DNA from: Actinomycetospora soli
GTDB taxonomy: Bacteria; Actinomycetota; Actinomycetes; Mycobacteriales; Pseudonocardiaceae
Direction of reading: 5' to 3'
Length of the DNA stretch: 64,000 bases
Assembly (NCBI RefSeq): GCF_021026295.1
Contig: NZ_JAJNDA010000001.1
Span: forward strand, 372,001-436,000
Shown: in pieces, positions 1-64,000 of the stretch
How the letters are laid out: the number at the start of each line of letters is the position of its first letter
Position numbering within the stretch: position 1 is the first letter of the stretch
Program-made: the position numbers and the translations under genes
The notes under the pieces: model-generated
What the model saw: the letters and a program-made list of their open reading frames with translations, nothing else
The model's database searches: none
Told to the model about the DNA's origin: nothing

Positions 1-2591
1 ACGACGACCGCCCGGCCACGACCGGTGGCCACGGTGGTGCCCTCGTAGAGCATCGAGCGCCGGTCGGCCACCGAGCGGGCGATGACGGGCGCGGCGGTCT
101 TCGGCACCGGCAGCGACTCGCCGGTCAGCGACGACTCGTCGAGCTCGAGCGCGTCGGCGCGCAGCACGCGGCAGTCGGCGGGGACGACGTCGTCCGGGCC
201 GAGCTCGACCACGTCGCCGACGACCACGTCGTCCGCGGTCACGGTGGTGGGCACGCCGTCGCGCAGGACGCGGGTCCGGGTGGACGAGCGCTCCAGGAGC
301 CCGGCCACGGCGCGGTCGGTGACCACGCGCTGCACCCCGCCGATGAGCGCGGACGCCGCGGTCACGCCGACGACGATCGCGGCGTCCGCGATCGCGCCGA
401 TGGCGGCGGAGAGCACGGCGCCGCCGGCCAGCACGGGCGTGAGCGGGTTGTTGAGCTCGTCGATGAAGGCCCGGCCGAGCGAGGTGGACTCCTCGGCGGC
501 CGCCGGGTCCTCCCGGACGCGGCGGGCGGCCTCCGCGGACGACAGCCCGCGATCGGAGGCGTCCAGGCGGGTCAGCACGGTCTCGGCGGGCATGACGTGC
601 CACGGCGTCCGCGAGACCCCGGGGACGAGCGTCTTGCGGCCCAGTTCGGAGGCCGACCAGGCGCCCGCGCCGAGCGCGACACCGGCCGCGCCGTTGACCG
701 CGAGGCCGGCGAGGGACGCACCGCGGGGCGCGGTGCCCGCCGTGGCCATCGCGGCGCCGAGCACGGTGCCGGCGCGGGCCAGCGCCACGGAACGCCCGGA
801 CGTCGCCTTCGCGACCTTGACACCCTCGATCAGCAGCGCCGCCGTGGCCAGGTCGTCGCCGACGAGGACGTGCGCGCCCCAGGCCGGGATCCCGTCGGCC
901 CGGGTGACGCCGATGCCGAGGTCGGCCGCGGCGAGCGCCCGGCGGTCGCGGGAGACGACGAGCACGCCGGCGCCCTCGACCTGCAGCATCCGCACTGCGG
1001 CGGCCAGGCCCGAGCCGCCGGGGACCTGCCGGTCGACGGTGCGTCGGGTGGCGGGCACGGCGCCGTCCGCGCCCGGCAGCCCGGCGGCGTCGTCGGCCGC
1101 GTCGGCGGCGGGCGCGGGCTCGTCCGTCCCGACGACGAGCGTCAGGCCGGCCCGGCGGGCGGCCGCGCCGAGCGCCTCGGCGGCCGCGGCGGGCTCGGGC
1201 AGGGCGCCGACGACGGCGACCAGGGCCCGGTCGCCGGGGCTGCCGTGGGACAGGCCGAGCACGACCGTGGCCCCGTCGGTGTGCAGCGCGTCGACCGCCT
1301 CGGCGACGACGGGCTCGTCCTCCCGGCCCACGGGCAGCGGGGCGAGCGACCAGCCGGCGTGGTGGGTGACGGTGCCCGACGCGTCGGAGGGGTCGAACAG
1401 CTCGTGCACCAGCGGCGTGAGCGACTCGACCGAGACGGGCGTCCCGTCCGGGGCGGTGAGGCCCTCCCCGTCGACGAGCACGAGGTCCCCGAGCATGAGT
1501 GCCCCGGTGGTCAGCGCGGACGCGTCGAGGACGACCGTGTCGATCCGGTCCATCCGCCGCAGCACGGTGGGCTCGACGACGACGGCGCCGCGGCGGGACA
1601 GGACGCGACCGAACGTCGTCGCGAATCCCTCGCGGCCCATCCGGCCGGCCTTGGGCAGCGTCGACAGGGCCACCCCGACGGCCCGGCGCGGGCCGCCGAG
1701 CGCGAGCGTGGTGCCGAACCCGCCGAGCGCGGCGAGACCCACGTGGTCGCCGTGGCGCTCGACCGGACCGGTCGGGAACGGCACGGGGCGGGCGTCGAGC
1801 GTCAGCGCGTCGTCGGCGGGCACGCCGACCTGCTCGGGATCGGCCAGCAGACGGGGCTCGGCGCGCGTGAAGGCGTCGGCGGCGGCGCGGGCCTCGGCGA
1901 TCTGCAGGGCGCGGTAGGCGGCGTCGACGAGCAGGCCGGTGGAGCCCTGCCCCAGGCCCTGGCCCGCGGCGTTGGTGAGCGCGAGCAGGATGTCGGCGCG
2001 CTGGCGGCCGAGCGCCCGCTCGACGGCGGCCCGCAGCCGCGGCTGGTGGTCGACGAACGAGGCCGCCGACGCGAGCTCCACGGGCAGCGGGGTGCGGCGC
2101 AGGACCGAGCCGATCCCGGCGGCGCCGAGCCCGGCGAGGTCGGCCGCGAAGGTGGTCAGGGCCTGCGACACCGCGGTCGGCGAGTGCCCGCCCGCGGGGT
2201 GCGCGGCGCCGTCGGTGACGGCCTCCTGCTCCTCCAGCACCTCGACCAGGTCGACGAGGTCGTCGACGGTCTCGTCGAGCCCGTCGGGGGCCGGGCCGTC
2301 CTCGGCCAGCGACACGACGACGACGCCCAGCGCGGCGTTCACGCTCGCCCAGTCGACGGCGGGGTGCGCCGTCAGGGCCTTCTCCACCGCCCGCAGCAGC
2401 TCCGAGCCGGCCTCGCGCGACGTCGCGGGCACGCCGATGTGGACGCGGCCGTCACCGCGCCACACCCGCCGTCCCCGGTACCGCGAGGGGTCCAGGGCGT
2501 CGACCGCGGCCCGGGCGACGCCCAGGGGGTCGGCCAGCCGCGCCAGCAGGGAGCGGGGGCGGTGCGGGGCGTCCGTCGGGTCGGGGTGCAT
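1..2591 (-). CDS. ctpI: CtpI-type cation-translocating P-type ATPase, N-terminal part (3' end outside window)
   Basis: Open from an ATG at 2591 (first residues MHPDPTDAPHRPRSLL) for 863 codons to the window edge with no stop. The actuator-domain motif Thr-Gly-Glu-Ser is at residues 823-826, inside LDESSLTGESLPVPK, so a P-type ATPase continues to the left. A cation-ATPase N-terminal region (TRLDASDRGLSSAEAARRV, then NPLTPVLAGGAVLSA) lies about 120 residues before it. The first roughly 690 residues resemble a second, decayed P-type cytoplasmic region: at residue 356 a DASALTTG string sits where a working enzyme has DKTGTLT. This long architecture matches mycobacterial CtpI (about 1,600 residues). 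Transported ion unknown; it is an inner-membrane protein. No good ribosome binding site precedes the ATG. Confidence 0.85.
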   Translation of the reverse strand, partial: MHPDPTDAPHRPRSLLARLADPLGVARAAVDALDPSRYRGRRVWRGDGRVHIGVPATSREAGSELLRAVEKALTAHPAVDWASVNAALGVVVVSLAEDGPAPDGLDETVDDLVDLVEVLEEQEAVTDGAAHPAGGHSPTAVSQALTTFAADLAGLGAAGIGSVLRRTPLPVELASAASFVDHQPRLRAAVERALGRQRADILLALTNAAGQGLGQGSTGLLVDAAYRALQIAEARAAADAFTRAEPRLLADPEQVGVPADDALTLDARPVPFPTGPVERHGDHVGLAALGGFGTTLALGGPRRAVGVALSTLPKAGRMGREGFATTFGRVLSRRGAVVVEPTVLRRMDRIDTVVLDASALTTGALMLGDLVLVDGEGLTAPDGTPVSVESLTPLVHELFDPSDASGTVTHHAGWSLAPLPVGREDEPVVAEAVDALHTDGATVVLGLSHGSPGDRALVAVVGALPEPAAAAEALGAAARRAGLTLVVGTDEPAPAADAADDAAGLPGADGAVPATRRTVDRQVPGGSGLAAAVRMLQVEGAGVLVVSRDRRALAAADLGIGVTRADGIPAWGAHVLVGDDLATAALLIEGVKVAKATSGRSVALARAGTVLGAAMATAGTAPRGASLAGLAVNGAAGVALGAGAWSASELGRKTLVPGVSRTPWHVMPAETVLTRLDASDRGLSSAEAARRVREDPAAAEESTSLGRAFIDELNNPLTPVLAGGAVLSAAIGAIADAAIVVGVTAASALIGGVQRVVTDRAVAGLLERSSTRTRVLRDGVPTTVTADDVVVGDVVELGPDDVVPADCRVLRADALELDESSLTGESLPVPKTAAPVIARSVADRRSMLYEGTTVATGRGRAVV

Positions 2592-2777
2592 GGGGGTGGT
2601 GACTCGTCCTCTCGACAGCACGACGTGCGGGGTCGGGGCGCCCCTGCGGTGAAGCGCGCGATGGCGGTACCGGGGTGGTTCTCTTCCCGGTGTACTCGGC
2701 GGTGGAAACGCCGGTGTCCTGCGGCGATCGGAGATCCAGGCTACTCCGGGACCCTGCAGGACCGATCGAGCGACAGT
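2592..2777 (-). promoter_or_regulatory. Long untranslated leader of the P-type ATPase gene with a hairpin
   Basis: 186 bases without a gene. A possible -10 (TAGCCT on the minus strand, 2738-2743) would give a leader of about 140 nt before the ATG at 2591. Inside it, GTACCGGG (2667-2674) can pair with CCCGGTGTAC (2686-2695) around an 11-nt loop. I cannot match this leader to a riboswitch class that I know; it may be a plain leader or a terminator for the upstream monooxygenase gene. Confidence 0.3.
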
Positions 2778-4064
2778 CTACGGACGGCGGCGCCCGGAGG
2801 ACCCGGACGACGCGGTGACCGTCCGGTGAACGTCCGCGTCCCGGGTGCGGGCGCCGCTGCCGAACAGGCGCGAGGCGATCGGCCACGAGGCGACGCGCAG
2901 GGCCACGGCGCGCAGCGCCGTGACGACCCGGTTGCCCGGCAGGAAGAAGTGCCGGGCCCGGCGGGCCGCGGTGCGCGCGGTGCGGGTGCCGGGGCGTCGC
3001 TCGGCCTCCCACGCCGCGAGGGCGGCCGGCACGTCGAGCCGGGCGGGCTCGTCGTCGGCGGGGACGCGCAGGTGCCGGCCCAGTGCCTCGCCACCGGCGA
3101 GGGCGAGCGCCGACCCGTGTCCGGAGTAGAGCGTCGGGCACCAGGCCGAGTCGCCGAGCAGGACCACGCGACCGCTGCTCCAGCGCCGCAACTGGATCTG
3201 GCCGACGGTGTCGGCGTGGGTGGTCCCGGCCTCGGCGACGAGGTCGAGGATCTCGGGCATCAGCCCGTCGAAGTCCCCGTAGACCGCGCGCAGGGCCTCC
3301 TCGGGCCGCGCGGCCGGTTCGGTGCCGGCCGTCTGCTCCAGGTCGGCGCGGTAGGTGAAGAAGACGACGGGGTCGTGGCCCGCCATCGCCATGAGGTGCG
3401 CCGTGCGGCCGGGTTCGACGAGCACGACGTAGTCGCCCTCGACGAGCCGACCCGGCAACCGGGGCAGCACCGCGGAGATGACGACGTGGTCGAAGTCGTG
3501 CCGGAAGGCGGCCTCGGGGCCGAAGACCATCTCGCGGACCGCCGAGCGGACGCCGTCGGCGCCGACGACGAGGTCCCAGCGGGTCGTCGTCCCGTCGAGG
3601 ACGACGGTGCCGTCGTCGGCGACGCCGGTGGGTGCCGTGGCGAACCGGACCTCGACCTCGTCGGGCAGACCGGCCCAGAGCGCGGCCTCCAGGTCGCCGC
3701 GGACCAGCGCGAGGCTGACGCCGTCCTCGACGATGGCCGCGTCCACCCGCGAGGTGGTCCGTCCCCGGCCGTCGACGCCGGTGATGATGCCGTCGGCCGG
3801 GAGCCGGCTGCGCAGCGACTCGTCGACGCCGAGCCGCTCGGCCGCCTCGACGCCCTCCGGTGCGAGCCGGACGAAGTAGCCGCCGGTGCGTCGGGCGGGG
3901 GCCCGCTCGCAGACGGTCACCCGCCAGCCCGCGCGGTGCAGCGACGTGGCGGCGGCGAGCCCGGCGATGCCCGCGCCCACGACGAGGGCGCGCGGACGCG
4001 GCGTGCGCGCCGGGGCGGGGACCGTGAGCGCAGCGGCGGGCGCCGGTTCGTCGACGGTCGTCAC
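2778..4064 (-). CDS. FAD-dependent monooxygenase (group A aromatic hydroxylase / TetX-like family)
   Basis: 428 residues, GTG start. The three flavoprotein monooxygenase signatures are in order: the dinucleotide-binding VVGAGIAGLAAA near residue 28, a DG motif (DLVVGADGVRSAVR) around 165-180, and the GD motif (VVLLGDSAWCPT) around 300. Family members use FAD and NAD(P)H to hydroxylate aromatic or polyketide-like substrates in the cytoplasm; the substrate cannot be read here. A -10 box TACCCT ends exactly 7 nt before the GTG, so the mRNA is probably leaderless, which supports this start. It is co-directional with the P-type ATPase but separated from it by 186 bases, so I would not assume one operon. 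Confidence 0.85.
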   Translation of the reverse strand: MTTVDEPAPAAALTVPAPARTPRPRALVVGAGIAGLAAATSLHRAGWRVTVCERAPARRTGGYFVRLAPEGVEAAERLGVDESLRSRLPADGIITGVDGRGRTTSRVDAAIVEDGVSLALVRGDLEAALWAGLPDEVEVRFATAPTGVADDGTVVLDGTTTRWDLVVGADGVRSAVREMVFGPEAAFRHDFDHVVISAVLPRLPGRLVEGDYVVLVEPGRTAHLMAMAGHDPVVFFTYRADLEQTAGTEPAARPEEALRAVYGDFDGLMPEILDLVAEAGTTHADTVGQIQLRRWSSGRVVLLGDSAWCPTLYSGHGSALALAGGEALGRHLRVPADDEPARLDVPAALAAWEAERRPGTRTARTAARRARHFFLPGNRVVTALRAVALRVASWPIASRLFGSGARTRDADVHRTVTASSGSSGRRRP

Positions 4065-4071
4065 GAGGATG

Positions 4072-4077
4072 AGGGTA
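4072..4077 (-). promoter_or_regulatory. -10 box of the flavin monooxygenase gene (leaderless start)
   Basis: TACCCT on the minus strand, followed by 7 nt and then the GTG at 4064. No clear -35. The spacing places the transcription start at or next to the start codon. Confidence 0.5.
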
Positions 4078-4139
4078 GGTGGCCCGCGCGGAGGGCGCCG
4101 TCGGAAGCGACACGGGTCTCCCGGGCCCGGGACGCACGA

Positions 4140-4181
4140 AGGCCCCCGGCCCGCCGTCGGGCGACGGTGGGGCGAGGGCCT
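4140..4181 (-). terminator. Hairpin terminator downstream of the Cys-rich small gene
   Basis: Inverted repeat with 19-nt arms (4140-4158 and 4163-4181, about 16 pairs) around a GGGC loop, the usual GC-only actinobacterial intrinsic-terminator shape. It lies 25 bases past the stop of the leftward gene ending at 4206. Confidence 0.65.
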
Positions 4182-4205
4182 CGGATCAGCACGCGGGAGA
4201 CGGGC

Positions 4206-4406
4206 TCAGATGGCCGCGGGCTCCCAGCGGACGAAGGTGCGGCAGTCGCACTGCGCGCAGTCCTCGGAGGCGTGGTAGTGCTCGTGGGACTCGCGGGGGT
4301 GCTTGCAGGTGCACAGGTCCACGAGCGGGATGCGGGCCAGCGACGGCGGCATCGGGCGGCGGAGCACGGCCGGGCGGTGGGTGCGGAGGGGATCGATGAG
4401 CTTCAT
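4206..4406 (-). CDS. Small Cys/His-rich protein (putative metal-binding), 66 aa
   Basis: 66 residues starting MKLIDPLRTHRPAV. The C-terminal half carries a tight cluster of potential ligands: CTCKH, two further His in HEHYH, then DCAQCDC, that is five Cys and several His within about 25 residues. This suggests a structural zinc or other metal site; I do not know a named family. Its ATG overlaps the stop of the MerR-like gene in an ATGA, so the two are translationally coupled and probably function together, for example as regulator and a small metal-binding partner (inference). A strong hairpin terminator follows. It has no signal peptide or membrane segment, so it is likely cytoplasmic. Confidence 0.7.
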   Translation of the reverse strand: MKLIDPLRTHRPAVLRRPMPPSLARIPLVDLCTCKHPRESHEHYHASEDCAQCDCRTFVRWEPAAI

Positions 4407-4900
4407 GGCGAGGTGATGTCCGTGGTGGTCGCAGGGGTGGTCGACGAGCACGCGCCGGGGGACGACGTCCCGGTGACGCGCGGGAGCCCGGGCACGCGGT
4501 TCACGTGCACGGACGACCCGGACCGGCTGGTGGTCCCGGTGCGGGCCTTCACTGCCTCGGCCGACTCCCGGCGCACCCGGGCCAGTTCCCGGCGGGTGCG
4601 GTCGAGCTCGGCCAGGGCGACGTCGCGCTCGCGCTCGACCTCGCCCACCCGGTCCTCCAGCGAGACGACCTTCCAGGCCGCGGTGAGGGTCAGCCCCTCG
4701 TCGAAGAGCGCGCGCACCCTGGCGGCGAGGGTCAGCTGCCGGCGTGTCCAACGCCGGTGCCCGCCCGCCGATCGCTGTGGGCGGAGCATCCGACCCGCGT
4801 CCAGACTGCGCAGGAACGCCGGTTGCACTCCGAGCACGTCCGCGGCCTGACCGGTGGTCAGGGCGGGTACGTCCTCGTCGTCGAGGCCCTCGGCGCCCAC
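4403..4900 (-). CDS. MerR-family transcriptional regulator
   Basis: 165 residues from a GTG at 4900. The winged-helix region (LTTGQAADVLGVQPAFLRSL, then HRRWTRRQLTLAARVRAL) is a MerR DNA-binding domain at about residues 10-75, followed by a heptad-rich coiled coil (VGEVERERDVALAELDRTRR) and a Ser/Thr/Pro-rich tail. The frame stays open upstream to 5158, but I chose 4900 because AAGGA sits 11 nt before it and a TTGACA promoter lies between, at 4995-5023. No Cys-based metal or drug domain is visible, so the inducer is unknown. Stop and next start overlap (ATGA) with the small Cys-rich gene. The divergent kinase-like gene starts at 5157. Confidence 0.7.
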   Translation of the reverse strand: MGAEGLDDEDVPALTTGQAADVLGVQPAFLRSLDAGRMLRPQRSAGGHRRWTRRQLTLAARVRALFDEGLTLTAAWKVVSLEDRVGEVERERDVALAELDRTRRELARVRRESAEAVKARTGTTSRSGSSVHVNRVPGLPRVTGTSSPGACSSTTPATTTDITSP

Positions 4901-4994
4901 TGCTCGTCGCGTCCTTGCGGTCGTCCCCCGGGTGGCCCGGGACTGCTTTCGGTGCAGGTCACGACCGGCTCGACGCCGCGCGACCCGTGGCAAA

Positions 4995-5023
4995 GTTCTA
5001 CTCGGGACTGCAACTTCTGTCAA
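4995..5023 (-). promoter_or_regulatory. Promoter of the MerR/Cys-rich small protein operon
   Basis: On the minus strand TTGACA (5018-5023), a 17-nt spacer and TAGAAC (4995-5000), in an unusually AT-rich patch. Predicted transcription start near 4988, about 88 nt before the GTG at 4900. This argues against the longer reading from 5158. Confidence 0.55.
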
Positions 5024-5156
5024 CGATTCAGACGGCCCGGTCACGCCTGCGCGAACCGCCTCACATCTTCGGGCGAATTCTGCGGTGCGAATGGGCCGAC
5101 CGGGGTAACCGCACGGGACGATGCCGTGGCCCGCGAGCGGTGGAGGTTGACCCGGC

Positions 5157-6641
5157 ATGACGACGGTGGGCGTTCCGACGTTGCCGACACGCCTGTCCGA
5201 ACGCTATGCGTGCGGGCCGGTCCTGGGGCGCGGCGTGGGCTCGGTGGTGATCCGGGCGCACGACACCCTGCTCGGCCGCGACGCGGCGGTAAAGATCTTC
5301 CGGGTCGAGTCCGACCCCCGGGCGGACCGCGAGCTCAGCCTCCTCGCCCGCTTCGACCACCCCGGTCTCGTGCCGGTCTACGACGTCGAGGAGCACGACG
5401 GCCGCGCCTTCGTGGTCATGGCCCTCCTCGGCGGTGGATCGCTCGTCTCGCGGCTCGCCGCGGCGAACACCCCCGACGGCGGGCTGGGGCTCGCGGACGC
5501 CCTCCGGACGGCGGCCACCGTCGGCGGCGCCCTGGACCACCTGCACCGCGCCGGGGTCACCCACCGCGGCGTGACGCCGGCCAACGTCCTCTTCGACTCC
5601 GACGGCCGGGCGCACCTCGCCGACTTCGGCGTCGCCCTCGTCGCCGACGCCCCGCGGATCACCGACACCGGCCTGACCGTCGGTGCGGCGCCCTACCTCG
5701 CCCCCGAGCAGGTCCGCGGCGAGCCGGCCGGGGCGCCGGCCGACGTCTACGCCCTCGGGCTGGTGCTGATCGAGGCGCTGACCGGGCGCCGGGCCTTCCC
5801 CGGCGACCCGCTCTCCGCGGCGCAGGCCCGCCTCGACCGCGGGCCGGTACTGCCCGACGGGCTGCCGCCCGAGCTCGCGACGCTGCTCACCGCCATGACC
5901 GCGACCGCGCCCGCCGACCGCCCCGACGCCGCGACCGCTTCGGGCACGCTGCGCCGGGCCCTCGTCGAGGCCGAGCCGCCGACGGCGTCGCTGCTCACCT
6001 CCCCCGAGGTGGTCGCCACGGGCCCGGCGTCCTCCACGGGCGTCGGCTCCCTCGCGATCGTCGGCGGGGCGCTGACCCGGTCCGCGCCCAACCGCGCGGG
6101 CGTGCCGCGGGCGACGGGGACGCGCGGGGTCCTGGTGCTGGCCGGGCTCGCGGCGAGCGCGGTGCTCGCGGGCACCGTCGCGATCGCGTCGTCCGGCCCG
6201 GTCGCCGAGGTGTCGGCCGACGACCGGCCGAGCGTCGTCGCGGGCGGGGCCACGGTGGGCGCACCGGAGTCGCCCGGACCGCCCGCCTTCGTCCTCCCGG
6301 CGCCGGCGTCCCCCGCGGAGCCGGGCACGGACGCACCGACCACGGACGCGCCGAGCACGCGGTCGTCGGACGCCGCGACCGCGGCGCCCGTGCGCCGCAC
6401 GACCGAGCCCACGACCCGGTCCACCCGCGCCGAGCCGACCCGCACGGCGGAGAGCACGCGCGAGACCGCGGACCCGGAGCCGACCCGCACGGTCGAGACC
6501 CCCGACACCGGGGACCAGGACGACGCGGTGGCGGCGGACCAGGACGACACCCCGACCCGCACGCAGCGGCCCGGCGCCGTCGGCGAGGTCCTGCAGGGCG
6601 TCGGCGGACTGCTGGGCGGCGTGCTCGGCACCGGCCGCTGA
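5157..6641 (+). CDS. PknB-like membrane Ser/Thr kinase homologue, predicted pseudokinase
   Basis: 494 residues. Kinase fold at about residues 15-275: Gly-rich loop LGRGVGSV, the ATP-binding Lys46 in AAVKIF, DFG at 156-158 and APE after it are all intact. The catalytic loop reads HRGVTPANV (136-144) where active enzymes have HRDxKxxN, so the general-base Asp is Gly and the following Lys is Thr. One membrane helix (about 324-346) separates it from a low-complexity Thr/Pro/Glu outer tail. Known for the family: PknB-type kinases sense wall signals; inferred here: signalling or scaffolding without phosphotransfer, or very weak activity. GGAGG lies 10 nt before the ATG. The stop codon abuts the stop of the next, convergent gene (TGATCA). 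Confidence 0.85.
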   Translation: MTTVGVPTLPTRLSERYACGPVLGRGVGSVVIRAHDTLLGRDAAVKIFRVESDPRADRELSLLARFDHPGLVPVYDVEEHDGRAFVVMALLGGGSLVSRLAAANTPDGGLGLADALRTAATVGGALDHLHRAGVTHRGVTPANVLFDSDGRAHLADFGVALVADAPRITDTGLTVGAAPYLAPEQVRGEPAGAPADVYALGLVLIEALTGRRAFPGDPLSAAQARLDRGPVLPDGLPPELATLLTAMTATAPADRPDAATASGTLRRALVEAEPPTASLLTSPEVVATGPASSTGVGSLAIVGGALTRSAPNRAGVPRATGTRGVLVLAGLAASAVLAGTVAIASSGPVAEVSADDRPSVVAGGATVGAPESPGPPAFVLPAPASPAEPGTDAPTTDAPSTRSSDAATAAPVRRTTEPTTRSTRAEPTRTAESTRETADPEPTRTVETPDTGDQDDAVAADQDDTPTRTQRPGAVGEVLQGVGGLLGGVLGTGR

Positions 6642-6920
6642 TCAGCGCTCGATCGCCTCGACCACGACCTCCCCGCCGGACTGGCGGGCGAGCCGCGCCT
6701 CGATCCCGGCCAGGGATGCGGCCGCGCGACCGCACGGGAAGCCGTACGCCGCCCGCACCCGCTCGCTCGCCTCGGTGAGGGCCTCCCGACTCCGCCGCCC
6801 GAACTCCTCGAGCGGGTAGGCCGCCCCCTCCTCGAGATGCTCGGCGAGCACGAGGGAGGGCGAGTAGACGCGGTCGGTGGTCCCGTCGGGCCAGCGCAGC
6901 CGCACGTGCATCTCGGGCAT
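6642..6920 (-). CDS. MSMEG_0570-family nitrogen-starvation-associated small protein
   Basis: 92 residues, starting MPEMHVRLRWPDGTTDR and continuing with YSPSLVLAEHL, YPLEEFGRRS and ASERVRAAYGFPC, which I recognise as the family named after MSMEG_0570, a small protein of a gene cluster linked to nitrogen starvation in mycobacteria and other bacteria. Biochemical role unknown. The rest of that cluster is not visible here: the neighbours are a nuclease-like protein on the same strand (44 bases upstream) and the convergent kinase-like gene. An in-frame ATG three codons earlier (6929) is possible, but family members start MPEM. Confidence 0.75.
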   Translation of the reverse strand: MPEMHVRLRWPDGTTDRVYSPSLVLAEHLEEGAAYPLEEFGRRSREALTEASERVRAAYGFPCGRAAASLAGIEARLARQSGGEVVVEAIER

Positions 6921-6964
6921 GGCGCCCATCCTCGCCGACCCGGCCGCTCCCGTCGTCGGGACCG

Positions 6965-7624
6965 TCAGCGGCCGGCCGGGAAGGGCTCGCCGGGCCGGGC
7001 GCGGCAGGGCGCGCCCCAGATGCCGCGGTCGTCGGTGACCGCCTCGGCCTGCTCGCGGGCGAACACCGGCGCGTACCAGAGCGGCCGGGACGTGTCGGCG
7101 GCGACGACGCCCGCGAGCAGCGCCGCGTCGGTGTAGCTGAGCTGCGAGGGCAGCACGACGTAGGCGAGCCGGCGGCCGGCGTCGTCGCTCTCGGGGATCG
7201 TCGGGTCGGGCACGAGGGTGACCGTCTGCCCGGAGAGCGTGCGGTCGGCGAAGCGCAGGGCGTCGGCGGCGCCGCACTCCCCCGTGGTCCGCTGCGGTCC
7301 CGCCATGCGCGGGGCCGTGATGCCGAGGACGGCGACGACCATCTCGCGCTCCCCGACCCGGACGACCACCTCGTCGCCGGAGTCGACGCGCACCACCTGG
7401 CCGAGCATCGTCGGGTGGGACGCCGCGGGCGCGGCCGAGACCGGGGACGTCACGACGCTCGTGGGCCGCGGTGCGGCGGTGTCGGCGCCGCGCGGCGCGA
7501 CGAGCAGCCCGACGCCGACGCCCAGGGCCAGGAGGGCGAGGGCCGCCAGGCCGACCCGCAGCGGCGAGGGGCCCGGGCGGACCGCCCGGTGCGCCCCCGT
7601 CGAGGGCCCGATCCGGTTCGCCAT
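6965..7624 (-). CDS. Membrane-anchored thermonuclease-like (SNase fold) protein, active site degenerate
   Basis: 219 residues from an ATG with GAGGAGG just upstream. A signal anchor (LRVGLAALALLALGVGVGLL, about 23-42) precedes an extracellular domain that follows the staphylococcal-nuclease pattern: VVRVDSGDEVVV, VAVLGITAP, GRRLAYV, then a C-terminal region ending DDRGIWG. Compared with nuclease, the Arg and Glu of the FRLLLVDTPE segment (Arg35 and Glu43 in the S. aureus enzyme) fall on Val/Ala and Arg here; the GRxLAY Arg is kept. It therefore probably binds rather than cuts, but the alignment is by eye. It may be co-transcribed with the small gene downstream. Confidence 0.7.
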   Translation of the reverse strand: MANRIGPSTGAHRAVRPGPSPLRVGLAALALLALGVGVGLLVAPRGADTAAPRPTSVVTSPVSAAPAASHPTMLGQVVRVDSGDEVVVRVGEREMVVAVLGITAPRMAGPQRTTGECGAADALRFADRTLSGQTVTLVPDPTIPESDDAGRRLAYVVLPSQLSYTDAALLAGVVAADTSRPLWYAPVFAREQAEAVTDDRGIWGAPCRARPGEPFPAGR

Positions 7625-7756
7625 CGCCCTCCTCGTCCTCGTCCCGTCGCCGGTCCTACTCCTTGCCGCTCTCCGCGCCCGCCACACCGGCCGGTTCGGG
7701 GGCAACCAGGTGAGCCCGGAGGCTGAACGGGTGATCCGTCCGGGTACCCCCGGGTC

Positions 7757-9403
7757 GTGAAGAAGCTGATCAACGACGCCGGTGACGTGGTGCGCGAGGC
7801 GCTCGAGGGCGTGGTGCGCTCGACGCCGGGCGCGGCGCTCGTCGAGGGCACCACCGTGCTCGTCCGGACGGACCTGCCGACCGACCAGGTGGCGGTGCTC
7901 TGCGGCGGGGGCTCGGGGCACGAGCCCGCCCACGCCGGCTACGTCGGCCCGGGGCACCTCGCCGGCGCGGTGTGCGGGGAGGTGTTCGCCTCGCCGTCGG
8001 CCGACGCGGTCCTCTCCGGCATCCGGGCCTTCCGCGACCACCCGGGCGTGCTCCTCGTCGTCATGAACTACACCGGCGACCGGCTCAACTTCGGGCTCGC
8101 GGCGCAGCTCGCCCGCGCCGAGGGCATCGCGTGCGAGATGGTCACGGTGGCCGACGACGTGGCGCTCGACGCCGACGACGACGTCACCGCCGGGCGGCGG
8201 GGGCTGGCGGGCACGGTGCTCGTCACGAAGGCGGCCGGGGCGGCCGCCGCGGACGGCGCGTCGCTGGAGGAGGTCACGCGCACGGCCCGCGAGGCCGCGT
8301 CGGCGGTGGGCACCATGGGCGTCGCGCTCTCGGCGGCCACCGTCCCGACGGCGGGTGAGCCCGGTTTCGTCCTCGACGCCGACCAGATCGAGATCGGCCT
8401 GGGCATCCACGGGGAGCAGGGCGTGCGGCGGGAGTCGCTGCGTCCGGCCGACGAGCTCGTCGACGAGGTGCTGGACACGATCCGCGCCGACCGCGGGTTC
8501 GGCGAGGGCGACCGGGTCGCGGTCCTCGTCAACGGCACCGGCGCGACCCCGCCGATGGAGCTGTCGATCCTGCTGCGCCGGGCGCTCGAGCACCTGGACG
8601 GGCGCGGTGTCACGGTGGAGCGGGCGTGGGCCGGCACGTTCCTGTCCTCGATCGACATGGCCGGCTTCTCGATCGCCGTGCTCGGGCTCGACGACGAGCG
8701 CCTCGCCCGGCTCGACGCGCCCGCCCGGTCCGCCGCCTGGCCCTCGGGGTCGGGCGTGGTGGCCGGCGGGGTGCCCACGGTGCCCGACGCGGCCGGGGAG
8801 GCGACCGCCGCGGGACCGTCCGGCGTGGCGGCGCCGGAGGGGATGCGCGCGACCGTCGAGGCGGTGTGCGCGGCGGTGCGGGACGCCGAGCCGCACCTGA
8901 CCGAGCTCGACACCGCGACCGGTGACGGCGACCTCGGCACGTCGCTGTCGCGCGGGGCGGACGCGATCACCGAGGAGCTCGACTCCTACCGCTGGGACGA
9001 CGCGGTCGCGGTGCTGCAGGGCCTGGCCGCGACGCTGCGCCGGGCGATCGGCGGGACGTCCGGCCCGCTCTACGCGACGGGACTGCTGCACGCCGCGGAG
9101 CACCTCGCCGACGGCGGGTCCTGGGCCACGGCGCTGCAGGCCGGCGCCGACGGCGTCTCCGACCTCGGCGGGGCGAAGGCCGGGGACCGCACGATGCTCG
9201 ACGCGCTGCTGCCGGCGGCGTCGGCGCTCGCCTCGTCGGGGTCGGTGTCCGACGCGCTCGAGGCCGCCCGGGAGGGAGCGGCGTCGACGGAGACGATGGC
9301 GCCGCGCCGCGGGCGGTCGTCCTATCTCGGGGACCGGGTGCAGGGGCACCGGGACGCGGGCGCGGAGGCGGTCACGGTGTGGCTCGCCGCGCTCGCCATG
9401 TGA
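7757..9403 (+). CDS. dhaK: Dihydroxyacetone kinase, fused DhaK-DhaL (ATP-dependent glycerone kinase)
   Basis: 548 residues from a GTG. Residues 1-330 are the DhaK domain: CGGGSGHEPAHAGYVGPG near the start, MNYTGDRLNFG for substrate binding and GIHGEQG, whose His forms the covalent hemiaminal with dihydroxyacetone. After an Ala/Pro-rich linker, residues about 355-548 are DhaL: DTATGDGDLGTSL supplies the Asp residues for Mg-ATP, then GGTSGPLYATG and GDRTMLDALLPA. Fusion of K and L is typical of ATP-using enzymes as opposed to the PTS-dependent type. The product, dihydroxyacetone phosphate, enters glycolysis. Single gene; a palindromic terminator overlaps its stop codon. Confidence 0.92.
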   Translation: MKKLINDAGDVVREALEGVVRSTPGAALVEGTTVLVRTDLPTDQVAVLCGGGSGHEPAHAGYVGPGHLAGAVCGEVFASPSADAVLSGIRAFRDHPGVLLVVMNYTGDRLNFGLAAQLARAEGIACEMVTVADDVALDADDDVTAGRRGLAGTVLVTKAAGAAAADGASLEEVTRTAREAASAVGTMGVALSAATVPTAGEPGFVLDADQIEIGLGIHGEQGVRRESLRPADELVDEVLDTIRADRGFGEGDRVAVLVNGTGATPPMELSILLRRALEHLDGRGVTVERAWAGTFLSSIDMAGFSIAVLGLDDERLARLDAPARSAAWPSGSGVVAGGVPTVPDAAGEATAAGPSGVAAPEGMRATVEAVCAAVRDAEPHLTELDTATGDGDLGTSLSRGADAITEELDSYRWDDAVAVLQGLAATLRRAIGGTSGPLYATGLLHAAEHLADGGSWATALQAGADGVSDLGGAKAGDRTMLDALLPAASALASSGSVSDALEAAREGAASTETMAPRRGRSSYLGDRVQGHRDAGAEAVTVWLAALAM

Positions 9404-9437
9404 GCACGTCCCGTGGCCGGGGCCACGGACTCACATG
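9397..9437. terminator. Bidirectional terminator embedding both stop codons; 34 nt recur at 41327-41360
   Basis: Nested palindrome: CATGTGAG (9397-9404) pairs with CTCACATG (9430-9437), and inside it CCGTGGCC (9411-9418) pairs with GGCCACGG (9421-9428). The outer arms contain the TGA of the dhaK gene and, on the other strand, the TGA of the antiporter, and both proteins end in Ala-Met. A 34-nt stretch of it is repeated exactly, inverted, after the PucR-type gene 32 kb away. Confidence 0.75.
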
Positions 9438-11059
9438 GCCAGGCTGCGGACGTCGAGCCGGCGGAGCACCCGGTCGGCCACCTCCGGGTCGACGCCGGGC
9501 TCGGCGCGGGCCGCGACGACCTCGCGGCGAGCGGCGGCGAGCGCCACGGCCTGCAGGCGCTGCCACTGCTCGCGGCGCCGCTGGATGCGGGCGAGACGCT
9601 CGGCGTAGTCGCGGTCGACGTCGTCGACCTCGCCGCCGGGGCGCGGCACGTCGTCCCCGGCGAGCGTGCGGCCGATGCGGGCGAACCGGCCGCGCAGCGC
9701 GTCGAGGACCTGCTCGCCCTGCTCGTCGTCGATGCCGAGGGCCGCCCGGTCGACGGCCGAGAGCTCGTCGAGGGCCGCCCGCCGGGCGCGGTCGGCGAGC
9801 CGGCGCTCGGCCTCGACCGCCACGCCGTCGTCCTCCCGCAGCCCGAGCCGGCGCACCAGCCACGGCAGCGTCAGGCCCGGGCCGACGAGGGTCACGACGA
9901 GCACGCCGCAGGCGATGATGACCAGCTCGGCACGGTCGGGGAACGCGGAGCCGTCGTCGAGGGCGAGCGGGATCGCGAGGGCCAGGGCGAGGGTGGCGAG
10001 CCCCCGCATCCCGGCCCAGGTGAGCACCACGGTCTCCGCCGCCGTGGCCGGGGCGCGTTCCTCGCCGCGCCGCACGGCCGGGCCGGCCGACGTCAGCCAG
10101 ATGACCGTCATCCACACGGCCCGGACCCCGATGACGACCAGGCACACGATGCCGGCGTGCGCGAGGATCTCTCCCAGTGAGCGGTCGGCCTGCTCCACGA
10201 CGGTGCGCAGCTCGAGGCCGATGAGGGCGAACGCCACGCCCGTCACGAGCAGCTCGACGACGCTCCAGAACGACGCCGCGGCCAGGCGGGCCTCGGAGGC
10301 GTCGGCGTCGGAGTGCTGCTGCATCTGCAGCGCCGTCACCACCACGGCGATCACGCCCGACGCCCCCAGCGCGTCGGCCGCGAGGTAGACCGCGAACGGC
10401 AGGACGAGGGTGAGCCCGTTGCCGGCGACGACGTCGGTTAGCCGGTCGAGCAGCCGGCGGGCCAGCCACGCCGCGACGAAGCCGAGCGCCACCGCCACGA
10501 CCGCGCCGTAGACGAACCGCAGCACGATCGCCACGCCCCCGAGCTCGCCGCCCGCCGACGCCGCCGCGATCGCCGTCGTGAAGACGACCAGGGACGTGGC
10601 GTCGTTGAACAGCCCCTCGCTCTGCAGGGTCGCGACCAGCCGGCGCGGCACCCGCAGCGGCCCGGCGACCGCCTCGACGGCGACCGGGTCCGGCGGCGCC
10701 ACCGCGGCCCCCAGCGCGATCGCCGCGGCGACCGGGACCGCGGTCAGGGCGACCAGGGTGCCGGCCACCGCCGCCACGGTGGCGACGACGAGACCGACGG
10801 CGAGGAACGCGATCGCGCGCCAGCGCTGCCGGAACAGCGCCCAGGACGTGCGCTGCGCGGTGGCGTAGAGCAGGGGCGGCAGGAACAGCGGGAGGATCAG
10901 TTCGGGGTCGATGTCCGGCGCCTCGATGCCGGGGACGAACGCGGCGACCGCGCCGAGGAGCAGGAGCAGCACCGGCCAGGGCAGGCGCAGCCGGTCACCC
11001 GCCCCGGCGAGGAGCACCGCGGCGAGCATCGCGCCGACGACCACGAGGAGCACGGTCAC
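9431..11059 (-). CDS. CPA1-family Na+(K+)/H+ antiporter
   Basis: 542 residues, GTG start, with about 12 hydrophobic segments over the first 400 residues. The characteristic ion-site region AAVAPPDPVAVEAVAGPL and the helix SEGLFNDATSLVVFT identify a CPA1 (NhaP-like) sodium/proton exchanger in the cytoplasmic membrane; it would export Na+ or K+ for protons and help pH homeostasis. The C-terminal 140 residues are a charged cytoplasmic tail (EQGEQVLDALRGRF and after), probably regulatory. TAGGGT lies 6 nt before the GTG, so the transcript is likely leaderless. It is divergent from the PemK/MazF-like gene and convergent with dhaK. Confidence 0.9.
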   Translation of the reverse strand: MTVLLVVVGAMLAAVLLAGAGDRLRLPWPVLLLLLGAVAAFVPGIEAPDIDPELILPLFLPPLLYATAQRTSWALFRQRWRAIAFLAVGLVVATVAAVAGTLVALTAVPVAAAIALGAAVAPPDPVAVEAVAGPLRVPRRLVATLQSEGLFNDATSLVVFTTAIAAASAGGELGGVAIVLRFVYGAVVAVALGFVAAWLARRLLDRLTDVVAGNGLTLVLPFAVYLAADALGASGVIAVVVTALQMQQHSDADASEARLAAASFWSVVELLVTGVAFALIGLELRTVVEQADRSLGEILAHAGIVCLVVIGVRAVWMTVIWLTSAGPAVRRGEERAPATAAETVVLTWAGMRGLATLALALAIPLALDDGSAFPDRAELVIIACGVLVVTLVGPGLTLPWLVRRLGLREDDGVAVEAERRLADRARRAALDELSAVDRAALGIDDEQGEQVLDALRGRFARIGRTLAGDDVPRPGGEVDDVDRDYAERLARIQRRREQWQRLQAVALAAARREVVAARAEPGVDPEVADRVLRRLDVRSLAM

Positions 11060-11111
11060 CGCCCGACCCTAGGGGCGTGGGCGGGCCGGCGCGTTCGGCA
11101 TGCTGTGCGCC
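11060..11111. promoter_or_regulatory. Back-to-back leaderless promoters (antiporter and PemK-like gene)
   Basis: Minus strand: TAGGGT (11066-11071), 6 nt, GTG at 11059. Plus strand: CATGCT (11099-11104), 7 nt, ATG at 11112. No clear -35 for either. Confidence 0.45.
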
Positions 11112-11636
11112 ATGGCCGGATTCGGGGACTTCGTGGGCAAGGCGCTGCAGGTCGGGCTGGACATGCTGACCTCCACCGACGAGAACGACTCGGGACGTCG
11201 GCAGCCCGCCGGCCCGCCCCCGCCCATGCCCGGGGGCGTGCGCACGGTGCCCTCGTCCGAGCGGGCCCGGCAGATCAGCTACGCCCCGGACCTCGACGGC
11301 GCCGCCGACCCGGGCGAGATCGTCTGGACGTGGGTGCCGTTCGAGGAGGACGCCTCGCAGGGCAAGGACCGCCCGGTGCTCGTCGTCGCCCGCGCCGCGG
11401 AGGCCGGTGAGCTGCTCGGGCTGATGCTCTCCTCCCAGAGCCACCGCGCCGACGACGCGAACTGGCTGCCGATCGGCTCCGGGCCGTGGGACCGCGAGGG
11501 CCGGGACTCCTACGTCCGTCTCGACCGGGTGCTCGAGGTGCCCGAGCACGGCATCCGCCGCGAGGGCGCCGTCATGCCGCAGGACCGGTTCGATCGGGTG
11601 GCCGCGGAGCTGCGCTCGGCCTACGGCTGGCACTGA
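11112..11636 (+). CDS. PemK/MazF-family toxin-like protein
   Basis: 174 residues. After a Pro/Gly-rich N-terminal 50 residues, the segment GEIVWTWVPFEEDASQGKDRPVLVVAR matches the opening beta strands of the PemK/MazF fold (classically GdIvwvdlp...G.eq...RPvlVis), and DSYVRLDRVLEV fits the later strands. MazF toxins cut mRNA; actinobacteria also carry stand-alone members like this one of unproven activity. No antitoxin gene (short AbrB, RHH or Phd-type ORF) lies next to it, so I do not call a toxin-antitoxin pair. I prefer the ATG at 11112 over that at 11100 because a -10 box CATGCT ends 7 nt before it. Divergent from the antiporter gene. Confidence 0.7.
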   Translation: MAGFGDFVGKALQVGLDMLTSTDENDSGRRQPAGPPPPMPGGVRTVPSSERARQISYAPDLDGAADPGEIVWTWVPFEEDASQGKDRPVLVVARAAEAGELLGLMLSSQSHRADDANWLPIGSGPWDREGRDSYVRLDRVLEVPEHGIRREGAVMPQDRFDRVAAELRSAYGWH

Positions 11637-11639
11637 GGG

Positions 11640-12635
11640 TCAGGAGAGGCTGAACCACGCCAGACAGGCGGCACCCGCGACGATGCAGTAGACGCCGAAC
11701 GGGCGCATCGAGCGGTGCTCGAAGTACCGGGTCAGGAACCGGATCGACAGGTAGGCGCCGACCCAGGAGAGCACCGAGCCCAGGAGCACCTGGCCGCGGA
11801 TGCCGTCGCCCGCCGGCCCGAACAGCTCGGGCAGCTTGAGCACGCCGGCCGCGAGGATCACCGGGGTCGCGAGGAGGAACGCGAAGCGGGCCGCGTCCTC
11901 GTGGGAGAGCCGCCCGAGCAGGCCCGCGCCGATCGTCGCGCCGGACCGGCTGATGCCGGGCAGCAGCGCCAGGACCTGGGCGGCGCCGATGAGCACGGCG
12001 GTCAGCAGCGGCAGCCGGGCGAGCCGCCCGTCGGCCTGCTCCTCGGCGGTCGGTGCCGTCGCGACCCCCACCGACCCGCCGCGCAGCACCTGGGTCGGGG
12101 CGTCGAGCCGGACGGTCGGGGCGTCGACGGACGCGGCAGGGGCGTCGACGGAGGCGGCCGGGGCCGACCCGCCCCGCCGTCGGGCGAGCTGCTCCACCGC
12201 GATCAGCAGCACCCCGTTCGCCACCAGGAAGGCGGCGGTGGGCACCGGCCGGGCGAGCAGCGTCCGGAACAGCTGGTCGAGGACGAGCCCGGCGAGCCCG
12301 ACCGGGATGGTCGCGATGACCAGCGTCCAGGCCAGCCGCTGGTCGTCGGTGACGACGCGACGGTCGCGGATGCTCGTCACCAGTCCCGTGAGGATCCGGA
12401 CCCAGTCCCGCCGGAAGTACACGATCATCGCGAGGGCGGTCGCCACGTGCAGACCGACCACGAACGCGAGATAGGGCGAATCCTTCGCGGTGACGTCGAG
12501 ATCGCGCGCCCACGAGCCGCCGATGACGGCCGGCAGCAGAATGGAATGGCCCAGACTGGACACGGGGAACAATTCGGCGACGCCCTGCAGCGCGCCGATC
12601 ACCGCCGCTTCCAGCCAGCTCAGGTGTGCCGACAC
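11640..12635 (-). CDS. uppP: Undecaprenyl-diphosphatase (UppP/BacA)
   Basis: 331 residues, GTG start. Integral membrane enzyme that dephosphorylates undecaprenyl diphosphate so that the lipid carrier can be reused for peptidoglycan synthesis; overexpression gives bacitracin resistance. Signatures: GALQGVAELFPVSSLGH near the N-terminus and LLPGISRSGATIGAGL about residue 220, the two conserved BacA motifs. Odd point: the loop at about 155-200 is extended by an Ala/Val/Asp/Pro insert with a threefold 7-residue repeat (AASVDAP, AASVDAP, TVRLDAP), making the protein longer than the usual roughly 275 residues. Convergent with the PemK-like gene (3-base gap). Confidence 0.92.
   Translation of the reverse strand: MSAHLSWLEAAVIGALQGVAELFPVSSLGHSILLPAVIGGSWARDLDVTAKDSPYLAFVVGLHVATALAMIVYFRRDWVRILTGLVTSIRDRRVVTDDQRLAWTLVIATIPVGLAGLVLDQLFRTLLARPVPTAAFLVANGVLLIAVEQLARRRGGSAPAASVDAPAASVDAPTVRLDAPTQVLRGGSVGVATAPTAEEQADGRLARLPLLTAVLIGAAQVLALLPGISRSGATIGAGLLGRLSHEDAARFAFLLATPVILAAGVLKLPELFGPAGDGIRGQVLLGSVLSWVGAYLSIRFLTRYFEHRSMRPFGVYCIVAGAACLAWFSLS
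12097..12159. repeat. Threefold 21-bp tandem repeat inside uppP
   Basis: Three consecutive 21-base units (12097-12117, 12118-12138, 12139-12159), each beginning GGGGCGTCGA. They encode the in-frame 7-residue repeats of the UppP loop insert. Confidence 0.8.
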
Positions 12636-12668
12636 GAATGGCCTCTCATCTCGACGTCGTCGCCGCCG

Positions 12669-12674
12669 AGCCTA
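12669..12674 (-). promoter_or_regulatory. Probable -10 of uppP
   Basis: TAGGCT on the minus strand, 34 nt upstream of the GTG at 12635. Just upstream is GGGAGTTT with an AT-rich spacer, which could also be read as an ECF-sigma type promoter; the assignment is tentative. Confidence 0.4.
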
Positions 12675-12839
12675 ACGAGAAAAGAATTCGCAAACTCCCG
12701 GCAGGCGACACGGAAAGGAATCGGGGCCGAGGCGCGAATCACGAACAGGTTGCTATCGTGCCCCGGTCGGATCACGGCCCGGTCACGCTCCCCCGCTCCC
12801 CACGCCCGGGCCGCCGTCGGAGGAAGGTGACCCCGCACC

Positions 12840-13460
12840 ATGACCGCTGCCCTCGCCGCCCCGTCCCTCGGTGTCCACCCGCTGACCGCCGTGCTCGGCA
12901 TCGCGGCCGGCGCGGTCGGCGCCGCCGCGCTCGGCGGGGCCGGGACCCACGCCCCCGCCGTGTCGTCCTCGTCGGTCACCACGGTCACCACGGTCGCCGC
13001 CGACCTGCACCTCACCGCCGGGAGCACCCCGGCCGGGGCCGCCGCCGTCGCGCCGGTGACGGCCGACGCCACCTCGGCCGCCGCGACGGTGCCGGAGCTG
13101 ACCAAGGCCGCGGGGCTGCAGGCGCAGGCGCGCAAGGTCGACGCCGCGATCGAGCGCTTCGAGTCGAAGATCGGCTCCACGACCTACGAGAACTGGTGCG
13201 AGCGGGCGGTCGAGAACGCGTTCGGCACGCAGGGGCACTACGCCAGCGCGATCCAGGACTGGGAGTCCCAGCAGCAGCACACGGACTGGCGGCACGCCCC
13301 GCGCGGGGCGATGGTCTTCTACGACACCTCCTCCGACGGGCACGTCGCGCTCTCGCTCGGCGACGGCCGCGTGGTGTCCTCGAGCGCCCACCACCAGGTC
13401 GGCATCGTGCCGGTGGACTACTTCCAGCGTCCGCTGGGCTGGGCGTACGCGCCCTACTGA
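12840..13460 (+). CDS. Secreted CHAP/NlpC-like putative cell-wall hydrolase
   Basis: 206 residues from an ATG with AGGAAGG about 12 nt upstream. A weakly hydrophobic N-terminus (LTAVLGIAAGAVGAAALGGA, about 16-35) suggests export or a membrane anchor, then a Ser/Thr/Ala linker to about residue 95. The C-terminal domain has NWCERAVENAFG (a possible Cys nucleophile at the head of a helix), RGAMVFYD, and GHVALSLGDGRVVSS (possible catalytic His), the order seen in CHAP and NlpC/P60 amidases or endopeptidases. Likely substrate is peptidoglycan; specificity unknown. It has its own leader of roughly 75 nt (TATCGT at 12754-12759 is a possible -10) and is divergent from uppP, another wall-synthesis gene. 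Confidence 0.7.
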   Translation: MTAALAAPSLGVHPLTAVLGIAAGAVGAAALGGAGTHAPAVSSSSVTTVTTVAADLHLTAGSTPAGAAAVAPVTADATSAAATVPELTKAAGLQAQARKVDAAIERFESKIGSTTYENWCERAVENAFGTQGHYASAIQDWESQQQHTDWRHAPRGAMVFYDTSSDGHVALSLGDGRVVSSSAHHQVGIVPVDYFQRPLGWAYAPY

Positions 13461-13511
13461 GGGGGCCCGTGCCCGCCCCGTCGACGCGGCCACGTCGTCG
13501 GACCCCTCGGT

Positions 13512-13517
13512 TAGGGT
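13512..13517 (+). promoter_or_regulatory. -10 box of the glnX-glnH-pknG operon
   Basis: TAGGGT, with predicted start near 13524, followed by GGGAGGGG (13533-13540) as ribosome binding site for the GTG at 13551. No recognisable -35. Confidence 0.5.
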
Positions 13518-13550
13518 GATCGACACCACGACGGGAGGGGGTGGACACCG

Positions 13551-14894
13551 GTGAGCCTCACCGCGCCGGCACCCCCCGACGCCGGGTCGTCCCCCTCCTG
13601 GCGGGCCCGGGCCGCGGAGCTGGCCGAGCTCGGCCGCACCACCCGCGTCGGCCAGCTCGCCCGCGCCGCCCTCGTCGCGCTGCTGCTGGTGCTGCTCGCC
13701 GGGGTGCTCGCGCTGGTCGCCGCCCTGCGGACCGGGGCGGCCGCGGACGACGTCGTCACCCGCAGCGGCCCGCTCACCGCCTCGGCGCAGGAGCTCTACC
13801 GCGCCCTCTCCGACGCCGACACGAGCGCCGGGCAGGGCTTCCTGCTGGGCGCCGACGAGCCGGCCACGCTGCGCCTGCGGTACCAGACCGACCTCGCGGC
13901 CGCGGGCCGCGCGCTCGCGGTCCTCGGGTCGGCGTCCACCGGCGCGGGCGCCGACGCCGCGGCGGTCACCACGCTCGCGCAGGGGATCCCGGCCTACACG
14001 GGGCTGGTGGAGACGGCGCGGGCGGTCGACCGGCAGGGCCTCACCTACGGCTCGGCCTACCTGCGCGAGGCGTCGGCCTTCCTGCGCGGCGACCTGCTGC
14101 CCGCCGCCCAGCAGATCTACGACCTGCAGTCCGCCGCCCTCGGGGACGAGCAGGACGGGGCCGACGGCGGGGTGTGGACCGTGCTCGCGCTTGTCGCCCT
14201 GATCGCCGCGCTCGTGGCGACGTGGCGGCTGCACCGGCGGATCGCGTACACCACCCGACGACGACGGACGCCCGGTCTGGTCCTGGCCGGCGGGGCGCTC
14301 GCCGTGCTCGGGCTGTGGGGCGTGGTCGCGCTCGGCGTCAGTGCCGTGGCCACCGCGGCGTCCCGCGACGACGGGATCGGTCCGAACCGCGAACTGGTCG
14401 CGGCCCGGTTCGCGGTGCTGCAGTCGCGCAGCGACGAGATCCTCACGCTCGTCGCCCGCTCCACCGGCGGGGCCTACGAGCAGGACTACGTGCGGCGCAG
14501 CATCGCCCTCTACGGCTGGCAGGGCCTGCTCGACCGGGCCCGGGCCGCGGCCGGCGAGGGGCCGGTCGCCGACGACGCGCTCACCGCGCAGGTCGCCGGG
14601 CGGCGCAGCATCACGGTGCACGAACTGGTCCGCACCCTCGACGTGGCCGGGGAGTACGAGCAGGCGGTCGCCCTCGCCCTGTCCTCCGGTGCCAACGGCG
14701 GGCAGGGTGCGGTGACGCAGGTCCTGGACGCGCTGGACCGCGGGGTCGCGCGCACCGCCACCGCGGCCGCGGACGACGCCACGCTGGCCCGCGACGCGAC
14801 GGTGCTGCTCCCGCTCGGGGTGGCGGTGCTGACGCTGCTCGCGGCGGGCGGGCTCGTGGCCGGCGTGTGGCCGCGGCTCCAGGAGTACCGGTGA
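13551..14894 (+). CDS. glnX: GlnX-like membrane protein of the PknG pathway
   Basis: 447 residues. Four membrane helices (about 37-60, 205-222, 241-264 and 420-440) frame two extracytoplasmic, mostly alpha-helical regions rich in Ala, Asp and Thr, resembling the sensor layout of chemoreceptors. It was identified mainly from position: it immediately precedes a GlnH lipoprotein (GTGA overlap) and pknG, exactly the glnX-glnH-pknG order known in mycobacteria and corynebacteria, where GlnX relays the GlnH amino-acid signal across the membrane to PknG. No enzymatic motif seen. The GTG start has GGGAGGGG 10 nt upstream. Confidence 0.85.
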   Translation: MSLTAPAPPDAGSSPSWRARAAELAELGRTTRVGQLARAALVALLLVLLAGVLALVAALRTGAAADDVVTRSGPLTASAQELYRALSDADTSAGQGFLLGADEPATLRLRYQTDLAAAGRALAVLGSASTGAGADAAAVTTLAQGIPAYTGLVETARAVDRQGLTYGSAYLREASAFLRGDLLPAAQQIYDLQSAALGDEQDGADGGVWTVLALVALIAALVATWRLHRRIAYTTRRRRTPGLVLAGGALAVLGLWGVVALGVSAVATAASRDDGIGPNRELVAARFAVLQSRSDEILTLVARSTGGAYEQDYVRRSIALYGWQGLLDRARAAAGEGPVADDALTAQVAGRRSITVHELVRTLDVAGEYEQAVALALSSGANGGQGAVTQVLDALDRGVARTATAAADDATLARDATVLLPLGVAVLTLLAAGGLVAGVWPRLQEYR

Positions 14895-15865
14895 GCGCGT
14901 CCGTCCGGCGGGCCGGGCTGCTCGTGGTGCTCCTCGCCCTGCTCGCGGCGTGCTCGGCGACGCCCCCACCCGGGCCGGTCGAGCCGGTCCGCCCCGTCCC
15001 CGCGGGCACCACCGTCGTCACCGGTCCCCCGCTGCCGGGTCGTGACACCAGCTGCGGCGATCCCCGGCTCAGCCTCACGCCGACACCGCCACCGCCTCCC
15101 GGCGCGATGCCCCCCGGGTCCACGATGGCGGCGATCGTCGCGCGCGGTGCCCTGGTCGTCGGGATCGACCAGTCCACGGTGCCGTTGAGCTACCGCGACC
15201 CGCGGACCGGACAGCTCACCGGGCTCGACGTCGCCGTCGCCCGGGAGATGGCCCGCGCGATCCTCGGCGACCCGGAGCGGGTGCGCTTCCGCATCGAGAG
15301 CTCCGCACAGCGCATCCCCAACCTGCTCGACGGGTCGGTCGACATGGTCGTGCAGGCCATGACGATCACCTGCGCGCGCAAGCGGCAGGTCGGCATGTCG
15401 GCCCCCTACTACGAGGCGGCCCAGCGCCTCGTCGTGCCGCGCACCTCGCCGGTGACCGGGATCGCCGACCTCGGGGGCCGCCCGGTGTGCGCGCCGCTGG
15501 GCACCACCTCGCTCGCCACCCTCCAGGCGACCCGCGGGACGAACGGGCGGCCGCCGACCGTCGTCGGGGTGCCCGAGAACAGCGACTGCCTCGTGCTGCT
15601 GCAGCAGGGCCAGGTCGACGCGGCCACGACGGACGACGCGATCCTCACCGGCTTCGCCCTGGAGGACCGCCGTCTCGAGGTCCGCGGCGCCGCGCTGAAC
15701 GCCGAGCCCTACGGCATCGCGATCGCGCCGCAGCGCACCGACCTGCTGCGGTTCGTCAACGGCACGCTCGACCGGATGCGGGCCGACGGCACCCTCGCGG
15801 CGATCGCCACGTCCACCGTCGGGAGCGCCGCCGCGGTCCCGACCGTCGCGGCCTACGCCGGGTGA
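14891..15865 (+). CDS. glnH: GlnH, glutamate/aspartate-binding lipoprotein of the PknG pathway
   Basis: 324 residues. A lipoprotein signal peptide ends in the lipobox LLAAC at about residues 17-21, then a Pro-rich linker, then a periplasmic-binding-protein type 2 domain: LVVGIDQSTVPLSYRDP, TGLDVAVAREMA, GSVDMVVQAMTITCARK, PYYEAAQRLVV. Known for the family: it binds Asp, Glu or Asn outside the membrane and signals through GlnX to PknG; no ABC permease or ATPase is adjacent, consistent with a sensor and not an importer. GTG start overlaps the glnX stop (GTGA), with AGGAG 5 nt upstream. Confidence 0.9.
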   Translation: MSASVRRAGLLVVLLALLAACSATPPPGPVEPVRPVPAGTTVVTGPPLPGRDTSCGDPRLSLTPTPPPPPGAMPPGSTMAAIVARGALVVGIDQSTVPLSYRDPRTGQLTGLDVAVAREMARAILGDPERVRFRIESSAQRIPNLLDGSVDMVVQAMTITCARKRQVGMSAPYYEAAQRLVVPRTSPVTGIADLGGRPVCAPLGTTSLATLQATRGTNGRPPTVVGVPENSDCLVLLQQGQVDAATTDDAILTGFALEDRRLEVRGAALNAEPYGIAIAPQRTDLLRFVNGTLDRMRADGTLAAIATSTVGSAAAVPTVAAYAG

Positions 15866-15870
15866 CGGCC

Positions 15871-15969
15871 GTGGCACCCTCCACCGCCGTGTCCGGCGTC
15901 CACCCACCCGCGGACCCCGTCGCGGTGCGGTCCGGCCGGACGACGAGCGCCGACGGGGCCGCCCGGTGA
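15871..15969 (+). other. Possible 32-codon mini-ORF bridging glnH and pknG
   Basis: A GTG 5 nt after the glnH stop opens a 32-codon frame whose TGA overlaps the pknG GTG (GTGA). It could keep ribosomes moving across the 100-nt gap by coupling. No homology recognised and no clear ribosome binding site, so it may be chance. Confidence 0.25.
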
Positions 15970-18224
15970 CCGGCTCCCCCGCGCGGTGCGCCCGGGCAGG
16001 CTGCGACGGCACGGCGGCGGACGACGGCGGCTGCGAATCCTGCGGCCACGGGCCGACCACGACGTCCCCGCCCGCCACGGCAGCCTCCGGTCCGGTCACG
16101 GCAGCCGGCCCGGCGACGGCAGCCGGTCCGGCGACGGCGGCCTCCGGCGGCTCGGGGTCGACGCCGTCGGGTCGCAGCGACTCCGGCTCGCGGCGGGGAT
16201 CGGGACGGGGACCGGGTCGCGGCTCGGGGCGCGGTTCCGGGCGCAGCCGGTCGGGGTCCGGGCGGCGGACGATCGGCGCGGGCCTCGTCGCGATCGACCC
16301 GGAACCGGCCGCCGATCCCGCGGACGCGGTGCTCGCCGACCCGACGGTGCCGGAGCGCAGCCGGTACTGCGGGGCGTGCGACGCGCCGGTCGGGCGCGCC
16401 CGCGGCGGGCGCCCGGGCCGCACCGAGGGGTTCTGTCCGCAGTGCGGCACCCGCTTCTCGTTCACGCCGGGGCTCGCGGCGGGCGACCTCGTGGCCGACC
16501 AGTACGAGGTGCTCGGCTGCCTCGCGCACGGCGGCCTGGGCTGGATCTACCTGGCGCGCGACCGCCGGGTCCGCGACCGGTGGGTGGTGCTCAAGGGCCT
16601 GCTGAACACCGGGGACGCCGCCGCCCTCGCCGCCGCGGACGCCGAGCAGGGCTTCCTGGCCCAGCTGGTGCACCCGCACATCGTCCGGATCTACAACGTG
16701 GTCGCGGACGGGGACGCGACCTACATCGTCATGGAGTACGTCGGCGGGCGGTCGCTGCGGACGATGCGCGACCCGCACGGGCCGATGGACCCCGAGCACG
16801 CGCTCGCCTACGTCCTCGAGGTCCTGCCGGCGCTCGCCCACATGCACGACCGCGGCCTGCTCTACTGCGACTTCAAGCCCGACAACGTCGTGCAGACCGG
16901 CACCGACGTCACCCTGATCGACCTCGGTGCCGTCCGCCATGTCGACGAGCCCGGCGGCGACGTGTGGGGCACGGTCGGCTACCAGGCCCCGGAGATCGGC
17001 CCGGACGGCGTGGGGCCGTCGGTCGCCTCGGACGTCTACACCGTCGGGCGGACGCTCGCGGTGCTCGTCGCGGACTTCGACTTCCACGGCGCGATGCGCG
17101 ACGTGCTGCCGCTGCCCGAGGACGCCCCCGCCCTGCAGCAGGAACCGCTGCGGCGGCTCCTGGAGCGGGCCACCGCCCTCGACCCGTCGGCCCGCTTCGG
17201 AGACGTGGAGACCCTCGCCGACCAGATGGAGGGGGTGCTGCGCCAGCTCACCGCCGTGCACACCGCCCCGCCGCCGCGCCTGTCGACGATGCTCGCGGCC
17301 CCGCCGGCGGCGGTGGGGGTCGACGCGCCCGCCGGCCCGGAGGAGCTCGCGGCCGCCCTGCCCCCGCCGCTGCCCGACCCCGACGACCCGGCCACCCCCG
17401 AGATCGTCGCGGCGGGCGCCCAGGGCCCCCGCGCGGTCCTGGCCGCGGTGTCGGCCACGGGGGCCCTCGACACCGACCAGGCCCGGCTCGCGGCCGTGAC
17501 CGCGCACCTCGACGCGGGAGAGACCGAGGCCGCGGGCCGGGCCCTCGAACGGCACGCGCTGCCCGGGGAGTGGACGTGGGCGTGGCTGCGGGCGCGCCAC
17601 GCCGCCGCGACCGGCGCCGCCCGGGCGGCGGCGCGCCTCGCCGACGAGGTCGCGGACGCGCTGCCGGGCGAACTCGCGCCGACGTTCGCGCTCGCCGTGC
17701 TCGGTGAGCACGCAGCGGCGGCGGCCGGGGAGCTCGCCGACGAGGTGACCGTCGAGCGGTTCGAACGCGTCTGGCGCACCGACCGCACGTGGACCGGGGC
17801 CGCCTTCGCCCTGGCCCGGCTGCGAGTGGGCCGGGGCGACCGCGCCGGTGCCGTCGCGGTGCTCGACGAGGTGCCGCCGACGTCGGTGCACGCCCCGGAC
17901 GCGCGGGTCGCGGCCGTCCGGGTGCTCCTCGGCGCGCCGCGTCTGACACGCTCGACGGTCATGGAGGCCGGAGCGCGCACGGGGGAGGTCGACCTGGACC
18001 CGTTGCGTGCCGCGACCCTGCAGACCGAGGTGCTCGAGGCCTACCGCGGACTGGACGACGCCGGGACCACCGGCAGCCTGTTCGGCTGCGCCCTCGACGA
18101 CCACGCGCTCGGGCTCGCGCTCGAGTCGCGGTACCGGTTGCGGGCCCGCTTCGCCCGCACGACGGCGGAGCGGTTCGCCCTGGTCGACGCGGCCAACGAC
18201 GCCCGCCCCTGGACCGCACGATGA
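15966..18224 (+). CDS. pknG: Ser/Thr protein kinase PknG
   Basis: 752 residues. An extra N-terminal CESCGHG motif and a long low-complexity Ala/Gly/Arg/Ser stretch (about 35-100) precede the rubredoxin-like metal site (YCGACDAP and FCPQCGTRF, about 137-163). The kinase domain is at about 175-420 with LKGLLNTGD (ATP Lys), LLYCDFKPDNV (catalytic Asp) and DLG in place of DFG, all as in PknG of Mycobacterium. A C-terminal TPR-like helical region follows (about 480-740). PknG phosphorylates FHA regulators such as GarA/OdhI and so controls 2-oxoglutarate metabolism. GTG start; the stop overlaps the next ATG (ATGA). Cytosolic or membrane-associated. Confidence 0.95.
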   Translation: MTGSPARCARAGCDGTAADDGGCESCGHGPTTTSPPATAASGPVTAAGPATAAGPATAASGGSGSTPSGRSDSGSRRGSGRGPGRGSGRGSGRSRSGSGRRTIGAGLVAIDPEPAADPADAVLADPTVPERSRYCGACDAPVGRARGGRPGRTEGFCPQCGTRFSFTPGLAAGDLVADQYEVLGCLAHGGLGWIYLARDRRVRDRWVVLKGLLNTGDAAALAAADAEQGFLAQLVHPHIVRIYNVVADGDATYIVMEYVGGRSLRTMRDPHGPMDPEHALAYVLEVLPALAHMHDRGLLYCDFKPDNVVQTGTDVTLIDLGAVRHVDEPGGDVWGTVGYQAPEIGPDGVGPSVASDVYTVGRTLAVLVADFDFHGAMRDVLPLPEDAPALQQEPLRRLLERATALDPSARFGDVETLADQMEGVLRQLTAVHTAPPPRLSTMLAAPPAAVGVDAPAGPEELAAALPPPLPDPDDPATPEIVAAGAQGPRAVLAAVSATGALDTDQARLAAVTAHLDAGETEAAGRALERHALPGEWTWAWLRARHAAATGAARAAARLADEVADALPGELAPTFALAVLGEHAAAAAGELADEVTVERFERVWRTDRTWTGAAFALARLRVGRGDRAGAVAVLDEVPPTSVHAPDARVAAVRVLLGAPRLTRSTVMEAGARTGEVDLDPLRAATLQTEVLEAYRGLDDAGTTGSLFGCALDDHALGLALESRYRLRARFARTTAERFALVDAANDARPWTAR

Positions 18225-19468
18225 CGGCCGCGGGCGCCACGGACCGGGCCGCGGACCCCGGGAGCGACGTGGACGGGGACGACCGGGGAGCGCTCTGCGG
18301 CGCGTGCGGCGAGGCCGGGGAACCCGGAGACCGGTTCTGCGAGGCCTGCGGGGCACCCCTGGCGGAGACGGCGGGACCACCGCCGGAACGGCGGCCCGGG
18401 ACGCGGGCGCGACCGGTCACCGCGCGGGTCGGGCCCGCGGTGCCGGAGGATACCGACGGACGGTCGCCGACGGCCGGGGACGAGACGCCGCACGCGGCGT
18501 GCGGGGAGGGCACCATCGCCGACGGAGCAGCCGACGAGGCCGCCGAGCGGGCTGCCGACGAGGCAGCCGGACGGGCCGCCGGGGACGGCGGGGACGGCGG
18601 GCCGGCCGGGGACGACCTGGCGGCCGGGACCGTCCCCGCCGACGCGCGGGAGCACGCCGAGCACGCGGTCCCGGGGGCGGCCGCGATCACCGACCTGGGC
18701 CGGGTCCGGGCCGCCAACGAGGACGCCTACGGCCTGGCCCGGCTGCCCCTGGCCGGGGACGCCGGGGAGCTCGTCGTCGGGGTGGTCTGCGACGGGGTGG
18801 CCTCGGTGCCGGGCAGCGAGGCCGCCTCGCTGGCCGCCTGCACCGCGGTCCTGGACGCCGCGCACGACGCGCTCGCCCACCCGGACGTCGACGACCCGGA
18901 CCTCACCGCGACCGGCGGGGTCGACCTCACCGAGCTCGCGCACGTCTGCGCGGACGCGGCGACGGACGCGGTGGCGGCCCTCGCCGTCGGCCGGGACGCG
19001 CCGGCCTGCACCTACGTGTCGGCGCTGGTGGTCGACGAGATCCTCGTGATCAGCTGGATCGGCGACAGCCGCGCCTACTGGCTGGTGCCGGACGACCCGG
19101 AGGAGTCGGTGGTGCTGACCACCGACGACTCCTGGGCGGCCGAGGCCGTCGCGATCGGGCTGCTGGACGCGGAGGCGGCCTACGCCGATCCGCGCGCGCA
19201 CGCGATCACCCGCTGGGTCGCGGCGGACGGACCGCCCGGTCCCGCCCACGTCGTGGCGCACGCGGCCGACCGGCCCGGCAAGGTGCTGATCTGCAGCGAC
19301 GGGCTCTGGAACCACGTCCCGGTGCCCGCCGACCTTGCGCGGCTGGTCGCCGACCGCCCGGCGGACACGGCCACGGCGATGCTGCACGCGGCCCTCGACG
19401 ACGGCGGCACCGACAACACCACGCTCGTCGTCGTCGACGTGGCCGTCCCGGAGCGGGACACGCCGTGA
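18221..19468 (+). CDS. PP2C-family Ser/Thr phosphatase with N-terminal zinc ribbon
   Basis: 415 residues. An N-terminal double-Cys zinc-ribbon motif (CGACGEAG then RFCEACGAPL, about 26-48) echoes the rubredoxin-like part of PknG; a disordered acidic/Ala linker follows. From about residue 150 there is a complete PP2C domain: RVRAANEDAYG, VVCDGVAS, SWIGDSRAYW, ICSDGLWNH and GGTDNTTLVVVDV, so all metal-binding Asp positions are present and it should be active. Inferred role: removes phosphates placed by PknG, possibly from the FHA protein encoded next. ATGA overlap with pknG and GTGA overlap with the FHA gene show tight coupling. Confidence 0.88.
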   Translation: MTAAGATDRAADPGSDVDGDDRGALCGACGEAGEPGDRFCEACGAPLAETAGPPPERRPGTRARPVTARVGPAVPEDTDGRSPTAGDETPHAACGEGTIADGAADEAAERAADEAAGRAAGDGGDGGPAGDDLAAGTVPADAREHAEHAVPGAAAITDLGRVRAANEDAYGLARLPLAGDAGELVVGVVCDGVASVPGSEAASLAACTAVLDAAHDALAHPDVDDPDLTATGGVDLTELAHVCADAATDAVAALAVGRDAPACTYVSALVVDEILVISWIGDSRAYWLVPDDPEESVVLTTDDSWAAEAVAIGLLDAEAAYADPRAHAITRWVAADGPPGPAHVVAHAADRPGKVLICSDGLWNHVPVPADLARLVADRPADTATAMLHAALDDGGTDNTTLVVVDVAVPERDTP

Positions 19469-19905
19469 CCGGACCCCACCCGCCGTCGGGGACGGGGGCG
19501 TGGACGGTGACCGTGGAGGCCGACCGCCGCTACTACGAGACGGTCGTGGCCCGCGAGGGCCCCGACATCGCCGCCGTGACCTTCCCGGACGGGTATCCCC
19601 GCGCCGAGGTCGCGCTGACCGGCGCGGAGGTGCGGATCGGGCGGCGCCGGGTCAACGGCTCCACCCCGCCGCCGCAGATCGACCTCGCCGGGCCGCCGCT
19701 CGACCCCGGGGTGTCCCACCTGCACGCGGTCCTGCTGCCGCTGCCCGACGACGACGGCTGGTCGGTGCTCGACCCCGGCTCGACGAACGGCACCACGATC
19801 AACTACGCGGACGACCCGATCGCGCTCGACACCGTGGTCCCGCTGCGGGCGGGCGACCGGGTGCACGTGGGGGCCTTCACGACGCTCGTGCTCGGCCGCG
19901 TCTGA
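19465..19905 (+). CDS. FHA-domain protein of the PknG operon
   Basis: 146 residues, GTG start overlapping the phosphatase stop (GTGA). The C-terminal two-thirds is an FHA phosphothreonine-binding domain: VRIGRRR (phosphate-binding Arg), DPGVSHLHAVLL (Ser and His) and DPGSTNGTTIN are all in place. The N-terminal roughly 50 residues (VTVEADRRYYETVVA) form a short beta-rich region; no TxT motif like the ETTS/ETTT phosphorylation site of GarA/OdhI is evident, so it may be a reader of phosphorylated partners and not the metabolic switch itself. It closes the glnX-glnH-pknG-PP2C-FHA operon. Confidence 0.88.
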   Translation: MTGPHPPSGTGAWTVTVEADRRYYETVVAREGPDIAAVTFPDGYPRAEVALTGAEVRIGRRRVNGSTPPPQIDLAGPPLDPGVSHLHAVLLPLPDDDGWSVLDPGSTNGTTINYADDPIALDTVVPLRAGDRVHVGAFTTLVLGRV

Positions 19906-19915
19906 CGCCGACGGC

Positions 19916-21109
19916 TCAGGTCGTGCCGGCCTGCCACTGCGGGAACGGCATCTCCCAGTCGCCCCACCGGTCCCACAGCGGGAGCGCGGGGCCGCCGGAG
20001 TTCGTCACCTCGACGACGTCGCCGACGCCGAAGTGGTCGTAGAACCACTGCGCATCGGCGGGGCTGAGGTTGACGCAGCCGTGCGAGACGTTGTCGTTGC
20101 CCTGCTGGCCGACCGACCACGGGGCCGAGTGCACGAACTCGCCGTCGTCGGAGATGCGCTCGTCGAGCAGCACCGTCTCCCGGTAGTAGCCGGGCTGGCC
20201 GGGCATGACCCCGTAGGTCGCGGAATCCATGACGACGCTGGGCTGCTTGTCGGAGATGACGTGGGGGCCGGTGTGGGTCGGGAACGTCGGCGACCCGAGG
20301 CTGATCTTCATCGTCCTCACCACGGCCCCGTTGTCGAGGATCTGCATCTGCTCGCTCGCGCCGTCGGCCTTCGCGATCCAGGCGTCGTGGACGTGGAAGG
20401 TCTCGTGGACGTCCCGGGCGCCGAACGCACCGCCGCCGAGGTCGGTGCCGTAGAGCTTCCCGTCGAGCCGGACGGTGCTGCCGGGCTTCCAGTACTCCGC
20501 CGGGCGGTAGTCCACCTGGGTGGCCGAGATCCAGTGCCAGGCGCCGGTCTGGGGTGGCGTGGAGGTGATGCGGAGCGCGGCGACAGCGTTGTTCCTGTCG
20601 GTCACGGCGTGACTGAACGTCACCGCGATCGGCTGGCCGACCCCGACGTCCGTCGTACCCGGGTCGACCGCGGCGGTGTCGGTCTGCTTCGGGTCGAGGG
20701 TGGTGACGGTGGACTGCAGGTGCGTCGGCGCGCCCTGGGGCGAGACGGCGTCGGTGACGACGGTGTAGGTCCGTCCGTACGCGAGCGGCTCGGTGGTGGT
20801 CCACGTGGTGCCGTCGGCGGCCGTGGTCCCGGCGACCCGGTCGCCCGCCGGGTTGGTCATCCGCACCGCGGTGAGCCGCCCGCCGTCGGCGTGCACGCGG
20901 ATCGGGGTGGCCGGGTTGACGGCGACCGCCGGGTCGACGGTGACCCGCGGGCCGGGTGGCAGCGCCGGCGCGGCGGACGCCGCGGGCGACGCCCCGCCCG
21001 CTCCCGGCGCGCCGGTCGACGAGCAGGCCGTGAGCGCGGCGACGAGGACGAGGAACGTGGTCAGCAGGACGCCGCGCGCCCGGACACCCCTCGGATCGGT
21101 CCCCTGCAC
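19916..21109 (-). CDS. Lipoprotein L,D-transpeptidase (LdtMt2-like, Ig domains plus YkuD)
   Basis: 397 residues, GTG start. Lipoprotein signal with lipobox ALTAC at about 25-29, two Ig-like beta domains (about 50-250, including SPQGAPTHLQSTVTTLDP), then a YkuD catalytic domain with HSAPWSVG...NVSHGCVNL near residue 340, containing the His and nucleophilic Cys of L,D-transpeptidases. It makes 3-3 cross-links in peptidoglycan outside the membrane and is insensitive to most penicillins; carbapenems inhibit the family. A Trp-rich C-terminal tail (LWDRWGDWEMPFPQW) matches mycobacterial LdtMt2-type proteins. Monocistronic; convergent with the FHA operon. Confidence 0.93.
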   Translation of the reverse strand: MQGTDPRGVRARGVLLTTFLVLVAALTACSSTGAPGAGGASPAASAAPALPPGPRVTVDPAVAVNPATPIRVHADGGRLTAVRMTNPAGDRVAGTTAADGTTWTTTEPLAYGRTYTVVTDAVSPQGAPTHLQSTVTTLDPKQTDTAAVDPGTTDVGVGQPIAVTFSHAVTDRNNAVAALRITSTPPQTGAWHWISATQVDYRPAEYWKPGSTVRLDGKLYGTDLGGGAFGARDVHETFHVHDAWIAKADGASEQMQILDNGAVVRTMKISLGSPTFPTHTGPHVISDKQPSVVMDSATYGVMPGQPGYYRETVLLDERISDDGEFVHSAPWSVGQQGNDNVSHGCVNLSPADAQWFYDHFGVGDVVEVTNSGGPALPLWDRWGDWEMPFPQWQAGTT

Positions 21110-21260
21110 GTCCGTCCCTCATTTCCCGGCGCGAGGTACGCCGGGGTCCACAGTGGCACACCGTCCCGGGGGCACGGGTGCTCGCCCCGTGCTGTTTTCG
21201 CAGGTCCAACGCCTGATTCGTCCCCGGATCGGCCTCGGGCGTGCGGTTCGCGCGGTACGT

Positions 21261-21473
21261 CTACAGGGGTCGACGCCCACGGAAGTGGGCCGGGGTGGAC
21301 GAGAGGGCGACCACGATGTCGAAGACGTCGGTGTACGCACGGTCGGGCAACTGCTCGATCTTGCGCTGCATGAGGGTGTCGACCCCGTGGTCGGCGGCCG
21401 CCGCCGCGATCTCCTCGCGCCGGAGCGGGAACGCCACGTCGCCCAGGACGGCGGCGAACGCGGAAGCTCTCAC
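21261..21473 (-). CDS. DUF2795 small protein
   Basis: 70 residues from a GTG at 21473. The sequence AVLGDVAFPLRREEIAAAA, then LMQRKIEQLPDRAYTDVFDI, matches the DUF2795 pattern (a short helical domain with an FP...L...A...LE.LPD..Y motif). Function unknown; such proteins are common in actinobacteria. Start uncertain: GGAGG lies only a few bases upstream, and a TTGACG plus TACCAC pair further upstream could place the transcription start close to this GTG. It is divergent from the MerR gene, with about 100 bp between them. Confidence 0.55.
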   Translation of the reverse strand: MRASAFAAVLGDVAFPLRREEIAAAAADHGVDTLMQRKIEQLPDRAYTDVFDIVVALSSTPAHFRGRRPL

Positions 21474-21535
21474 GTCCTCCAGTGGTACCGGCGGTAACAG
21501 GTACTCGTCAACGTGAGTACCGCCCCGCTCCGGGC

Positions 21536-21565
21536 TGGCTTCGAGTGCACTCGAAGTCGTAGCGT
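21536..21565 (+). promoter_or_regulatory. MerR-type promoter with 18-bp operator palindrome
   Basis: CTTCGAGTGCACTCGAAG (21539-21556) is a perfect palindrome lying between a -35-like TGGCTT (21536-21541) and a -10 TAGCGT (21560-21565), spacer 18. This is where MerR regulators bind their own promoter. The GTG follows the -10 by 8 nt, so the mRNA is probably leaderless. Confidence 0.7.
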
Positions 21566-21573
21566 CGACGACC

Positions 21574-22071
21574 GTGACGAGCACGCTGGAGCACCCCCAC
21601 CCGGCCACCCGCCTGCGGAGCGTCCTCGAGTCGGCCGCGGCCGAGGACGGCACGCTGCCGCCGCTGGACCAGGCCCTGGTCCGCGCGATGGCCCTGCCCG
21701 AGGACCTGCCCGAGACGCTCGGCATCGCCGAGGTCGCCGAGCTGACCGGCATCACCGCCCACACGCTGCGTTACTACGAGCGCATCGGGCTCGTGACCGT
21801 CGCCCGGGACGCGGCGGGCCGCCGGACCTACGACCGGGCCGCCCTCGGCCGCGTCATGTTCGTGACCTGGCTGCGCCTCTCGGGGATGCCGATCGCGACG
21901 GTGACGCGCTACGTCGAGCTGGCGCAGGAGGGCCCGCACACCTCCGACGCACGCCTCGACCTGCTCCTCGAGCACCGCGCCTCCGTGGTCTCGCACCTGC
22001 GGGACCTGCAGACCGCCCTCGCCGTCGTCGACTACAAGATCACCACCTACGGGGGGTCGTGCGGGAGCTGA
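21574..22071 (+). CDS. MerR-family transcriptional regulator (autoregulated)
   Basis: 165 residues, GTG start. After an N-terminal extension of about 45 residues comes the MerR DNA-binding domain (LGIAEVAELTGITAHTLRYY, ERIGLV, GRRTYDRAALGRVMFVTWLR), then a helical dimerisation segment with ASVVSHLRDLQTALAVVDYK. Members of this subgroup usually respond to organic or redox signals; only one Cys (YGGSCGS, near the end) is present, so a metal sensor is unlikely. Its promoter contains a perfect operator palindrome, supporting autoregulation. The target may be this gene alone or the methyltransferase gene 97 bp downstream. Confidence 0.88.
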   Translation: MTSTLEHPHPATRLRSVLESAAAEDGTLPPLDQALVRAMALPEDLPETLGIAEVAELTGITAHTLRYYERIGLVTVARDAAGRRTYDRAALGRVMFVTWLRLSGMPIATVTRYVELAQEGPHTSDARLDLLLEHRASVVSHLRDLQTALAVVDYKITTYGGSCGS

Positions 22072-22100
22072 CCCGCCACAGAGGGTAAAGCTCGCTCGAC

Positions 22101-22120
22101 AGGGTGTCGTGATACACCCT
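22101..22120. promoter_or_regulatory. Inverted repeat upstream of the SAM methyltransferase gene
   Basis: AGGGTGT (22101-22107) and ACACCCT (22114-22120) form a perfect 7-bp inverted repeat with a 6-nt centre, just upstream of a possible -10 TAGAAC (22127-22132). Could be an operator; no binding protein assigned. Confidence 0.35.
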
Positions 22121-22168
22121 GATGGCCTAGAACGATGGGCTGAAGAGTGGTGCGACCCGGGGGTGGAC

Positions 22169-22978
22169 ATGGAGCGGATCGAGGCGGACCTGGCGTCGAC
22201 CGACGACCTCGCCGCCATGGAGGCCCCGAACCTCGCCCGGGCCACGAACTACCTCGTCGGCGGCGGCGCCAACTTCGCCGCCGACCGCGCCGCGGTGAAC
22301 GCCCTCCTCGCGATGGACCCGGACGTCGGGCTGCGCTTCCTCGCCTCCCGGGCCTTCGTCGCCCGGGCCGTGCGGACGGCGCTCGACGGGGGCTGCGACC
22401 AGTTCCTCGACCTCGGGTCCGGCATCCCCTCCCCCGGCGGCCTGCACACGCTCGTCGGGCCCGCGGGCGCCCGGGTGGTGTACGTCGACGTCGACCCCGT
22501 CGCGATCGCGCACACGTGCGAGCTCCTCGTCGACCAGAAGGAGGCCGACCGCACGGCGGCCGTCCGCGCGGATCTCCGGGAACCGGACCACGTGCTCGCC
22601 GCGGCCCGCGGCACGGACCTGATCGACCCCGACCGCCCCGTCACCCTCGTCTGCAACGCCGTGCTGCAGTGGCTCGCCGACAGTGACGACACGGAGCTCG
22701 CGGACGTCCTCGAGCGCTACCGCGCGGCGCTGGCGCCGGGGAGCCGGCTCGTGCTGGCCGTGGCACACCCGGACCTGCTCGAGGGCGCCGAGCTGGTGGA
22801 GCGGCCGCCGACGATCGAGGCGGTCGTCGCCCCGCTCCGCCTGCGGAGCCGGACCGAGCTGACCCGCATCCTCGGGCGCTGGGAGGTCCGGCCCCCGGGC
22901 ATCGTCGACGTCGTGGACTGGCCCGTCGTCTCGGGCACCGACCCCGCCGGCTTCTACGCGGTGTACGCCACGCGGTGA
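22169..22978 (+). CDS. S-adenosylmethionine-dependent methyltransferase (Methyltransf_19 / DUF574 type)
   Basis: 269 residues from the ATG at 22169 (GTG at 22163 also possible). The hallmark of this actinobacterial family is present: the N-terminal ARATNYLVGGGANFAADR followed by a Rossmann SAM site, QFLDLGSGIPSPGG, then VVYVDVDPVAI and VTLVCNAVLQWL. These proteins are abundant in actinomycetes and their substrates are mostly unknown. I rejected the GTG at 22109 because the residues before 22163 do not resemble the family. A palindrome sits upstream, so expression may be controlled, perhaps by the neighbouring MerR protein (inference). Confidence 0.85.
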   Translation: MERIEADLASTDDLAAMEAPNLARATNYLVGGGANFAADRAAVNALLAMDPDVGLRFLASRAFVARAVRTALDGGCDQFLDLGSGIPSPGGLHTLVGPAGARVVYVDVDPVAIAHTCELLVDQKEADRTAAVRADLREPDHVLAAARGTDLIDPDRPVTLVCNAVLQWLADSDDTELADVLERYRAALAPGSRLVLAVAHPDLLEGAELVERPPTIEAVVAPLRLRSRTELTRILGRWEVRPPGIVDVVDWPVVSGTDPAGFYAVYATR

Positions 22979-23101
22979 TCGGCCGGACCCACGGACGGGT
23001 CCCGGGTCACCCCATCGTGTAGGCGCGACGACCGTGTCGTCACGAGCAGACTTCGCGCCGCGACCCGACCGGGCCGCGCGGGGATGCAGGGGGCGATGGC
23101 G

Positions 23102-24331
23102 ATGCGGGCTGGACGGTTCCGGAGGGCGGTCCTGGCGGGGGCGATGGGGATCGCCTGCGCCGTCACGACGACGGGTGTGGCGGCGGCCGCTGCGCCTGCC
23201 CCCGCGCCGGCGGGCGCGACGGTGGTGGGGACGAAGACCGCCCGCTGCCCGGCGACGGTCGCGACGATCCAGGCGGCCGTGACCGCCGCGACGCCCGGCT
23301 CGACGATCTTCGTGTGCGCGGGGACGTACCCGGAGCGGGTGTCGATCACCAAGCCGGTGCGGCTGCTCGGGGCCCAGTACGGCCGGGACGCGCGGGGCGG
23401 GCGGACGAACGCGGCCGACGAGTCGGTGGTCACCGGGGCGACCGGGGGCTTCGCCGTCGGCACCGTCTCCGGCGTCGTCATCGACGGCTTCACGATCTCC
23501 GGGAGCGGCGCGAACGGCATCGATGCCTTCTCGAAGGGCAACGGCTTCACGATCGTCAACAACGTGATCACGGGCAACGCCAACGGCATGAACGTGAACG
23601 CCACCGGTCCGGCGCCCTCGACGATCGCGCGGAACCGGATCGTCGCGAACAACGCCGTGCCCGACCCGCAGGGCGGCACCGGCGTGCTCATCACCTCGGG
23701 TGCGGCCAACGCGCTGACGATCTCCGACAACCTGTTCGGCGGGCACACCAGTGCAGCCGTGAACTCGATCGGCGATCCGGGCAACCGCTCGAGGGGGCTC
23801 GTCGTCCGCGACAACCGCAGCGTCGACGACGCCACCCTGGTCGTGATCAACAACGCCGACGGTGCGCTCGTCACGCGAAACATCGCGACCAAGTCCCCGA
23901 CCGCCGTCGCGGGGACCGGCATCTTCGTCGTCGGCAACACCGACCGGCTGACGGTCAGCCGCAACGTCCTGACCGGCGGGAAGGGCAACGGGCTCTCGGC
24001 CAACGGCGCCGTGCCGTTCGGGGCGGCGCCGAGCACGAACCTCGTGGTCGACACGAACACGATCAGCGGCCGCACGGGCACCGGCATCCTGATCAACGAG
24101 GGTGCGGGCACCGTCGTCGGGAACGTCGTCGCCGCATCCGGCGCGAACGGTGTCGCCGCGGCCGCGACCGCCACGGGGGTCCGGTTCGAGCGCAACGTGG
24201 CCACGGGCAGCGTCGGGAAGGACTGCGCCGACGCCTCGACGGGCGCCGGAACGCTGGGCACCGCGAACACCTGGGTGCGCAACGTCGGGCGGACCGCCAC
24301 GCCGACCGGGCTGTGCCTTCCAGGCAGGTGA
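23102..24331 (+). CDS. Secreted right-handed parallel beta-helix protein (pectate-lyase-like fold)
   Basis: 409 residues. Start chosen at 23102 because AGGGGG lies 8 nt before it; ATGs at 23084 and 23096 are less well placed. A Sec signal peptide (RFRRAVLAGAMGIACAV) ends near residue 30. The body is a run of beta-helix turns with the repeated pattern of Asn/Gly-rich corners (VIDGFTISGSGANGI, NNVITGNANGMNVN, ARNRIVANN, SDNLFGGHTS, TRNIATKSP, SRNVLTGGKGNGL, TNTISGRTGTGI). Such folds are found in polysaccharide lyases and in NosD-type proteins; no catalytic set can be assigned, so an extracellular glycan-binding or -cleaving role is only a guess. Followed by a long terminator shared with cobN. 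Confidence 0.8.
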   Translation: MRAGRFRRAVLAGAMGIACAVTTTGVAAAAAPAPAPAGATVVGTKTARCPATVATIQAAVTAATPGSTIFVCAGTYPERVSITKPVRLLGAQYGRDARGGRTNAADESVVTGATGGFAVGTVSGVVIDGFTISGSGANGIDAFSKGNGFTIVNNVITGNANGMNVNATGPAPSTIARNRIVANNAVPDPQGGTGVLITSGAANALTISDNLFGGHTSAAVNSIGDPGNRSRGLVVRDNRSVDDATLVVINNADGALVTRNIATKSPTAVAGTGIFVVGNTDRLTVSRNVLTGGKGNGLSANGAVPFGAAPSTNLVVDTNTISGRTGTGILINEGAGTVVGNVVAASGANGVAAAATATGVRFERNVATGSVGKDCADASTGAGTLGTANTWVRNVGRTATPTGLCLPGR

Positions 24332-24372
24332 GCAGAAAAGGTGGCTATAGCGACCTTTTCTGCTCACCTGCC
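24323..24372. terminator. Bidirectional terminator with perfect 20-bp stem
   Basis: GGCAGGTGAGCAGAAAAGGT (24323-24342) is exactly complementary to 24353-24372, with a 10-nt loop that itself contains the palindrome GCTATAGC. It sits between convergent genes; the stem includes the TGA of the beta-helix gene and ends two bases before the cobN stop. The A/T runs inside the stem give a U-tract in either direction. Confidence 0.9.
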
Positions 24373-24373
24373 G

Positions 24374-27300
24374 TCAGGCACCTTCGGCGTCGCCCTCCGC
24401 CTCGAGGAACGCCTCGCGCAGCGACTCCACCATCGCCGGGTCCGGGTTCTCCCAGAGTCCCCGGTCCACGGCCTCGAGGAGCCGCTCGGCCATCCCGTGG
24501 AGCGCCCACGGGTTGGCCTCGCGCAGGAACTCCCGGTTCTCCGGGTCGAGCACGTAGTTCTCGGTCAGCGAGCCGTACATCCAGTCGCTGACGGTGCCCG
24601 CGGTCGCGTCCCAGCCGAACAGGTAGTCCACGGTCGCGGCCATCTCGAAGGCACCCTTGTAGCCGTGCCGGCGCATCGCGGCCATCCAGCGCGGGTTGAC
24701 CACGCGGGAGCGGAACACCCGCGCGGTCTCCTCGATCAGCGAGCGGGTGCGCACCGACTCGGGGCGGGTCGAGTCGCCGACGTAGGCCGCGGGTGCCGCC
24801 CCGGTCAGCGCGCGGACCGTGGCGATCATGCCGCCGTGGTACTGGTAGTAGTCGTCGGAGTCGGCGATGTCGTGCTCGCGGGTGTCGATGTTCTTCGCCG
24901 CCACCGCGATCCGCCGGTAGGCCGCGTTCATCTCCTCGACCGCCGACTCGCCGTGCCGGTCCCGACCGTAGGCGTGCCCGCCCCACGTCGTGTAGATCGC
25001 CGCGAGGTCGGCGTCGCCGCGCCAGTCGCGGGAGTCCATCGCCTGCAGCAGGCCGGCGCCGTAGGCCCCGGGCGGCGAGCCGAAGATGCGGGTCGTCGCC
25101 TGCTGCCAGCTCGAGCCGGTCGCGGCGTCCGCGCGGGCGTGGGCGGCCACGAAGTTGTCCTCGTCGGGCTCGTCGAGCCCGGCGACGAGCTGCACCGCGT
25201 CGTCCATCGTCGCCACGACGTGCGGGAACGCGTCGCGGAAGAACCCGGAGATGCGGAGCACGACGTCGACGCGGGGCCGGCCGAGCTCGGCGGCGTCGAC
25301 CACCTCGAGCCCCGTCACGCGACGGGACGCCTCGTCCCACACCGGCCGCACGCCCATGAGCGCGAGCGCCTCGGCGACGTCGTCACCACTGGTGCGCATG
25401 GCCGCCGTCCCCCACAGCGACAGGCCCACGCTCGTGGGCCACTCGCCGTCGTGGTCGTCGCGGTACCGCTCGAGCAGGGAGTCGGCCAGCATCTGGCCGG
25501 TCTCCCAGGCCAGGCGCGACGGGACCGCGCGCGGGTCGATCGAGTAGAAGTTCCGGCCGGTCGGGAGCACGTTGACCAGCCCGCGCAGCGGCGACCCGGA
25601 CGGCCCCGCCTTGACGTGCCCGCCCGCGAGGGCGTGCAGGACGCCGTCGATCTCCTCGGTGGTCCGGTCCAGCCGCGGGACCACCTCGGTGGCCGCGAAG
25701 CGCAGGATGCGCTCGACCGTCTCGTCCTGGCGGGACAGGACCTCCAGGGTCACGTCCGCGGCCTCGTCGGGAAGCCACCTGCGCTTCTCCATCCCGACGA
25801 CGAGCGAGTGCGCCAGTTCCTCGGCGCGGTCGACGTCGATCCGGCTGGCCGCGCCCGCGGACTCGTCGAGCCCGAGCGCCTCGCGCAGCCCGGGCAGCGC
25901 CTGCGTGCCCGACCACATCTGCCGGGCCCGGAGCACCGCGAGCACCATGTCGACCCGCTCCTGGCCGGCCGGCGCCCGGCCCAGGACGTGCAGGCCGTCG
26001 CGGATCTGCGCGTCCTTGATCTCACAGAGCCAGCCGTCGAGATGCATGATGAAGTCGTCGAAGCGCTCGTCGTCGGGCTGGTCGTTCACCCCGAGGTCGG
26101 AGTCGAGCTTGGCGGCCTGGATGAGCTGCCAGATCTGCCCGCGGATCGCCTCGATCTTGCCCGGGTCCATCGCCTGGATCGACGCGTACTCGTCGAGCAG
26201 CTGCTCGAGGCGCGCGAGGTCGCCGTAGGACTCGGCCCGCGCCATCGGCGGCACGAGGTGGTCGACCAGGGTGGCGTGGGCCCGGCGCTTGGCCTGCGTG
26301 CCCTCGCCCGGGTCGTTGACGAGGAACGGGTAGACCAGCGGGAGGTCGCCGAGGATCGGGTCGGGGGCGCAGCTCGCACTGCTCGCGACCGTCTTGCCGG
26401 GCAGCCACTCCAGGTTGCCGTGCTTGCCGACGTGCACCACCGCGTGCGCCCCGAAGCCGGACTGCAGCCAGCGGTAGGCGGCGAGGTAGTGGTGCGAGGG
26501 CGGCAGGTCGGGGTCGTGGTAGATCGCGATCGGGTTCTCCCCGAACCCGCGCGGCGGCTGCATCATGACGACGACGTGGTCCCGCTCGAGGGCGGCGAGC
26601 ACGATCGCGCCCTGGTCGAGGAACATCGAGCCCGGTGCCTCGCCCCAGTGCTCGGTCACGCCGGCGCGGAAGTCCTCCGGCAGCGTCTCGAACCACGCCG
26701 TGTACTCCGCGGCGTCGATGCGGACCGGGTTGGCCGCCATCTGCTCCTCGGTGAGCCAGTCCTGGTCGTAGCCGCCGGCGTCGATGAGGGCGCGGATGAG
26801 CAGGTCGCCGTCGCGCTCCTCGAGGCCCGGGACGTCGCCGATCCAATAGCCCGCGTCGCGCATGGCATGCAGCAGGGCGACCACCGACGCGGGGGTGTCG
26901 AGCCCGACCGCGTTGCCGATGCGGGCGTGCTTCGTCGGGTAGGCCGACAGCACCAGCGCGACCTTCTTGTCGGCGTTGGTGAGGTGCCGCAACCGGCCGT
27001 GGCTCACCGCGAGGCCCGCCACCCGGGCGGCGCGCTCGGGGTCGGCCACGTAGACGGGCAGACCGTCGGCGTCGGTCTCCTTGAACGAGAACGGCACGGT
27101 GATGATCCGGCCGTCGAACTCCGGGACCGCGACCTGGTTGGCGGCGTCGAGCGGGCTGACGCCGTCGTCGTCGGAGAGCCACTCGTCGCGGGAGCGGGTG
27201 AGGCAGAGCGCCTGCAGGATCGGGACGTCGAGCGCGGCGAGCGCGCCGGTGTCCCACGACTCGTCGTCCTCCCCGGCGGACGCGGCGGCGGGCTTGGACC

Positions 27301-28030
27301 CGCCCGCGGCGAGCACCGTCGTGACCAGCACGTCGGCGGTCTTCAGGACGTCGAGCAGCTCCGCGTCCGGGCTGCGCAGGCTGGAGCAGAACACGGGCTC
27401 CGGGAGGCCGCCCGCCTCGACCACGGCGTGGCAGAGGGCGTCGACGAACGCGGTGTTCCCGGCCATGTGGTGGGCGCGGTAGTAGACGACGGCGATGCGG
27501 GGCTTCTCGCCCTGTGACAGGAAAGCGTCGTTGCTGGCGTCCAGTGGCAGTTTCGCCACATCGTCGGCGGTCCAGCCCGGCAGGCGGCCCCACGTCGGCA
27601 GCTCGGCGGGCGGCGCGAAGCCGTGCCCGGTGAGCAGCACGGTGTCGGAGAGGAACGCGGCGAGCTCGCGCAGGTTGTCCGGGCCGCCCTGGGCGAGGTA
27701 GAGGTGCGCCTGGGTCGCGACCCCGATCGGCACGGTGGAGGACTCCATCAGCTGCGCGTCGGGCGTCTGCTCCCCGCCCAGCACGACGACGGGTCGTGGC
27801 CCCGCGGCCAGTAGGTCGAGCCCGGTCTCCCAGGACTGGCGCGACCCGAGCAGGCGCACGACGACGAGGTCGACGCCCTCGAGCAGGCCGGGCAGGTCGG
27901 CGTCCGGGTCGATCCGCGACGGGTTCGCCCAGCGCCAGGCCAGGGCCCCGTCGGCCGCCCCCTCGCTGCCGGCCCGGGCCGAACGGAGGTCGGTGTCGGA
28001 GGTCGAGAGAAGGAGCAGCACGCGCAACAT
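24374..28030 (-). CDS. cobN: Cobaltochelatase subunit CobN
   Basis: 1,218 residues, the usual size of CobN. It is the large, Mg-chelatase-H-like subunit that holds hydrogenobyrinic acid a,c-diamide while cobalt is inserted with ATP-driven partner subunits (CobS/T or ChlI/D types, not in this window). Family signatures include KPRIAVVYYRAHHMAGN, VLSAYPTKHARIGNAVGLD, VHVGKHGNLEWLPGK and the C-terminal MAAMRRHGYKGAFEMAATVDY. ATG at 28030 chosen because the sequence then starts MLRVLLLLSTSDTDL; an in-frame ATG six codons earlier (28048) is possible. Odd: codons near residue 155-172 (DDVAKLPLDASNDAFLSQ) come from an interspersed repeat. Confidence 0.95.
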   Translation of the reverse strand: MLRVLLLLSTSDTDLRSARAGSEGAADGALAWRWANPSRIDPDADLPGLLEGVDLVVVRLLGSRQSWETGLDLLAAGPRPVVVLGGEQTPDAQLMESSTVPIGVATQAHLYLAQGGPDNLRELAAFLSDTVLLTGHGFAPPAELPTWGRLPGWTADDVAKLPLDASNDAFLSQGEKPRIAVVYYRAHHMAGNTAFVDALCHAVVEAGGLPEPVFCSSLRSPDAELLDVLKTADVLVTTVLAAGGSKPAAASAGEDDESWDTGALAALDVPILQALCLTRSRDEWLSDDDGVSPLDAANQVAVPEFDGRIITVPFSFKETDADGLPVYVADPERAARVAGLAVSHGRLRHLTNADKKVALVLSAYPTKHARIGNAVGLDTPASVVALLHAMRDAGYWIGDVPGLEERDGDLLIRALIDAGGYDQDWLTEEQMAANPVRIDAAEYTAWFETLPEDFRAGVTEHWGEAPGSMFLDQGAIVLAALERDHVVVMMQPPRGFGENPIAIYHDPDLPPSHHYLAAYRWLQSGFGAHAVVHVGKHGNLEWLPGKTVASSASCAPDPILGDLPLVYPFLVNDPGEGTQAKRRAHATLVDHLVPPMARAESYGDLARLEQLLDEYASIQAMDPGKIEAIRGQIWQLIQAAKLDSDLGVNDQPDDERFDDFIMHLDGWLCEIKDAQIRDGLHVLGRAPAGQERVDMVLAVLRARQMWSGTQALPGLREALGLDESAGAASRIDVDRAEELAHSLVVGMEKRRWLPDEAADVTLEVLSRQDETVERILRFAATEVVPRLDRTTEEIDGVLHALAGGHVKAGPSGSPLRGLVNVLPTGRNFYSIDPRAVPSRLAWETGQMLADSLLERYRDDHDGEWPTSVGLSLWGTAAMRTSGDDVAEALALMGVRPVWDEASRRVTGLEVVDAAELGRPRVDVVLRISGFFRDAFPHVVATMDDAVQLVAGLDEPDEDNFVAAHARADAATGSSWQQATTRIFGSPPGAYGAGLLQAMDSRDWRGDADLAAIYTTWGGHAYGRDRHGESAVEEMNAAYRRIAVAAKNIDTREHDIADSDDYYQYHGGMIATVRALTGAAPAAYVGDSTRPESVRTRSLIEETARVFRSRVVNPRWMAAMRRHGYKGAFEMAATVDYLFGWDATAGTVSDWMYGSLTENYVLDPENREFLREANPWALHGMAERLLEAVDRGLWENPDPAMVESLREAFLEAEGDAEGA
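27511..27562 (-). repeat. Interspersed ~50-bp repeat, copy A (inside cobN)
   Basis: Read on the minus strand it begins GATGTGGCGAAACTGCC and ends CCTGTCACAGG. It aligns with copies at 28488-28535, 30716-30765 and 31661-31710. Its centre contains CTGG-CGT-CCAG and its ends are TGTG/CACA, so it can fold on itself. It adds codons for DVAKLPLDASNDAFL in cobN. Confidence 0.75.
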
Positions 28031-28043
28031 CTCATCATCTGCG

Positions 28044-28080
28044 CACACCGTGTGTCATCGGCCGTACTGTGTGGCCGATG
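28044..28080. promoter_or_regulatory. Divergent cobN/cobG control region with two palindromes
   Basis: Only 47 bp separate the two starts. CACAC-C-GTGTG (28044-28054) and CATCGGCC...GGCCGATG (28056-28063 and 28073-28080, 9-nt spacer) are both perfect inverted repeats. The second overlaps a -10 TACTGT (28065-28070) and the cobG ATG, which follows that -10 by 7 nt (leaderless). Confidence 0.55.
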
Positions 28081-29259
28081 CCCCGCACCCGATCACGGCC
28101 CGACGCCTGCCCCGGCGCCTGGCGCCGGCACGACGCCGCCGACGGCGCGCTGGCCCGGTTCCGACCGGTCGGCGGGGCCACCACCGCCACCGAGCTCCGC
28201 CTGCTGGCGGGCGCGGCCGCGTCCGGCGGGTCGCCGATCGAACTGACCTCCCGAGGATCGTGGCAGGTGCGCGGGCTCGCCGGAACCACCGCCGACGACC
28301 TCGCCGACGCGCTCCGCGACGACCGCCCCGACGCCCTCGTGGACGCCCGCGGCCGCGACGTGCCCTGCTCCATCATCGCCTCCCCCCGCTCGGCGGCGGT
28401 CGACCCGGTCGCGAGGGCGGTCGCGGACGGGCTCCGGGGGCGCGTGGACGTGCCCGGGCGGCTGCTGGTGGCGATCGAGGATCGACGGTGTGGCTCTCCT
28501 GGCGTCGAGTGCCGGCAGCGACGCACTGCTGTCACCGGAGGTGACGTCAGCGGCCAGGGCGCCGACGTCACGGTGGTGCTCGACGGGCCCGCGGCGCTGC
28601 TGCTCGACGGGGTCGACACCGGGCTCCGGCACGACGACCCCGCGGCCCTCGCCCTGGCGGCCGTCGACGCGTTCACCACGCACCGCGGCTCGGCCTGGCG
28701 GGTGCGCGAGCTCGACGACGCGGCCCGCGGCGCGATGCTGGAGGCGCTCGCGGACCGCACCGCACCCGGCGTCGGGACCGTGCGGCCGGGACCGGCGGAC
28801 CCGACGCGCCTGGGGCGGGACGGGACCGCGCTGGAGGTCCTCCCCCGGCTCGGCGAGGTCGACCTGCCGACGGTGACGGCGCTGCTCGAGCTGCTGGACC
28901 GCGGCGCCACGCTGCGCGCGACCCCGTGGCGCACGCTCGTGCTGCGCGACGCGCCCGCGGACGCGGAGGCCCGGCTCGACGGGCTCGTGGAGATCGACCC
29001 GGCGTCGCGGTGGCGCGGGGTCTCGGCGTGCGTCGGGGCGCCGCGGTGTCGGAAGTCGTTGACCGACGTGCGGGGCGACCTGGCCGCGGCCGTCGCGTCC
29101 GGGCACGTCGGCGGGCAGGTCCGGCAGCACTGGGTGGGCTGCGGGCGGGCGTGCGGGACCCCGGGTGGCAGGGTCGCCGTGGTGGAAGCGGTCGGGCAGA
29201 CGGACGAGACGAGCGGCACGTACCGGACGGTCGTGCGCTCGGGGAGGGTGAACGGATGA
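28078..29259 (+). CDS. cobG: Precorrin-3B synthase CobG
   Basis: 393 residues. CobG belongs to the nitrite/sulfite-reductase fold and oxidises precorrin-3A to precorrin-3B using oxygen, the marker step of the aerobic B12 pathway. Seen: two ferredoxin-like half-repeats (PIELTSRGSWQVRGL early, TALEVLPRLGEVDLPTV later) and the Fe-S ligands ACVGAPRCRKS and VGCGRACGTP at about 320-370. The ATG at 28078 follows a -10 box by 7 nt. An interspersed repeat supplies residues about 138-152 (RCGSPGVECRQRRTA), a region not expected to be conserved. ATGA overlap with cobH. Confidence 0.88.
   Translation: MPRTRSRPDACPGAWRRHDAADGALARFRPVGGATTATELRLLAGAAASGGSPIELTSRGSWQVRGLAGTTADDLADALRDDRPDALVDARGRDVPCSIIASPRSAAVDPVARAVADGLRGRVDVPGRLLVAIEDRRCGSPGVECRQRRTAVTGGDVSGQGADVTVVLDGPAALLLDGVDTGLRHDDPAALALAAVDAFTTHRGSAWRVRELDDAARGAMLEALADRTAPGVGTVRPGPADPTRLGRDGTALEVLPRLGEVDLPTVTALLELLDRGATLRATPWRTLVLRDAPADAEARLDGLVEIDPASRWRGVSACVGAPRCRKSLTDVRGDLAAAVASGHVGGQVRQHWVGCGRACGTPGGRVAVVEAVGQTDETSGTYRTVVRSGRVNG
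28488..28535 (+). repeat. Interspersed ~50-bp repeat, copy B (inside cobG)
   Basis: Begins GTGTGGCTCTCCTGGCGTCG and ends ACTGCTGTCACC; about 85% identical by eye to copy D in the unrelated carboxylase gene. Read here in a different frame from copy D, yet cobG stays open. Confidence 0.75.
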
Positions 29260-29975
29260 TCTCGGGCGACGTGGCCCCGGCGACGGGCGTGATCCAGACC
29301 GGGCAGGCGGAGCGACGGGAGATCCACACGCCGGACTCGCGGGCGGTGCCGGCCCACGTGGTCGACGGCGACGAGATCTACCGCCGCTCGTTCGCGATCA
29401 TCCGGTCCGAGGCCGAGCTCGGGCACCTGCCGGCGGACGCCCACGACCTCGTCGTGCGCATGATCCACTCCTGCGGCATGACCGACCTGGGCGCGGACAC
29501 CGCGGTCACCCCCGGGGCGGTCGCGGCCGCGCACGCCGCCCTGCGCGCCGGCGCCCCCGTGCTCTGCGACGCGATGATGGTCGCCTCCGGGATCACGCGG
29601 CGGTTCCTGCCCGCCGGCAACGACGTGGTCTGCACGCTCAACGACCCGGACGTCCCGGCCAAGGCCGCGCTGCTGGGCACGACGCGCTCCGCGGCCGCCC
29701 TCGACCTGTGGCTGCCGCTGCTCGAGGGCGCGGTGGTGGCGATCGGCAACGCCCCGACCGCGCTCTTCCGCCTGCTCGAGATGATCGAGGCGGGCGCGCC
29801 GCGACCCGCCGTCGTGCTGGGGCTACCCGTGGGCTTCGTCGGCGCGATGGAGTCGAAGGCCGCCCTGGCCGCGCACCCGTCGGAGCTGGAGCACGTCGTC
29901 GTGCACGGGCGTCGCGGCGGGTCGGCCATGACGGTCGGGGCCGTGAACGCGCTCGCGCTCGGGGCGACGGCGTGA
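29256..29975 (+). CDS. cobH: Precorrin-8X methylmutase CobH
   Basis: 239 residues. It moves the C-11 methyl group to C-12, converting precorrin-8X to hydrogenobyrinic acid. Family motifs: YRRSFAIIRSEAEL, VVRMIHSCGMTDL with the catalytic His, APVLCDAMMVASGI, and VVLGLPVGFVGAMESK. Start ATG overlaps the cobG stop (ATGA) and the stop overlaps the cobIJ GTG (GTGA), so cobG-cobH-cobIJ is one translationally coupled operon. Length is normal for the family (around 210-240). No odd features. Confidence 0.95.
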   Translation: MISGDVAPATGVIQTGQAERREIHTPDSRAVPAHVVDGDEIYRRSFAIIRSEAELGHLPADAHDLVVRMIHSCGMTDLGADTAVTPGAVAAAHAALRAGAPVLCDAMMVASGITRRFLPAGNDVVCTLNDPDVPAKAALLGTTRSAAALDLWLPLLEGAVVAIGNAPTALFRLLEMIEAGAPRPAVVLGLPVGFVGAMESKAALAAHPSELEHVVVHGRRGGSAMTVGAVNALALGATA

Positions 29976-31504
29976 CCGGCCGACTGTTCGGGGTCGGCGT
30001 CGGTCCGGGCGACCCCGGGCTGATGACGGTGAAGGCGGTGGACCTGATCCGCGCCGCCGACGTCGTCGCCTACCACTGCGCGCGGCACGGCCGGTCGAAC
30101 GCGCGGCGGATCGCGGCGCAGTACCTCGGCGCGCAGATCGAGGAGGCGCTGACCTACCCGGTCACCACCGAGGACACCGACGACTACCAGGGCCGCATCG
30201 ACGCCTTCTACACCGAGGCGGCCGCCCGGCTGGCCGCGCACCTCGACGCCGGCCGCGACGTCGTGGTGCTCTCCGAGGGCGACCCGTTCTTCTACGGCTC
30301 CTACATGCACCTGCACAAGCGGCTCGCGCACCGGTATCCCGCGGAGGTGGTCCCGGGCGTGACCAGCGTGTCCGCCGCGGCCGCCACGTTGGGCACGCCG
30401 CTGGTGGAGCGCGACGAGGTGCTCACCGTGCTCCCCGGGACGCTGCCGCCCGACGAGCTGGCCCGGCGCCTGGCCGACACCGACGCCGCCGCGGTGATGA
30501 AGCTGGGCCGCACGTTCACGGGGGTCCGGACGGCGCTGCGGACCGCCGGCCGCGCCGACGAGGCCCGCTACGTGGAGCGCGCCAGCCAGGTCGAGGAGCG
30601 CCAGGGGCTGCTCGAGGACGTCGACCCGGCGTCGGTGCCGTACTTCAGCGTCGGGATCGTGCCGTCGCGCGTGCACGTGGCGACGACGGAGCAGGCGCGG
30701 GCGGACGGGGCACGGGGTGCCAGCAATGCGTCACTGCTTGCACCCAGTGACAGGGACGCCACACCGTCGACGGGCCTCGTGACCGTCGTCGGACTCGGCC
30801 CCGGCAGCCGCGACCGCCTCACGCCCGAGGCGTTCAGCGCCCTCGCCGGGGCGGACGACGTCGTCGGCTACGCCACCTACACCGCGCGCGTGCCGCACAA
30901 CCCGCGCCAGCGCGTGCACGCCTCGGACAACAAGGTCGAGTCCGAGCGTGCCGCTTACGCTCTGGATCTGGCGCGTTCCGGACGACGGGTCGCGGTGGTC
31001 TCCTCGGGTGACCCCGGGGTCTTCGCGATGGCGTCGGCGGTCGTGGAGGTCGCGGCGGAGGACTACCCCGACGTCGAGGTGCGGGTGCTCCCCGGGGTGA
31101 CCGCCGCCCACGCCGTGGCCGCCCGGATCGGGGCGCCGCTGGGCCACGACTACGCGACGATCTCGCTGTCGGACCGCCTGAAGTCGTGGGAGGTCGTCGA
31201 GCGCCGGCTCGCCGCGGTGGCCGACGCCGACATGGTGATCGCGCTGTACAACCCGGCGTCCCGGTCCCGCACCTGGCAGGTCGAGGCGGCCAAGGAGATC
31301 CTGCTCAAGTACCGCGACGAGTCGACCCCGGTGATCATCGGGCGCGACGTCGACGGGCCCGAGGAGTCGGTGCGCGTCGTCGAGCTCGGCGCCCTGGAGC
31401 CGTCGGAGATCGACATGCGGACGCTGCTGATCGTCGGTTCGTCGCAGACCCGGTGGGTGGCCGACCGGGTGTTCAGCCCCCGCAGGTGGCCTTCGGCCCC
31501 GTGA
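29972..31504 (+). CDS. cobIJ: Fused CobI-CobJ (precorrin-2 C20- and precorrin-3B C17-methyltransferase)
   Basis: 510 residues. Residues 1-240 are CobI (GRLFGVGVGPGDPGLMTVKA, SEGDPFFYGSYMHL, VVPGVTSVSAAAA), which methylates C-20 of precorrin-2. Residues about 268-510 are CobJ (VTVVGLGPGSRDRLTPEA, SSGDPGVFAMAS, VLPGVTAAHAVAARIGAPL), which methylates C-17 with ring contraction to give precorrin-4. The fusion is known in mycobacteria and relatives. The linker (about 248-265, GASNASLLAPSDRDAT) is encoded by an interspersed repeat. CobG acts between the two activities, fitting one operon. The stop codon lies in the stem of a hairpin. Confidence 0.95.
   Translation: MTGRLFGVGVGPGDPGLMTVKAVDLIRAADVVAYHCARHGRSNARRIAAQYLGAQIEEALTYPVTTEDTDDYQGRIDAFYTEAAARLAAHLDAGRDVVVLSEGDPFFYGSYMHLHKRLAHRYPAEVVPGVTSVSAAAATLGTPLVERDEVLTVLPGTLPPDELARRLADTDAAAVMKLGRTFTGVRTALRTAGRADEARYVERASQVEERQGLLEDVDPASVPYFSVGIVPSRVHVATTEQARADGARGASNASLLAPSDRDATPSTGLVTVVGLGPGSRDRLTPEAFSALAGADDVVGYATYTARVPHNPRQRVHASDNKVESERAAYALDLARSGRRVAVVSSGDPGVFAMASAVVEVAAEDYPDVEVRVLPGVTAAHAVAARIGAPLGHDYATISLSDRLKSWEVVERRLAAVADADMVIALYNPASRSRTWQVEAAKEILLKYRDESTPVIIGRDVDGPEESVRVVELGALEPSEIDMRTLLIVGSSQTRWVADRVFSPRRWPSAP
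30716..30765 (-). repeat. Interspersed ~50-bp repeat, copy C (inside cobIJ linker)
   Basis: Opposite orientation to copies B and D: its reverse complement begins TGTGGCGTCCCTGTCACTGG and ends GACGCATTGCTGGCACC. It forms the coding sequence of the CobI-CobJ interdomain linker. Confidence 0.75.
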
Positions 31505-31540
31505 GTAGTTGTGACGGGTATGACCGCCACAACTACTCAC
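31501..31540. terminator. Hairpin at the cobIJ stop, 13-bp perfect stem
   Basis: GTGAGTAGTTGTG (31501-31513) pairs with CACAACTACTCAC (31528-31540); loop of 14 nt. The left arm contains the cobIJ TGA. No T-run follows, so it may act as attenuator or mRNA stabiliser as well as terminator. An ATG of the next gene's open frame (31520) lies in the loop. Confidence 0.65.
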
Positions 31541-31558
31541 GAGGCAGAGCCACCAGCC

Positions 31559-34500
31559 GTGCGCCGTGTCCTGATCGCCAACCGTGGCGAGATCGCCGTC
31601 CGCATCGCCGACGCCGTCGCGGCGCTCGGGCTCGAGGCGGTACCGGTCCACGCCGCCGACGATGTGGCGTTCCTGGCGTCCAGTGCCGGCAGTGACGCAT
31701 TGCCGGCACCGCAGGTGCTCCCCGGCACCGGACCGGCCGCCTATCTCGACGTCGAGGCGGTCGTCGCCGCGGCGACGGAGGCCGGCGCGGACGCCGTGCA
31801 CCCGGGCTACGGGTTCCTGTCGGAGAACCCGGCCCTCGCACGGGCGTGCGAGGAGGCGGGGATTGTCTTCGTCGGCCCCTCCCCCGACGCCCTCGCGCTG
31901 TTCGGCGACAAGGCCCTCGCCCGGTCGCGTGCCGCGGAGCTCGGCGTGCCGGTCCTCGACGACGACGGGACCACCCCCGTCGTCGTGAAGGCCGTGGCCG
32001 GCGGCGGGGGCCGGGGCATGCGGGTCGTCCGAGACCGGACGGAGCTCGACGAGGCCCGCCGGGCCGCCGCGGCCGAGGCGCGGGCCGCGTTCGGCGACGA
32101 CCGTGTCTTCGTCGAGCGCTACCTGGAGGGCGCCCGGCACGTCGAGGTGCAGCTGCTCGGCGACGGCCACGACGTCGCGGTCCTCGCCGACCGCGATTGC
32201 AGCCTGCAGCGGCGGCACCAGAAGATGGTCGAGATCGCTCCGGCGCCGGACCTTCCCGACGAGGTCCGTACCCGGCTCCACGCGTACGCCCACGCCCTCG
32301 GCGCCTCCGCGGACCTGCGCGGGCTCGCGACCGTCGAGTTCCTCGTCGCCGGCACCGCGATCGCGTTCCTGGAGGTCAACCCGCGGCTGCAGGTCGAGCA
32401 CACGGTCACCGAGGAGGTCCTCGGCGTCGACCTGGTCGCGGCCGGGCTCCGGGTCGCCGCCGGCGCGCGGCTCGCGGACCTCGCGCTCGCCACCGAGCCG
32501 CGCGGGGTCGCCGTCCAGGCCCGCGTGAACGCCGAGACGCTCGGCGCCGACGCCTCGGTCCGCGCCGCGGCGGGGACGCTGAGCCGGTTCACCCCGCCGT
32601 CGGGCCGGGGCGTGCGGGTGGACACCCACGGACGGGCCGGGCTCACGGTCGATCCGCGGTACGACTCGCTGCTGGCCAAGGTCGTCGTCCACGACGCCGA
32701 TCTCCCCCGCGCCCTCGCCCACCTCGACCGGGCGCTGGCGGGCTTCGACCTCGACGGCGTCCCGACGACGATCCCGGTGCTCCGCGCCCTGCTCGCCCGG
32801 CCCGAGGTGCTCGCGCCCGACACGGGGCTGGTCGAGCGGCTGCTCCCCGAGATCGTGAGGGGAGGATCCGAGCGCTCTTTCGGCACGAGGGTTCCCCTGC
32901 CGACGGGAGACGGCGACCCACTGACAGCCGTCACCGCCGGCACGGTGGTCGCCGTCGAGGCCGCACCCGGCAGCACGGTCGCCGCGGGCGCGGCCGTCGT
33001 CGTGCTCGAGGCGATGAAGATGGAGCACGTGGTCGCGGCGCCGGAGGGCGGCACGGTCGTGGAGATCGCGGTGGCGATCGGCGACGTCGTGGCCGAGGGC
33101 GACGTGCTCGCCGTGCTCGAGCCGGGCGGGGCGGCGGCCGGGGACGGCACGGCGGAGGCCGTCGACCCCGACCACGTCCGCCCCGACCTCGCCGAGGTCC
33201 TCGACCGGCGCCGCCTCACGCGCGACGAGGCCCGCCCGGCCGCCGTGACCCGTCGTCGGGAAGCAGGCCGGAGGACGGCCCGGGAGAACGTGGCCGACCT
33301 GTGCGACGAGGGCAGCTTCGTCGAGTACGGCGCGTTCGCCGTGGCCGCCCAACGGAAGCGCCGGTCGCTGGAGGACCTGCGCGAACGCACCCCGGCGGAC
33401 GGCATCGTCACGGGGATCGGTGCGGTCGACGGGCGACGCGTCGTGGTCCTCGCCTACGACTACACCGTGCTCGCCGGCACCCAGGGCGTCCTCTCGCACG
33501 CGAAGACCGACCGGGCCCTGCAGCTCGCGCTCGACCACGACCTGCCCGTCGTCCTGTTCGCCGAGGGCGGCGGCGGACGGCCGGGCGAGACCGACACGAT
33601 CGCGGTCGCCCAGCTCGACGTGCCGACGTTCGCGCTGTTCGCGCAGCTGTGCGGGCGGGTCCCGACGGTGGCCGTGGTCGCCGGCTACTGCTTCGCCGGC
33701 AACGCCGCGCTGGCCGGCTGCGCCGACCTCGTCGTCGCCGTCGAGGGCGCCAACCTCGGCATGGGCGGCCCGGCGATGATCGCGGGCGGCGGCCTCGGGG
33801 AGGTCGACCCGCACGACGTCGGGCCGACGTCGGTACAGGTGCCGAACGGAGTCGTCGACGTGCTGGTCGGCGACGAGGCCGAGGCGGTCGCGGTGGCGCG
33901 GCGCTACCTCGCGCTGGACCGGGTCGTCCCCGGCCCCCGGCCCGATCCGCGGGTGCTGCGCCACGTGGTGCCGGAGAACCGGCTGCGGGTCTACGACGTG
34001 CGCGCGGCGGTCGACGGGCTGGTCGACGTCGGGTCGCTGCTGGAGCTGCGGCCGCGGTACGGGGTCGGGATCGTGACGGCGTTCGCACGGCTGGGCGGCC
34101 GGCCGATCGGGGTGATGGCCAACGACCCGCGCCGGCTCGGCGGCGCCGTCGACGCCGAGGCGGCCGACAAGGCGGCCCGGTTCCTGCAGCTCTGCGACTC
34201 GCGCGGGCTGCCGGTGGTGTCGCTGTGCGACACCCCGGGCTTCATGGTCGGTCCCGACGCCGAGGCCACCGCGACGGTCCGCCGCTTCTCCCGGATGTTC
34301 GTCACGGGCGCGAACCTGCGGGTGCCGGTGGTGTGCGTCGTGCTGCGCAAGGCCTACGGGCTCGGCGCGATGGCGATGGCGGGCGGCTCGATGCGGGTGC
34401 CGGTGGCCACGGTGGCCTGGCCGAGCGGGGAGTTCGGCGGGATGGGGCTCGAGGGCGCGGTGCGGCTCGGGTACGCCAAGGAGCTCGCGGCCCTCGGGCC

Positions 34501-34693
34501 GGACGAGCGCCAGGCGCGGTACGACGAGCTCGTCGCGGCGCTCTACGAGCAGGGCAAGGCGCTCTCGGCCGCCGAGGTGGTGGAGATCGACGACGTGATC
34601 GACCCGGCCGACACCGCGGCGGTCGTGCTCGCGGCCCTCGACGCCGCCGACGGACCGCTGCCCCCGCGACGCCCGGTCGTCGACACCCGGTGA
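31559..34693 (+). CDS. Single-chain acyl-CoA carboxylase (biotin carboxylase + BCCP + carboxyltransferase)
   Basis: 1,044 residues from GTG 31559 (an ATG at 31520 in the same frame would add 13). Biotin carboxylase at 1-440 (VRRVLIANRGEIAVRIADA, GGGGRGMRVV, FLEVNPRLQVEHTVTEE); biotinyl domain with EAMKMEHVV at about 485-493; carboxyltransferase at about 560-1,030 (GIVTGIGAVDGRRVVV, DTPGFMVGPDAE, MAMAGGSMRVPVATVAWP). Together they would carboxylate an acyl-CoA without partner subunits, like the long-chain acyl-CoA carboxylase of Mycobacterium avium; substrate length cannot be read. Residues about 35-50 (DVAFLASSAGSDALPAP) come from an interspersed repeat. I prefer 31559 because 31520 is inside a hairpin loop. 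Confidence 0.88.
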   Translation: MRRVLIANRGEIAVRIADAVAALGLEAVPVHAADDVAFLASSAGSDALPAPQVLPGTGPAAYLDVEAVVAAATEAGADAVHPGYGFLSENPALARACEEAGIVFVGPSPDALALFGDKALARSRAAELGVPVLDDDGTTPVVVKAVAGGGGRGMRVVRDRTELDEARRAAAAEARAAFGDDRVFVERYLEGARHVEVQLLGDGHDVAVLADRDCSLQRRHQKMVEIAPAPDLPDEVRTRLHAYAHALGASADLRGLATVEFLVAGTAIAFLEVNPRLQVEHTVTEEVLGVDLVAAGLRVAAGARLADLALATEPRGVAVQARVNAETLGADASVRAAAGTLSRFTPPSGRGVRVDTHGRAGLTVDPRYDSLLAKVVVHDADLPRALAHLDRALAGFDLDGVPTTIPVLRALLARPEVLAPDTGLVERLLPEIVRGGSERSFGTRVPLPTGDGDPLTAVTAGTVVAVEAAPGSTVAAGAAVVVLEAMKMEHVVAAPEGGTVVEIAVAIGDVVAEGDVLAVLEPGGAAAGDGTAEAVDPDHVRPDLAEVLDRRRLTRDEARPAAVTRRREAGRRTARENVADLCDEGSFVEYGAFAVAAQRKRRSLEDLRERTPADGIVTGIGAVDGRRVVVLAYDYTVLAGTQGVLSHAKTDRALQLALDHDLPVVLFAEGGGGRPGETDTIAVAQLDVPTFALFAQLCGRVPTVAVVAGYCFAGNAALAGCADLVVAVEGANLGMGGPAMIAGGGLGEVDPHDVGPTSVQVPNGVVDVLVGDEAEAVAVARRYLALDRVVPGPRPDPRVLRHVVPENRLRVYDVRAAVDGLVDVGSLLELRPRYGVGIVTAFARLGGRPIGVMANDPRRLGGAVDAEAADKAARFLQLCDSRGLPVVSLCDTPGFMVGPDAEATATVRRFSRMFVTGANLRVPVVCVVLRKAYGLGAMAMAGGSMRVPVATVAWPSGEFGGMGLEGAVRLGYAKELAALGPDERQARYDELVAALYEQGKALSAAEVVEIDDVIDPADTAAVVLAALDAADGPLPPRRPVVDTR
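31661..31710 (+). repeat. Interspersed ~50-bp repeat, copy D (inside the carboxylase gene)
   Basis: Begins GATGTGGCGTTCCTGGCGTC and ends GACGCATTGCCGGCACC. Encodes FLASSAGSDALPAP in a loop of the biotin carboxylase N-domain where homologues have a short, different sequence. Confidence 0.75.
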
Positions 34694-34791
34694 GTCGGCC
34701 CGCGGGCACCCGCGAGGCGATCCTCGCGGGTGCGGAGGGCGTGCTCGTGCGCCGCGGCCGTGGACGCCGCACCCGGTGCCGGACCACGTGA
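34690..34791 (+). pseudogene. Truncated tetR-like remnant (33 codons)
   Basis: A GTG overlapping the carboxylase stop (GTGA) opens a frame that starts like a TetR regulator, PAGTREAILAGAEGVLVRRG (compare the usual TRErILdAAlelFaerG), then runs into Arg-rich sequence and stops after 33 codons. The helix-turn-helix and ligand domain are gone. It looks like the 5' stub of a regulator once co-transcribed with the carboxylase. Confidence 0.5.
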
Positions 34792-34832
34792 GGCTTGAGT
34801 GTGCCGCCACGTCATGGCGTCTCCTCACGCCC

Positions 34833-35498
34833 ATGTCACCCGAGACGCAACCGCTCCCCGAGGTCCGCCCGCTGACCGTGCTCGACCGCCTCGGCGGCTG
34901 GTGGGGCATCGTCGGCACCGGCGGGCCGCAGGTCGTGTTCGCCATGCTCACGAACGTCACGTCCCTGCCGGTCACGGCCGGCGTCGCGCTCGCGGTCGCG
35001 GTGGTCTTCGGGGTGATCCGGAAGCTCCGCGGCGAGGAGACCGCGGCCGCGCTCGGCGGGGTCCTCGGCGTCGGGATCGCCGCCGGGATCGCGCTGTGGA
35101 CCGGGTCGGCGAGCGACTTCTTCCTGGTCGGCGTCGTCACGTCCGCCGCGTTCTTCGTCCCGACGGCGGGTTCCTTCGTCCTCGGCCGCCCCGTCACCGG
35201 CGTGCTCTGGAACGCGCTGCACGGGGGCGGGCACCCGTGGCGGGAGGACCGGCCGTCGCGCCGCGCGCACGACCTCGCGACGGCCGCCGCCGCGTCGATG
35301 TTCGGCGCCCGGGCGCTCATCAGCGGTCTGCTGTGGTGGACGGAGTCGGTCGCGGGGCTCGCGCTGGCCCGGATCGTCCTCGGTGTCCCCTTGACGGCGC
35401 TGGTCGCCCTCGTGGTCTTCTGGGCGTTCCGCCGGACCACCCACCGTCTCGTCACCCCGGCGCGGGTGGCCGCCCGCAGCACCGGGAGCAGCCGATGA
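34833..35498 (+). CDS. DUF3159 membrane protein
   Basis: 221 residues, ATG at 34833. Hydrophobic segments in several pairs (PQVVFAMLTNVTSLPVTAGV, AAALGGVLGVGIAAGIALWT, DFFLVGVVTSAAFFVPTAGS, IVLGVPLTALVALVVFWAF) and the pattern LGRPVTGVLW match DUF3159, a six-helix or so actinobacterial membrane family of unknown function. It is coupled to the following MerR gene by an ATGA overlap, so the MerR protein may control it. The frame is open upstream to 34776, but those residues do not look like a membrane-protein N-terminus. Confidence 0.8.
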   Translation: MSPETQPLPEVRPLTVLDRLGGWWGIVGTGGPQVVFAMLTNVTSLPVTAGVALAVAVVFGVIRKLRGEETAAALGGVLGVGIAAGIALWTGSASDFFLVGVVTSAAFFVPTAGSFVLGRPVTGVLWNALHGGGHPWREDRPSRRAHDLATAAAASMFGARALISGLLWWTESVAGLALARIVLGVPLTALVALVVFWAFRRTTHRLVTPARVAARSTGSSR

Positions 35499-36274
35499 CC
35501 TGGAGCACCCGGGAGATCGCCGACCTCGCCGGGACGAGCCTGCGCAGCGTGCGGCACTACCACGACGTCGGGCTCCTCCCGGAGCCGGAACGACGGTCGA
35601 ACGGCTACAAGCAGTACGGCGTGACGCACCTGATCCGGTTGCTGCGGATCAAGCGGCTCGTCGACCTCGGGTTCGGGCTGGGCCGGATCGCGGAGCTCGG
35701 CGACCGCGACGAGCACCCCGAGGAGGCGCTGCGCGCGCTCGACGCCGACCTCGTCGCGCAGATCGAGCGGCTGCAGCAGGTCCGGGCGGAGGTCGCCGCG
35801 ATGCTCGAGCAACGCCTGCCGACCGACCTCCCGGCCGAGTTCGCGGTCGTCGGGAAGGCCGCGGCGCTCTCGGAGCCGGACCGCCGGTTCGCGACCGTGA
35901 TGGGCCGGCTCCTGGCGCCGGAGGAACGCAGCGTCTACGCGGAGCTGCTGACCGACGACGCGCGCTCCGCGAGCGACGACGAGTTCGACGCCCTGCCGGC
36001 CGACGCGGACGAGGCCGCCCGCGACGGCCTCGCCCACCGGATGCTGGCGGACCTCCACGTCCTCCGGGAACGCTTCCCCGGGATCGACGCGCTGGGCTCG
36101 GGGAACCCGCAGCGCTACCGGCGTACCGTGGAGCAGGTGTCGGCGGAGGTGTTCAACCCCGCCCAGCTCGACGTCCTCCGGCGGCTGCAGGCGCTCGGCC
36201 GGCGCGAGCGAACTAGGGCCGCCCGCCCAGATGCCGCGCGAGGAACTCCCCCGCCTCCCGGAACATCGTCATGA
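35495..36274 (+). CDS. MerR-family transcriptional regulator
   Basis: 259 residues. N-terminal MerR DNA-binding domain (MTWSTREIADLAGTSLRSVR, HYHDVGLLPEPERRSNGYKQ, IRLLRIKRLVDLGFGL) followed by a coiled coil (LDADLVAQIERLQQVRAEVA) and a roughly 130-residue helical C-terminal domain like the TipAS/antibiotic-binding type, probably sensing a small organic ligand. The start overlaps the DUF3159 stop (ATGA). Its 3' end overlaps the convergent S9 peptidase gene by 62 bases; the last roughly 20 residues (RAARPDAARGTPPPPGTSS) are low-complexity and non-conserved in appearance. Confidence 0.85.
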   Translation: MTWSTREIADLAGTSLRSVRHYHDVGLLPEPERRSNGYKQYGVTHLIRLLRIKRLVDLGFGLGRIAELGDRDEHPEEALRALDADLVAQIERLQQVRAEVAAMLEQRLPTDLPAEFAVVGKAAALSEPDRRFATVMGRLLAPEERSVYAELLTDDARSASDDEFDALPADADEAARDGLAHRMLADLHVLRERFPGIDALGSGNPQRYRRTVEQVSAEVFNPAQLDVLRRLQALGRRERTRAARPDAARGTPPPPGTSS

Positions 36275-38117
36275 GGTTCTCCGGGTTGACGAAGGCGTGG
36301 CCCTCGTCGGCGAAGACGCGGTAGGCGACCTCGACGCCGCGGGCGCGGAGCCGCTCGACGACGTTGTCCGACTCCGACTGCCGGACCCGGACGTCGTTCG
36401 CCCCCTGGAAGATCATGAGCGGTGTCTCGACGCGGTCCAGGTGCGTGATCGGCGAGCGCGCGAGCATGTCGGCCTCCTGCTCGGGCACGTCGGGGTCGCC
36501 GACGTAGCGGTGGAAGTTGTGCCGCAGGCCGGGCCGCACCGCCTCGGGGAAGCTGCGCATGGTCGCCGCGAGGTCGGACACCCCGACGTAGTCGACGGCC
36601 GCCGCGAACAGGTGGGGCGTGACCGTCACCCCGACCAGCGTCGCGTAGCCGCCGTAGGAGCCGCCGAAGATCGCGACGCGGGCCGGATCGGCGTACCCCG
36701 CGGTCACGGCCCACTCCACCGCGTCGACCAGGTCGTCGTGCATCGCGCCGGCGAACTCCCCGATCGCGGCCTGCATGTGGCGCCGGCCGAAGCCCGTCGA
36801 GCCCCGGAACTGGGGCCGCAGCACCGTGTAGCCGCGGGTGGCGAAGTACTGGGTCTGCAGGTCGAGGCTCCACAGGTCGCGGAACCACGGTCCGCCGTGC
36901 GGCATGAGGACCAGGGGCGGCGGGGTGTGCTCGTCGGGGTCGAACCCGACGGGTGGGGTGAGGTAGGTCGGGAGCTCCAGGCCGTCGCGGGCGATGACCG
37001 ACACCGCCCGCGTCGGGGGCAGCGCCTCGGGGTCGATCCGCCCGAGCGGACGGAACAGCAGCCGTGCCCGTCCGGTCGCGTGGTCGTACAGCCACGACGA
37101 CGGGTCGCGGTCGTCGGCGAACGTCGCCAGCCAGAACCGTCCGGAGCCGTCCGAGGAGACCGCGCCGAGGTCACCGTCGGCGAGCCCCTCCAGCGCCGCG
37201 AGGACCTCGGCGAACCCGGGGGTGAGCGGGTGGATCACCTGCCGCTCGCGGGAGTAGCGCACCCCGATCAGCTCGCCGGTGCGGCGGTCGGTGATCCACG
37301 GGGACGGCAGGAGCGGGGCGACCACCGAGATCGTGTCGAGGTCGTGGGTCGGGTGCCGGTCGAGCTCGGTCACCTCCCCCGTCGCGAGGTCGAGGCGCGC
37401 GGGTGCGAGCTGGTCGTGGTCGCCGTAGGTGCCGAACCACAGGCCCGCGCCGTCGGGGGCGGGCCGCGTCATCGGGCCGTACGGGAAGTCGTCCCCGGCG
37501 AAGGTCGTGACCACGCGGCGCTCCCCGCCGGGAAGGCCCTGCCGCAGCTCCCACCCGGCCTCGGTGACGGTGACCTCGTAGAGCTCGCGCCGGCTCGTCA
37601 CGAACCAGGAGGCCCCGTCGCCGCCCTCGGCGAGGACGGTGAGCTCGCCGGTCCCGACGTCGAGCTCGCACAGGTCGATGCGGGCGGGGTCGACGTGGTT
37701 GAGGCTCACGACGACGGAGCCGGGCAGCCCGGGCACCTCGACCATCTCCCAGACACGCGCGCCCGGGAAGGGCGTCAGGTCGACGGCGTCGGCGTCCGGG
37801 TCGTCGAGGTCGACGCGGAACACGTGGTGGTTCTCGTCGCCGTCGTCGTCCTGCAGGTAGAGCAGGTAGCGCGGGTCGTCGGTCCACCGGTGGTCGATCA
37901 CGGGGCGGTGGTCGTCGGCGGTGACGCGGCGGGCGCGGTCGAGGTCGACCCCGCCGTCGTCGTCGAGCTCGACCACCCACACGTTCAGGCGCGTGCGCCA
38001 CGGGGCGAGGAAGGCGAGCCACCGCCCGTCGGGCGAGATCGACGGGCGGCCGCGCTCGGGCGGGGCGAACAGGTCCTCGACGGACACGGGCTGGGACTCG
38101 ACGGGGGAACGGGTCAT
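36213..38117 (-). CDS. S9-family prolyl oligopeptidase / acylaminoacyl peptidase
   Basis: 634 residues, ATG start. Residues about 25-360 form a beta-propeller-like lid (SISPDGRWLAFLAPWRTRLN, WTDDPRYLLYLQDDDGDENH), and 380-634 the alpha/beta hydrolase domain: MPHGGPWFRD, TVLRPQFRGSTGFGRRH, the nucleophile elbow IFGGSYGGYATLVG, FQGANDVRVRQSES and DEGHAFVNPEN with the catalytic His. It hydrolyses short peptides or blocked N-termini in the cytoplasm (no signal peptide seen). The S9 family is often named dipeptidyl or acylaminoacyl peptidase; exact specificity is not readable. Convergent with the MerR gene, divergent from the unknown membrane protein. Confidence 0.92.
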   Translation of the reverse strand: MTRSPVESQPVSVEDLFAPPERGRPSISPDGRWLAFLAPWRTRLNVWVVELDDDGGVDLDRARRVTADDHRPVIDHRWTDDPRYLLYLQDDDGDENHHVFRVDLDDPDADAVDLTPFPGARVWEMVEVPGLPGSVVVSLNHVDPARIDLCELDVGTGELTVLAEGGDGASWFVTSRRELYEVTVTEAGWELRQGLPGGERRVVTTFAGDDFPYGPMTRPAPDGAGLWFGTYGDHDQLAPARLDLATGEVTELDRHPTHDLDTISVVAPLLPSPWITDRRTGELIGVRYSRERQVIHPLTPGFAEVLAALEGLADGDLGAVSSDGSGRFWLATFADDRDPSSWLYDHATGRARLLFRPLGRIDPEALPPTRAVSVIARDGLELPTYLTPPVGFDPDEHTPPPLVLMPHGGPWFRDLWSLDLQTQYFATRGYTVLRPQFRGSTGFGRRHMQAAIGEFAGAMHDDLVDAVEWAVTAGYADPARVAIFGGSYGGYATLVGVTVTPHLFAAAVDYVGVSDLAATMRSFPEAVRPGLRHNFHRYVGDPDVPEQEADMLARSPITHLDRVETPLMIFQGANDVRVRQSESDNVVERLRARGVEVAYRVFADEGHAFVNPENLMTMFREAGEFLARHLGGRP

Positions 38118-38158
38118 GCCCGCAGGAGAAACGATGCCGTCGCGGCACCCTCAAGCCC

Positions 38159-38199
38159 CGCTGTGGCATGGACCACTCCTGCTGGAGGATGCCGCAGCG
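38159..38199. promoter_or_regulatory. 11-bp inverted repeat between divergent genes
   Basis: CGCTGTGGCAT (38159-38169) and ATGCCGCAGCG (38189-38199) match in 10 of 11 positions around a 19-nt centre, in the 103-bp gap between the S9 peptidase and the unknown membrane protein. Could be an operator or a hairpin. Confidence 0.35.
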
Positions 38200-38220
38200 G
38201 CACGGGCGAGCGTCGTCGGC

Positions 38221-38853
38221 ATGCTCACGACCTACCGCCGCCGGCGACAGCTCGCCCGCGTGGAGCCCGGCGACGGGAGCGCCCTCCCCGAGCTCCGCGT
38301 CTGGCACCTGTTCACCCGGACCCGCTTCGGGCTGGACCTCGAGGGCCACCGGTTCGACGTCGACGTCCGGTACGGGGCCGACCCGAACACCGGGCACGGC
38401 GTCGCCCGGCTGTACCGCGACCGCGTCCAGGTCGCCCGCTCCCGCCTGCCCGCCACCTTCGTGGTGCCCGGTGGGGTGGTCGAGCTCGCGGAGGACGAGC
38501 ACGGCCTGAAGCGGGTGGCGCACGTGGCGCACGACGGCACGGAGCGCACGCTGGATCCGCACCCGTCCACCCTCGAGGGCAGACGAGCGCGCTTCGGCCG
38601 GCGCTTCCCGGTCGCGAGCCGCGGACTCGGCGTGCTCGCGGTCCTCCTCGTCGTCGTGTGCGGTGCGATCGAGCTGGCGCACGCCGCGCAGTCGGTGACC
38701 CGCAACCCCGAGATCGCCGCGCGGATCGGCACGATCACGCTGCCCCACACCCTGTCCGCGGGGTGGTTGACGGCCATCGGCATCGTGGGGGCGCTCACCG
38801 CCACGGAGCGCGCCCTCACCCTGCGGGGCCGGCTCGTCGGCCGCAGGGGGTGA
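38221..38853 (+). CDS. Unknown membrane protein, 210 aa
   Basis: 210 residues, ATG at 38221. The N-terminal 135 residues are a soluble beta-rich region (FTRTRFGLDLEGHRFDVDVR, PATFVVPGGVVELAEDEHGL); two membrane helices follow (about 140-160, GLGVLAVLLVVVCGAIEL, and 175-195, LSAGWLTAIGIVGALTA). I do not recognise a family. Its stop overlaps the GTG of the MFS gene (GTGA), so the two are translated together and the protein may assist or regulate that transporter (inference from coupling only). Upstream lies a hairpin-forming inverted repeat shared with the divergent S9 peptidase. Confidence 0.7.
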   Translation: MLTTYRRRRQLARVEPGDGSALPELRVWHLFTRTRFGLDLEGHRFDVDVRYGADPNTGHGVARLYRDRVQVARSRLPATFVVPGGVVELAEDEHGLKRVAHVAHDGTERTLDPHPSTLEGRRARFGRRFPVASRGLGVLAVLLVVVCGAIELAHAAQSVTRNPEIAARIGTITLPHTLSAGWLTAIGIVGALTATERALTLRGRLVGRRG

Positions 38854-40064
38854 CGGCCGTGCCCGTCGTCGCCCTCGCCTACCTCGGCGCGCACCTGCTC
38901 AGCCTGCTCGGCAACGGGCTCGCCGCGGTCGCCCTGCCGCTCATCGTCCTGCAGGCCACGGGGAGCCCCGCGAGCGTCGGCGCGGTCTCGGTCGCGACGG
39001 CGGGACCCGCGCTCGTCATCGGGTTGGGTGCGGGCCTGGTGATCGACCGGGTCAACCGCAGGACGAGCTCGATCGTGAGCGACGTGGTCTCGGCCCTGGC
39101 GGTCGCCGCGATCCCCGTCGTCGACCTGCTCACCGGGCTCACGCTGGGCTGGCTGGTCGCGCTGGCGATCGTCGGGGCGTTCGGCGACGTCCCGGGACTC
39201 ACCGCCCGCCAGGTGCTGGTGCCCGCCGTCGCCCGGCACACCGGGGTGTCACTCGAACGGCTCGTCGGGCTGCGCCAGGCCATGACCTCGATCGCCCTGG
39301 TCGTCGGGCCGGCCGCCGCCGGGACGCTGCTGACCCTGGTGGACGGGAGCACGGTCCTCCTCGTCACCGCCGCCACCTCCGGCGCCGCCGCGCTGCTGAC
39401 GCTCGTGCTGCCCCACCGCCTCGGACGCGTCGGCGAGGTCGCGGCGCGCGGCTCGGTGCTCGCCGAGCTCGCGGCGGGCGCGCGGGTCCTGCGCCGCAGC
39501 CGGTTCCTCTCCGGCACGGTCGGGCTCACCCTCGGCCTCGCCGTCGTCCTCGGCGGGCTGCAGGGGCTGGTCCTGCCCGTGTGGTTCAGCGCCCTCGGCC
39601 GGGCCGACCTGCTCGGGCTCGTCCTGACGGCCCTCGCCCTCGGCATGCTCGTCGGGACCGCGGCCTTCGCGACGGCGGGTGTGCGCGGCTCGCGGGGGTG
39701 GTGGACGGTGGGCGCCCTCGCCGGGACCACGGCCGGCTTCCTGACGATCGCCTCGCTCGCCTCGCCGGTCGTGGTCCTCGCCGGGGCCGCGCTGCTCGGG
39801 CTGTCGAACGCCACGCTCGGTGCGATCCTGGGGGTGCTGCAGGCCGAGCGGATCCCCGACGCCACGCACGGCCGGGTGCTGGGCCTGCAGAACGCGTTGC
39901 TGCAGGTCGCGGCACCAGCGGGGATCGGGCTGGCGGGCGTGGTCGCGGAGGTGGCCACCCCGGTCGCGGCCGGGCTGTCGGTGGTGGCCGTGTGGGTGGC
40001 CGTCGTCCTGGCGGTCGCGGCCTCGGGCGCGCTGCGCGACCTGGAGCCGGCCGCCGTGCCGTGA
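38850..40064 (+). CDS. MFS transporter (multidrug-efflux type)
   Basis: 404 residues, GTG overlapping the previous stop. Twelve hydrophobic segments; motif A-like GLGAGLVIDRVNRR between helices 2 and 3, then the signature of actinobacterial MFS exporters (VPGLTARQVLVPAVARHTGV, LRQAMTSIALVVGPAAAG). The closest recognisable group is MFS_3/enterobactin-exporter-like proteins, so it probably extrudes a small molecule; substrate unknown. Followed by a strong hairpin terminator shared with the convergent luciferase-like gene. Confidence 0.85.
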   Translation: MTAVPVVALAYLGAHLLSLLGNGLAAVALPLIVLQATGSPASVGAVSVATAGPALVIGLGAGLVIDRVNRRTSSIVSDVVSALAVAAIPVVDLLTGLTLGWLVALAIVGAFGDVPGLTARQVLVPAVARHTGVSLERLVGLRQAMTSIALVVGPAAAGTLLTLVDGSTVLLVTAATSGAAALLTLVLPHRLGRVGEVAARGSVLAELAAGARVLRRSRFLSGTVGLTLGLAVVLGGLQGLVLPVWFSALGRADLLGLVLTALALGMLVGTAAFATAGVRGSRGWWTVGALAGTTAGFLTIASLASPVVVLAGAALLGLSNATLGAILGVLQAERIPDATHGRVLGLQNALLQVAAPAGIGLAGVVAEVATPVAAGLSVVAVWVAVVLAVAASGALRDLEPAAVP

Positions 40065-40069
40065 GGCCC

Positions 40070-40138
40070 GTCCCGACGGCGGGTCGTGCCCCGACGGTGC
40101 CGGGCGCGTGCACGACGCCCGGCACCCGTCGTCGGGAC
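40070..40138. terminator. Nested hairpin terminator between convergent genes
   Basis: Outer arms GTCCCGACGGCGGGT (40070-40084) and ACCCGTCGTCGGGAC (40124-40138), inner arms GGTGCCGGGCG (40096-40106) and CGCCCGGCACC (40116-40126). It lies between the MFS stop and the stop of the leftward oxidoreductase gene. The outer arms are two copies of the dispersed CCCGTCGTCGGG motif. Confidence 0.75.
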
Positions 40139-40141
40139 GGA

Positions 40142-41236
40142 TCAGACCAGGGCAGGCTCCTGCGCGTCGCGGGCGGCGAGCAGGGAGGCGTGGGTCGGCG
40201 CGTCCGGCACGTGGGCCGGCTTGAGGGCGGCGAACTCGCGGCGCAGGACGGGCACGACCTCCTCGCCGAGCAGGTCCATCTGCTCGAGCACGGTCTTCAG
40301 CGGCAGGCCGGCGTGGTCGATGAGGAACAGCTGGCGCTGGTAGTCACCGACGTAGTCGCGGAACCCGAGGGTGCGGTCGATGACCTCCTGCGGGGAGCCG
40401 ACGGTCAGCGGCGTCTGCGAGGAGAAGTCCTCCAGCGACGGCCCGCCGCCGTAGACCGGCGCGTGGTCGAAGTAGGGCCGGAACTCGCGGACGGCGTCCT
40501 GCGAGTTCTTCCGCATGAACACCTGGCCGCCGAGCCCGACGATCGCCTGGTCGGCCGAGCCGTGGCCGTAGTGCTCGAAGCGGCGCCGGTAGAACTCGAC
40601 CATCTGCTGCGTGTGCGACGCGGGCCAGAAGATGTGGTTGTGGAAGAAGCCGTCGCCGTAGAAGGCGGCCTGCTCGGCGATCTCGGGCGAGCGGATCGAG
40701 CCGTGCCAGACGAACGGGGCGACGCCGTCGAGCGGGCGCGGCGTGGAGGTGAAGCCGTGCAGCGGCGTGCGGAAGCGGCCCTCCCAGTCCACGACGTCCT
40801 CGGTCCACAGCCGGCGCAGCAGGGCGTAGTTCTCGAGCGCGAGCGGGATGCCCTGGCGGATGTCCTGGCCGAACCACGGGTAGACCGGGCCGGTGTTGCC
40901 GCGGCCCATCATGAGGTCGACGCGGCCCTCGGCGAGGTGCTGCAGCATCGCGTAGTCCTCGGCGATCTTGACCGGGTCGTTGGTCGTGATCAGCGTCGTG
41001 GACGTCGAGAGCACCAGCCGCTCGGTGAGGGCGGCGACGTGGCCGAGCAGCGTGGTCGGCGACGAGGGGACGAACGGCGGGTTGTGGTGCTCGCCGGTGG
41101 CGAAGACGTCGAGCCCGATCTCCTCGGCCTTCCGCGCGATCGTCACCATCGCGCGGATGCGCTCGGCCTCGGTCGGCTCGCGGCCCGTGGTCGGGTCGGG
41201 CGTCACGTCGCCGACGGTGAAGACCCCGAACTGCAT
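40142..41236 (-). CDS. LLM-class (luciferase-like) flavin-dependent oxidoreductase
   Basis: 364 residues from the ATG at 41236, preceded by AGGAGGT with 4-5 nt spacing, which rules out the longer frame from 41344. The bacterial-luciferase fold is clear: MQFGVFTVGDV, IGLDVFATGEHHNPPFVPSS, LTERLVLSTSTTLI, EGRVDLMMGRGNTGPVYPWF and QAAFYGDGFFHNHI. Members use reduced FMN or F420 to oxidise or reduce small organics; the Glu-His-His after the second strand is typical of the FMN monooxygenase subgroup. Substrate unknown. A palindrome overlapping the promoter suggests regulation by a MarR-type protein. Confidence 0.88.
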   Translation of the reverse strand: MQFGVFTVGDVTPDPTTGREPTEAERIRAMVTIARKAEEIGLDVFATGEHHNPPFVPSSPTTLLGHVAALTERLVLSTSTTLITTNDPVKIAEDYAMLQHLAEGRVDLMMGRGNTGPVYPWFGQDIRQGIPLALENYALLRRLWTEDVVDWEGRFRTPLHGFTSTPRPLDGVAPFVWHGSIRSPEIAEQAAFYGDGFFHNHIFWPASHTQQMVEFYRRRFEHYGHGSADQAIVGLGGQVFMRKNSQDAVREFRPYFDHAPVYGGGPSLEDFSSQTPLTVGSPQEVIDRTLGFRDYVGDYQRQLFLIDHAGLPLKTVLEQMDLLGEEVVPVLRREFAALKPAHVPDAPTHASLLAARDAQEPALV

Positions 41237-41251
41237 GGCGACCTCCTGCGA

Positions 41252-41297
41252 AGTTGAAGTGTCAACTACTGTAGCCGCCGCAACTCCGCGCGGTCCA
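41252..41297 (-). promoter_or_regulatory. Promoter with MarR-like operator for the luciferase-like gene
   Basis: Minus strand: TGGACC (41292-41297), 18-nt spacer, TACAGT (41268-41273). At the expected start lies the palindrome AGTTGA-CACT-TCAACT (41252-41267), the shape bound by MarR-family repressors. Confidence 0.5.
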
Positions 41298-41317
41298 TCC
41301 GCATTCCCCACCGGCCC

Positions 41318-41360
41318 GTGAGCGCTGTCCGTGGCCCCGGCCACGGGACGTGCTCACATG
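41318..41360 (-). terminator. Terminator of the PucR-type gene; inverted copy of the 9.4-kb terminator
   Basis: GTGAGC (41318-41323) pairs with GCTCAC (41352-41357), with CCGTGGCC and GGCCACGG inside. Bases 41327-41360 are the exact reverse complement of 9398-9431 region sequence (34 nt). The arm includes the TGA of the PucR-type gene. Confidence 0.7.
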
Positions 41361-43168
41361 CGCAGTCCCCGCAGGCGCAGCGCCAGGTGCAGCTCCAGGG
41401 TCCGTTCGGGCTCCTGCCAGTCCGGGCCCAGCACGGCGCGGACCCGGTCCAGGCGCTGGGTCACCGTGTTGACGTGCACGTGCAGGGCGCTCGCGGCCCG
41501 CGTCGGCGACCGGCCCGCCGCGAACCAGGCCGCGAGGGTGCCGACGAGGTCCGTGCCGCGGCGCCGGTCGTGCTCGAGCAGCGGGCCGAGCACGCTCTCG
41601 ACGTACCCGCCGACGTCGGGGGCCCGCGACAGCAGCAGCGCCGCGAACCCCAGCTCGGCGACCGACCCCGACCGGCCCTCCCGGCCCAGCGCGACGAGCG
41701 CCTCGGCGGCCCGCCGGGCGTCCGCCGCGGCCCCCACCAGGCCGTCGGCGGGCAGCACCGCCTCCGACACCCCGACCGTCACCGCCGCCGACTCGTCCGA
41801 CGCCGGACGGGCGAGGTCCTCGGCCAGCCGCCCCGACCCGTCGTCGGGAACGAGCACGACGACGGCGTCCGGGCGTTCCGCGACGAGGCCGACGCGGCCG
41901 ACCGCGTGCGCGGCGTCGACCGCGAGCCGCGCGCGCTGGTGTTCGGCACAGCGGGCGACGAGCACCCGGTGCGGGCGGCGGATCTCGACGCCGAGGGTCC
42001 GGATGCGGTCGCGCAGCGCGGCGGTCGGGGTCTCCCCGCCGAGCAGCTCGAGCAGGGCCTCGCCCCGGTGGCGCTGCTCGGACTCCGAGGCCTGGGCGCG
42101 GAACAGCAGCACCAGCGCGCTGACGGTGGCCGCGCGCTCGACGATCCGCGACCGCGGTCCCTGCGAGGCGGCGCCGGGCGCGGGCGGCGGGACCACGATC
42201 GTCGCGAGCTGCTGGTGGGCCGCGACGACCGACACCGCCTCGGCGCCCTCCACCGCGACGAGACGTCCCGGGTCGGCGGCCGCGGCACGCACGCAGGCCG
42301 GGACGTCGAGACCGTCCGGGACCGGACCGGCCGACGCGATCGGCACCCCGGCGTCGTCGACCACCCGCACCCACCCGTCGAGCAGGTCGGCGAGGGCGGC
42401 CGCGAGGTCGGTGACGTCGCCGCCGCCGAGGACGAGGGCGGCGAAGCGGTCGTGCGCGTCGGCGGCGCGGGCGAGGTCGGCGTGCGCGGCGCGCAGTCCG
42501 GCGAGCGCGGCCGCCGTCTCCGCGGCCGCCCGGGTCTGGGTGAGCGAGACGGCGGCGAGCGCCGCGAGCGAGCCGAGCAGGGCCACGTCGTCGGGGGTGA
42601 AGGGGCGCGCGGAGCGGTTGGCCGCGAACAGCACGCCGACGAACTCGTCGCCCACGAGCAGCGGGGTCCCGCAGATCGCGACGATGCCCTCCTCCCCCAC
42701 CGCCGCGTCGATCTCGTCGGTGTGGCGGTAGCGGGCGTCCGCGGGGTAGCGGGTGGTCCAGTGGGCGTGCCGGGACTGGGCCACGAGCCCGCCGAGGCCC
42801 GCGCCCACCGGCAGCCGCAGCGCCTGGAACGCGGCCGACACCGAGCCCGCCGTCGCCCGCATGAACGTGTCGCCGCGCTCTGGGTCGTAGAGCGTCAGGT
42901 AGGCGACGTCCGTGCCGAGCAGCGCGCGGGCCCGGCGCACGATGGCGTCGAGCACCAGGCCCGGGTCGGACTCCGCGGCGAGGTCGCGGGCGGTGTCGAC
43001 CAGCGCCGCGAGCTCGGCCTCCCGCCGCCGGCCCGCCTCGATCGTCGAGCGCACCCGCAGCACCAGCGCCGCCGTCTCCGGGTCGGAGCCGGCGAGCGCG
43101 GCCGCCGCCCGTTCCAGGTCGGCGGCCGGACCGTCGTCGGCGAGCAGCCGCAGGGCGTCCACGAGCAC
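41354..43168 (-). CDS. PucR-family transcriptional regulator with GAF domain
   Basis: 604 residues from a GTG at 43168 (GTG 43162 also possible). GAF sensor domain at about 45-210 (DPGLVLDAIVRRARALLGTD, VAYLTLYDPERGDTFMRATA, GTPLLVGDEFVGVLFAANRS), a central region (about 220-420), then the CdaR/PucR C-terminal helix-turn-helix with the diagnostic DLVGTLAAWFAAGRSPTRAA, SALHVHVNTVTQRLDRVRAV. Such proteins control catabolic operons in response to small ligands. It lies 68 bases downstream of, and on the same strand as, an MHS transporter gene, its most likely target (inference). Confidence 0.85.
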   Translation of the reverse strand: MLVDALRLLADDGPAADLERAAAALAGSDPETAALVLRVRSTIEAGRRREAELAALVDTARDLAAESDPGLVLDAIVRRARALLGTDVAYLTLYDPERGDTFMRATAGSVSAAFQALRLPVGAGLGGLVAQSRHAHWTTRYPADARYRHTDEIDAAVGEEGIVAICGTPLLVGDEFVGVLFAANRSARPFTPDDVALLGSLAALAAVSLTQTRAAAETAAALAGLRAAHADLARAADAHDRFAALVLGGGDVTDLAAALADLLDGWVRVVDDAGVPIASAGPVPDGLDVPACVRAAAADPGRLVAVEGAEAVSVVAAHQQLATIVVPPPAPGAASQGPRSRIVERAATVSALVLLFRAQASESEQRHRGEALLELLGGETPTAALRDRIRTLGVEIRRPHRVLVARCAEHQRARLAVDAAHAVGRVGLVAERPDAVVVLVPDDGSGRLAEDLARPASDESAAVTVGVSEAVLPADGLVGAAADARRAAEALVALGREGRSGSVAELGFAALLLSRAPDVGGYVESVLGPLLEHDRRRGTDLVGTLAAWFAAGRSPTRAASALHVHVNTVTQRLDRVRAVLGPDWQEPERTLELHLALRLRGLRM

Positions 43169-43236
43169 GGTGCATGGGAGCACCCCGGACGCCCCGCGCA
43201 CCAGCCCTCTCCCCGTCGCTCCGCTCGCCCCGGCTG

Positions 43237-44628
43237 CTACTTCCCGACGGCAGGTCGGGTCGGCTCCGCCTCGACCACCCCGTCGTCCGCCCCGAGGTCG
43301 CGGTCCCGCGTCTCGGAGTAGGAGAACACGGCGACGAGCGTGATCACCGAGCACACCGCGAGGTAGGCCGCGATCGACTGGCCCGACCCGGTGGCCCCGA
43401 GCAGGGCGACGGCGATGATCGGGGCGAGCCCGCCGGCCGCGACCGAGGCGAGCTGGTAGCCGATCGACACCCCGGAGTAGCGCACCCGCGTGCCGAACAG
43501 CTCGGAGAGGAACGCCGCCTGCGGCCCGTACATCGCGCCGTGGAACACGAGCCCGATCACGACGGCGACCGCGGTCAGCGCGAAGCTCTGCGTGTCGAGC
43601 AGGCCGAAGAAGGCGAAGCCCCACAGGCCGACCCCGACGGCGCCGATCACGTAGGTCGGGCGGCGCCCGATGCGGTCGGACACCGCGCCCCACAGCGGGA
43701 TCGTCACCACGTGCACAGCCGCACCGATCAGCACGGCGTTGAGCACGAACGACGACGGCAGGTCGTACTGCTGCTTCATGTACGTCGAGATGACGATCGT
43801 GAACAGGTAGTACGAGACGTTCTCGGCGAACCGCGCCCCCATCGCGACGAACACCTCGCGCGGGTACCGCTTGAACACCTCGAGGATGGGCGGCGCGGCC
43901 GGGGCGTCCTGCGCGGCCGCCTCGGCCTTCGCGCGCGCGGCCTGGAAGATCGGCGACTCCTCGACCGAGAGCCGGACGTAGAGCCCGATCAGCACGAGGA
44001 CGGCGGAGAGCAGGAACGGGATGCGCCAGCCCCACGCGAGGAACGCCTCCTCGGACTGGAAGACGGCGAGGGCGGCCAGCAGGCCGTTCGCGAGCAGCTG
44101 TCCGGCGGGCGCTCCGGCCTGCGGCCAGCTGGCCCAGAAGCCGCGGTGCCTCGCGTCGCCGTGCTCGGACACGATCAGCACCGCACCGCCCCACTCGCCG
44201 CCGAGCGCGAAGCCCTGGATCAGGCGCAGCAGGATGAGCAGCGTCGGCGCGAGCACGCCGGCCGTGGCGTAGCTCGGGAGCACGCCGATGAGGAACGTCG
44301 AGATCCCCATCATCAGCAGGCTCAGCACGAGCAGCTTCTTGCGGCCGATCTTGTCGCCGTAGTGACCGAAGACGAGGCCGCCGAGCGGCCGGGCGATGAA
44401 CCCGATGGCGAACGTGCCGAACGAGAGCAGGGTGCCCGCGACCGGGTCGGCGGCCGGGAAGAACACGGCCGGGAAGACGACCGCGGCGGCGACGCCGTAG
44501 AGGAAGAAGTCGTACCACTCGACGGTGGTGCCGAGCATGCTCGCGGCGACGATGCGCACGACGGAGCGGCGTTCGGTGGGAGCGGGACCGGGTGGACCGG
44601 GGGTGCCGGATTCGGACACGGAGGACAT
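43237..44628 (-). CDS. MHS-type MFS transporter (metabolite:H+ symporter)
   Basis: 463 residues. N-terminus SMLGTTVEWYDFFLYGVAAA with motif GHYGDKIGRKKLLVLSLLMM identifies the metabolite:H+ symporter group (ProP/ShiA/KgtP relatives), importers of organic acids, osmolytes or shikimate-like compounds. LIQGFALGGEWGGAVLIVSE and FLSELFGTRVRYSGVSIGYQ are further family blocks; twelve membrane helices expected. The ATG at 44628 follows TAGTGT by 8 nt, suggesting a leaderless transcript. The PucR-type regulator lies downstream on the same strand. Confidence 0.9.
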   Translation of the reverse strand: MSSVSESGTPGPPGPAPTERRSVVRIVAASMLGTTVEWYDFFLYGVAAAVVFPAVFFPAADPVAGTLLSFGTFAIGFIARPLGGLVFGHYGDKIGRKKLLVLSLLMMGISTFLIGVLPSYATAGVLAPTLLILLRLIQGFALGGEWGGAVLIVSEHGDARHRGFWASWPQAGAPAGQLLANGLLAALAVFQSEEAFLAWGWRIPFLLSAVLVLIGLYVRLSVEESPIFQAARAKAEAAAQDAPAAPPILEVFKRYPREVFVAMGARFAENVSYYLFTIVISTYMKQQYDLPSSFVLNAVLIGAAVHVVTIPLWGAVSDRIGRRPTYVIGAVGVGLWGFAFFGLLDTQSFALTAVAVVIGLVFHGAMYGPQAAFLSELFGTRVRYSGVSIGYQLASVAAGGLAPIIAVALLGATGSGQSIAAYLAVCSVITLVAVFSYSETRDRDLGADDGVVEAEPTRPAVGK

Positions 44629-44636
44629 GACCGGCG

Positions 44637-44642
44637 ACACTA
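44637..44642 (-). promoter_or_regulatory. -10 box of the MHS transporter gene
   Basis: TAGTGT on the minus strand, 8 nt before the ATG at 44628. Confidence 0.45.
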
Positions 44643-44689
44643 GGGCGGTCGTGAGGCCGAGCACCGTGGGCGCCGGACACACCGACCCG

Positions 44690-45457
44690 TCAGTTCGGTG
44701 TGCTCTCCACCCAGCCTGCGGCGGCGTCCGCGCTGCTGACGATCTCCGCTCCCCCGGGCGGCGCAGGGCGATCCACCAGCACGACGACGACGCCCGCCTC
44801 CCGGGCCGCGACCAGCTTCGCCTCCGTCGCCCCACCCGAGTCCTTGGCGACGATCGTGTCGATGCGGTGCTCCGCGAGCAGGGCCCGTTCGTCGTCGAGG
44901 GCGAACGGGCCGCGCGCCAGGACCAGGTGGGCGTGCGGCGGGAGCACGTCGGGCGGCTCGATGGCGCGCACGAGCCGGACCTGCTCGAGCGCCGCGAAGT
45001 GGTGCACGCCCTGGCGCCCGATCGCGAGGAACACGCTCCCGGCGTCGCCGAGCGCCCCGGCCGCCGCACCCGTCGTCGGGACGCGGGCCCAGCGGTCGCC
45101 CGGCTGCGCGCTCCAGCCGGGCCGCCGGAGCACCACCCAGGGGACGCCGGTGGCGGCGGCGGCCCGGGCGGCGTGGTCGGTCATGCGCGCGGCGAAGGGG
45201 TGGGTGGCGTCGACGAGCAGGTCGATGTGGCGCAGGGCGGCGGCGAGCCCCTCGGCGCCGCCGAACCCGCCGCTGCGGACCTCGCCGGCGGGCAGCCGCG
45301 GGTCCCGGGTGCGCCCGGCGAGCGAGGTGGTGACGTGGTGGCCGCGGGTGGTCAGGGTGTCGGCGAGTTCGCGCGCCTCGGCGGTGCCGCCGAGGACGAG
45401 CACGCGCCGCGATCCGGGACGAAAGGGTCGTTCGACCCCGCCGGCCTGCTCGCTCAC
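44690..45457 (-). CDS. cobK: Precorrin-6A reductase CobK
   Basis: 255 residues, GTG start overlapping the cobM stop. It reduces precorrin-6A to dihydro-precorrin-6A with NADPH. Motifs: RRVLVLGGTAEARELADTL (nucleotide site), VRSGGFGGAEGL, LLVDATHPFAARMTDHA and TIVAKDSGGATEAKLVAARE, all standard for CobK/CbiJ. Part of the leftward cobL-cobM-cobK operon, with GTGA overlaps at each junction. The complementary cobG-H-IJ genes are 13 kb away. Confidence 0.94.
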   Translation of the reverse strand: MSEQAGGVERPFRPGSRRVLVLGGTAEARELADTLTTRGHHVTTSLAGRTRDPRLPAGEVRSGGFGGAEGLAAALRHIDLLVDATHPFAARMTDHAARAAAATGVPWVVLRRPGWSAQPGDRWARVPTTGAAAGALGDAGSVFLAIGRQGVHHFAALEQVRLVRAIEPPDVLPPHAHLVLARGPFALDDERALLAEHRIDTIVAKDSGGATEAKLVAAREAGVVVVLVDRPAPPGGAEIVSSADAAAGWVESTPN

Positions 45458-46197
45458 GGACGAACGCGCTGCGCCGAGTAGAGGTGCGATTCGCACCCGG
45501 CGTCCTGCCCGACGACGGGTCCGACCACGATCACCGCGGTCCGGCGCACCCCCGCGGCCTCGACCTGCCCGGCGATGTCGGCGAGGGTGCCGCGCAGCAC
45601 GAGCTCGTCGGCCCGAGACGCCCGGGCGACCACGGCGACCGGCTCGTGCGGCGGGCGGTGCTCGAGCAGGGTCGCGACGACCTCCGCGCACCGCTGCACG
45701 GCCAGGTGCAGCACGAGCGTCCCGCCGGTGGCGGCCCAGACGTCGAGGGACTCGCCCGCGGGCATCGGCGTCGCGTTCGCCGCGTCGCGGGTGAGCACCA
45801 CGGACTGCCCGACGCCGGGCACGGTCAGCTCGGTGCGCAGTGCCGCCGCGGCGGCGGAGAACGCGGGGACGCCGGGCACGATCTCCCAGGCGATCCCGGC
45901 CTCGTCGAGCCGGCGGGTCTGCTCGGCGACCGCGGAGAACACGGCCGGGTCGCCGGAGCACAGGCGGGCGACGTCGTGCCCGGCGGCGTCCGCGGCGACC
46001 AGTTCGGCGACGATCTCGTCGAGGGTCAGGCGCGCGGTGTCGACCTTGTGGGCGTGCGGCGGACACTGCGCGAGCAGGTCCTCGGGGACGAGGGACCCGG
46101 CGTAGAGGCACACCGGGCTCGTCGCGATGGCCCGGAGCCCGCGGACGGTGATGAGGTCGGCCGCGCCGGGGCCCGCGCCGACGAAGCGGACGGTCAC
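45454..46197 (-). CDS. cobM: Precorrin-4 C11-methyltransferase CobM
   Basis: 247 residues, GTG overlapping the cobL stop. SAM-dependent enzyme of the tetrapyrrole methylase fold: VRFVGAGPGAADLITVRGLR at the N-terminus, SGDPAVFSAVAEQTRRL for substrate binding, and VPGVPAFSAAAAALRTELTV. It methylates C-11 of precorrin-4 to give precorrin-5. Normal length. Coupled on both sides by GTGA overlaps (cobL before, cobK after). CobF, the next methyltransferase of the classical aerobic pathway, is not in the window. Confidence 0.95.
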   Translation of the reverse strand: MTVRFVGAGPGAADLITVRGLRAIATSPVCLYAGSLVPEDLLAQCPPHAHKVDTARLTLDEIVAELVAADAAGHDVARLCSGDPAVFSAVAEQTRRLDEAGIAWEIVPGVPAFSAAAAALRTELTVPGVGQSVVLTRDAANATPMPAGESLDVWAATGGTLVLHLAVQRCAEVVATLLEHRPPHEPVAVVARASRADELVLRGTLADIAGQVEAAGVRRTAVIVVGPVVGQDAGCESHLYSAQRVRP

Positions 46198-47477
46198 TGC
46201 TGCCTCCAGGGGGGCGGGGTCAGCGGTGGCACACCACTGACGTCGGGTGTCGGCCGTGTGCCACCGCTGACGCTGCGCGCGCCCACGTGCAGCACCCACT
46301 GGGTGACGGGCGCGAGGGCCTTCCAGCCCAGGTAGCGCCCGACCGGACGCCCCCGGGACACGGCGATCCGCCGGACCTCGCCGCCGTACTCGGCGCGCGC
46401 CGCCGCGAGGGCCGCCTCGCCCTCGAGGGTCACCGCGTTCGCCACGAGCCGCCCGCCCGGGCGCAGCGCCCGCCGGCAGGCCTCGAGCATGCCGGGCGCG
46501 GACACACCGCCGCCGACGAAGACGGCGTCGGGGGCGTCGAGCCCGGCGAGCACCTCGGGCGCCCGGCCCGGGACGACCCGCACCCCGGGCACCCCGAGCG
46601 CCGCCGCGTTCTCGCCGATCCGCGCGGCCCGGTCCTCGCGGGACTCGACGGCGATCGCGCGCGCCGTCGGCTCGGCCCGGCACCACTCGATGCCGATCGA
46701 GCCCGCTCCCCCGCCGACGTCCCACAGCAGCTGCCCGGGCAGCGGTCGCAGCGCCGCCACCGACAGCGCGCGCATCTCGGCCTTCGTCAGCTGGCCGTCG
46801 TGGGTGTACGCGTCGTCGGGGAGGCCGGGGGCCCGGCCGAGCCACCCGTCGTCGGGAAGGGCGGGGCAGTCGACGGCGACGACGGCGAGCGGGTCGGTGT
46901 CCGGGGCGTTCCAGCTCGCGGCGACGCCGTCGACGCGCGACTCGTGCTCGGCGCCGAGCGAGCCCAGCACGCTGAGCCGGGCCTCGCCGTAGCCGGCGCC
47001 GACGAGCAGCGCGGCGAGGCGGCCGGGCAGGGTGCCGGAGTCGGCGAGCACCAGCAGCCGGCGGCGGGGCGCGAGCGCCGCGCGGACGGCCTCGAGCGGG
47101 CGCCCGACCGCCGACACGACGACCGTGTCCTGCTCGGCCCAGCCCAGACGGGCGCAGGCGAGCGCGACCGACGACGGGTGCGGCACCACGGTCGCGTCGG
47201 GCCGCAGCCGCAGGATGCTGGTCCCGATGCCGAAGAACATCGGGTCGCCGCTGGCCAGGACGACGAGCTCCTCGCCGCCGAGCCGGTCGAGCAGGCTCGG
47301 CAGCGACGGCATCATCGGCGCCGGCCACTCCTCGCGGCGGGCGCCGAGCGTGGCGGGCAGCAGGTCGAGCTGGCGCGGCGCCCCGAGCACGACGGACGCC
47401 TTCTCACAGGCCGTGCGCGCGGGCGGGGCGAGTCCGGGCCACCCGTCGGCGCCGATGCCGACGACGGTGACGGTCAC
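46194..47477 (-). CDS. cobL: Precorrin-6Y C5,15-methyltransferase (decarboxylating) CobL
   Basis: 427 residues from GTG 47477. N-terminal CbiE-like domain (VTVVGIGADGWPGL, LASGDPMFFGIGTSILRL) and C-terminal CbiT-like domain with the SAM site (LLWDVGGGAGSIGIEW, AIAVESREDRAARIGENAAA). It methylates C-5 and C-15 and decarboxylates C-12, giving precorrin-8X. Odd: about 20 C-terminal residues (GGTRPTPDVSGVPPLTPPPW) come from a palindromic repeat at the 3' end, whose other copies are intergenic at 51.6 kb; this tail is unlikely to be functional. A possible -10 TAGGGT (47519-47524) lies 42 nt upstream. Confidence 0.94.
   Translation of the reverse strand: MTVTVVGIGADGWPGLAPPARTACEKASVVLGAPRQLDLLPATLGARREEWPAPMMPSLPSLLDRLGGEELVVLASGDPMFFGIGTSILRLRPDATVVPHPSSVALACARLGWAEQDTVVVSAVGRPLEAVRAALAPRRRLLVLADSGTLPGRLAALLVGAGYGEARLSVLGSLGAEHESRVDGVAASWNAPDTDPLAVVAVDCPALPDDGWLGRAPGLPDDAYTHDGQLTKAEMRALSVAALRPLPGQLLWDVGGGAGSIGIEWCRAEPTARAIAVESREDRAARIGENAAALGVPGVRVVPGRAPEVLAGLDAPDAVFVGGGVSAPGMLEACRRALRPGGRLVANAVTLEGEAALAAARAEYGGEVRRIAVSRGRPVGRYLGWKALAPVTQWVLHVGARSVSGGTRPTPDVSGVPPLTPPPWRQQ
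46219..46271. repeat. Inverted repeat GTCAGCGGTGGCACAC at the cobL 3' end
   Basis: GTCAGCGGTGGCACAC (46219-46234) and its exact complement GTGTGCCACCGCTGAC (46256-46271), 21-nt centre. The same 16-mer occurs at 51640-51655 and, with one change, at 51610-51625. Confidence 0.8.
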
Positions 47478-47534
47478 GAGGCGCGGGCAGCCGGTCCGGT
47501 CGGGCGAGGCACGGTGCCACCCTAACGGCCGGGC

Positions 47535-47567
47535 CACCCGCGGCGGGCGTGACGATCACCGCGGGTG
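47535..47567 (-). terminator. Terminator between the luciferase-like gene and cobL
   Basis: CACCCGCGG (47535-47543) pairs with CCGCGGGTG (47559-47567), 15-nt loop, 48 bases past the stop of the leftward oxidoreductase gene. Confidence 0.6.
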
Positions 47568-47614
47568 TCCCGGCTCGACGGTGCCGGTTCTCCCGGCGCC
47601 CGCGCCCGGCGTGC

Positions 47615-48805
47615 TCAGCCCTTCGACGCCACCTCGTCGGCGTACTTCTGCGTCATGTGCTCGACGGCGGAGAGCTGCGTGGCCGCGTACTCGTCGCGCT
47701 TGAGGCCCGCGCGCTCCTTGGCCTGCTGGGTGGACTCGGCGTGCGACACCCCGCCCCAGGTCCGGCCCTGGAAGTGCGGCATGACGTACTGGGCGAGCAG
47801 CTCCCAGGACCGCTTCGTCGCCTCCGGGTTGGCCCACTCGTGCCCGAGCAGCAGCATCGCGCCGAACCCGCCGGACTGGTCGGCGAGCCGCTGCACCTGG
47901 GCGCGGGCGTCCTCCGGGGTGCCGATGGCGCCGATGCCGGCCTCGTTGATGAAGTCGATCATCTCCTTGACGTCGCCGCCCTCGACCGCCATCTGCGGGA
48001 ACGCCGCCGTCTTCTGGAAGTACCGGAACCACGACTCGATGCCGTACTCCACGTCGCGGTAGGCCTGCTCCTTGGTCTCCGCGATGTGCATGAGACCGAC
48101 GAGGCGCCACTTGTCCCGGTCGGGCTCGGGCTGGCCGTAGTGCTCGGCGCGCTCCTTGACGACGTTCCAGTGGTGGGCCAGGGCGTCGAAGCCGTCCTGT
48201 GTCATCGTCGCGCCGATGTTGAGCAGGCCCACGCCGTGGCGACCGGCCATGCGCGGCCCGGTCGGCGAGGCGACCGCGGCGACGACGATGTCGAAGCACG
48301 GCTCGGTGAAGGGCCGCAGCTGGAGGCGGGCCTCCACGAGGTTGTGGGTCTTCGTCTGTGCGGTGACCGTCTCGCCGGCCAGCAGCCGCATGATGATGTC
48401 GAGGTTGACGTCGAGCAGCTCGCGCGTGTCGGTCGGGTTCAGCCCGATCATCGACGAGTCGCTGGGCAGCGAGCCCGGCCCGACGCCGAGCATCGTCCGG
48501 CCGCGGGTGAGGTGGTCGAGCAGCACCATGCGGTCGGCCACCCACAGCGGGTTGTGGTACGCCGCCGACGTCACGCCCGTGCCGAGCCTGATGCGCTTCG
48601 TGCGCTCCGCCGCGGCCGCGATGAAGATCTCGGGCGAGGCGATGATCTCGCTGCCGGCGGAGTGGTGTTCGCCGATCCAGGCCTCGTCGACACCGAGGGC
48701 GTCCAGGTGTTCGATCAGTTCCAGGTCGCGCTGCAGCGCGAGCGTCGGGTTCTCCCCGGCGCGGTGGAACGGGGCGAGGAACGTGCCGAAACGCAGCCTG
48801 CTCAC
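47615..48805 (-). CDS. LLM-class flavin-dependent monooxygenase (limonene-monooxygenase-like)
   Basis: 396 residues from the GTG at 48805, with GGAGGAG 5 nt upstream (the frame is open to 48835, but without such a site). Luciferase-like fold: RLRFGTFLAPFHRAGENPTL, LGVDEAWIGEHHSAGSEIIA, RIRLGTGVTSAAYHNPLWVA, GRTMLGVGPGSLPSDSSMIG, and a long C-terminal region ending in TWGGVSHAESTQQAKERAGL. This longer type resembles alkanal/limonene monooxygenases that use FMNH2. Substrate unknown. It has its own promoter (TGGACA-18-TAGCGT) and its own terminator, so it is probably monocistronic. Confidence 0.88.
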   Translation of the reverse strand: MSRLRFGTFLAPFHRAGENPTLALQRDLELIEHLDALGVDEAWIGEHHSAGSEIIASPEIFIAAAAERTKRIRLGTGVTSAAYHNPLWVADRMVLLDHLTRGRTMLGVGPGSLPSDSSMIGLNPTDTRELLDVNLDIIMRLLAGETVTAQTKTHNLVEARLQLRPFTEPCFDIVVAAVASPTGPRMAGRHGVGLLNIGATMTQDGFDALAHHWNVVKERAEHYGQPEPDRDKWRLVGLMHIAETKEQAYRDVEYGIESWFRYFQKTAAFPQMAVEGGDVKEMIDFINEAGIGAIGTPEDARAQVQRLADQSGGFGAMLLLGHEWANPEATKRSWELLAQYVMPHFQGRTWGGVSHAESTQQAKERAGLKRDEYAATQLSAVEHMTQKYADEVASKG

Positions 48806-48838
48806 GAGCTCTCCTCCACGATGAGTGTCAGCCACGTC

Positions 48839-48868
48839 ACGCTAGGTCGAGCAACTGTCGACTGTCCA
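48839..48868 (-). promoter_or_regulatory. Promoter of the limonene-monooxygenase-like gene
   Basis: Minus strand TGGACA (48863-48868), 18-nt spacer, TAGCGT (48839-48844). Predicted start near 48832, a 27-nt leader with GGAGGAG. Confidence 0.6.
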
Positions 48869-48997
48869 TGGGGGGATTCCCGACGACGGGACGGCGCGGG
48901 TCGGGCCACGGCGCCTCCGTCGACCCCGCCGTCGACGATGTCCCGCTGCTCCCACCCGGTGCGTGCAGCGCGCCATCGTCGCCGGGCGACGCCGCGG

Positions 48998-49831
48998 TCA
49001 GTGCCGGAAGGACGTCCCCTGGGCGGTGGCGAGCAGCCGCCCTCGGTCGTCGACCAGCTCGGCCCGCCCGACCCGCATGCGCCGGCCGCGGTGCTCCACG
49101 ACGACCCGGCACATCACCGGGTGGTCCCCCGGGCGCACCGAGCGCACGAAGCTGATCGCGAAGTCGTCCGGGATGACGTCGAGCGCGTGCGCGAGGCCCC
49201 GGGCGGCCAGGCCCGCGAGCGCGCCGCCCTGCACCACGCCCGCGGAGTTCCGGGTCGCGGGGTCGGGGTGGGCGATCATCGTCGTGCCGTCGCGGGTCGG
49301 GTCCTCCCCGCGGTGCGGCATGAGCAGCCGCCAGCCCGAGGGCCGGTTCGACCAGTGCGGTGCGGTCCGCCCGTACTGCTCGGCCAGCCCGTCGGTGAGC
49401 ACGGCGTTCCGCCCGACGCAGCGGGCGACGGTGTTCCCGTCCCGGTCGGTGATCGTCGCCGAGCTCAGGCCGACGCCGTTGCTCGCGTCGTCGAGGGTGC
49501 CCGTGGCCCCGAGCTCCTCCCCCGGCAGCGGGCGGCCGAGCAGCTGGACCGCGAGCCGCACCGTCACGATGCGGTCGCCCGCGCGCAGGCTGCTCGAGTA
49601 GGACACCCCGAGCACGAAGTCGGCGAGGATGAGCAGCGACTCGAGCAGCCCGTCACCGATCGTCGTGGGCATCCGCGCCTCGGCGCAGCCCCGCTCGATC
49701 CGCGTCAGCCGCGCGTGCGTCGCGGCGTGGACCGGGGCGAGCGGGGCCTTCTCGTCGACGAGCCGGCGCAGGGTGGCCAGCGGGGTCGGGTCGTCCGCCG
49801 TCTCACCGCCGTGCTCCGCTCGATCGCTCAC
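48998..49831 (-). CDS. PaaI/DUF4442-like double-hotdog acyl-CoA thioesterase
   Basis: 277 residues, GTG start. Two hotdog-like halves: the first about 30-150 (PTTIGDGLLESLLILADFVL, VTVRLAVQLLGRPLPGEEL), the second about 165-277 with RNSAGVVQGGALAGLAARGL, the HGG-like helix of PaaI thioesterases in which the first residue is here Gln, and HPVMCRVVVEHRGRRMRVGR. Family members hydrolyse acyl- or aryl-CoA thioesters in the cytoplasm; substrate unknown. CATGAT (49838-49843, minus strand) ends 6 nt before the GTG, so it may be leaderless. The 157 bases downstream, to the next promoter, hold only one CCCGACGACGGG motif. Confidence 0.75.
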   Translation of the reverse strand: MSDRAEHGGETADDPTPLATLRRLVDEKAPLAPVHAATHARLTRIERGCAEARMPTTIGDGLLESLLILADFVLGVSYSSSLRAGDRIVTVRLAVQLLGRPLPGEELGATGTLDDASNGVGLSSATITDRDGNTVARCVGRNAVLTDGLAEQYGRTAPHWSNRPSGWRLLMPHRGEDPTRDGTTMIAHPDPATRNSAGVVQGGALAGLAARGLAHALDVIPDDFAISFVRSVRPGDHPVMCRVVVEHRGRRMRVGRAELVDDRGRLLATAQGTSFRH

Positions 49832-49909
49832 GCGCCGATCATGCCCAATCGAGCTGACGGTGCGACGCTCGGGCGGCGTTCTGGGCGCTTCATCCCTCGA
49901 ACGGCCGCA

Positions 49910-50806
49910 TCACCCCACGGAGACGGTGACGCCGGTCAGCTCCTCGCACGCCCGGACGAGGGCCTTCTGGACCTCGCGGTCGTGCGAGGCGGCCGTCGAG
50001 CCGACCGGGATGGGGTGGCCCCACGACTCCGCCGGGCCGTCCGGGCCGATGTAGACGCCGCCGGGCAGGTCCGGCACCGTCGCGGCGTACAGCTCGGGCA
50101 GCGCGCCCATCTCCGGGCCCTGCGCGACGATCCGGTTGAGCACGCCCATCACGGCGTCCTGGAACGACTCGGTGCGCGACTGGAGGTTGGTCGCGCTGTA
50201 GCCCGGGTGCGCGGCCATGGAGCGCAGCGACGAGCCGGCCGCGACGAAGCGGCGCTCGAGCTCGTAGGCGAACATCAGGTCCGCGAGCTTGGACTGGCCG
50301 TAGGCGAGCCAGCGCTGGTAGCGGCGGCGCTCCCAGTTCAGGTCGTCGAGCCGGATCGACCCGAGCCGGTGCGCCTGGCTGGACAGCGTCACCACGCGGT
50401 CGGTGAGCCGGTCGAGCAGCAGGCCGGTCAGCGCGACGTGGCCGAGGACGTTGGTGCCGAACTGCATCTCGAAGCCGTCGACGGTGCGCTGGAACGGGAT
50501 CGCCATGAGCCCGGCGTTGTTGATCAGCACGTCGACCGGCCCGTCGAGCCGCGCGGCGAACTTGTGCACGGAGGCGAGGTCGGCGAGGTCGAGCTCCTCG
50601 ACGGCGGTGGTGCCCGGGCCGCCGCTCTGCGCGATCCGCGCCGCGGCCTGCTCGCCCTTGTCGGTGTTGCGGCAGGCCAGCACCACGTGCGCGCCGTGGG
50701 CCACGAGTTCGGCGGCGGCGACGAGTCCGAGCCCGGAGTTCGCCCCGGTCACGACGAACGTGCGGCCGGTCTGGTCGGGGATGTCGGCGGAGGTCCAGGG
50801 GGCCAT
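49910..50806 (-). CDS. Short-chain dehydrogenase/reductase
   Basis: 298 residues from ATG 50806 (MAPWTSADIPDQTGRTF). Classical SDR: TFVVTGANSGLGLVAAAELV (cofactor loop), VLINNAGLMA, the Ser of VVTLSSQAHRLGS and YGQSKLADL with the catalytic Tyr and Lys. The RN after VVLACRN suggests NADP preference. It resembles the retinol-dehydrogenase-like oxidoreductases common in actinobacteria; substrate unknown. An ATG seven codons earlier (50827) overlaps the upstream stop as TGATG, so the translated start may be there; either way it is coupled to the lipase-like gene. Confidence 0.88.
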   Translation of the reverse strand: MAPWTSADIPDQTGRTFVVTGANSGLGLVAAAELVAHGAHVVLACRNTDKGEQAAARIAQSGGPGTTAVEELDLADLASVHKFAARLDGPVDVLINNAGLMAIPFQRTVDGFEMQFGTNVLGHVALTGLLLDRLTDRVVTLSSQAHRLGSIRLDDLNWERRRYQRWLAYGQSKLADLMFAYELERRFVAAGSSLRSMAAHPGYSATNLQSRTESFQDAVMGVLNRIVAQGPEMGALPELYAATVPDLPGGVYIGPDGPAESWGHPIPVGSTAASHDREVQKALVRACEELTGVTVSVG

Positions 50807-50826
50807 GGATGCGTAGGTACCCCGCA

Positions 50827-51570
50827 TCAGGCGAGCAGACGCGCGATGTGGGAGTACACGTCCGCGTTCACGCAGAGCCCGATGTGACTCCCCCGCACCG
50901 CGACGTTCTCCGCCCCGTCGACCAGGCACGACTCCGGGCGCACGATGCCGTCCTCCACCGTCCGGATGCTGGTGAGCGGCACGGGCGGCGGCTCGCGCAG
51001 GTCCCGGCCGAAGGCGCACGGGCAGTCCACGGTGAGGCACTGCGGCCGGGCGGGGCGCAGCAGGTTCTGGCCGAGCCGGGCGCCGCCGACCGCCGCGAGG
51101 GTGAGCACGGAGGCGTCGAACGGGGACGACAGCGGGCTGCCGAGGGTGATCACGCGCCGGACCCGGCTCGGCCGTCGGGCGGCCACCGCGTGCGCCAGGA
51201 GACCGCCCCGGCTGTGTCCGATCACCGTCACGGGCCGCCCCGAGCGCTCGGCGACGTCCGCGAGCCGACGGTCCAGGCGCCGCACCGCGGCCTCGGAGCA
51301 GTCGACGTTCCAGGCGATCCCCGACCGGTAGGCGCGGTACCCGCACCGGCGCAGCCAGGTCCGCAGCACCGCGAGCGAGGCGTCGCCCGCGAGGAAGCCG
51401 GGCACCGTCAGCACCGGGTCGTCGGCCCCGGGCCGGACGCCCTGGCCCCGGTACACCCCGGACGCGAGCAGCCCGAGGAACTCGACCTGGAACCGGGCCT
51501 CGCCGAGCAGGTTCCCGCGGAACGGCGGCACGACCGGGGTGAGCGCGGGCGTCGCCGGTTCCGCCGTCAC
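50827..51570 (-). CDS. Alpha/beta hydrolase (lipase/esterase-like)
   Basis: 247 residues from GTG 51570. An alpha/beta hydrolase: DDPVLTVPGFLAGDASLAVL (oxyanion region), nucleophile elbow VTVIGHSRGGLLAHAVA with the Ser, VITLGSPLSSPFD, and a late GSHIGLCVNADVY carrying the probable catalytic His. The pattern is close to PGAP1/LipA-type esterases and to lipases that act with an SDR partner. No signal peptide, so intracellular. Its TGA overlaps a possible ATG of the SDR gene (TGATG), indicating an operon of the two. Confidence 0.8.
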   Translation of the reverse strand: MTAEPATPALTPVVPPFRGNLLGEARFQVEFLGLLASGVYRGQGVRPGADDPVLTVPGFLAGDASLAVLRTWLRRCGYRAYRSGIAWNVDCSEAAVRRLDRRLADVAERSGRPVTVIGHSRGGLLAHAVAARRPSRVRRVITLGSPLSSPFDASVLTLAAVGGARLGQNLLRPARPQCLTVDCPCAFGRDLREPPPVPLTSIRTVEDGIVRPESCLVDGAENVAVRGSHIGLCVNADVYSHIARLLA

Positions 51571-51609
51571 GTCCCGGCACGCTACCGGGGCCACCTCGAT
51601 CCGACGACC

Positions 51610-51655
51610 GTGTGCCGCCGCTGACGCTCGACGTCCGCCGTGTGCCACCGCTGAC
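51610..51655. repeat. Two direct copies of GTGTGCC(A/G)CCGCTGAC upstream of the ArsR gene
   Basis: Copies at 51610-51625 (one change) and 51640-51655 (exact), spaced 30 bp start to start, in the gap between the hydrolase and the ArsR gene. They match the arms of the cobL 3' palindrome 5.4 kb away. Confidence 0.75.
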
Positions 51656-51683
51656 GTCCGGCGCCGCGACCCGGGCCCCGTGG

Positions 51684-51689
51684 GATACT
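51684..51689 (+). promoter_or_regulatory. -10 box of the ArsR gene
   Basis: GATACT, 7 nt before the GTG at 51697 (leaderless). No -35 consensus; the repeat copies lie just upstream. Confidence 0.5.
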
Positions 51690-51696
51690 CCCGCCC

Positions 51697-52119
51697 GTGC
51701 ACCTCACCGGGGATCCGGACGCCGTCGGCGTCGACGGCGACCACCGCGTCTGCGCGGCGGTCGAGGCGCTGCCGGACGCGGCGACGATGCACGGGTGGGT
51801 GTCGCGCTTCGCGCTGCTGGCCGACCCCACGCGGCTGACGCTGCTGCTCTGCATCCACGAGGTCGGCGAGATCTGCGTGTCCGACCTCGCGCTGGCGGCC
51901 GGCCTCAAGGACTCCACGACGAGCCAGGCCCTGCGGCTGCTGCGCGCGCAGAACCTGGTCAGCGCCCACCGCGACGGGCGGGTCGTGCGCTACCGGCTCG
52001 CCGACGCGGTCGTGAAGGATCTGCTGGACCGCATCCACGACGCCGGGTCGGTCGAGCCGTTCGCGCCCCTCACCCCAACAGGGTCGACAGGATCTCCGCG
52101 AGGCGCCGCGTCTCGATGA
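51697..52119 (+). CDS. ArsR/SmtB-family transcriptional regulator
   Basis: 140 residues, GTG start. Winged helix: RFALLADPTRLTLLLCIHEV, then EICVSDLALAAGLKDSTTSQ, ALRLLRAQNLVSAHRDGRVVRYRL. Cys residues at VCAAV, LLLCIHE and EICVSD resemble the positions used for metal sensing in CadC/CmtR-type repressors (compare ELCVCDL), though the second Cys of that motif is Ser; His in TMHGW and RIHDAG could complete a site. Metal identity is not readable. Target unknown; it could act on itself. The last roughly 17 codons overlap the convergent metX gene. Confidence 0.85.
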   Translation: MHLTGDPDAVGVDGDHRVCAAVEALPDAATMHGWVSRFALLADPTRLTLLLCIHEVGEICVSDLALAAGLKDSTTSQALRLLRAQNLVSAHRDGRVVRYRLADAVVKDLLDRIHDAGSVEPFAPLTPTGSTGSPRGAASR

Positions 52120-53302
52120 GGAAGGCGTCGTGCCCGTAGGGCGACTCGATGCGTTCCACCGGGCCGGCGCCCGGGATGAGCTCGGCCAGCTCCTCCTGCT
52201 GCGCCAGCGGGTAGAGCCGGTCGGTCGTCGACCCCGCGACGACGGTGCGCGCGGTGACCCGCCCGAGGGCCTCGGCCATCGTGCCGCGGCCCCGGGAGAC
52301 GTCGTGGCCGTTCATCGCGGCCGTCAGCGCCACGTAGGACCCGGCGTCGAACCGGTGGACCAGCTTCTCGGCGTGGTGGTCGAGGTAGGACTCGACGGCG
52401 AACCGTCCGGGGGCGGTCGCGTCGTAGGGGTCCTCGCCCGGCTGCGGCCGGCGCCCGAAGCGGGTGTCCAGCTCCTCGGCGGTGCGGTAGGTGGCGTGGG
52501 CGATGCGCCGCGCCACCCCGAGGCCGACGTGCGGCCCCTGCCCGCGCCCGCGGTCGTGGTAGTCGCCGCCGCACCAGTTCGGGTCCTCGCGGATCGCGGC
52601 GAGCTGCGGTGACGCCCAGGCGATCTGGTCCGCCGACGCCGCCGCGCAGCACGCGAGCAGCAGCAGCCGCTCCACGCGCTCGGGGTGGGTCACGGCCCAC
52701 TCGACCGCCCGCATGCCGCCCATCGACCCGCCGAGCACGGCCGCCCACGAGCCGATGCCGAGCTGGTCGGCGAGCCGGACCTCGAGGGCGACCTGGTCCC
52801 GCACGCTCGTGCGCGGGAAGCGGGAGCCCCACGCCCGGCCGTCCGGCGCCGTCGACGCCGGCCCGGTGGTCCCCTGGCACCCGCCGAGGACGTTGGGGGC
52901 GACGACGTACCAGCGGTCGGTGTCGATCGTCAGGCCCGGCCCGATGATCCCCGCCCACCAGCCGGGCGTCGGGTGCCCGAGCCCCGTCGTCCCCACGACG
53001 TGCGAGTCCCCCGTGAGGGCGTGCAGGACGAGGATCGCGTTGGAGCCGTCGTAGGTGCCCCAGGACTCGTAGGCCACCGTGACGTCGGGCAGCGCCGCAC
53101 CGCTCTCGAGCGGGAGCGGGTCGGGCAGCGTCACGAAGCGGCGGCCGCCGACCGGGTCACCCTCCCGCCACGCACCGGTGGCGGGAGGGAGGACCGGCAC
53201 CGATCCGTCGTCGGGACGAGGTCCCGGCGATCCGGCCGGCACACCGCCGGGGAGGAGCACCGGAGACGCAGCGGAGCGGAGCTCGACCGAGGAGTCCGTC
53301 AC
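52070..53302 (-). CDS. metX: Homoserine O-acetyltransferase MetX
   Basis: 410 residues, GTG start overlapping the metY stop (GTGA). Transfers acetyl from acetyl-CoA to homoserine, the first committed step of methionine synthesis in this pathway. Alpha/beta hydrolase fold with VTVAYESWGTYDGSNAILVL, HALTGDSHV, the nucleophile GGSMGGMRAVEW and the late His in SPYGHDAFLIE. The N-terminal 45 residues (Pro/Gly-rich) are longer than in many homologues. It is the last gene of the leftward metY-metX pair. Confidence 0.95.
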   Translation of the reverse strand: MTDSSVELRSAASPVLLPGGVPAGSPGPRPDDGSVPVLPPATGAWREGDPVGGRRFVTLPDPLPLESGAALPDVTVAYESWGTYDGSNAILVLHALTGDSHVVGTTGLGHPTPGWWAGIIGPGLTIDTDRWYVVAPNVLGGCQGTTGPASTAPDGRAWGSRFPRTSVRDQVALEVRLADQLGIGSWAAVLGGSMGGMRAVEWAVTHPERVERLLLLACCAAASADQIAWASPQLAAIREDPNWCGGDYHDRGRGQGPHVGLGVARRIAHATYRTAEELDTRFGRRPQPGEDPYDATAPGRFAVESYLDHHAEKLVHRFDAGSYVALTAAMNGHDVSRGRGTMAEALGRVTARTVVAGSTTDRLYPLAQQEELAELIPGAGPVERIESPYGHDAFLIETRRLAEILSTLLG

Positions 53303-54618
53303 GCAGTCTTCGACTTCGCCGCGGTGAACCCTGCCTCGAGGTCGGCCTTGAGGTCCTCGACGTTCTCGATCCCGACGGCGAGGCGCACCAGGCCGGGGGT
53401 CACGCCGCTGGACTCCTGCTCGTTCTCCGAGAGCTGGCTGTGCGTGGTCGACGCCGGGTGGGCGATCAGCGAGCGCACGTCACCGATGTTGACCAGCTGC
53501 GAGTGCAGGCTCGTGCCGTCGACGAACGCGCGGCCCGCCTCGACCCCGCCCCGCAGCTCGAACGACACGATCGCGCCGACACCCTGGGGCAGGTACTTCC
53601 GGCCGGCCTCGTACCAGGGGCTCGAGGGCAGGCCCGCGTAGTAGACCTTCTCGACCTCGTCGCGCGCCTCGAGCCACTCGGCCAGGGCCTGGGCGTTCTC
53701 GACGTGGCGCTCCATGCGCAGCGAGAGCGTCTCGATGCCCTGGATGATCAGGAAGGAGTTGAACGGGGCGATCGCCGCGCCGGTGTCGCGCAGCAGCTGC
53801 ACGCGCAGCTTCGCGGCGTAGGCGCCCGGGCCGAGGGCCTCCCAGAACTTCAGGCCGTGGTAGCTCGGGTCGGGCTCCGTGAAGCCGGGGAAGCGGTCGC
53901 CGTGGGCGCCGAAGTCGAACGTGCCGCCGTCGACGACGATGCCCGCGACGGTGGTGCCGTGGCCGCCGAGGTACTTGGTGGCCGAGTGGATGACGATGTC
54001 GGCGCCGTGCTCGATCGGGCGCAGCAGGTAGGGCGTCGGCACGGTGTTGTCGACGAGCAGCGGCACGCCGATCTCGTGCGCGACACCGGCGACCCCGGAG
54101 ATGTCGAGGACGTTCGAGCCCGGGTTGGCGATCGTCTCGGCGAAGAACAGCTTGGTGTTCGGCCGCACGGCGTTGCGCCACTGCTCGAGGTCGTCCTGGT
54201 CCTCGACGAACGTGACCTCGACGCCCAGCTTGGGCAGCGTGTAGTGGAACAGGTTGTACGTGCCGCCGTAGAGGCTCGGGCTGGACACGAAGTGGTCGCC
54301 GGAGTTCGCGATGTTGAGGATCGCCGCGGTGGTGGCGGCCGAACCGGAGGCGAACGCGAGCGCGGCGACGCCGCCCTCGAGCGCGGCGAGGCGCTGCTCG
54401 AAGACGTCCTGCGTCGGGTTCATGATCCGCGTGTAGATGTTGCCCGGCTCGGCCAGCGAGAACAGGTCGGCGCCGTGCTGGGTGTCGCGGAAGACGTAGG
54501 ACGTCGTCTGGTAGATCGGCGTCGCCCGGGCGTTGGTGGCCGGGTCGGGCTGCGCGCCGGAGTGGATCTGCTTGGTCTCGAACGACCAGTTGGCGGCGAG
54601 GTCCTCGGGGGTGGTCAT
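53299..54618 (-). CDS. metY: O-acetylhomoserine sulfhydrylase MetY (PLP)
   Basis: 439 residues from ATG 54618, AGGAG 9 nt upstream. Cys/Met-metabolism PLP enzyme: [28 protein letters not shown]-like [20 protein letters not shown], the PLP Lys in [19 protein letters not shown], and [20 protein letters not shown]. It makes homocysteine from O-acetylhomoserine and sulfide. Next to metX, which makes its substrate. Possible transcription from upstream genes (response-regulator operon ends 62 bases away) or from a promoter inside that gap. No SAM riboswitch recognised in the 60-base leader. Confidence 0.95.
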
Positions 54619-54679
54619 GCTGGGTGACTCCTGGGTACGTGGGTTCTGACGGGTGACGGACGACGGGTCGGACAGCGTC

Positions 54680-54790
54680 TCAGCGACGACAGAACTCGTC
54701 GAACGCGTCGATCCGGCGACTGGGCCAGAACTCGTCACGCACGGGCTCGAGCACGGCGGTGTGGAGCACGTCCGACACCTTAGAGGTCAC
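54680..54790 (-). CDS. Candidate small protein gene, 36 aa
   Basis: GTG at 54790 with GAGGAG 5 nt upstream, 9 bases after the stop of the response-regulator gene; 36 codons then TGA at 54680. The product starts VTSKVSDVLHTAVLEPVRDE and ends RIDAFDEFCRR, charged and without a membrane segment. The ribosome binding site and operon position argue for translation; I recognise no family. It might be a co-translated partner of the signalling proteins or a leader peptide for metY. Confidence 0.5.
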   Translation of the reverse strand: MTSKVSDVLHTAVLEPVRDEFWPSRRIDAFDEFCRR

Positions 54791-54799
54791 GGGTGCTCC

Positions 54800-55220
54800 T
54801 CAGCGCGGGAGCTTCACCACCGTCACGAAGAAGTCGTCGATCTGCCGGATGATGTCGATGAAGCGCTCGAAGTCGACGGGCTTGGCGACGTAGGCGTTGG
54901 CGTGCAGGTCGTAGCTGCGCAGGATGTCCTCCTCGGCCTGCGAGGTGGTGAGCACGACCACCGGGATCGCCCGCAGCGTCTCGTCGGACTTGATCTCCTC
55001 CAGCACCTGCCGGCCGTCCTTCCGCGGCAGGTTGAGGTCGAGCAGGATCAGGCCCGGCCGGGGGGCGTCGGCGTGCGCGCCCTCGCGGCGCAGGAACTCC
55101 AGCGCCTCCACGCCGTCGGAGACCACGTGCAGGGTGTTGCGCAGCTTGTGGTGCTCGAACGCCTCGCGGGTCATGAGGACGTCGCCCTCGTCGTCCTCGA
55201 CCAGCAGCACGTCGATCTCG

Positions 55221-55237
<17 letters not shown>
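54800..55237 (-). CDS. Single-domain response regulator (CheY/Rcp1-like)
   Basis: 145 residues, GTG start. A stand-alone receiver domain: [19 protein letters not shown] (acidic pocket), [17 protein letters not shown] with the phospho-accepting Asp, [18 protein letters not shown], and AYVAKPVDF with the conserved Lys. No output domain, so it acts by protein contact, as do Rcp1-type regulators paired with HAMP/PHY kinases. The gene overlaps the upstream kinase gene by 17 bases, making that kinase its obvious partner. It is followed by a 36-codon ORF and then metY. Confidence 0.92.
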
Positions 55238-56425
<1,188 letters not shown>

Positions 56426-56429
<4 letters not shown>

Positions 56430-57643
56430 CGGCCCGACACCACCAGCACGGCCGCGACGTCGTCGGCCCGCTCGACGGTGAGCGTGCGGACCTGCTCCAG
56501 GACCCGGTCCAGCAACCGCTCCGCCCCGGCGGCGTCCAGGCCGCCGGCGGGCTCGTCGCGCAGGCAGCGTTCGAGGACGGCGAGCAGGCCGTCGGTGCCG
56601 AGCACGTCGTCGTCGGGCAGCGCGGAGGCGACCGGCCGGCCCTCCACGAGCCCGTCGGTGTAGAGCAGCATCGCCCAGCCCGGGGGCAGCGCCACCTCGA
56701 GTTCCTCCCAGCGGTCGTCGGACACGATCCCGATCGGGCGCCCGAGCCGGGTGACCGGCAGGGGCTGCACCTCGCCGCCCAGGTCCATCAGGACGGGCGG
56801 CGGGTGACCGGCGAGGCGCAGCCGGGCCCGCCGTCGGTCGGGGTCGACGGTGAGCACGGCGAGGGTGGCGAAGATGCCGGTGCGGGCCCGCTCGTGGACG
56901 AGCAGGCGCCCGAGGACGGGCAGCATCTGCGTGTCGGCGGTCTCCGCGAGCACCACGGTCCGCCACGCGATCCGCAGGTTCACCCCGAGCGCCGCCTCGT
57001 CGGGCCCGTGGCCGCAGACGTCACCGATCACCACGTGCAGGGTGCCGTCGGAGGCCTCGACCGCGTCGTAGAAGTCGCCGCCGAGCAGCCGCCGCCCACC
57101 TCCGGGCTCGTAGCGCACGGCGATCGCGACGTCGGGGTCGGTCACGAGCGGGGTGGGGAGCAGCCCGCGCTCGAGGCGGACGTTCTCCTCGGCGCGGGTG
57201 TGGGCGTCCCAGAGCTGCTGGCGGACCCGCTCACCCCGCACCCGCTCGACCGCGTAGCGCAGGGCCCGCGAGAGCGACGCACCGTCGACGTGGTGCTTGA
57301 GCAGGTAGTCCTGCGCGCCCGCGGCGACGGCGCGGGTGCCGAGCTCGTGGTCGTGCCGACCGGTCAGGACGACGACGGCCGGCCCGCCGTGCGCCCGCAG
57401 CACGTGCGCCAGCGCGTCGAGCCCCTCGCCGTCGGGCAGGGCGAGGTCGAGCAGGACGCACTCGACGCCGTCGAGCATCCGGTCGGCCTCGGCGAGGGTG
57501 CGGGCCCGGTGCAGCGTCGCCCGGAACCCGCCCGCGATCTCGGCGTCGGCGAGGTGCTCGGCGACCAGCAGGGCGTCCGCGTCGTCGTCCTCCACCAGGA
57601 GGATCGCCAGGGGAGCCGACGCACCGTCGAGCGAACCCGACAC
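56426..57643 (-). CDS. Receiver-SpoIIE (PP2C) phosphatase
   Basis: 405 residues from GTG 57643, chosen because GGAGG lies 8 nt before it. Receiver domain about 12-130 (LLVEDDDADALLVAEHL, LLDLALPDGEGLD with the Asp, YLLKHH with the Lys), a coiled-coil bridge (RALRYAVERVRGERVRQQLW), then a SpoIIE-type PP2C domain about 190-405 (GGDFYDAV, VIGDVCGHGPDEA, MLLYTDGLVEGR; metal Asp residues kept). Such proteins act on anti-sigma-factor antagonists, controlled by receiver phosphorylation; no anti-sigma or antagonist gene is nearby. First gene of the signalling operon. Confidence 0.92.
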
Positions 57644-57969
57644 TCCGCCCACCTCCCGCTGCGCATCGACGCGCCACGGGGTCGAGCGCCTGTCACCGGG
57701 CAGCCTAGAGAACGACGCTCGCGGGTTCCGACGCCCCTCCCGGGTGGGAGGTGGCCGGGCGCCGGCCACCCCACGTCGTCGCTGCACGGCCGCGGCAGGA
57801 CCCGCGGTCGACGTGCCCCGCGGACCACGCCGTGGCGCTCGCGGCCGTCAGGTCCGCGTCCGAGGGCGTCGGTTCCGGCGCCGTCGGCGGCCGGGCGTGT
57901 CCACCGCGGGCGCGCCACGCGTCGTGACCGACCCGCAGGGCCGGCCCCGCGGGTGGGTACACCGACCAC
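57644..57969. other. Intergenic region between the phosphatase operon and a divergent hydrolase
   Basis: 326 bases without a recognisable gene. On the minus strand TAGGCT (57702-57707) is a good -10 for the signalling operon, giving a leader of about 50 nt. On the plus strand GGTACACC (57956-57963) precedes the hydrolase GTG by a few bases and may be a poor -10. No repeat or hairpin stands out. Confidence 0.5.
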
Positions 57970-58809
57970 GTGACGGCGACGAAGGAATGGCTCGACGCGC
58001 AGTACGACGCGCGGGCGCAGGTGGACGACGCGGACGCGATCATCGCCGACTGGCTCGCCCGCAGCGACGCCCTGCGCCGCGAGCACCCGGCCCTGACGAT
58101 CCGCTACGGCGACGATCCCCGGCAGGCCGCGGACGTCTACTCCCCCGCCCCGGGCGGCGGGACCTCGCCGTTGGTGGTGTTCGTCCACGGCGGCTACTGG
58201 CAGGCGCTGGACAAGGAGACCTTCGGCTTCCTCGCCGAACCCTTCCTGACGGCGGGTGCGGTCTTCGCGTCGCTCGACTACCGGCTGGTGCCCGACGTGG
58301 CGATCGCCGAAGTGATCGCGGACGTCCGGGCCGGGATCGCGGAGCTGGCGCGGCGGGCCCCCGATCTGGGCGCGCAGGCCACCGACATCGGGCTCGTCGG
58401 GCACTCCGCCGGCGGCCACCTGGTCGCCGCGGCGATGGCCACCGACTGGGCGGAGCACGACCTGCCCGCCGACACCGTCGGACCCGTCGTCGGGATCAGC
58501 GGGCTGTACGACCTCGAGCCGATCCGGCGGTCCTACCTCAACGACGTGCTGGCGATGAGCGAGCAGGACGCCCACGCCGCGGGCCCGGTCCACATGGCCC
58601 CGACCGGCCCCGGACCCCTGCTCCTGACCTGCGGCGGGGACGAGCCCGGGGAGTTCGACCGCCAGCAGCGGCTGCTCGTCGACGCGTGGCCGGGCGTCCC
58701 CACCGACGTGCTGGCCCAGGACGGCGGCAACCACTTCGACGCCTGCGAGCGGCTCGCGCTCCCGGGCCCGCTGCGCGACCTGGCGGTACCGATGCTGGTC
58801 CGCGGCTGA
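57970..58809 (+). CDS. Alpha/beta hydrolase (kynurenine formamidase-like)
   Basis: 279 residues, GTG start. The motif HGGYWQALDKETFGFLAEPF is characteristic of the HGGxW group that includes arylformamidase (kynurenine formamidase) and related esterases. The nucleophile elbow is GLVGHSAGGHLVAAAMA, the acid lies in LLTCGGDEPGEFDRQ and the catalytic His in QDGGNHFDACERL. No kynurenine-pathway gene is adjacent, so the substrate is open: N-formylkynurenine or another small ester. Monocistronic; its stop abuts the convergent MarR gene (TGATCA). Confidence 0.85.
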   Translation: MTATKEWLDAQYDARAQVDDADAIIADWLARSDALRREHPALTIRYGDDPRQAADVYSPAPGGGTSPLVVFVHGGYWQALDKETFGFLAEPFLTAGAVFASLDYRLVPDVAIAEVIADVRAGIAELARRAPDLGAQATDIGLVGHSAGGHLVAAAMATDWAEHDLPADTVGPVVGISGLYDLEPIRRSYLNDVLAMSEQDAHAAGPVHMAPTGPGPLLLTCGGDEPGEFDRQQRLLVDAWPGVPTDVLAQDGGNHFDACERLALPGPLRDLAVPMLVRG

Positions 58810-59286
58810 TCAGCGCAGGGAGCCGGTAGGGAGACCGAGCGCCTCCACGACCCGCTCGATCGCCCCGCCGACCCGCAGGAAGTCCTCCCCGAGCGGGTCG
58901 ACGACGAGGCGCCGCACCTCCGCCACGTGGGCGGGCGCGGCGGCCTCCAGGTGGGCGCGACCCGCGTCGGTGAGGGTCGCGACCGTGAACCGCCGGCCCT
59001 GCCCGGTGCAGACCGTGCGCGTCACCCACCCCCGGGCCTCGAGCCGGGCGACGGCGTGCGAGGTGCGTGGGAGCGAGCCGTTCGCCATCTCGGCGATGTC
59101 GCTCATCTGCTTCGTGCCGCCCTCGGACAGCGAGAGCCGCGCCAGGATCATGTAGCCGAACAGCGTGAGGTCCGCGTCGCGCAGCAGCTGGCTCTCCAGC
59201 GCGCCCGGCAGCGTCATCAGCGTCTTGCACAGCGCGATCCAGGCCGGGCGCTCCTCGTCGGTGAGCCAGCGCGGTTCGTCCTCCAC
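58810..59286 (-). CDS. MarR-family transcriptional regulator
   Basis: 158 residues from GTG 59286. Winged helix with LTLFGYMILARLSLSEGGTK, QMSDIAEMANGSLPRTSHAV, ARLEARGWVTRTVCTGQGRR, typical of MarR repressors that release DNA on binding phenolic or similar ligands. A -10 TAAAGT ends 8 nt before the GTG and lies within an imperfect operator-like palindrome, so it is probably leaderless and autoregulated. It is divergent from the DUF6069-like membrane protein gene, the most likely second target, with two operator-like sites between them. Confidence 0.88.
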   Translation of the reverse strand: MEDEPRWLTDEERPAWIALCKTLMTLPGALESQLLRDADLTLFGYMILARLSLSEGGTKQMSDIAEMANGSLPRTSHAVARLEARGWVTRTVCTGQGRRFTVATLTDAGRAHLEAAAPAHVAEVRRLVVDPLGEDFLRVGGAIERVVEALGLPTGSLR

Positions 59287-59290
59287 GAGC

Positions 59291-59339
59291 GTTGACTTTA
59301 ACACGCAACCTCGCACAGACTCCGAGTTGCACACGCAAC
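59291..59339. promoter_or_regulatory. Divergent MarR-controlled promoters with two operators
   Basis: GTTGACTTTAACACGCAAC (59291-59309) and GTTGC-ACAC-GCAAC (59326-59339) are GTTG...CAAC palindromes. Rightward promoter: TTGACT (59292-59297), 18 nt, CAGACT (59316-59321). Leftward -10: TAAAGT (59295-59300, minus strand). Both promoters would be blocked by one repressor. Confidence 0.6.
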
Positions 59340-59356
59340 CCGAGGGAGCGCCCGCC

Positions 59357-59737
59357 ATGACGACCGCCGTCCGCACCACCCCGATCCCCGCCCGGCTCGG
59401 CGTCGCCCTCGTCGCGGCCGCCCTGGTCAACCTGGTCGTCGCGCTCGTGGCGAGCACCCTCGACGCGGGCGGGATCGGCGTGGGCCTGCAGCCCGCCGCG
59501 TTCCTCCCGGCCACCGTCGTGGGCGTCGGCCTCGGCACGGCGGGATGGTTCGGCATCCGCCGCCTCGCACCCCGCGCGCTGCCCGTCGTCGTCCCGGCGG
59601 TCCTGGCGCTCACCTGGATCCCCGACCTGCTGCTCTTCGGTCAGGGCGCGACCGTCGCCAACGTCGTCGGCCTCATGGTGATGCACGCGGTGGTGGCGAC
59701 GGCGGTCGTCGTCGCACTTCGCCCGACGGTGCGGTGA
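59357..59737 (+). CDS. DUF6069-like small membrane protein, 126 aa
   Basis: 126 residues, ATG with GGGAG 8 nt upstream. Four hydrophobic segments (LGVALVAAALVNLVVALVAS, GLQPAAFLPATVVGVGLGTA, RALPVVVPAVLALTWIPDLL, VANVVGLMVMHAVVATAVVV) form a small four-helix membrane protein of the DUF6069 kind, function unknown. Given the divergent MarR repressor and the two operators, it may be induced by a toxic compound, as many MarR-controlled membrane proteins are (inference). Confidence 0.8.
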   Translation: MTTAVRTTPIPARLGVALVAAALVNLVVALVASTLDAGGIGVGLQPAAFLPATVVGVGLGTAGWFGIRRLAPRALPVVVPAVLALTWIPDLLLFGQGATVANVVGLMVMHAVVATAVVVALRPTVR

Positions 59738-59758
59738 TTGCCGGATCGGCAAGGACGT

Positions 59759-59788
59759 TTGCCGTTCCCGACGGCGGGTCGGCAGGCT
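59759..59788 (+). promoter_or_regulatory. Leaderless promoter of the DinB gene
   Basis: TTGCCG (59759-59764), 18-nt spacer, CAGGCT (59783-59788), then 7 nt to the ATG at 59796. The spacer contains a CCCGACGGCGGG motif. Confidence 0.55.
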
Positions 59789-59795
59789 CGGGTCC

Positions 59796-60260
59796 ATGCC
59801 CACGACGACCGGCGAACTGGACGCCGTCACCGCGCTGATCGACGACCACCGGCAGCGCCTCGTCGCCTCGCTGGACGGACTGACCGAGGAGGAGGTCCGG
59901 CGACGGCTCGTGCCGTCGCGGACGACCCTGCTCGGCCTGGTCCGGCACCTCGCCTTCGTCGAGGTCGTGTACTTCCACGAGGGCATCACCGGCACCCCGC
60001 GCGCCGGGTACGGCCTCGGCACCACCCCGCACGCCTCGTTCGGCCTGGCCGCGACCGACACCGTCGCGAGCGTGGTCGCGCGCTACCGCGAGATCGTCGA
60101 GGGCTCGCGCCGCAACGTCGTCGGGCTCTCCCCCGACGACGGGCTCGACCGCGGCCGGACCGTCCGTGGCGTGCACCTGCAGGTCCTGCGCGAGCTCGCC
60201 CAGCACCAGGGGCACGCGGACATCCTGCGCGAGCAGCTCCTCGCCGCCCGCGATCAGTAG
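59796..60260 (+). CDS. DinB/DUF664-family protein
   Basis: 154 residues. Four-helix DinB-like fold with the likely metal ligands in place: LVRHLAFVEVVYFHEGI (His in the second helix) and ELAQHQGHADILREQL (two His in the fourth). The family includes bacillithiol/mycothiol-dependent transferases and many proteins of unknown use; in actinobacteria a mycothiol-linked role is plausible but not shown. Its last codons overlap the convergent MOSC gene by 7 bases. Confidence 0.9.
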   Translation: MPTTTGELDAVTALIDDHRQRLVASLDGLTEEEVRRRLVPSRTTLLGLVRHLAFVEVVYFHEGITGTPRAGYGLGTTPHASFGLAATDTVASVVARYREIVEGSRRNVVGLSPDDGLDRGRTVRGVHLQVLRELAQHQGHADILREQLLAARDQ

Positions 60261-60679
60261 GTGACGGGGCTGCCCACCTCGACCACGCCCGACGTCAGGA
60301 CCCGGCAGATCGCGCCGCCCCGGTCGTGCATCGCCCGGGCGGCGCCGGGTCCCACCGACGTCTCCAGGACGCGGCACGGGGCGGCCCTGCGGACCACCTC
60401 CAGCTCGACGTCCCCGAGCCGGAGGCGCGCGCCGGGCGTCGTCGGGACCCGTCCCGCGTCCACGGTGACCGTGCGGCGGGTGTCCCCGGCGGGCACCGGC
60501 GCGCCGCGGTCCGCCGCCGCCTCGGCGAGCTCCTCGAGCGACTGCACGGAGACGTGGCGGTGGCGGGTGCCGAAGTAGCGGTCCCCGACGACGCCCCGCC
60601 CGGCCTCGCAGACGATGCGCTCCACGGCCTGTGTCGGCGCCTTCCGCTCGGGGGCGACGTGGAGGGCGGCGACGATCAC
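60254..60679 (-). CDS. MOSC-domain protein
   Basis: 141 residues, GTG start following TACCCT by 7 nt. A stand-alone MOSC (MOCO sulfurase C-terminal) domain: GVVGDRYFGTRHRHVSVQSL, LRLGDVELEVVRRAAPCRVL with the conserved Cys, and DRGGAICRVLTSGVVEVG. MOSC proteins bind a sulfur or molybdenum-cofactor species and are linked to detoxification of N-hydroxylated bases or sulfur transfer. No molybdenum-cofactor gene lies nearby. Confidence 0.88.
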   Translation of the reverse strand: MIVAALHVAPERKAPTQAVERIVCEAGRGVVGDRYFGTRHRHVSVQSLEELAEAAADRGAPVPAGDTRRTVTVDAGRVPTTPGARLRLGDVELEVVRRAAPCRVLETSVGPGAARAMHDRGGAICRVLTSGVVEVGSPVTY

Positions 60680-60686
60680 GGGCTCC

Positions 60687-60734
60687 AGGGTAGGTAGTCG
60701 TACGGAGGTCCGACGGCGACGCCGTGACCAGGGT
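60687..60734. promoter_or_regulatory. Back-to-back leaderless promoters (MOSC gene and unknown gene)
   Basis: Minus strand TACCCT (60687-60692), 7 nt, GTG at 60679. Plus strand CAGGGT (60729-60734), 7 nt, ATG at 60742. Confidence 0.5.
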
Positions 60735-60741
60735 CGACGCC

Positions 60742-61299
60742 ATGAGCGAGTACGACGAGGTCGACCTGTCCGAGCAGCTCGCGGTCCTGGCCGCGCTCGG
60801 GGGGCCCGCCACCCGGGGCGAGGCGGTGGCGCGCGTCCTCGCCACCCCGGAGCGCTGGTGCCCGGCGGTGCTCATGGCGATGGCGTCGGTGGTGTTCGCC
60901 GACGGTCACCGCGAGACCGGGGCGTTCTGGTTCTACGCCGGCCAGCTCCGCGCCCGGTTCGACGCGCACCGGTGCACCGACCCCTCCGCGTCGGCCGCCT
61001 GCGGCGCGCTCACCGAGGCGCACGGCCCGCCGATCAACCGCTGGGCGTTCGCCGAGCCGGGTCTGCTGCCGGGGCTGGTCGAGCGGGTCGGGGTGTGGGA
61101 CGCGGCGACCGCGAGCACGTACGACCCGCGCTGGATCGCGCTGCACGGGATGAACGCGTTCCTCGGGTCGGACGGCCCGTTGTGCGTGCCGCGCGAGCGG
61201 TGGCCGGAGCTGGCCGCGCGCACCCGGGCGGAGTTCGTCGACGGGTGCCGCGAGCTGTTCGACGCGGACGGCCGGCTGCGCGTCGAGCTGTTCCGGTAG
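60742..61299 (+). CDS. Unknown protein, 185 aa
   Basis: 185 residues from ATG 60742, supported by a -10 box 7 nt upstream; an in-frame GTG/ATG further up is not needed. Conserved-looking blocks: AVLMAMASVVFADGHRETGA, FWFYAGQLRARFDAHRCTDP, GPPINRWAFAEPGLLPGLVE, WDAATASTYDPRWIALHGM. The FYAGQLRAR...IN...AF pattern recalls a widespread uncharacterised protein group in Gram-negatives, but I cannot name it. No signal peptide and no membrane helix. It may belong with nothing adjacent: it has its own promoter, and the clpP operon has another. Confidence 0.65.
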   Translation: MSEYDEVDLSEQLAVLAALGGPATRGEAVARVLATPERWCPAVLMAMASVVFADGHRETGAFWFYAGQLRARFDAHRCTDPSASAACGALTEAHGPPINRWAFAEPGLLPGLVERVGVWDAATASTYDPRWIALHGMNAFLGSDGPLCVPRERWPELAARTRAEFVDGCRELFDADGRLRVELFR

Positions 61300-61422
61300 G
61301 CCGGCTCCACCGCACGATCCTGTTCCGCCGCGCGACGTGCTCGCTGAGCGACCACTGCGCACGGCACGACAGGATCTCGTCCCCCCGCGTCGGGCCCGAG
61401 ACGCTGCTCTGAGCAGCACGGC

Positions 61423-61472
61423 GCTGCCGCCGGCGGAAGGCGCGGCAGGACCCGGCGTCGGGAAGCCAGGGT
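61423..61472 (+). promoter_or_regulatory. clpP promoter with PopR-like box
   Basis: GCTGCC-GCC-GGCGGA (61423-61437) matches 10 of 12 bases of the PopR box TCTGCC-N3-GGCAGA that I recall for the Streptomyces clpP3 operon. It ends a few bases upstream of where a -35 would lie; the -10 CAGGGT (61467-61472) is 7 nt before the ATG. No good -35, as expected for an activated promoter. Confidence 0.55.
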
Positions 61473-61479
61473 CGGGGCC

Positions 61480-62085
61480 ATGACCGACCCGACGTCCTTC
61501 TCCCCCGACCTGCGGGCGCAGCTGCTGCGCCACCGGGTGCTCGTGCTCGACGGCCCGCTCGACGACGACAACGGCACCGCCCTCGCCACCCACCTGCTCA
61601 CCCTCGCCGCGGAGAACGACTCCGCCGACATCGCGCTGTGGATCCACTCCCCCGGCGGCTCGGTGCCGGCGATGCTCGCGATCCGCGACGTGATGCGCCT
61701 CGTCCCGGTCGACGTCTCGACCCTCGCGTTGGGCCTCGCGTGCAGCGCCGGGCAGTTCCTGCTCTCGGCCGGGACACCCGGCAAGCGGTTCGCCCTGCCG
61801 CACGCGAAGATCCTGATGCACCAGGGGTCGTCCGGGATCGGAGGATCGGCCGTGGAGGTCGAGGTGCAGGCGAACGACCTCCGGCACACCCGCGACACCG
61901 TGCTCGGCCTCATCGCCGACGACACCGGACAGCCGCCGGAGCGGGTGTTCGAGGACTCGCTGCACGACCGGTGGTTCACGGCCGACGAGGCGCGGGACTA
62001 CGGCTTCGTCGACGGGATCGTGTCGAGCTTCGACCAGGTCATGCCGGTGCGGCGGCTGCGGGTCGGCATGGGGGTGGCGGCATGA
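61480..62085 (+). CDS. clpP: ClpP-like protease subunit, catalytically intact (ClpP3-like)
   Basis: 201 residues. ClpP fold with IALWIHSPGGSVPAMLAIRD, the nucleophile region ALGLACSAGQFLLSAGTPGK (Ser present), LPHAKILMHQG (His) and the Asp of SLHDRWFTADEARDYGFVDG, so the Ser-His-Asp triad is complete. The ACSAGQFLLSAG variant is that of the Streptomyces ClpP3-type paralogue, not ClpP1/P2. It should form a ring with the coupled second subunit and degrade proteins delivered by a Clp ATPase; none is encoded here. Leaderless ATG; stop overlaps the next ATG (ATGA). Confidence 0.92.
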   Translation: MTDPTSFSPDLRAQLLRHRVLVLDGPLDDDNGTALATHLLTLAAENDSADIALWIHSPGGSVPAMLAIRDVMRLVPVDVSTLALGLACSAGQFLLSAGTPGKRFALPHAKILMHQGSSGIGGSAVEVEVQANDLRHTRDTVLGLIADDTGQPPERVFEDSLHDRWFTADEARDYGFVDGIVSSFDQVMPVRRLRVGMGVAA

Positions 62086-62669
62086 GCAGCTACACGATCC
62101 CCAACGTCCTCACCCGCGACTCGCGCGGCGAGCGCATCACCGACGTCTACTCGCACCTGCTGAGCCAGCGCATCGTGTACCTCGGTACGGCGATCGACGC
62201 CGGGGTCGCGAACGCCCTGATCGCCCAGCTGCTGCACCTGGAGTCCGACGCCCCGGACCAGGAGATCGGGCTGTACGTCAACTGCGAGGGCGGCGACACC
62301 GCGGCGATGCTGGCGGTGTACGACACCCTGCAGTACGTGCGCGCGCCGATCGCCACGACCTGCGTCGGCCAGGCCGTCGCGGCGGGTGCGGTGCTGCTCG
62401 CGGCCGGGGCGCCGGGCCGTCGCTCGGCCCTCCCGCACGCTCGCATCGTGCTCCACCAGCCCGCCGCCCAGGGCCGCGGCGCGATCCCCGACCTCATCCT
62501 CGCCGCCGACGAGGTGGTCCGGGTCCGCGCGGAGATGGAGGCGATCCTCGCGAGGCACACGGGACGGGACGAGGCGACGCTGCGGCGCGACACCGACCGC
62601 GACCTGGTTCTCACCGCCACCGCGGCCCGCGACTACGGGATCGTCGACCAGGTGATCGAGCGGCACTGA
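62082..62669 (+). CDS. clpP: ClpP-like subunit lacking the catalytic Ser (ClpP4/ClpR-like)
   Basis: 195 residues. ClpP fold: GLYVNCEGGDTAAMLAVYDT, then CVGQAVAAGAVLLAAGAPGR, where the nucleophile Ser of the usual GQAxSxGA is Ala; the SPGGS oxyanion strand is also altered to CEGGD. His (LPHARIVLHQP) and the region RDTDRDLVLTATAARDYGIV are retained. It therefore cannot cleave by itself and is probably a structural or regulatory ring partner of the preceding subunit, as ClpR is in cyanobacteria and as I recall for ClpP4 in Streptomyces. ATGA coupling fixes a 1:1 operon. Confidence 0.88.
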   Translation: MSSYTIPNVLTRDSRGERITDVYSHLLSQRIVYLGTAIDAGVANALIAQLLHLESDAPDQEIGLYVNCEGGDTAAMLAVYDTLQYVRAPIATTCVGQAVAAGAVLLAAGAPGRRSALPHARIVLHQPAAQGRGAIPDLILAADEVVRVRAEMEAILARHTGRDEATLRRDTDRDLVLTATAARDYGIVDQVIERH

Positions 62670-62674
62670 GGTCG

Positions 62675-62825
62675 GTGATCCCTGTGCGTCGCGCACACAC
62701 ACCGACCGACCCGGCGATCGACCCGCGTGATCCCTGCGCGTCGCGCACACATCCCGGTGGCCCCGGGTCGGCGTCCCGCCGCCCTCGGGTCGTCCGGTCC
62801 GCGAAGTGTGTGCGCGACGCGCGGG
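62675..62825. repeat. Three copies of a ~20-25-bp repeat between clpP and popR
   Basis: Direct copies at 62675-62699 and 62727-62751 (24 of 25 bases equal, GTGATCCCTG then CGTCGCGCACACA) and an inverted partial copy at 62807-62825. The second and third can pair as a 17-bp stem, so this may be a terminator between convergent genes or an operator array. Confidence 0.7.
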
Positions 62826-62853
62826 TCGGCCGATCGCCCGGAGCACCGAGCGC

Positions 62854-63273
62854 TCACGCGGCGAGCAGCACCGGCCCCCGCGACCCGGCCCCGCGGGCGA
62901 GATCGGTGTGGGCGAGCCCGACGAGGTCGCGCAGCGGGAGGTCGAGCGCCCCGGCCACCGCGGCGAGGATCTCGCTGGACGGATCCTTCACGCCGCGCTC
63001 GATCTCGGACAGGTACTGCGGCGAGATCCCGGCGCGCTCGGCGACGTCGGCGAGGCGCTCACCCCGTTCCCGGCGCACCGCGCGCACCCGCCGGCCGACC
63101 ACCTCGCGCCACAGGGGCTCGGGGCCACGTGCGGCGCGCTGCGGGCCCCTGCCAGACGGGACGAACGCATCGTTCGTGGCCTCGACGTGCACGGACGAGT
63201 CGTTCGTCCCGACCGCGGCAGGCCTCGCCGCGCGACCCCGGCGGTGCGCGTCCAGCCGAATCAGCTCACCCAT
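62854..63273 (-). CDS. popR: PopR-like XRE-family regulator of the clpP operon
   Basis: 139 residues from ATG 63273. HTH_3 domain (VGRRVRAVRRERGERLADVA, ERAGISPQYLSEIERGVKDP, SSEILAAVAGALDLPLRDLV) at about 55-120 after a disordered N-terminus. It lies next to a clpP3/clpP4-type pair and ends in Leu-Leu-Ala-Ala. In Streptomyces, PopR activates clpP3-clpP4 and is destroyed by ClpP through a C-terminal Ala-Ala signal; both features are matched here. Inferred loop: when proteolysis is saturated, PopR accumulates and raises clpP expression. Convergent to the clpP genes. Confidence 0.82.
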   Translation of the reverse strand: MGELIRLDAHRRGRAARPAAVGTNDSSVHVEATNDAFVPSGRGPQRAARGPEPLWREVVGRRVRAVRRERGERLADVAERAGISPQYLSEIERGVKDPSSEILAAVAGALDLPLRDLVGLAHTDLARGAGSRGPVLLAA

Positions 63274-63338
63274 GTGAGCACGGTCGCAGACCCGACCGGC
63301 ACCCGTCCCACGCTTCTGCCGTGAGCAGAACGCGAGCA

Positions 63339-63370
63339 TTGTTGACAGCCTGCCAACAAGAGCGCAGAGT
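63339..63370 (+). promoter_or_regulatory. Promoter and operator of the GMC oxidoreductase gene
   Basis: TTGACA (63342-63347), 17-nt spacer, CAGAGT (63365-63370), then 7 nt to the ATG. The -35 is inside the inverted repeat TTGTTG...CAACAA (63339-63359), a repressor-site shape common for TetR-type proteins. Confidence 0.6.
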
Positions 63371-63377
63371 GCCCGCC

Positions 63378-64000
63378 ATGGACTACGACGTCCTCGTGAT
63401 CGGGTCGGGGTTCGGCGGCGGCGTCGCGGCGCTGCGGGCCACCGAGAAGGGCTACCGGGTCGGGGTGCTCGAGGCGGGTCGCCGCTTCGCCGACCACGAG
63501 TTCGCGCGCACCTCGTGGCACCTGCGCGACTTCCTCTGGGCCCCGCGCCTGGGCTTCCACGGGATCTTCCGGATCGACCCGCTGCGCCACGTGCTCGTGC
63601 TCTCCGGGGCGGGCGTCGGCGGCGGGTCGCTGGTCTACGCGAACACCCTCTACCGGCCGCCGGCCCGCGTGTTCGCCGACGGCACCTGGCCCGCGGGCGT
63701 CGACTGGGACGACGAGCTCGACCGCCACTACGACCAGGCCTCGCGCATGCTCGGCGTGCAGACCTACCCGCGCACCTCCGCCGCCGACGCCGTGATGCGC
63801 GACGTCGCCGAGGAGCTCGGCGTCGGGCACACCTACCGCAACGCCGACGTCGGGGTGCTCTTCGGCGACGAGCCGGGCGTCGAGGTGCCGGACCCGTACT
63901 TCGGCGGGGCCGGCCCGGCCCGCCGCACCTGCATCGACTGCGGCGAGTGCATGACCGGCTGCCGCCACAACGCGAAGAACACGGTCGCGAAGAACTACCT
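63378..64000 (+). CDS. GMC-family oxidoreductase (cholesterol-oxidase-like), N-terminal part
   Basis: 207 codons, running off the window edge. DVLVIGSGFGGGVAALRATE is the FAD-binding Rossmann motif, followed by the GMC block LVLSGAGVGGGSLVYANTLY that contacts the isoalloxazine ring. A Cys cluster, RRTCIDCGECMTGCRHNAKN (about 185-204), resembles a ferredoxin-like iron-sulfur motif and is typical of the cholesterol oxidase/ChoD-like branch in actinobacteria. Likely oxidises a sterol or other alcohol; exact substrate unknown. Leaderless ATG with a strong promoter; divergent from popR. Confidence 0.88.
   Translation, partial: MDYDVLVIGSGFGGGVAALRATEKGYRVGVLEAGRRFADHEFARTSWHLRDFLWAPRLGFHGIFRIDPLRHVLVLSGAGVGGGSLVYANTLYRPPARVFADGTWPAGVDWDDELDRHYDQASRMLGVQTYPRTSAADAVMRDVAEELGVGHTYRNADVGVLFGDEPGVEVPDPYFGGAGPARRTCIDCGECMTGCRHNAKNTVAKNY

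Follow-up and report, generated by a model that had tools for sequence, protein, structure and literature searches.

Short palindromic repeats of Actinomycetospora: species-specific families at positions shared between species

The DNA analyzed here is a stretch of 64,000 nucleotides from Actinomycetospora soli (hereafter, the window), and it raises the question of how similar units of about 50 bp came to lie in frame within four unrelated genes. The first-pass annotation had proposed a mobile element or a selected structure clustered around cobalamin genes. Its observation was confirmed by our analysis, and its interpretation was partly supported.

A two-part element dispersed in genes and intergenic regions

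Starting from one consensus-like copy, we built a profile by iteration over the A. soli loci matching copy D; at E <= 0.1 it identified four element matches in the 64 kb window, without a fifth. Together with the ORF list, this search placed all four copies in the genes that had been named for them. The host ORFs and the repeats are as follows:

24374..28048, minus strand: cobN-like ORF with copy A (ORF list; name from the first-pass annotation and alignments)
27514..27565, minus strand: copy A (type 2), lying in frame within cobN, encoding ..ADDVAKLPLDASNDAFLSQGEK.. (nhmmer profile)
28078..29259, plus strand: cobG-like ORF with copy B (ORF list, alignment)
28484..28535, plus strand: copy B (type 1), lying in frame within cobG, encoding RRCGSPGVECRQRRTAVTG (profile, alignment)
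29972..31504, plus strand: cobIJ fusion ORF with copy C (ORF list, alignment, AlphaFold2 model)
30716..30768, minus strand: copy C (type 1), antisense to cobIJ and in its reading frame, encoding GASNASLLAPSDRDATPST (profile, alignment)
31520..34693, plus strand: biotin-dependent carboxylase ORF with copy D and then a second palindrome family (ORF list, alignment)
31658..31710, plus strand: copy D (type 1), lying in frame within the carboxylase, encoding DDVAFLASSAGSDALPAPQV (profile, alignment)
32856..32898, plus strand: palindrome of another dispersed family, unrelated to the first, GTGAGGGGAGGATCCGAGCGCTC...GGGTTCCCCT, lying in frame within the carboxylase of copy D

The unit spans ~53-62 bp and consists of a left arm of ~27 nt (GACGATGTGGCGTTCCTGGCGTCCAG) followed by a hairpin arm of ~27 nt (TGCnnGCA-loop-TGCnnGCAC); it occurs singly, as a near-perfect palindrome or as an outward-facing inverted pair. 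The four copies, which lie within 4.2 kb, form two such outward-facing pairs, of the kind found elsewhere in the genome. They had been described as near-identical, which holds for the type-1 copies B, C and D (pairwise differences of 9/57 for B-D, 14 for C-D and 17 for B-C) but not for copy A, a member of the type-2 subfamily that differs from copy D at about 17 of 53 positions (counted by hand on the alignment). For the second palindrome, the A. soli DNA compared contains 6 unique matches (threshold E <= 1e-4), of which one is partial.

As had also been reported, every host ORF stays open, in CobG because copy B reads CGA where the consensus TGA would stop translation; this openness is partly trivial, since the element consensus is free of stops in five of its six frames (read by hand). 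Copy C falls in the inter-domain linker of CobIJ, whose AlphaFold2 model is folded on either side of the insert and has segments of at least 3 residues under pLDDT 50 only at 245-265 and 507-510.

A covariance model found at least 150 matches in the A. soli genome, all at E <= 4e-5; the 150 listed correspond to 148 places, because two palindromes were counted on both strands. With copy D as query we obtained 49 matches at E <= 10 and 47 at E <= 0.01, itself included, the best other copies being 91-93% identical. Core searches gave 38 occurrences for the 15-mer GCAGTGACGCATTGC and 101 for the type-2 core CAGCAACGACGCTTTCCTG, as compared with 0 for either pattern reversed, so that the copy number lies far above chance expectation. 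Matches are distributed across the genome, and the proposed clustering around cobalamin genes was not upheld.

Outside the genus, the type-2 core (<= 1 mismatch) was present in 0 of 115 genomes from 44 other genera of the family, as opposed to all 5 Actinomycetospora genomes sampled. Distant genera do not carry the same residues at the cob sites: 0 of 65 other-genus cob loci matched the profile (none below E 0.3), and three aligned outgroups are without the CobG insert. Judged by sequence, the element family appears only in Actinomycetospora among the genomes compared.

About 29 of the 150 matches listed (~19%; 25 by score and 4 by eye) are intragenic, 16 of them antisense and 13 sense to the gene. 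Two of the five open frames, both Ser/Ala/Asp-rich, account for 21 of the 25 scored copies (P 8e-6), or 25 of 29 with the by-eye additions; the frame scoring called control positions coding in 224 of 297 cases. The observation that linkers or loops of unrelated, putatively intact proteins carry the element in frame was supported.

By our own rule, the other 121 of the 150 matches listed were not called genic, with tandem (56), convergent (27), divergent (7) and unclear (31) contexts. The hairpin side points towards a gene 3' end in 53 of the 73 intergenic copies with callable neighbours (median distance 8 bp), and in tandem contexts it does so in 37 cases versus 13 (P 9e-4). Where two neighbouring copies are separated by 0.1-2.5 kb, they face outward in 12 of 15 cases; neighbours closer than 100 bp have the (-,+) arrangement in 7 of 10.

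The hairpin can be drawn with 9-nt arms and a 9-nt loop, or with 12 pairs and 3 nt if extended. RNA consensus folding of the element returned only 3 pairs, none changed on both sides. In the hand-drawn 12-pair hairpin, 82.6% of cells are paired; shuffling gave a mean of 79.9, and 0 of 500 shuffles reached the observed value. Changes on both sides affect 4 pairs, where 3.3 were expected. The middle of the stem is matched in 17 of 62 type-1 copies versus 12.1 expected by shuffling (P 0.05). As the hairpin shape is present with little covariation, the suggested selection for an RNA structure was not supported. In Rfam, positions 24000-35000 of the window gave 5 matches up to E 1, all far below the gathering score; the one over copy D scored 29.5 bits against a gathering score of 94.

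Species-specific families at shared positions

We compared 18 genomes of the genus, that of the window (G000) included. The H3 hairpin family has 72 copies in G017 and 0 in the 17 other genomes; the H4 family has 47 copies in G006, with a single 2-mismatch match in each of G003 and G013. Another family, GCGAACAGCGCGTTCGCTGC, is present in 9 of the 18 genomes, none of them from the window's group.

The positions of these families were then set against those of G000, where the DNA covered by the comparison amounts to about 8-9% of the genome. From G017, 14 of 20 H3 copies (11 of 17 separate loci) map two-sided onto G000 loci that hold a G000 copy, as do 8 of 20 H4 stretches from G006; binomial probabilities at 9% are 5e-11, 2e-8 and 2e-4, respectively. 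Two-sided loci without a G000 copy at the place numbered 1 (G017) and 2 (G006). Orientation agreed in 12 of 12 judgeable G017 slots and in 8 of 8 G006 slots (hand tally). The H3 loci were picked by the exact H3 core, so their uniformity is due to selection; the contrast between the species rests on the 0 H3 copies in G000 and on the shared positions. Mosaic elements, with a G000-type left arm and an H3 hairpin, make up 2 of the 15 G017 elements compared (L293, L299), and stem-arm variants combine almost at random. The hairpin families are thus species-specific, yet many of their positions and orientations are common to species of one group, and this combination is the new part of our findings.

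Sharing is uneven. For G004, a genome from the other group with 53 copies of its own family, 0 of 20 positions are shared, and weaker sharing was found for H1 in G002 (2/8), G005 (2/7) and G017 (1/7). Many copies therefore occupy positions specific to a lineage, and a degree of movement has to be assumed.

Filled and empty slots were read from alignments of relatives' loci, leaving out CobN of L065 (an unrelated reading) and CobG of L066 (a fragment). The CobN slot holds the family of copy A in L059, L060 and L063 and a different insert in L062; it is empty in L061 and L070. The CobG slot holds a type-2 element in L060, the GTGAGGGGAGGATCCGAGCGCTC...GGGTTCCCCT palindrome family in L059 and L061 and a different, hybrid insert in L063 (read by hand); it is empty in L062, L064, L065 and L067-L073. 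A further insert lies in biotin carboxylase directly ahead of FFFLEMN, at a slot that is empty in G008. A dispersed imperfect palindrome at sites filled or empty among relatives bears out the earlier description of in-frame insertion into linkers and loops, together with the parallel drawn there to Rickettsia palindromic elements (RPEs).

The net gain at filled slots (hand counts) is +16 aa in CobN, CobG and biotin carboxylase, +12 in CobIJ and +4 in the carboxylase of copy D, that is, 48, 48, 48, 36 and 12 nt versus a unit of 53-62 nt. These varying gains indicate that the insertion event was not clean, and no common clean boundary was seen at the five slots compared. In the other species group the CobN and biotin carboxylase slots are likewise filled, by different inserts, which fits the re-use of permissive sites.

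Proposed overwriting in place and alternative explanations

We consider it moderately probable that these repeats are REP/RPE-like palindromes at inherited positions that are rewritten by the prevailing variant of each species. The slots would be inherited between species while the sequence at each is overwritten, by ectopic gene conversion or by element-targeted re-insertion, so that the dispersed set may evolve in concert; gene-borne copies would persist only where the protein loop is flexible and the frame can be tolerated. Since species with different families share many positions, much of the pattern is better explained by overwriting in place than by new jumps, even if sharing is lower in other sets. 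A conversion tract was not directly observed, and the old state of a slot is deduced from relatives.

The mobile element originally proposed keeps its place insofar as unshared positions call for some movement, but not for the many positions shared between species of differing families. A classical selfish insertion, in which a MITE- or RPE-like element jumps repeatedly, unrelated families land independently on the same permissive sites and selection leaves survivors only in permissive linkers and intergenic gaps, is unlikely in our judgment, although these observations agree with it: the CobG, CobN and biotin carboxylase slots each hold different families, there are empty slots (CobG in L062, CobN in L061 and L070, biotin carboxylase in G008), and many copies are at positions not shared. 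It does not readily explain the 14/20 and 8/20 shared positions with matching orientation in one group against 0/20 in G004, nor the mosaic elements. Moreover, Y1_Tnp (PF01797), the RAYT transposase and the only transposase family covered, was found in 0 of the 18 genus genomes by a search that was positive in 5 of 14 control genomes; the enzyme responsible is not a recognisable Y1/RAYT transposase. The orientation of hairpins towards gene 3' ends (53/73; tandem 37 vs 13) would suit a selected function in transcription end or mRNA stability, with the form kept at gene ends as sequences drift. Such a function is a very improbable explanation, as drift cannot produce the 72 identical-core copies seen in one species, pairing in the middle of the stem is not clearly maintained (17/62 vs 12.1), and a strong terminator would be harmful at the ~29 intragenic matches.

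A GIY-YIG nuclease-like protein may deserve attention as a cognate enzyme, which would cut or nick the elements and drive their copying in a RAYT-like role. In all 8 genomes that make up the window's group an element lies just downstream of its gene, and 5 of these genomes have one on either side, with a flanking family that switches with the species (H1/H2 in G000, G002, G005 and G013, H3 in G017, H4 in G006; the G017 and G006 copies were also confirmed by exact pattern). The one exact H1 core of G013 sits at this gene, and orthologous RAYT genes are similarly flanked by different REP classes (PMC3686654). Against this role, the gene is present in 18/18 genus genomes (G004 and G017 each show another, weaker match), its Pfam match is barely above the cut-off (22.9 vs 22.4 bits), and in the other group a copy of that group's family was not seen within 260 bases of it (by eye). 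Five further G000 genes are enclosed by element pairs in the same way, and at least one enclosing pair (C22:32655/33107) is also filled in G017 (L293, L294). Because the gene occurs in all 18 genomes and other genes are also enclosed, it is only a lead, and we give its role as cognate enzyme a very small chance of being correct; the same two facts led us to reject it as an autonomous parent element. A common cargo gene within the pairs was likewise rejected, as the enclosed ORFs differ and the DNA of the cob region is orthologous to that of relatives.

Overwriting in place could conceivably be driven without a RAYT, by a sequence-recognising nuclease (the GIY-YIG-like protein being a candidate) that breaks non-matching elements, whose repair copies the current version from another locus; we hold this particular mechanism to be quite doubtful. 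Each change of the preferred version would then rewrite all positions, peptide loops of core enzymes included. If overwriting in place is correct, many unlinked short repeats, some of them in enzymes of core metabolism, would be rewritten together at inherited positions, and protein loops would be rewritten by a process at the DNA level.

Comparison with known repeat systems

The Actinomycetospora repeats resemble RPEs in that several palindromic families are in frame in unrelated metabolic genes, and 29 of the 150 matches listed are predicted to lie in open coding frames of unrelated genes. The RPEs of R. conorii are ~150-bp elements of ten families with 44 integrations, nearly half of them in ORFs (PMC10969869, citing Ogata et al. 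2000, 2002), whereas the unit described here has ~53-62 bp, only about a fifth of its matches fall within genes, and the families occupying orthologous slots differ from species to species. The resemblance is one of form, and we do not claim common descent. The enterobacterial RU-1 to RU-3 are also short mobile sequences within genes that carry reading frames, but they are larger (103-168 bp) and belong to another lineage (PMC2759123); in-place family switching is not mentioned in the available part of that article. Among the open-access articles listed for Actinomycetospora, titles and the beginnings of abstracts gave no indication of such repeats.

The likeness to REPs and REPINs lies in short palindromes of high copy number, inverted doublets and species-specific families (PMC2817692, PMC3116915, PMC3686654), as well as in a location beside gene 3' ends (PMC3733652); the A. 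soli copies are high-copy short palindromes, mainly intergenic and often in inverted doublets. Their unit is longer, and the consensus of 42 distinct Actinomycetospora copies has no GTAG tag. Closer in some respects are the CGTC-tagged REPs, including RPE-4 and RPE-6, which share the lack of a dedicated transposase, the predominance of inverted dimers and intragenic units (PMC3733652). In 33 of the 150 A. soli copies listed, CGTC stands at most 24 nt ahead of the loop; of the 15 G017 elements compared, 14 have it in front of the hairpin (hand count). CGTC-tagged REPs are defined by an 8-9 bp stem and a 4-5 nt loop, and the five phyla named for them exclude Actinobacteria (PMC3733652); the Actinomycetospora element differs from them in its loop of about 9 nt and its two-part architecture.

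In the "orthoswitch" model of REPs, as set out in the available text of PMC3686654, new copies are added while old ones stay and decay, and joint rewriting in place does not figure in it; the Actinomycetospora copies, in contrast, appear to be overwritten in place. How CGTC-type REPs persist without a recognisable transposase was left open in the text of PMC3733652 available to us, and, if overwriting in place is correct, Actinomycetospora, with its several closely related species, would be a suitable genus for studying the persistence of REP-like repeats that lack a recognisable transposase.

Copies of the element in the window and in the genome

An iterated profile search of the 64 kb window, started from a single consensus-like copy and extended over own-genome loci matched by copy D, returned four matches in four unrelated genes, in agreement with the first-pass annotation:

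27514-27565, minus strand: copy A, type 2, in cobN
28484-28535, plus strand: copy B, type 1, in cobG
30716-30768, minus strand: copy C, type 1, in cobIJ
31658-31710, plus strand: copy D, type 1, in a biotin-dependent carboxylase gene

Across the source genome (6.52 Mb in 69 contigs; the window is C11:372001-436000), copy D as query gave 49 matches at E <= 10, 47 of them at E <= 0.01, self included. A covariance model built from 42 distinct copies (R1) gave at least 150 matches, the weakest listed at E 4e-5; the 150 listed occupy 148 places, as two palindromes score on both strands, and their loop is type-1 (GTGACGC or GCGACGC) in 69 and type-2 (AACGACGC) in 75. Exact cores numbered 38 for type 1 and 101 for type 2 (126 with <= 1 mismatch) and the reversed patterns 0, so that the copies exceed chance.

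The consensus left arm is GACGATGTGGCGTTCCTGGCGTCCAG, and the hairpin arm reads TGCnnGCA, loop, TGCnnGCAC, followed by GGAGGTG in a fraction of copies; some copies are near-perfect palindromes made of two hairpin arms. The middle trinucleotides of both stem arms are drawn largely from the same small set, and they match in only 17 of 62 type-1 copies (12.1 expected on shuffling, P 0.05), a pattern that in our reading reflects shuffling among copies, not selected pairing. RNAalifold proposed 3 pairs, with no compensatory change in them, and a hand-drawn hairpin had 82.6% of cells paired vs 79.9% in shuffles. The selected RNA structure suggested earlier is therefore not borne out.

Other repeats were also seen in the window. 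A terminator-like palindrome (GTGAGTAGTTGTG..CACAACTACTCAC) lies at 31502-31541, between cobIJ and the carboxylase gene, and a 34-nt perfect inverted repeat (CATGTGAGCACGTCCCGTGGCCGGGGCCACGGAC) was located by a repeat finder at 9397-9430 and 41327-41360, 32 kb apart. Another palindrome family, unrelated to the element (GTGAGGGGA...TCCCCTCAC), is in frame at 32856-32898, in the carboxylase of copy D; in the own-genome DNA sampled it has 6 unique matches at E <= 1e-4, one of them partial.

Position relative to genes and reading frames

Intragenic copies were called by a codon-usage test on both flanks of each R1 match. By this score 25 of the 150 matches listed lie inside open coding frames, and 29 when four of the 10 with near-zero scores, copy D among them, are added by eye (these include one palindrome scored twice, once per strand, and several pairs within a single gene). 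Since the same score called 224/297 control positions (900 bp either side) coding, the element strongly, though not wholly, avoids genes. Two frames take 21 of the 25 score-called copies (14 in antisense phase 2 and 7 in sense phase 1; P 8e-6, the chance share being two of five open frames); the share is 20/24 with the palindrome counted once and 25/29 with the by-eye copies, all four of which fall in these frames. The resulting peptides are rich in Ser, Ala, Asp and Asn (e.g., DDVAFLASSAGSDALPAPQV). The earlier remark that the ORFs stay open holds for copy B, which occupies the sole consensus frame with a stop and reads CGA in place of TGA; it stands less well as a peculiarity, a stop being present in only one consensus frame.

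The AlphaFold2 model of CobIJ, built from 44 sequences, has a mean pLDDT of 83; runs of at least 3 residues with pLDDT <50 occur in it only at 245-265, the element peptide, and at 507-510. An acyl-CoA biotin carboxylase encoded elsewhere in the genome has an insert between LLD and FFFLEMN, where the aligned solved chain 3u9s_A shows a gap of 17 residues. Within one 978-aa ORF at locus L226, opposite copies were seen at 2201-2262 and 3472-3533, 1.2 kb apart; G017, of the same genus, has both slots filled and G006 has one, a second G006 copy, opposite and 1.3 kb on, being unmapped.

Where adjacent R1 copies lie 0.1-2.5 kb apart, 12/15 are arranged (-,+), with hairpins outward (P 1.2e-5 vs a quarter; some pairs are orthologous, hence dependent, and the test was picked after the pattern was seen). 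The single (+,-) neighbour in this range is the gap between the two window pairs, and beyond 5 kb (-,+) accounts for 21/96. At start-to-start distances of 130-2600 bp the (-,+) share is 5/8 in G017, 3/3 in G005 and 2/3 in G002, the lists of the latter two merging two cores. The hairpin side is towards a 3' end in 53 of 73 intergenic copies with callable neighbours (median 8 bp), and in tandem contexts it is towards the upstream gene's 3' end in 37 vs 13 (P 9e-4). This orientation accounts for some of the pairing but leaves out A/B and C/D, which are intragenic.

Filled slots, lineage-specific families and shared positions

The window's CobH shares 94% identity with the Actinomycetospora chiangmaiensis protein, and a CobH scan kept 80 loci, 15 of them from Actinomycetospora. 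The element profile matched the cob loci L059, L060, L061 and L063; the 65 cob loci of other genera gave no match (none below E 0.3). Protein alignments show slots, filled or empty, rather than universal residues. The CobG slot is filled in the window, L059-L061 and L063, and empty in L062, L064, L065, L067-L073 and the outgroups L074, L083 and L092 (the CobG of L066 is a fragment only); the three outgroup CobG proteins aligned thus do not carry the insert residues. Its filling is type 1 in the window, type 2 in L060, the unrelated GTGAGGGGA...TCCCCTCAC palindrome in L059 and L061, and another insert, a hybrid by reading, in L063. The CobN insert is present in 10/13 usable Actinomycetospora loci by manual count (L069 short, L065 unusable, the L066 gene missing from the search), and protein alignment shows none in L061 and L070. 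The biotin carboxylase, with an ortholog at >= 78% identity in 11/18 genomes of the genus, has an insert in 10 of the 11 aligned, own included; G008 has none. By manual counts, the net gain at filled slots is +16 aa in CobN, CobG and the biotin carboxylase, +12 aa in CobIJ and +4 aa in the carboxylase of copy D.

The families are lineage-specific. Beside our genome (G000), the type-2 core occurs 158 times in G013, 69 in G005, 19 in G002 and once in G017, and the type-1 core 1, 7, 34 and 8 times, respectively; the 13 others have 0 of either. Hairpin family H3 (GTCAGCATGGCCGCACTGCTGAC, <= 1 mismatch) is confined to G017, with 72 copies against 0 in the remaining 17 genomes, and H4 (<= 2 mismatches) 47 in G006 and one each in G003 and G013. 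A further family, GCGAACAGCGCGTTCGCTGC (<= 1 mismatch of the pattern), is found in 9/18 genomes (a single match in G003, zero in G008), none in the window's group. This group (G000, G002, G005, G006, G009, G010, G013 and G017) was drawn by identity of a GIY-YIG-like gene (>= 62%) and by element family, not by tree. Beyond the genus, the type-2 core was present in 0/115 genomes (44 other genera of the family); it occurs in 5/5 same-genus genomes included in that draw.

Positions were scored as shared when a locus matched an own locus on both sides and the slot there was occupied by an own copy. Loci were chosen regardless of our genome (for G017, the 20 hits listed by a pattern search; for G006 and G004, 20 stretches from 47 copies and 20 from 53, respectively, following the list but passing over some), and the own DNA compared, the stretches around R1 copies, covers 8.1% of the genome, or ~9% once the window is included. 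Resting on the R1 matches listed, the counts are lower bounds: at least 14/20 H3 copies of G017, or 11/17 separate loci, and at least 8/20 H4 stretches of G006 are shared (chance values at 9%: 5e-11, 2e-8 and 2e-4, respectively). One further G017 locus (L287) matched one-sidedly; two-sided loci without an own copy numbered one for G017 and two for G006. In G004, of the other group, 0/20 stretches mapped to an own slot with a copy. Orientation agreed in 12/12 judgeable G017 slots (one from pair order; L292 and L296 not judgeable) and 8/8 G006 slots by manual tally. Alignments of eight slots have conserved flanks with a differing hairpin between, and 2/15 G017 elements are mosaics of an own-type left arm and an H3 hairpin.

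On balance, the shared slots are probably inherited positions at which the sequence would have been overwritten in concert. The alternative, repeated jumping of a selfish element by which unrelated families reached the same places independently, appears unlikely. Both gradings take into account that the 14 shared copies amount to 11 loci and that other sets share less (at least 2/8 for H1 in G002, 2/7 for H1 in G005 and 1/7 for H1 in G017), as independent insertion would allow; G013 shared 1/1, and the first copies of eight other-group genomes 1/8. At L244, L252, L287, L250 and L235 around 1500, own-genome homology ends or jumps one-sidedly near the element, as if elements sat at rearrangement breakpoints.

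A candidate enzyme and likeness to known repeats

No Y1 transposase was found in the 18/18 genus genomes searched. All 18 carry a GIY-YIG-like gene (PF20815, E 9e-5, 22.9 bits vs a cut-off of 22.4), G004 and G017 each having a second, weaker match. In all 8 members of the window's group an element follows this gene downstream, and in 5 the gene has one on either side:

~1340-2150 of loci L264-L268 (G000, G013, G002, G005, G017), in the gene's orientation: GIY-YIG-like gene with outward-facing elements on both sides, their families differing by species

Downstream of this gene, palindromes similar to the terminator-like one of the window (GTGAG/CTCAC ends, short central loop) were seen by eye in several other-group genomes.

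It is improbable, if conceivable, that concerted overwriting is the work of a sequence-recognising nuclease, with the GIY-YIG-like protein as candidate, that would break mismatched elements and leave repair to copy in the current version. That this protein is the cognate enzyme of the element is suggested by the flanking family switching with the species, but we regard it as very unlikely: 6/12 pairs in our genome enclose one whole ORF by coding score, so that five other genes share this arrangement, and the other group shows no such flanking within 260 bases each side, by eye. The switching resembles REP/RAYT systems, in which differing REP classes are reported around orthologous RAYTs (PMC3686654). 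The element is real, REP/RPE-like and found here in one genus only; what is unusual about it is species-specific sequence at shared positions.
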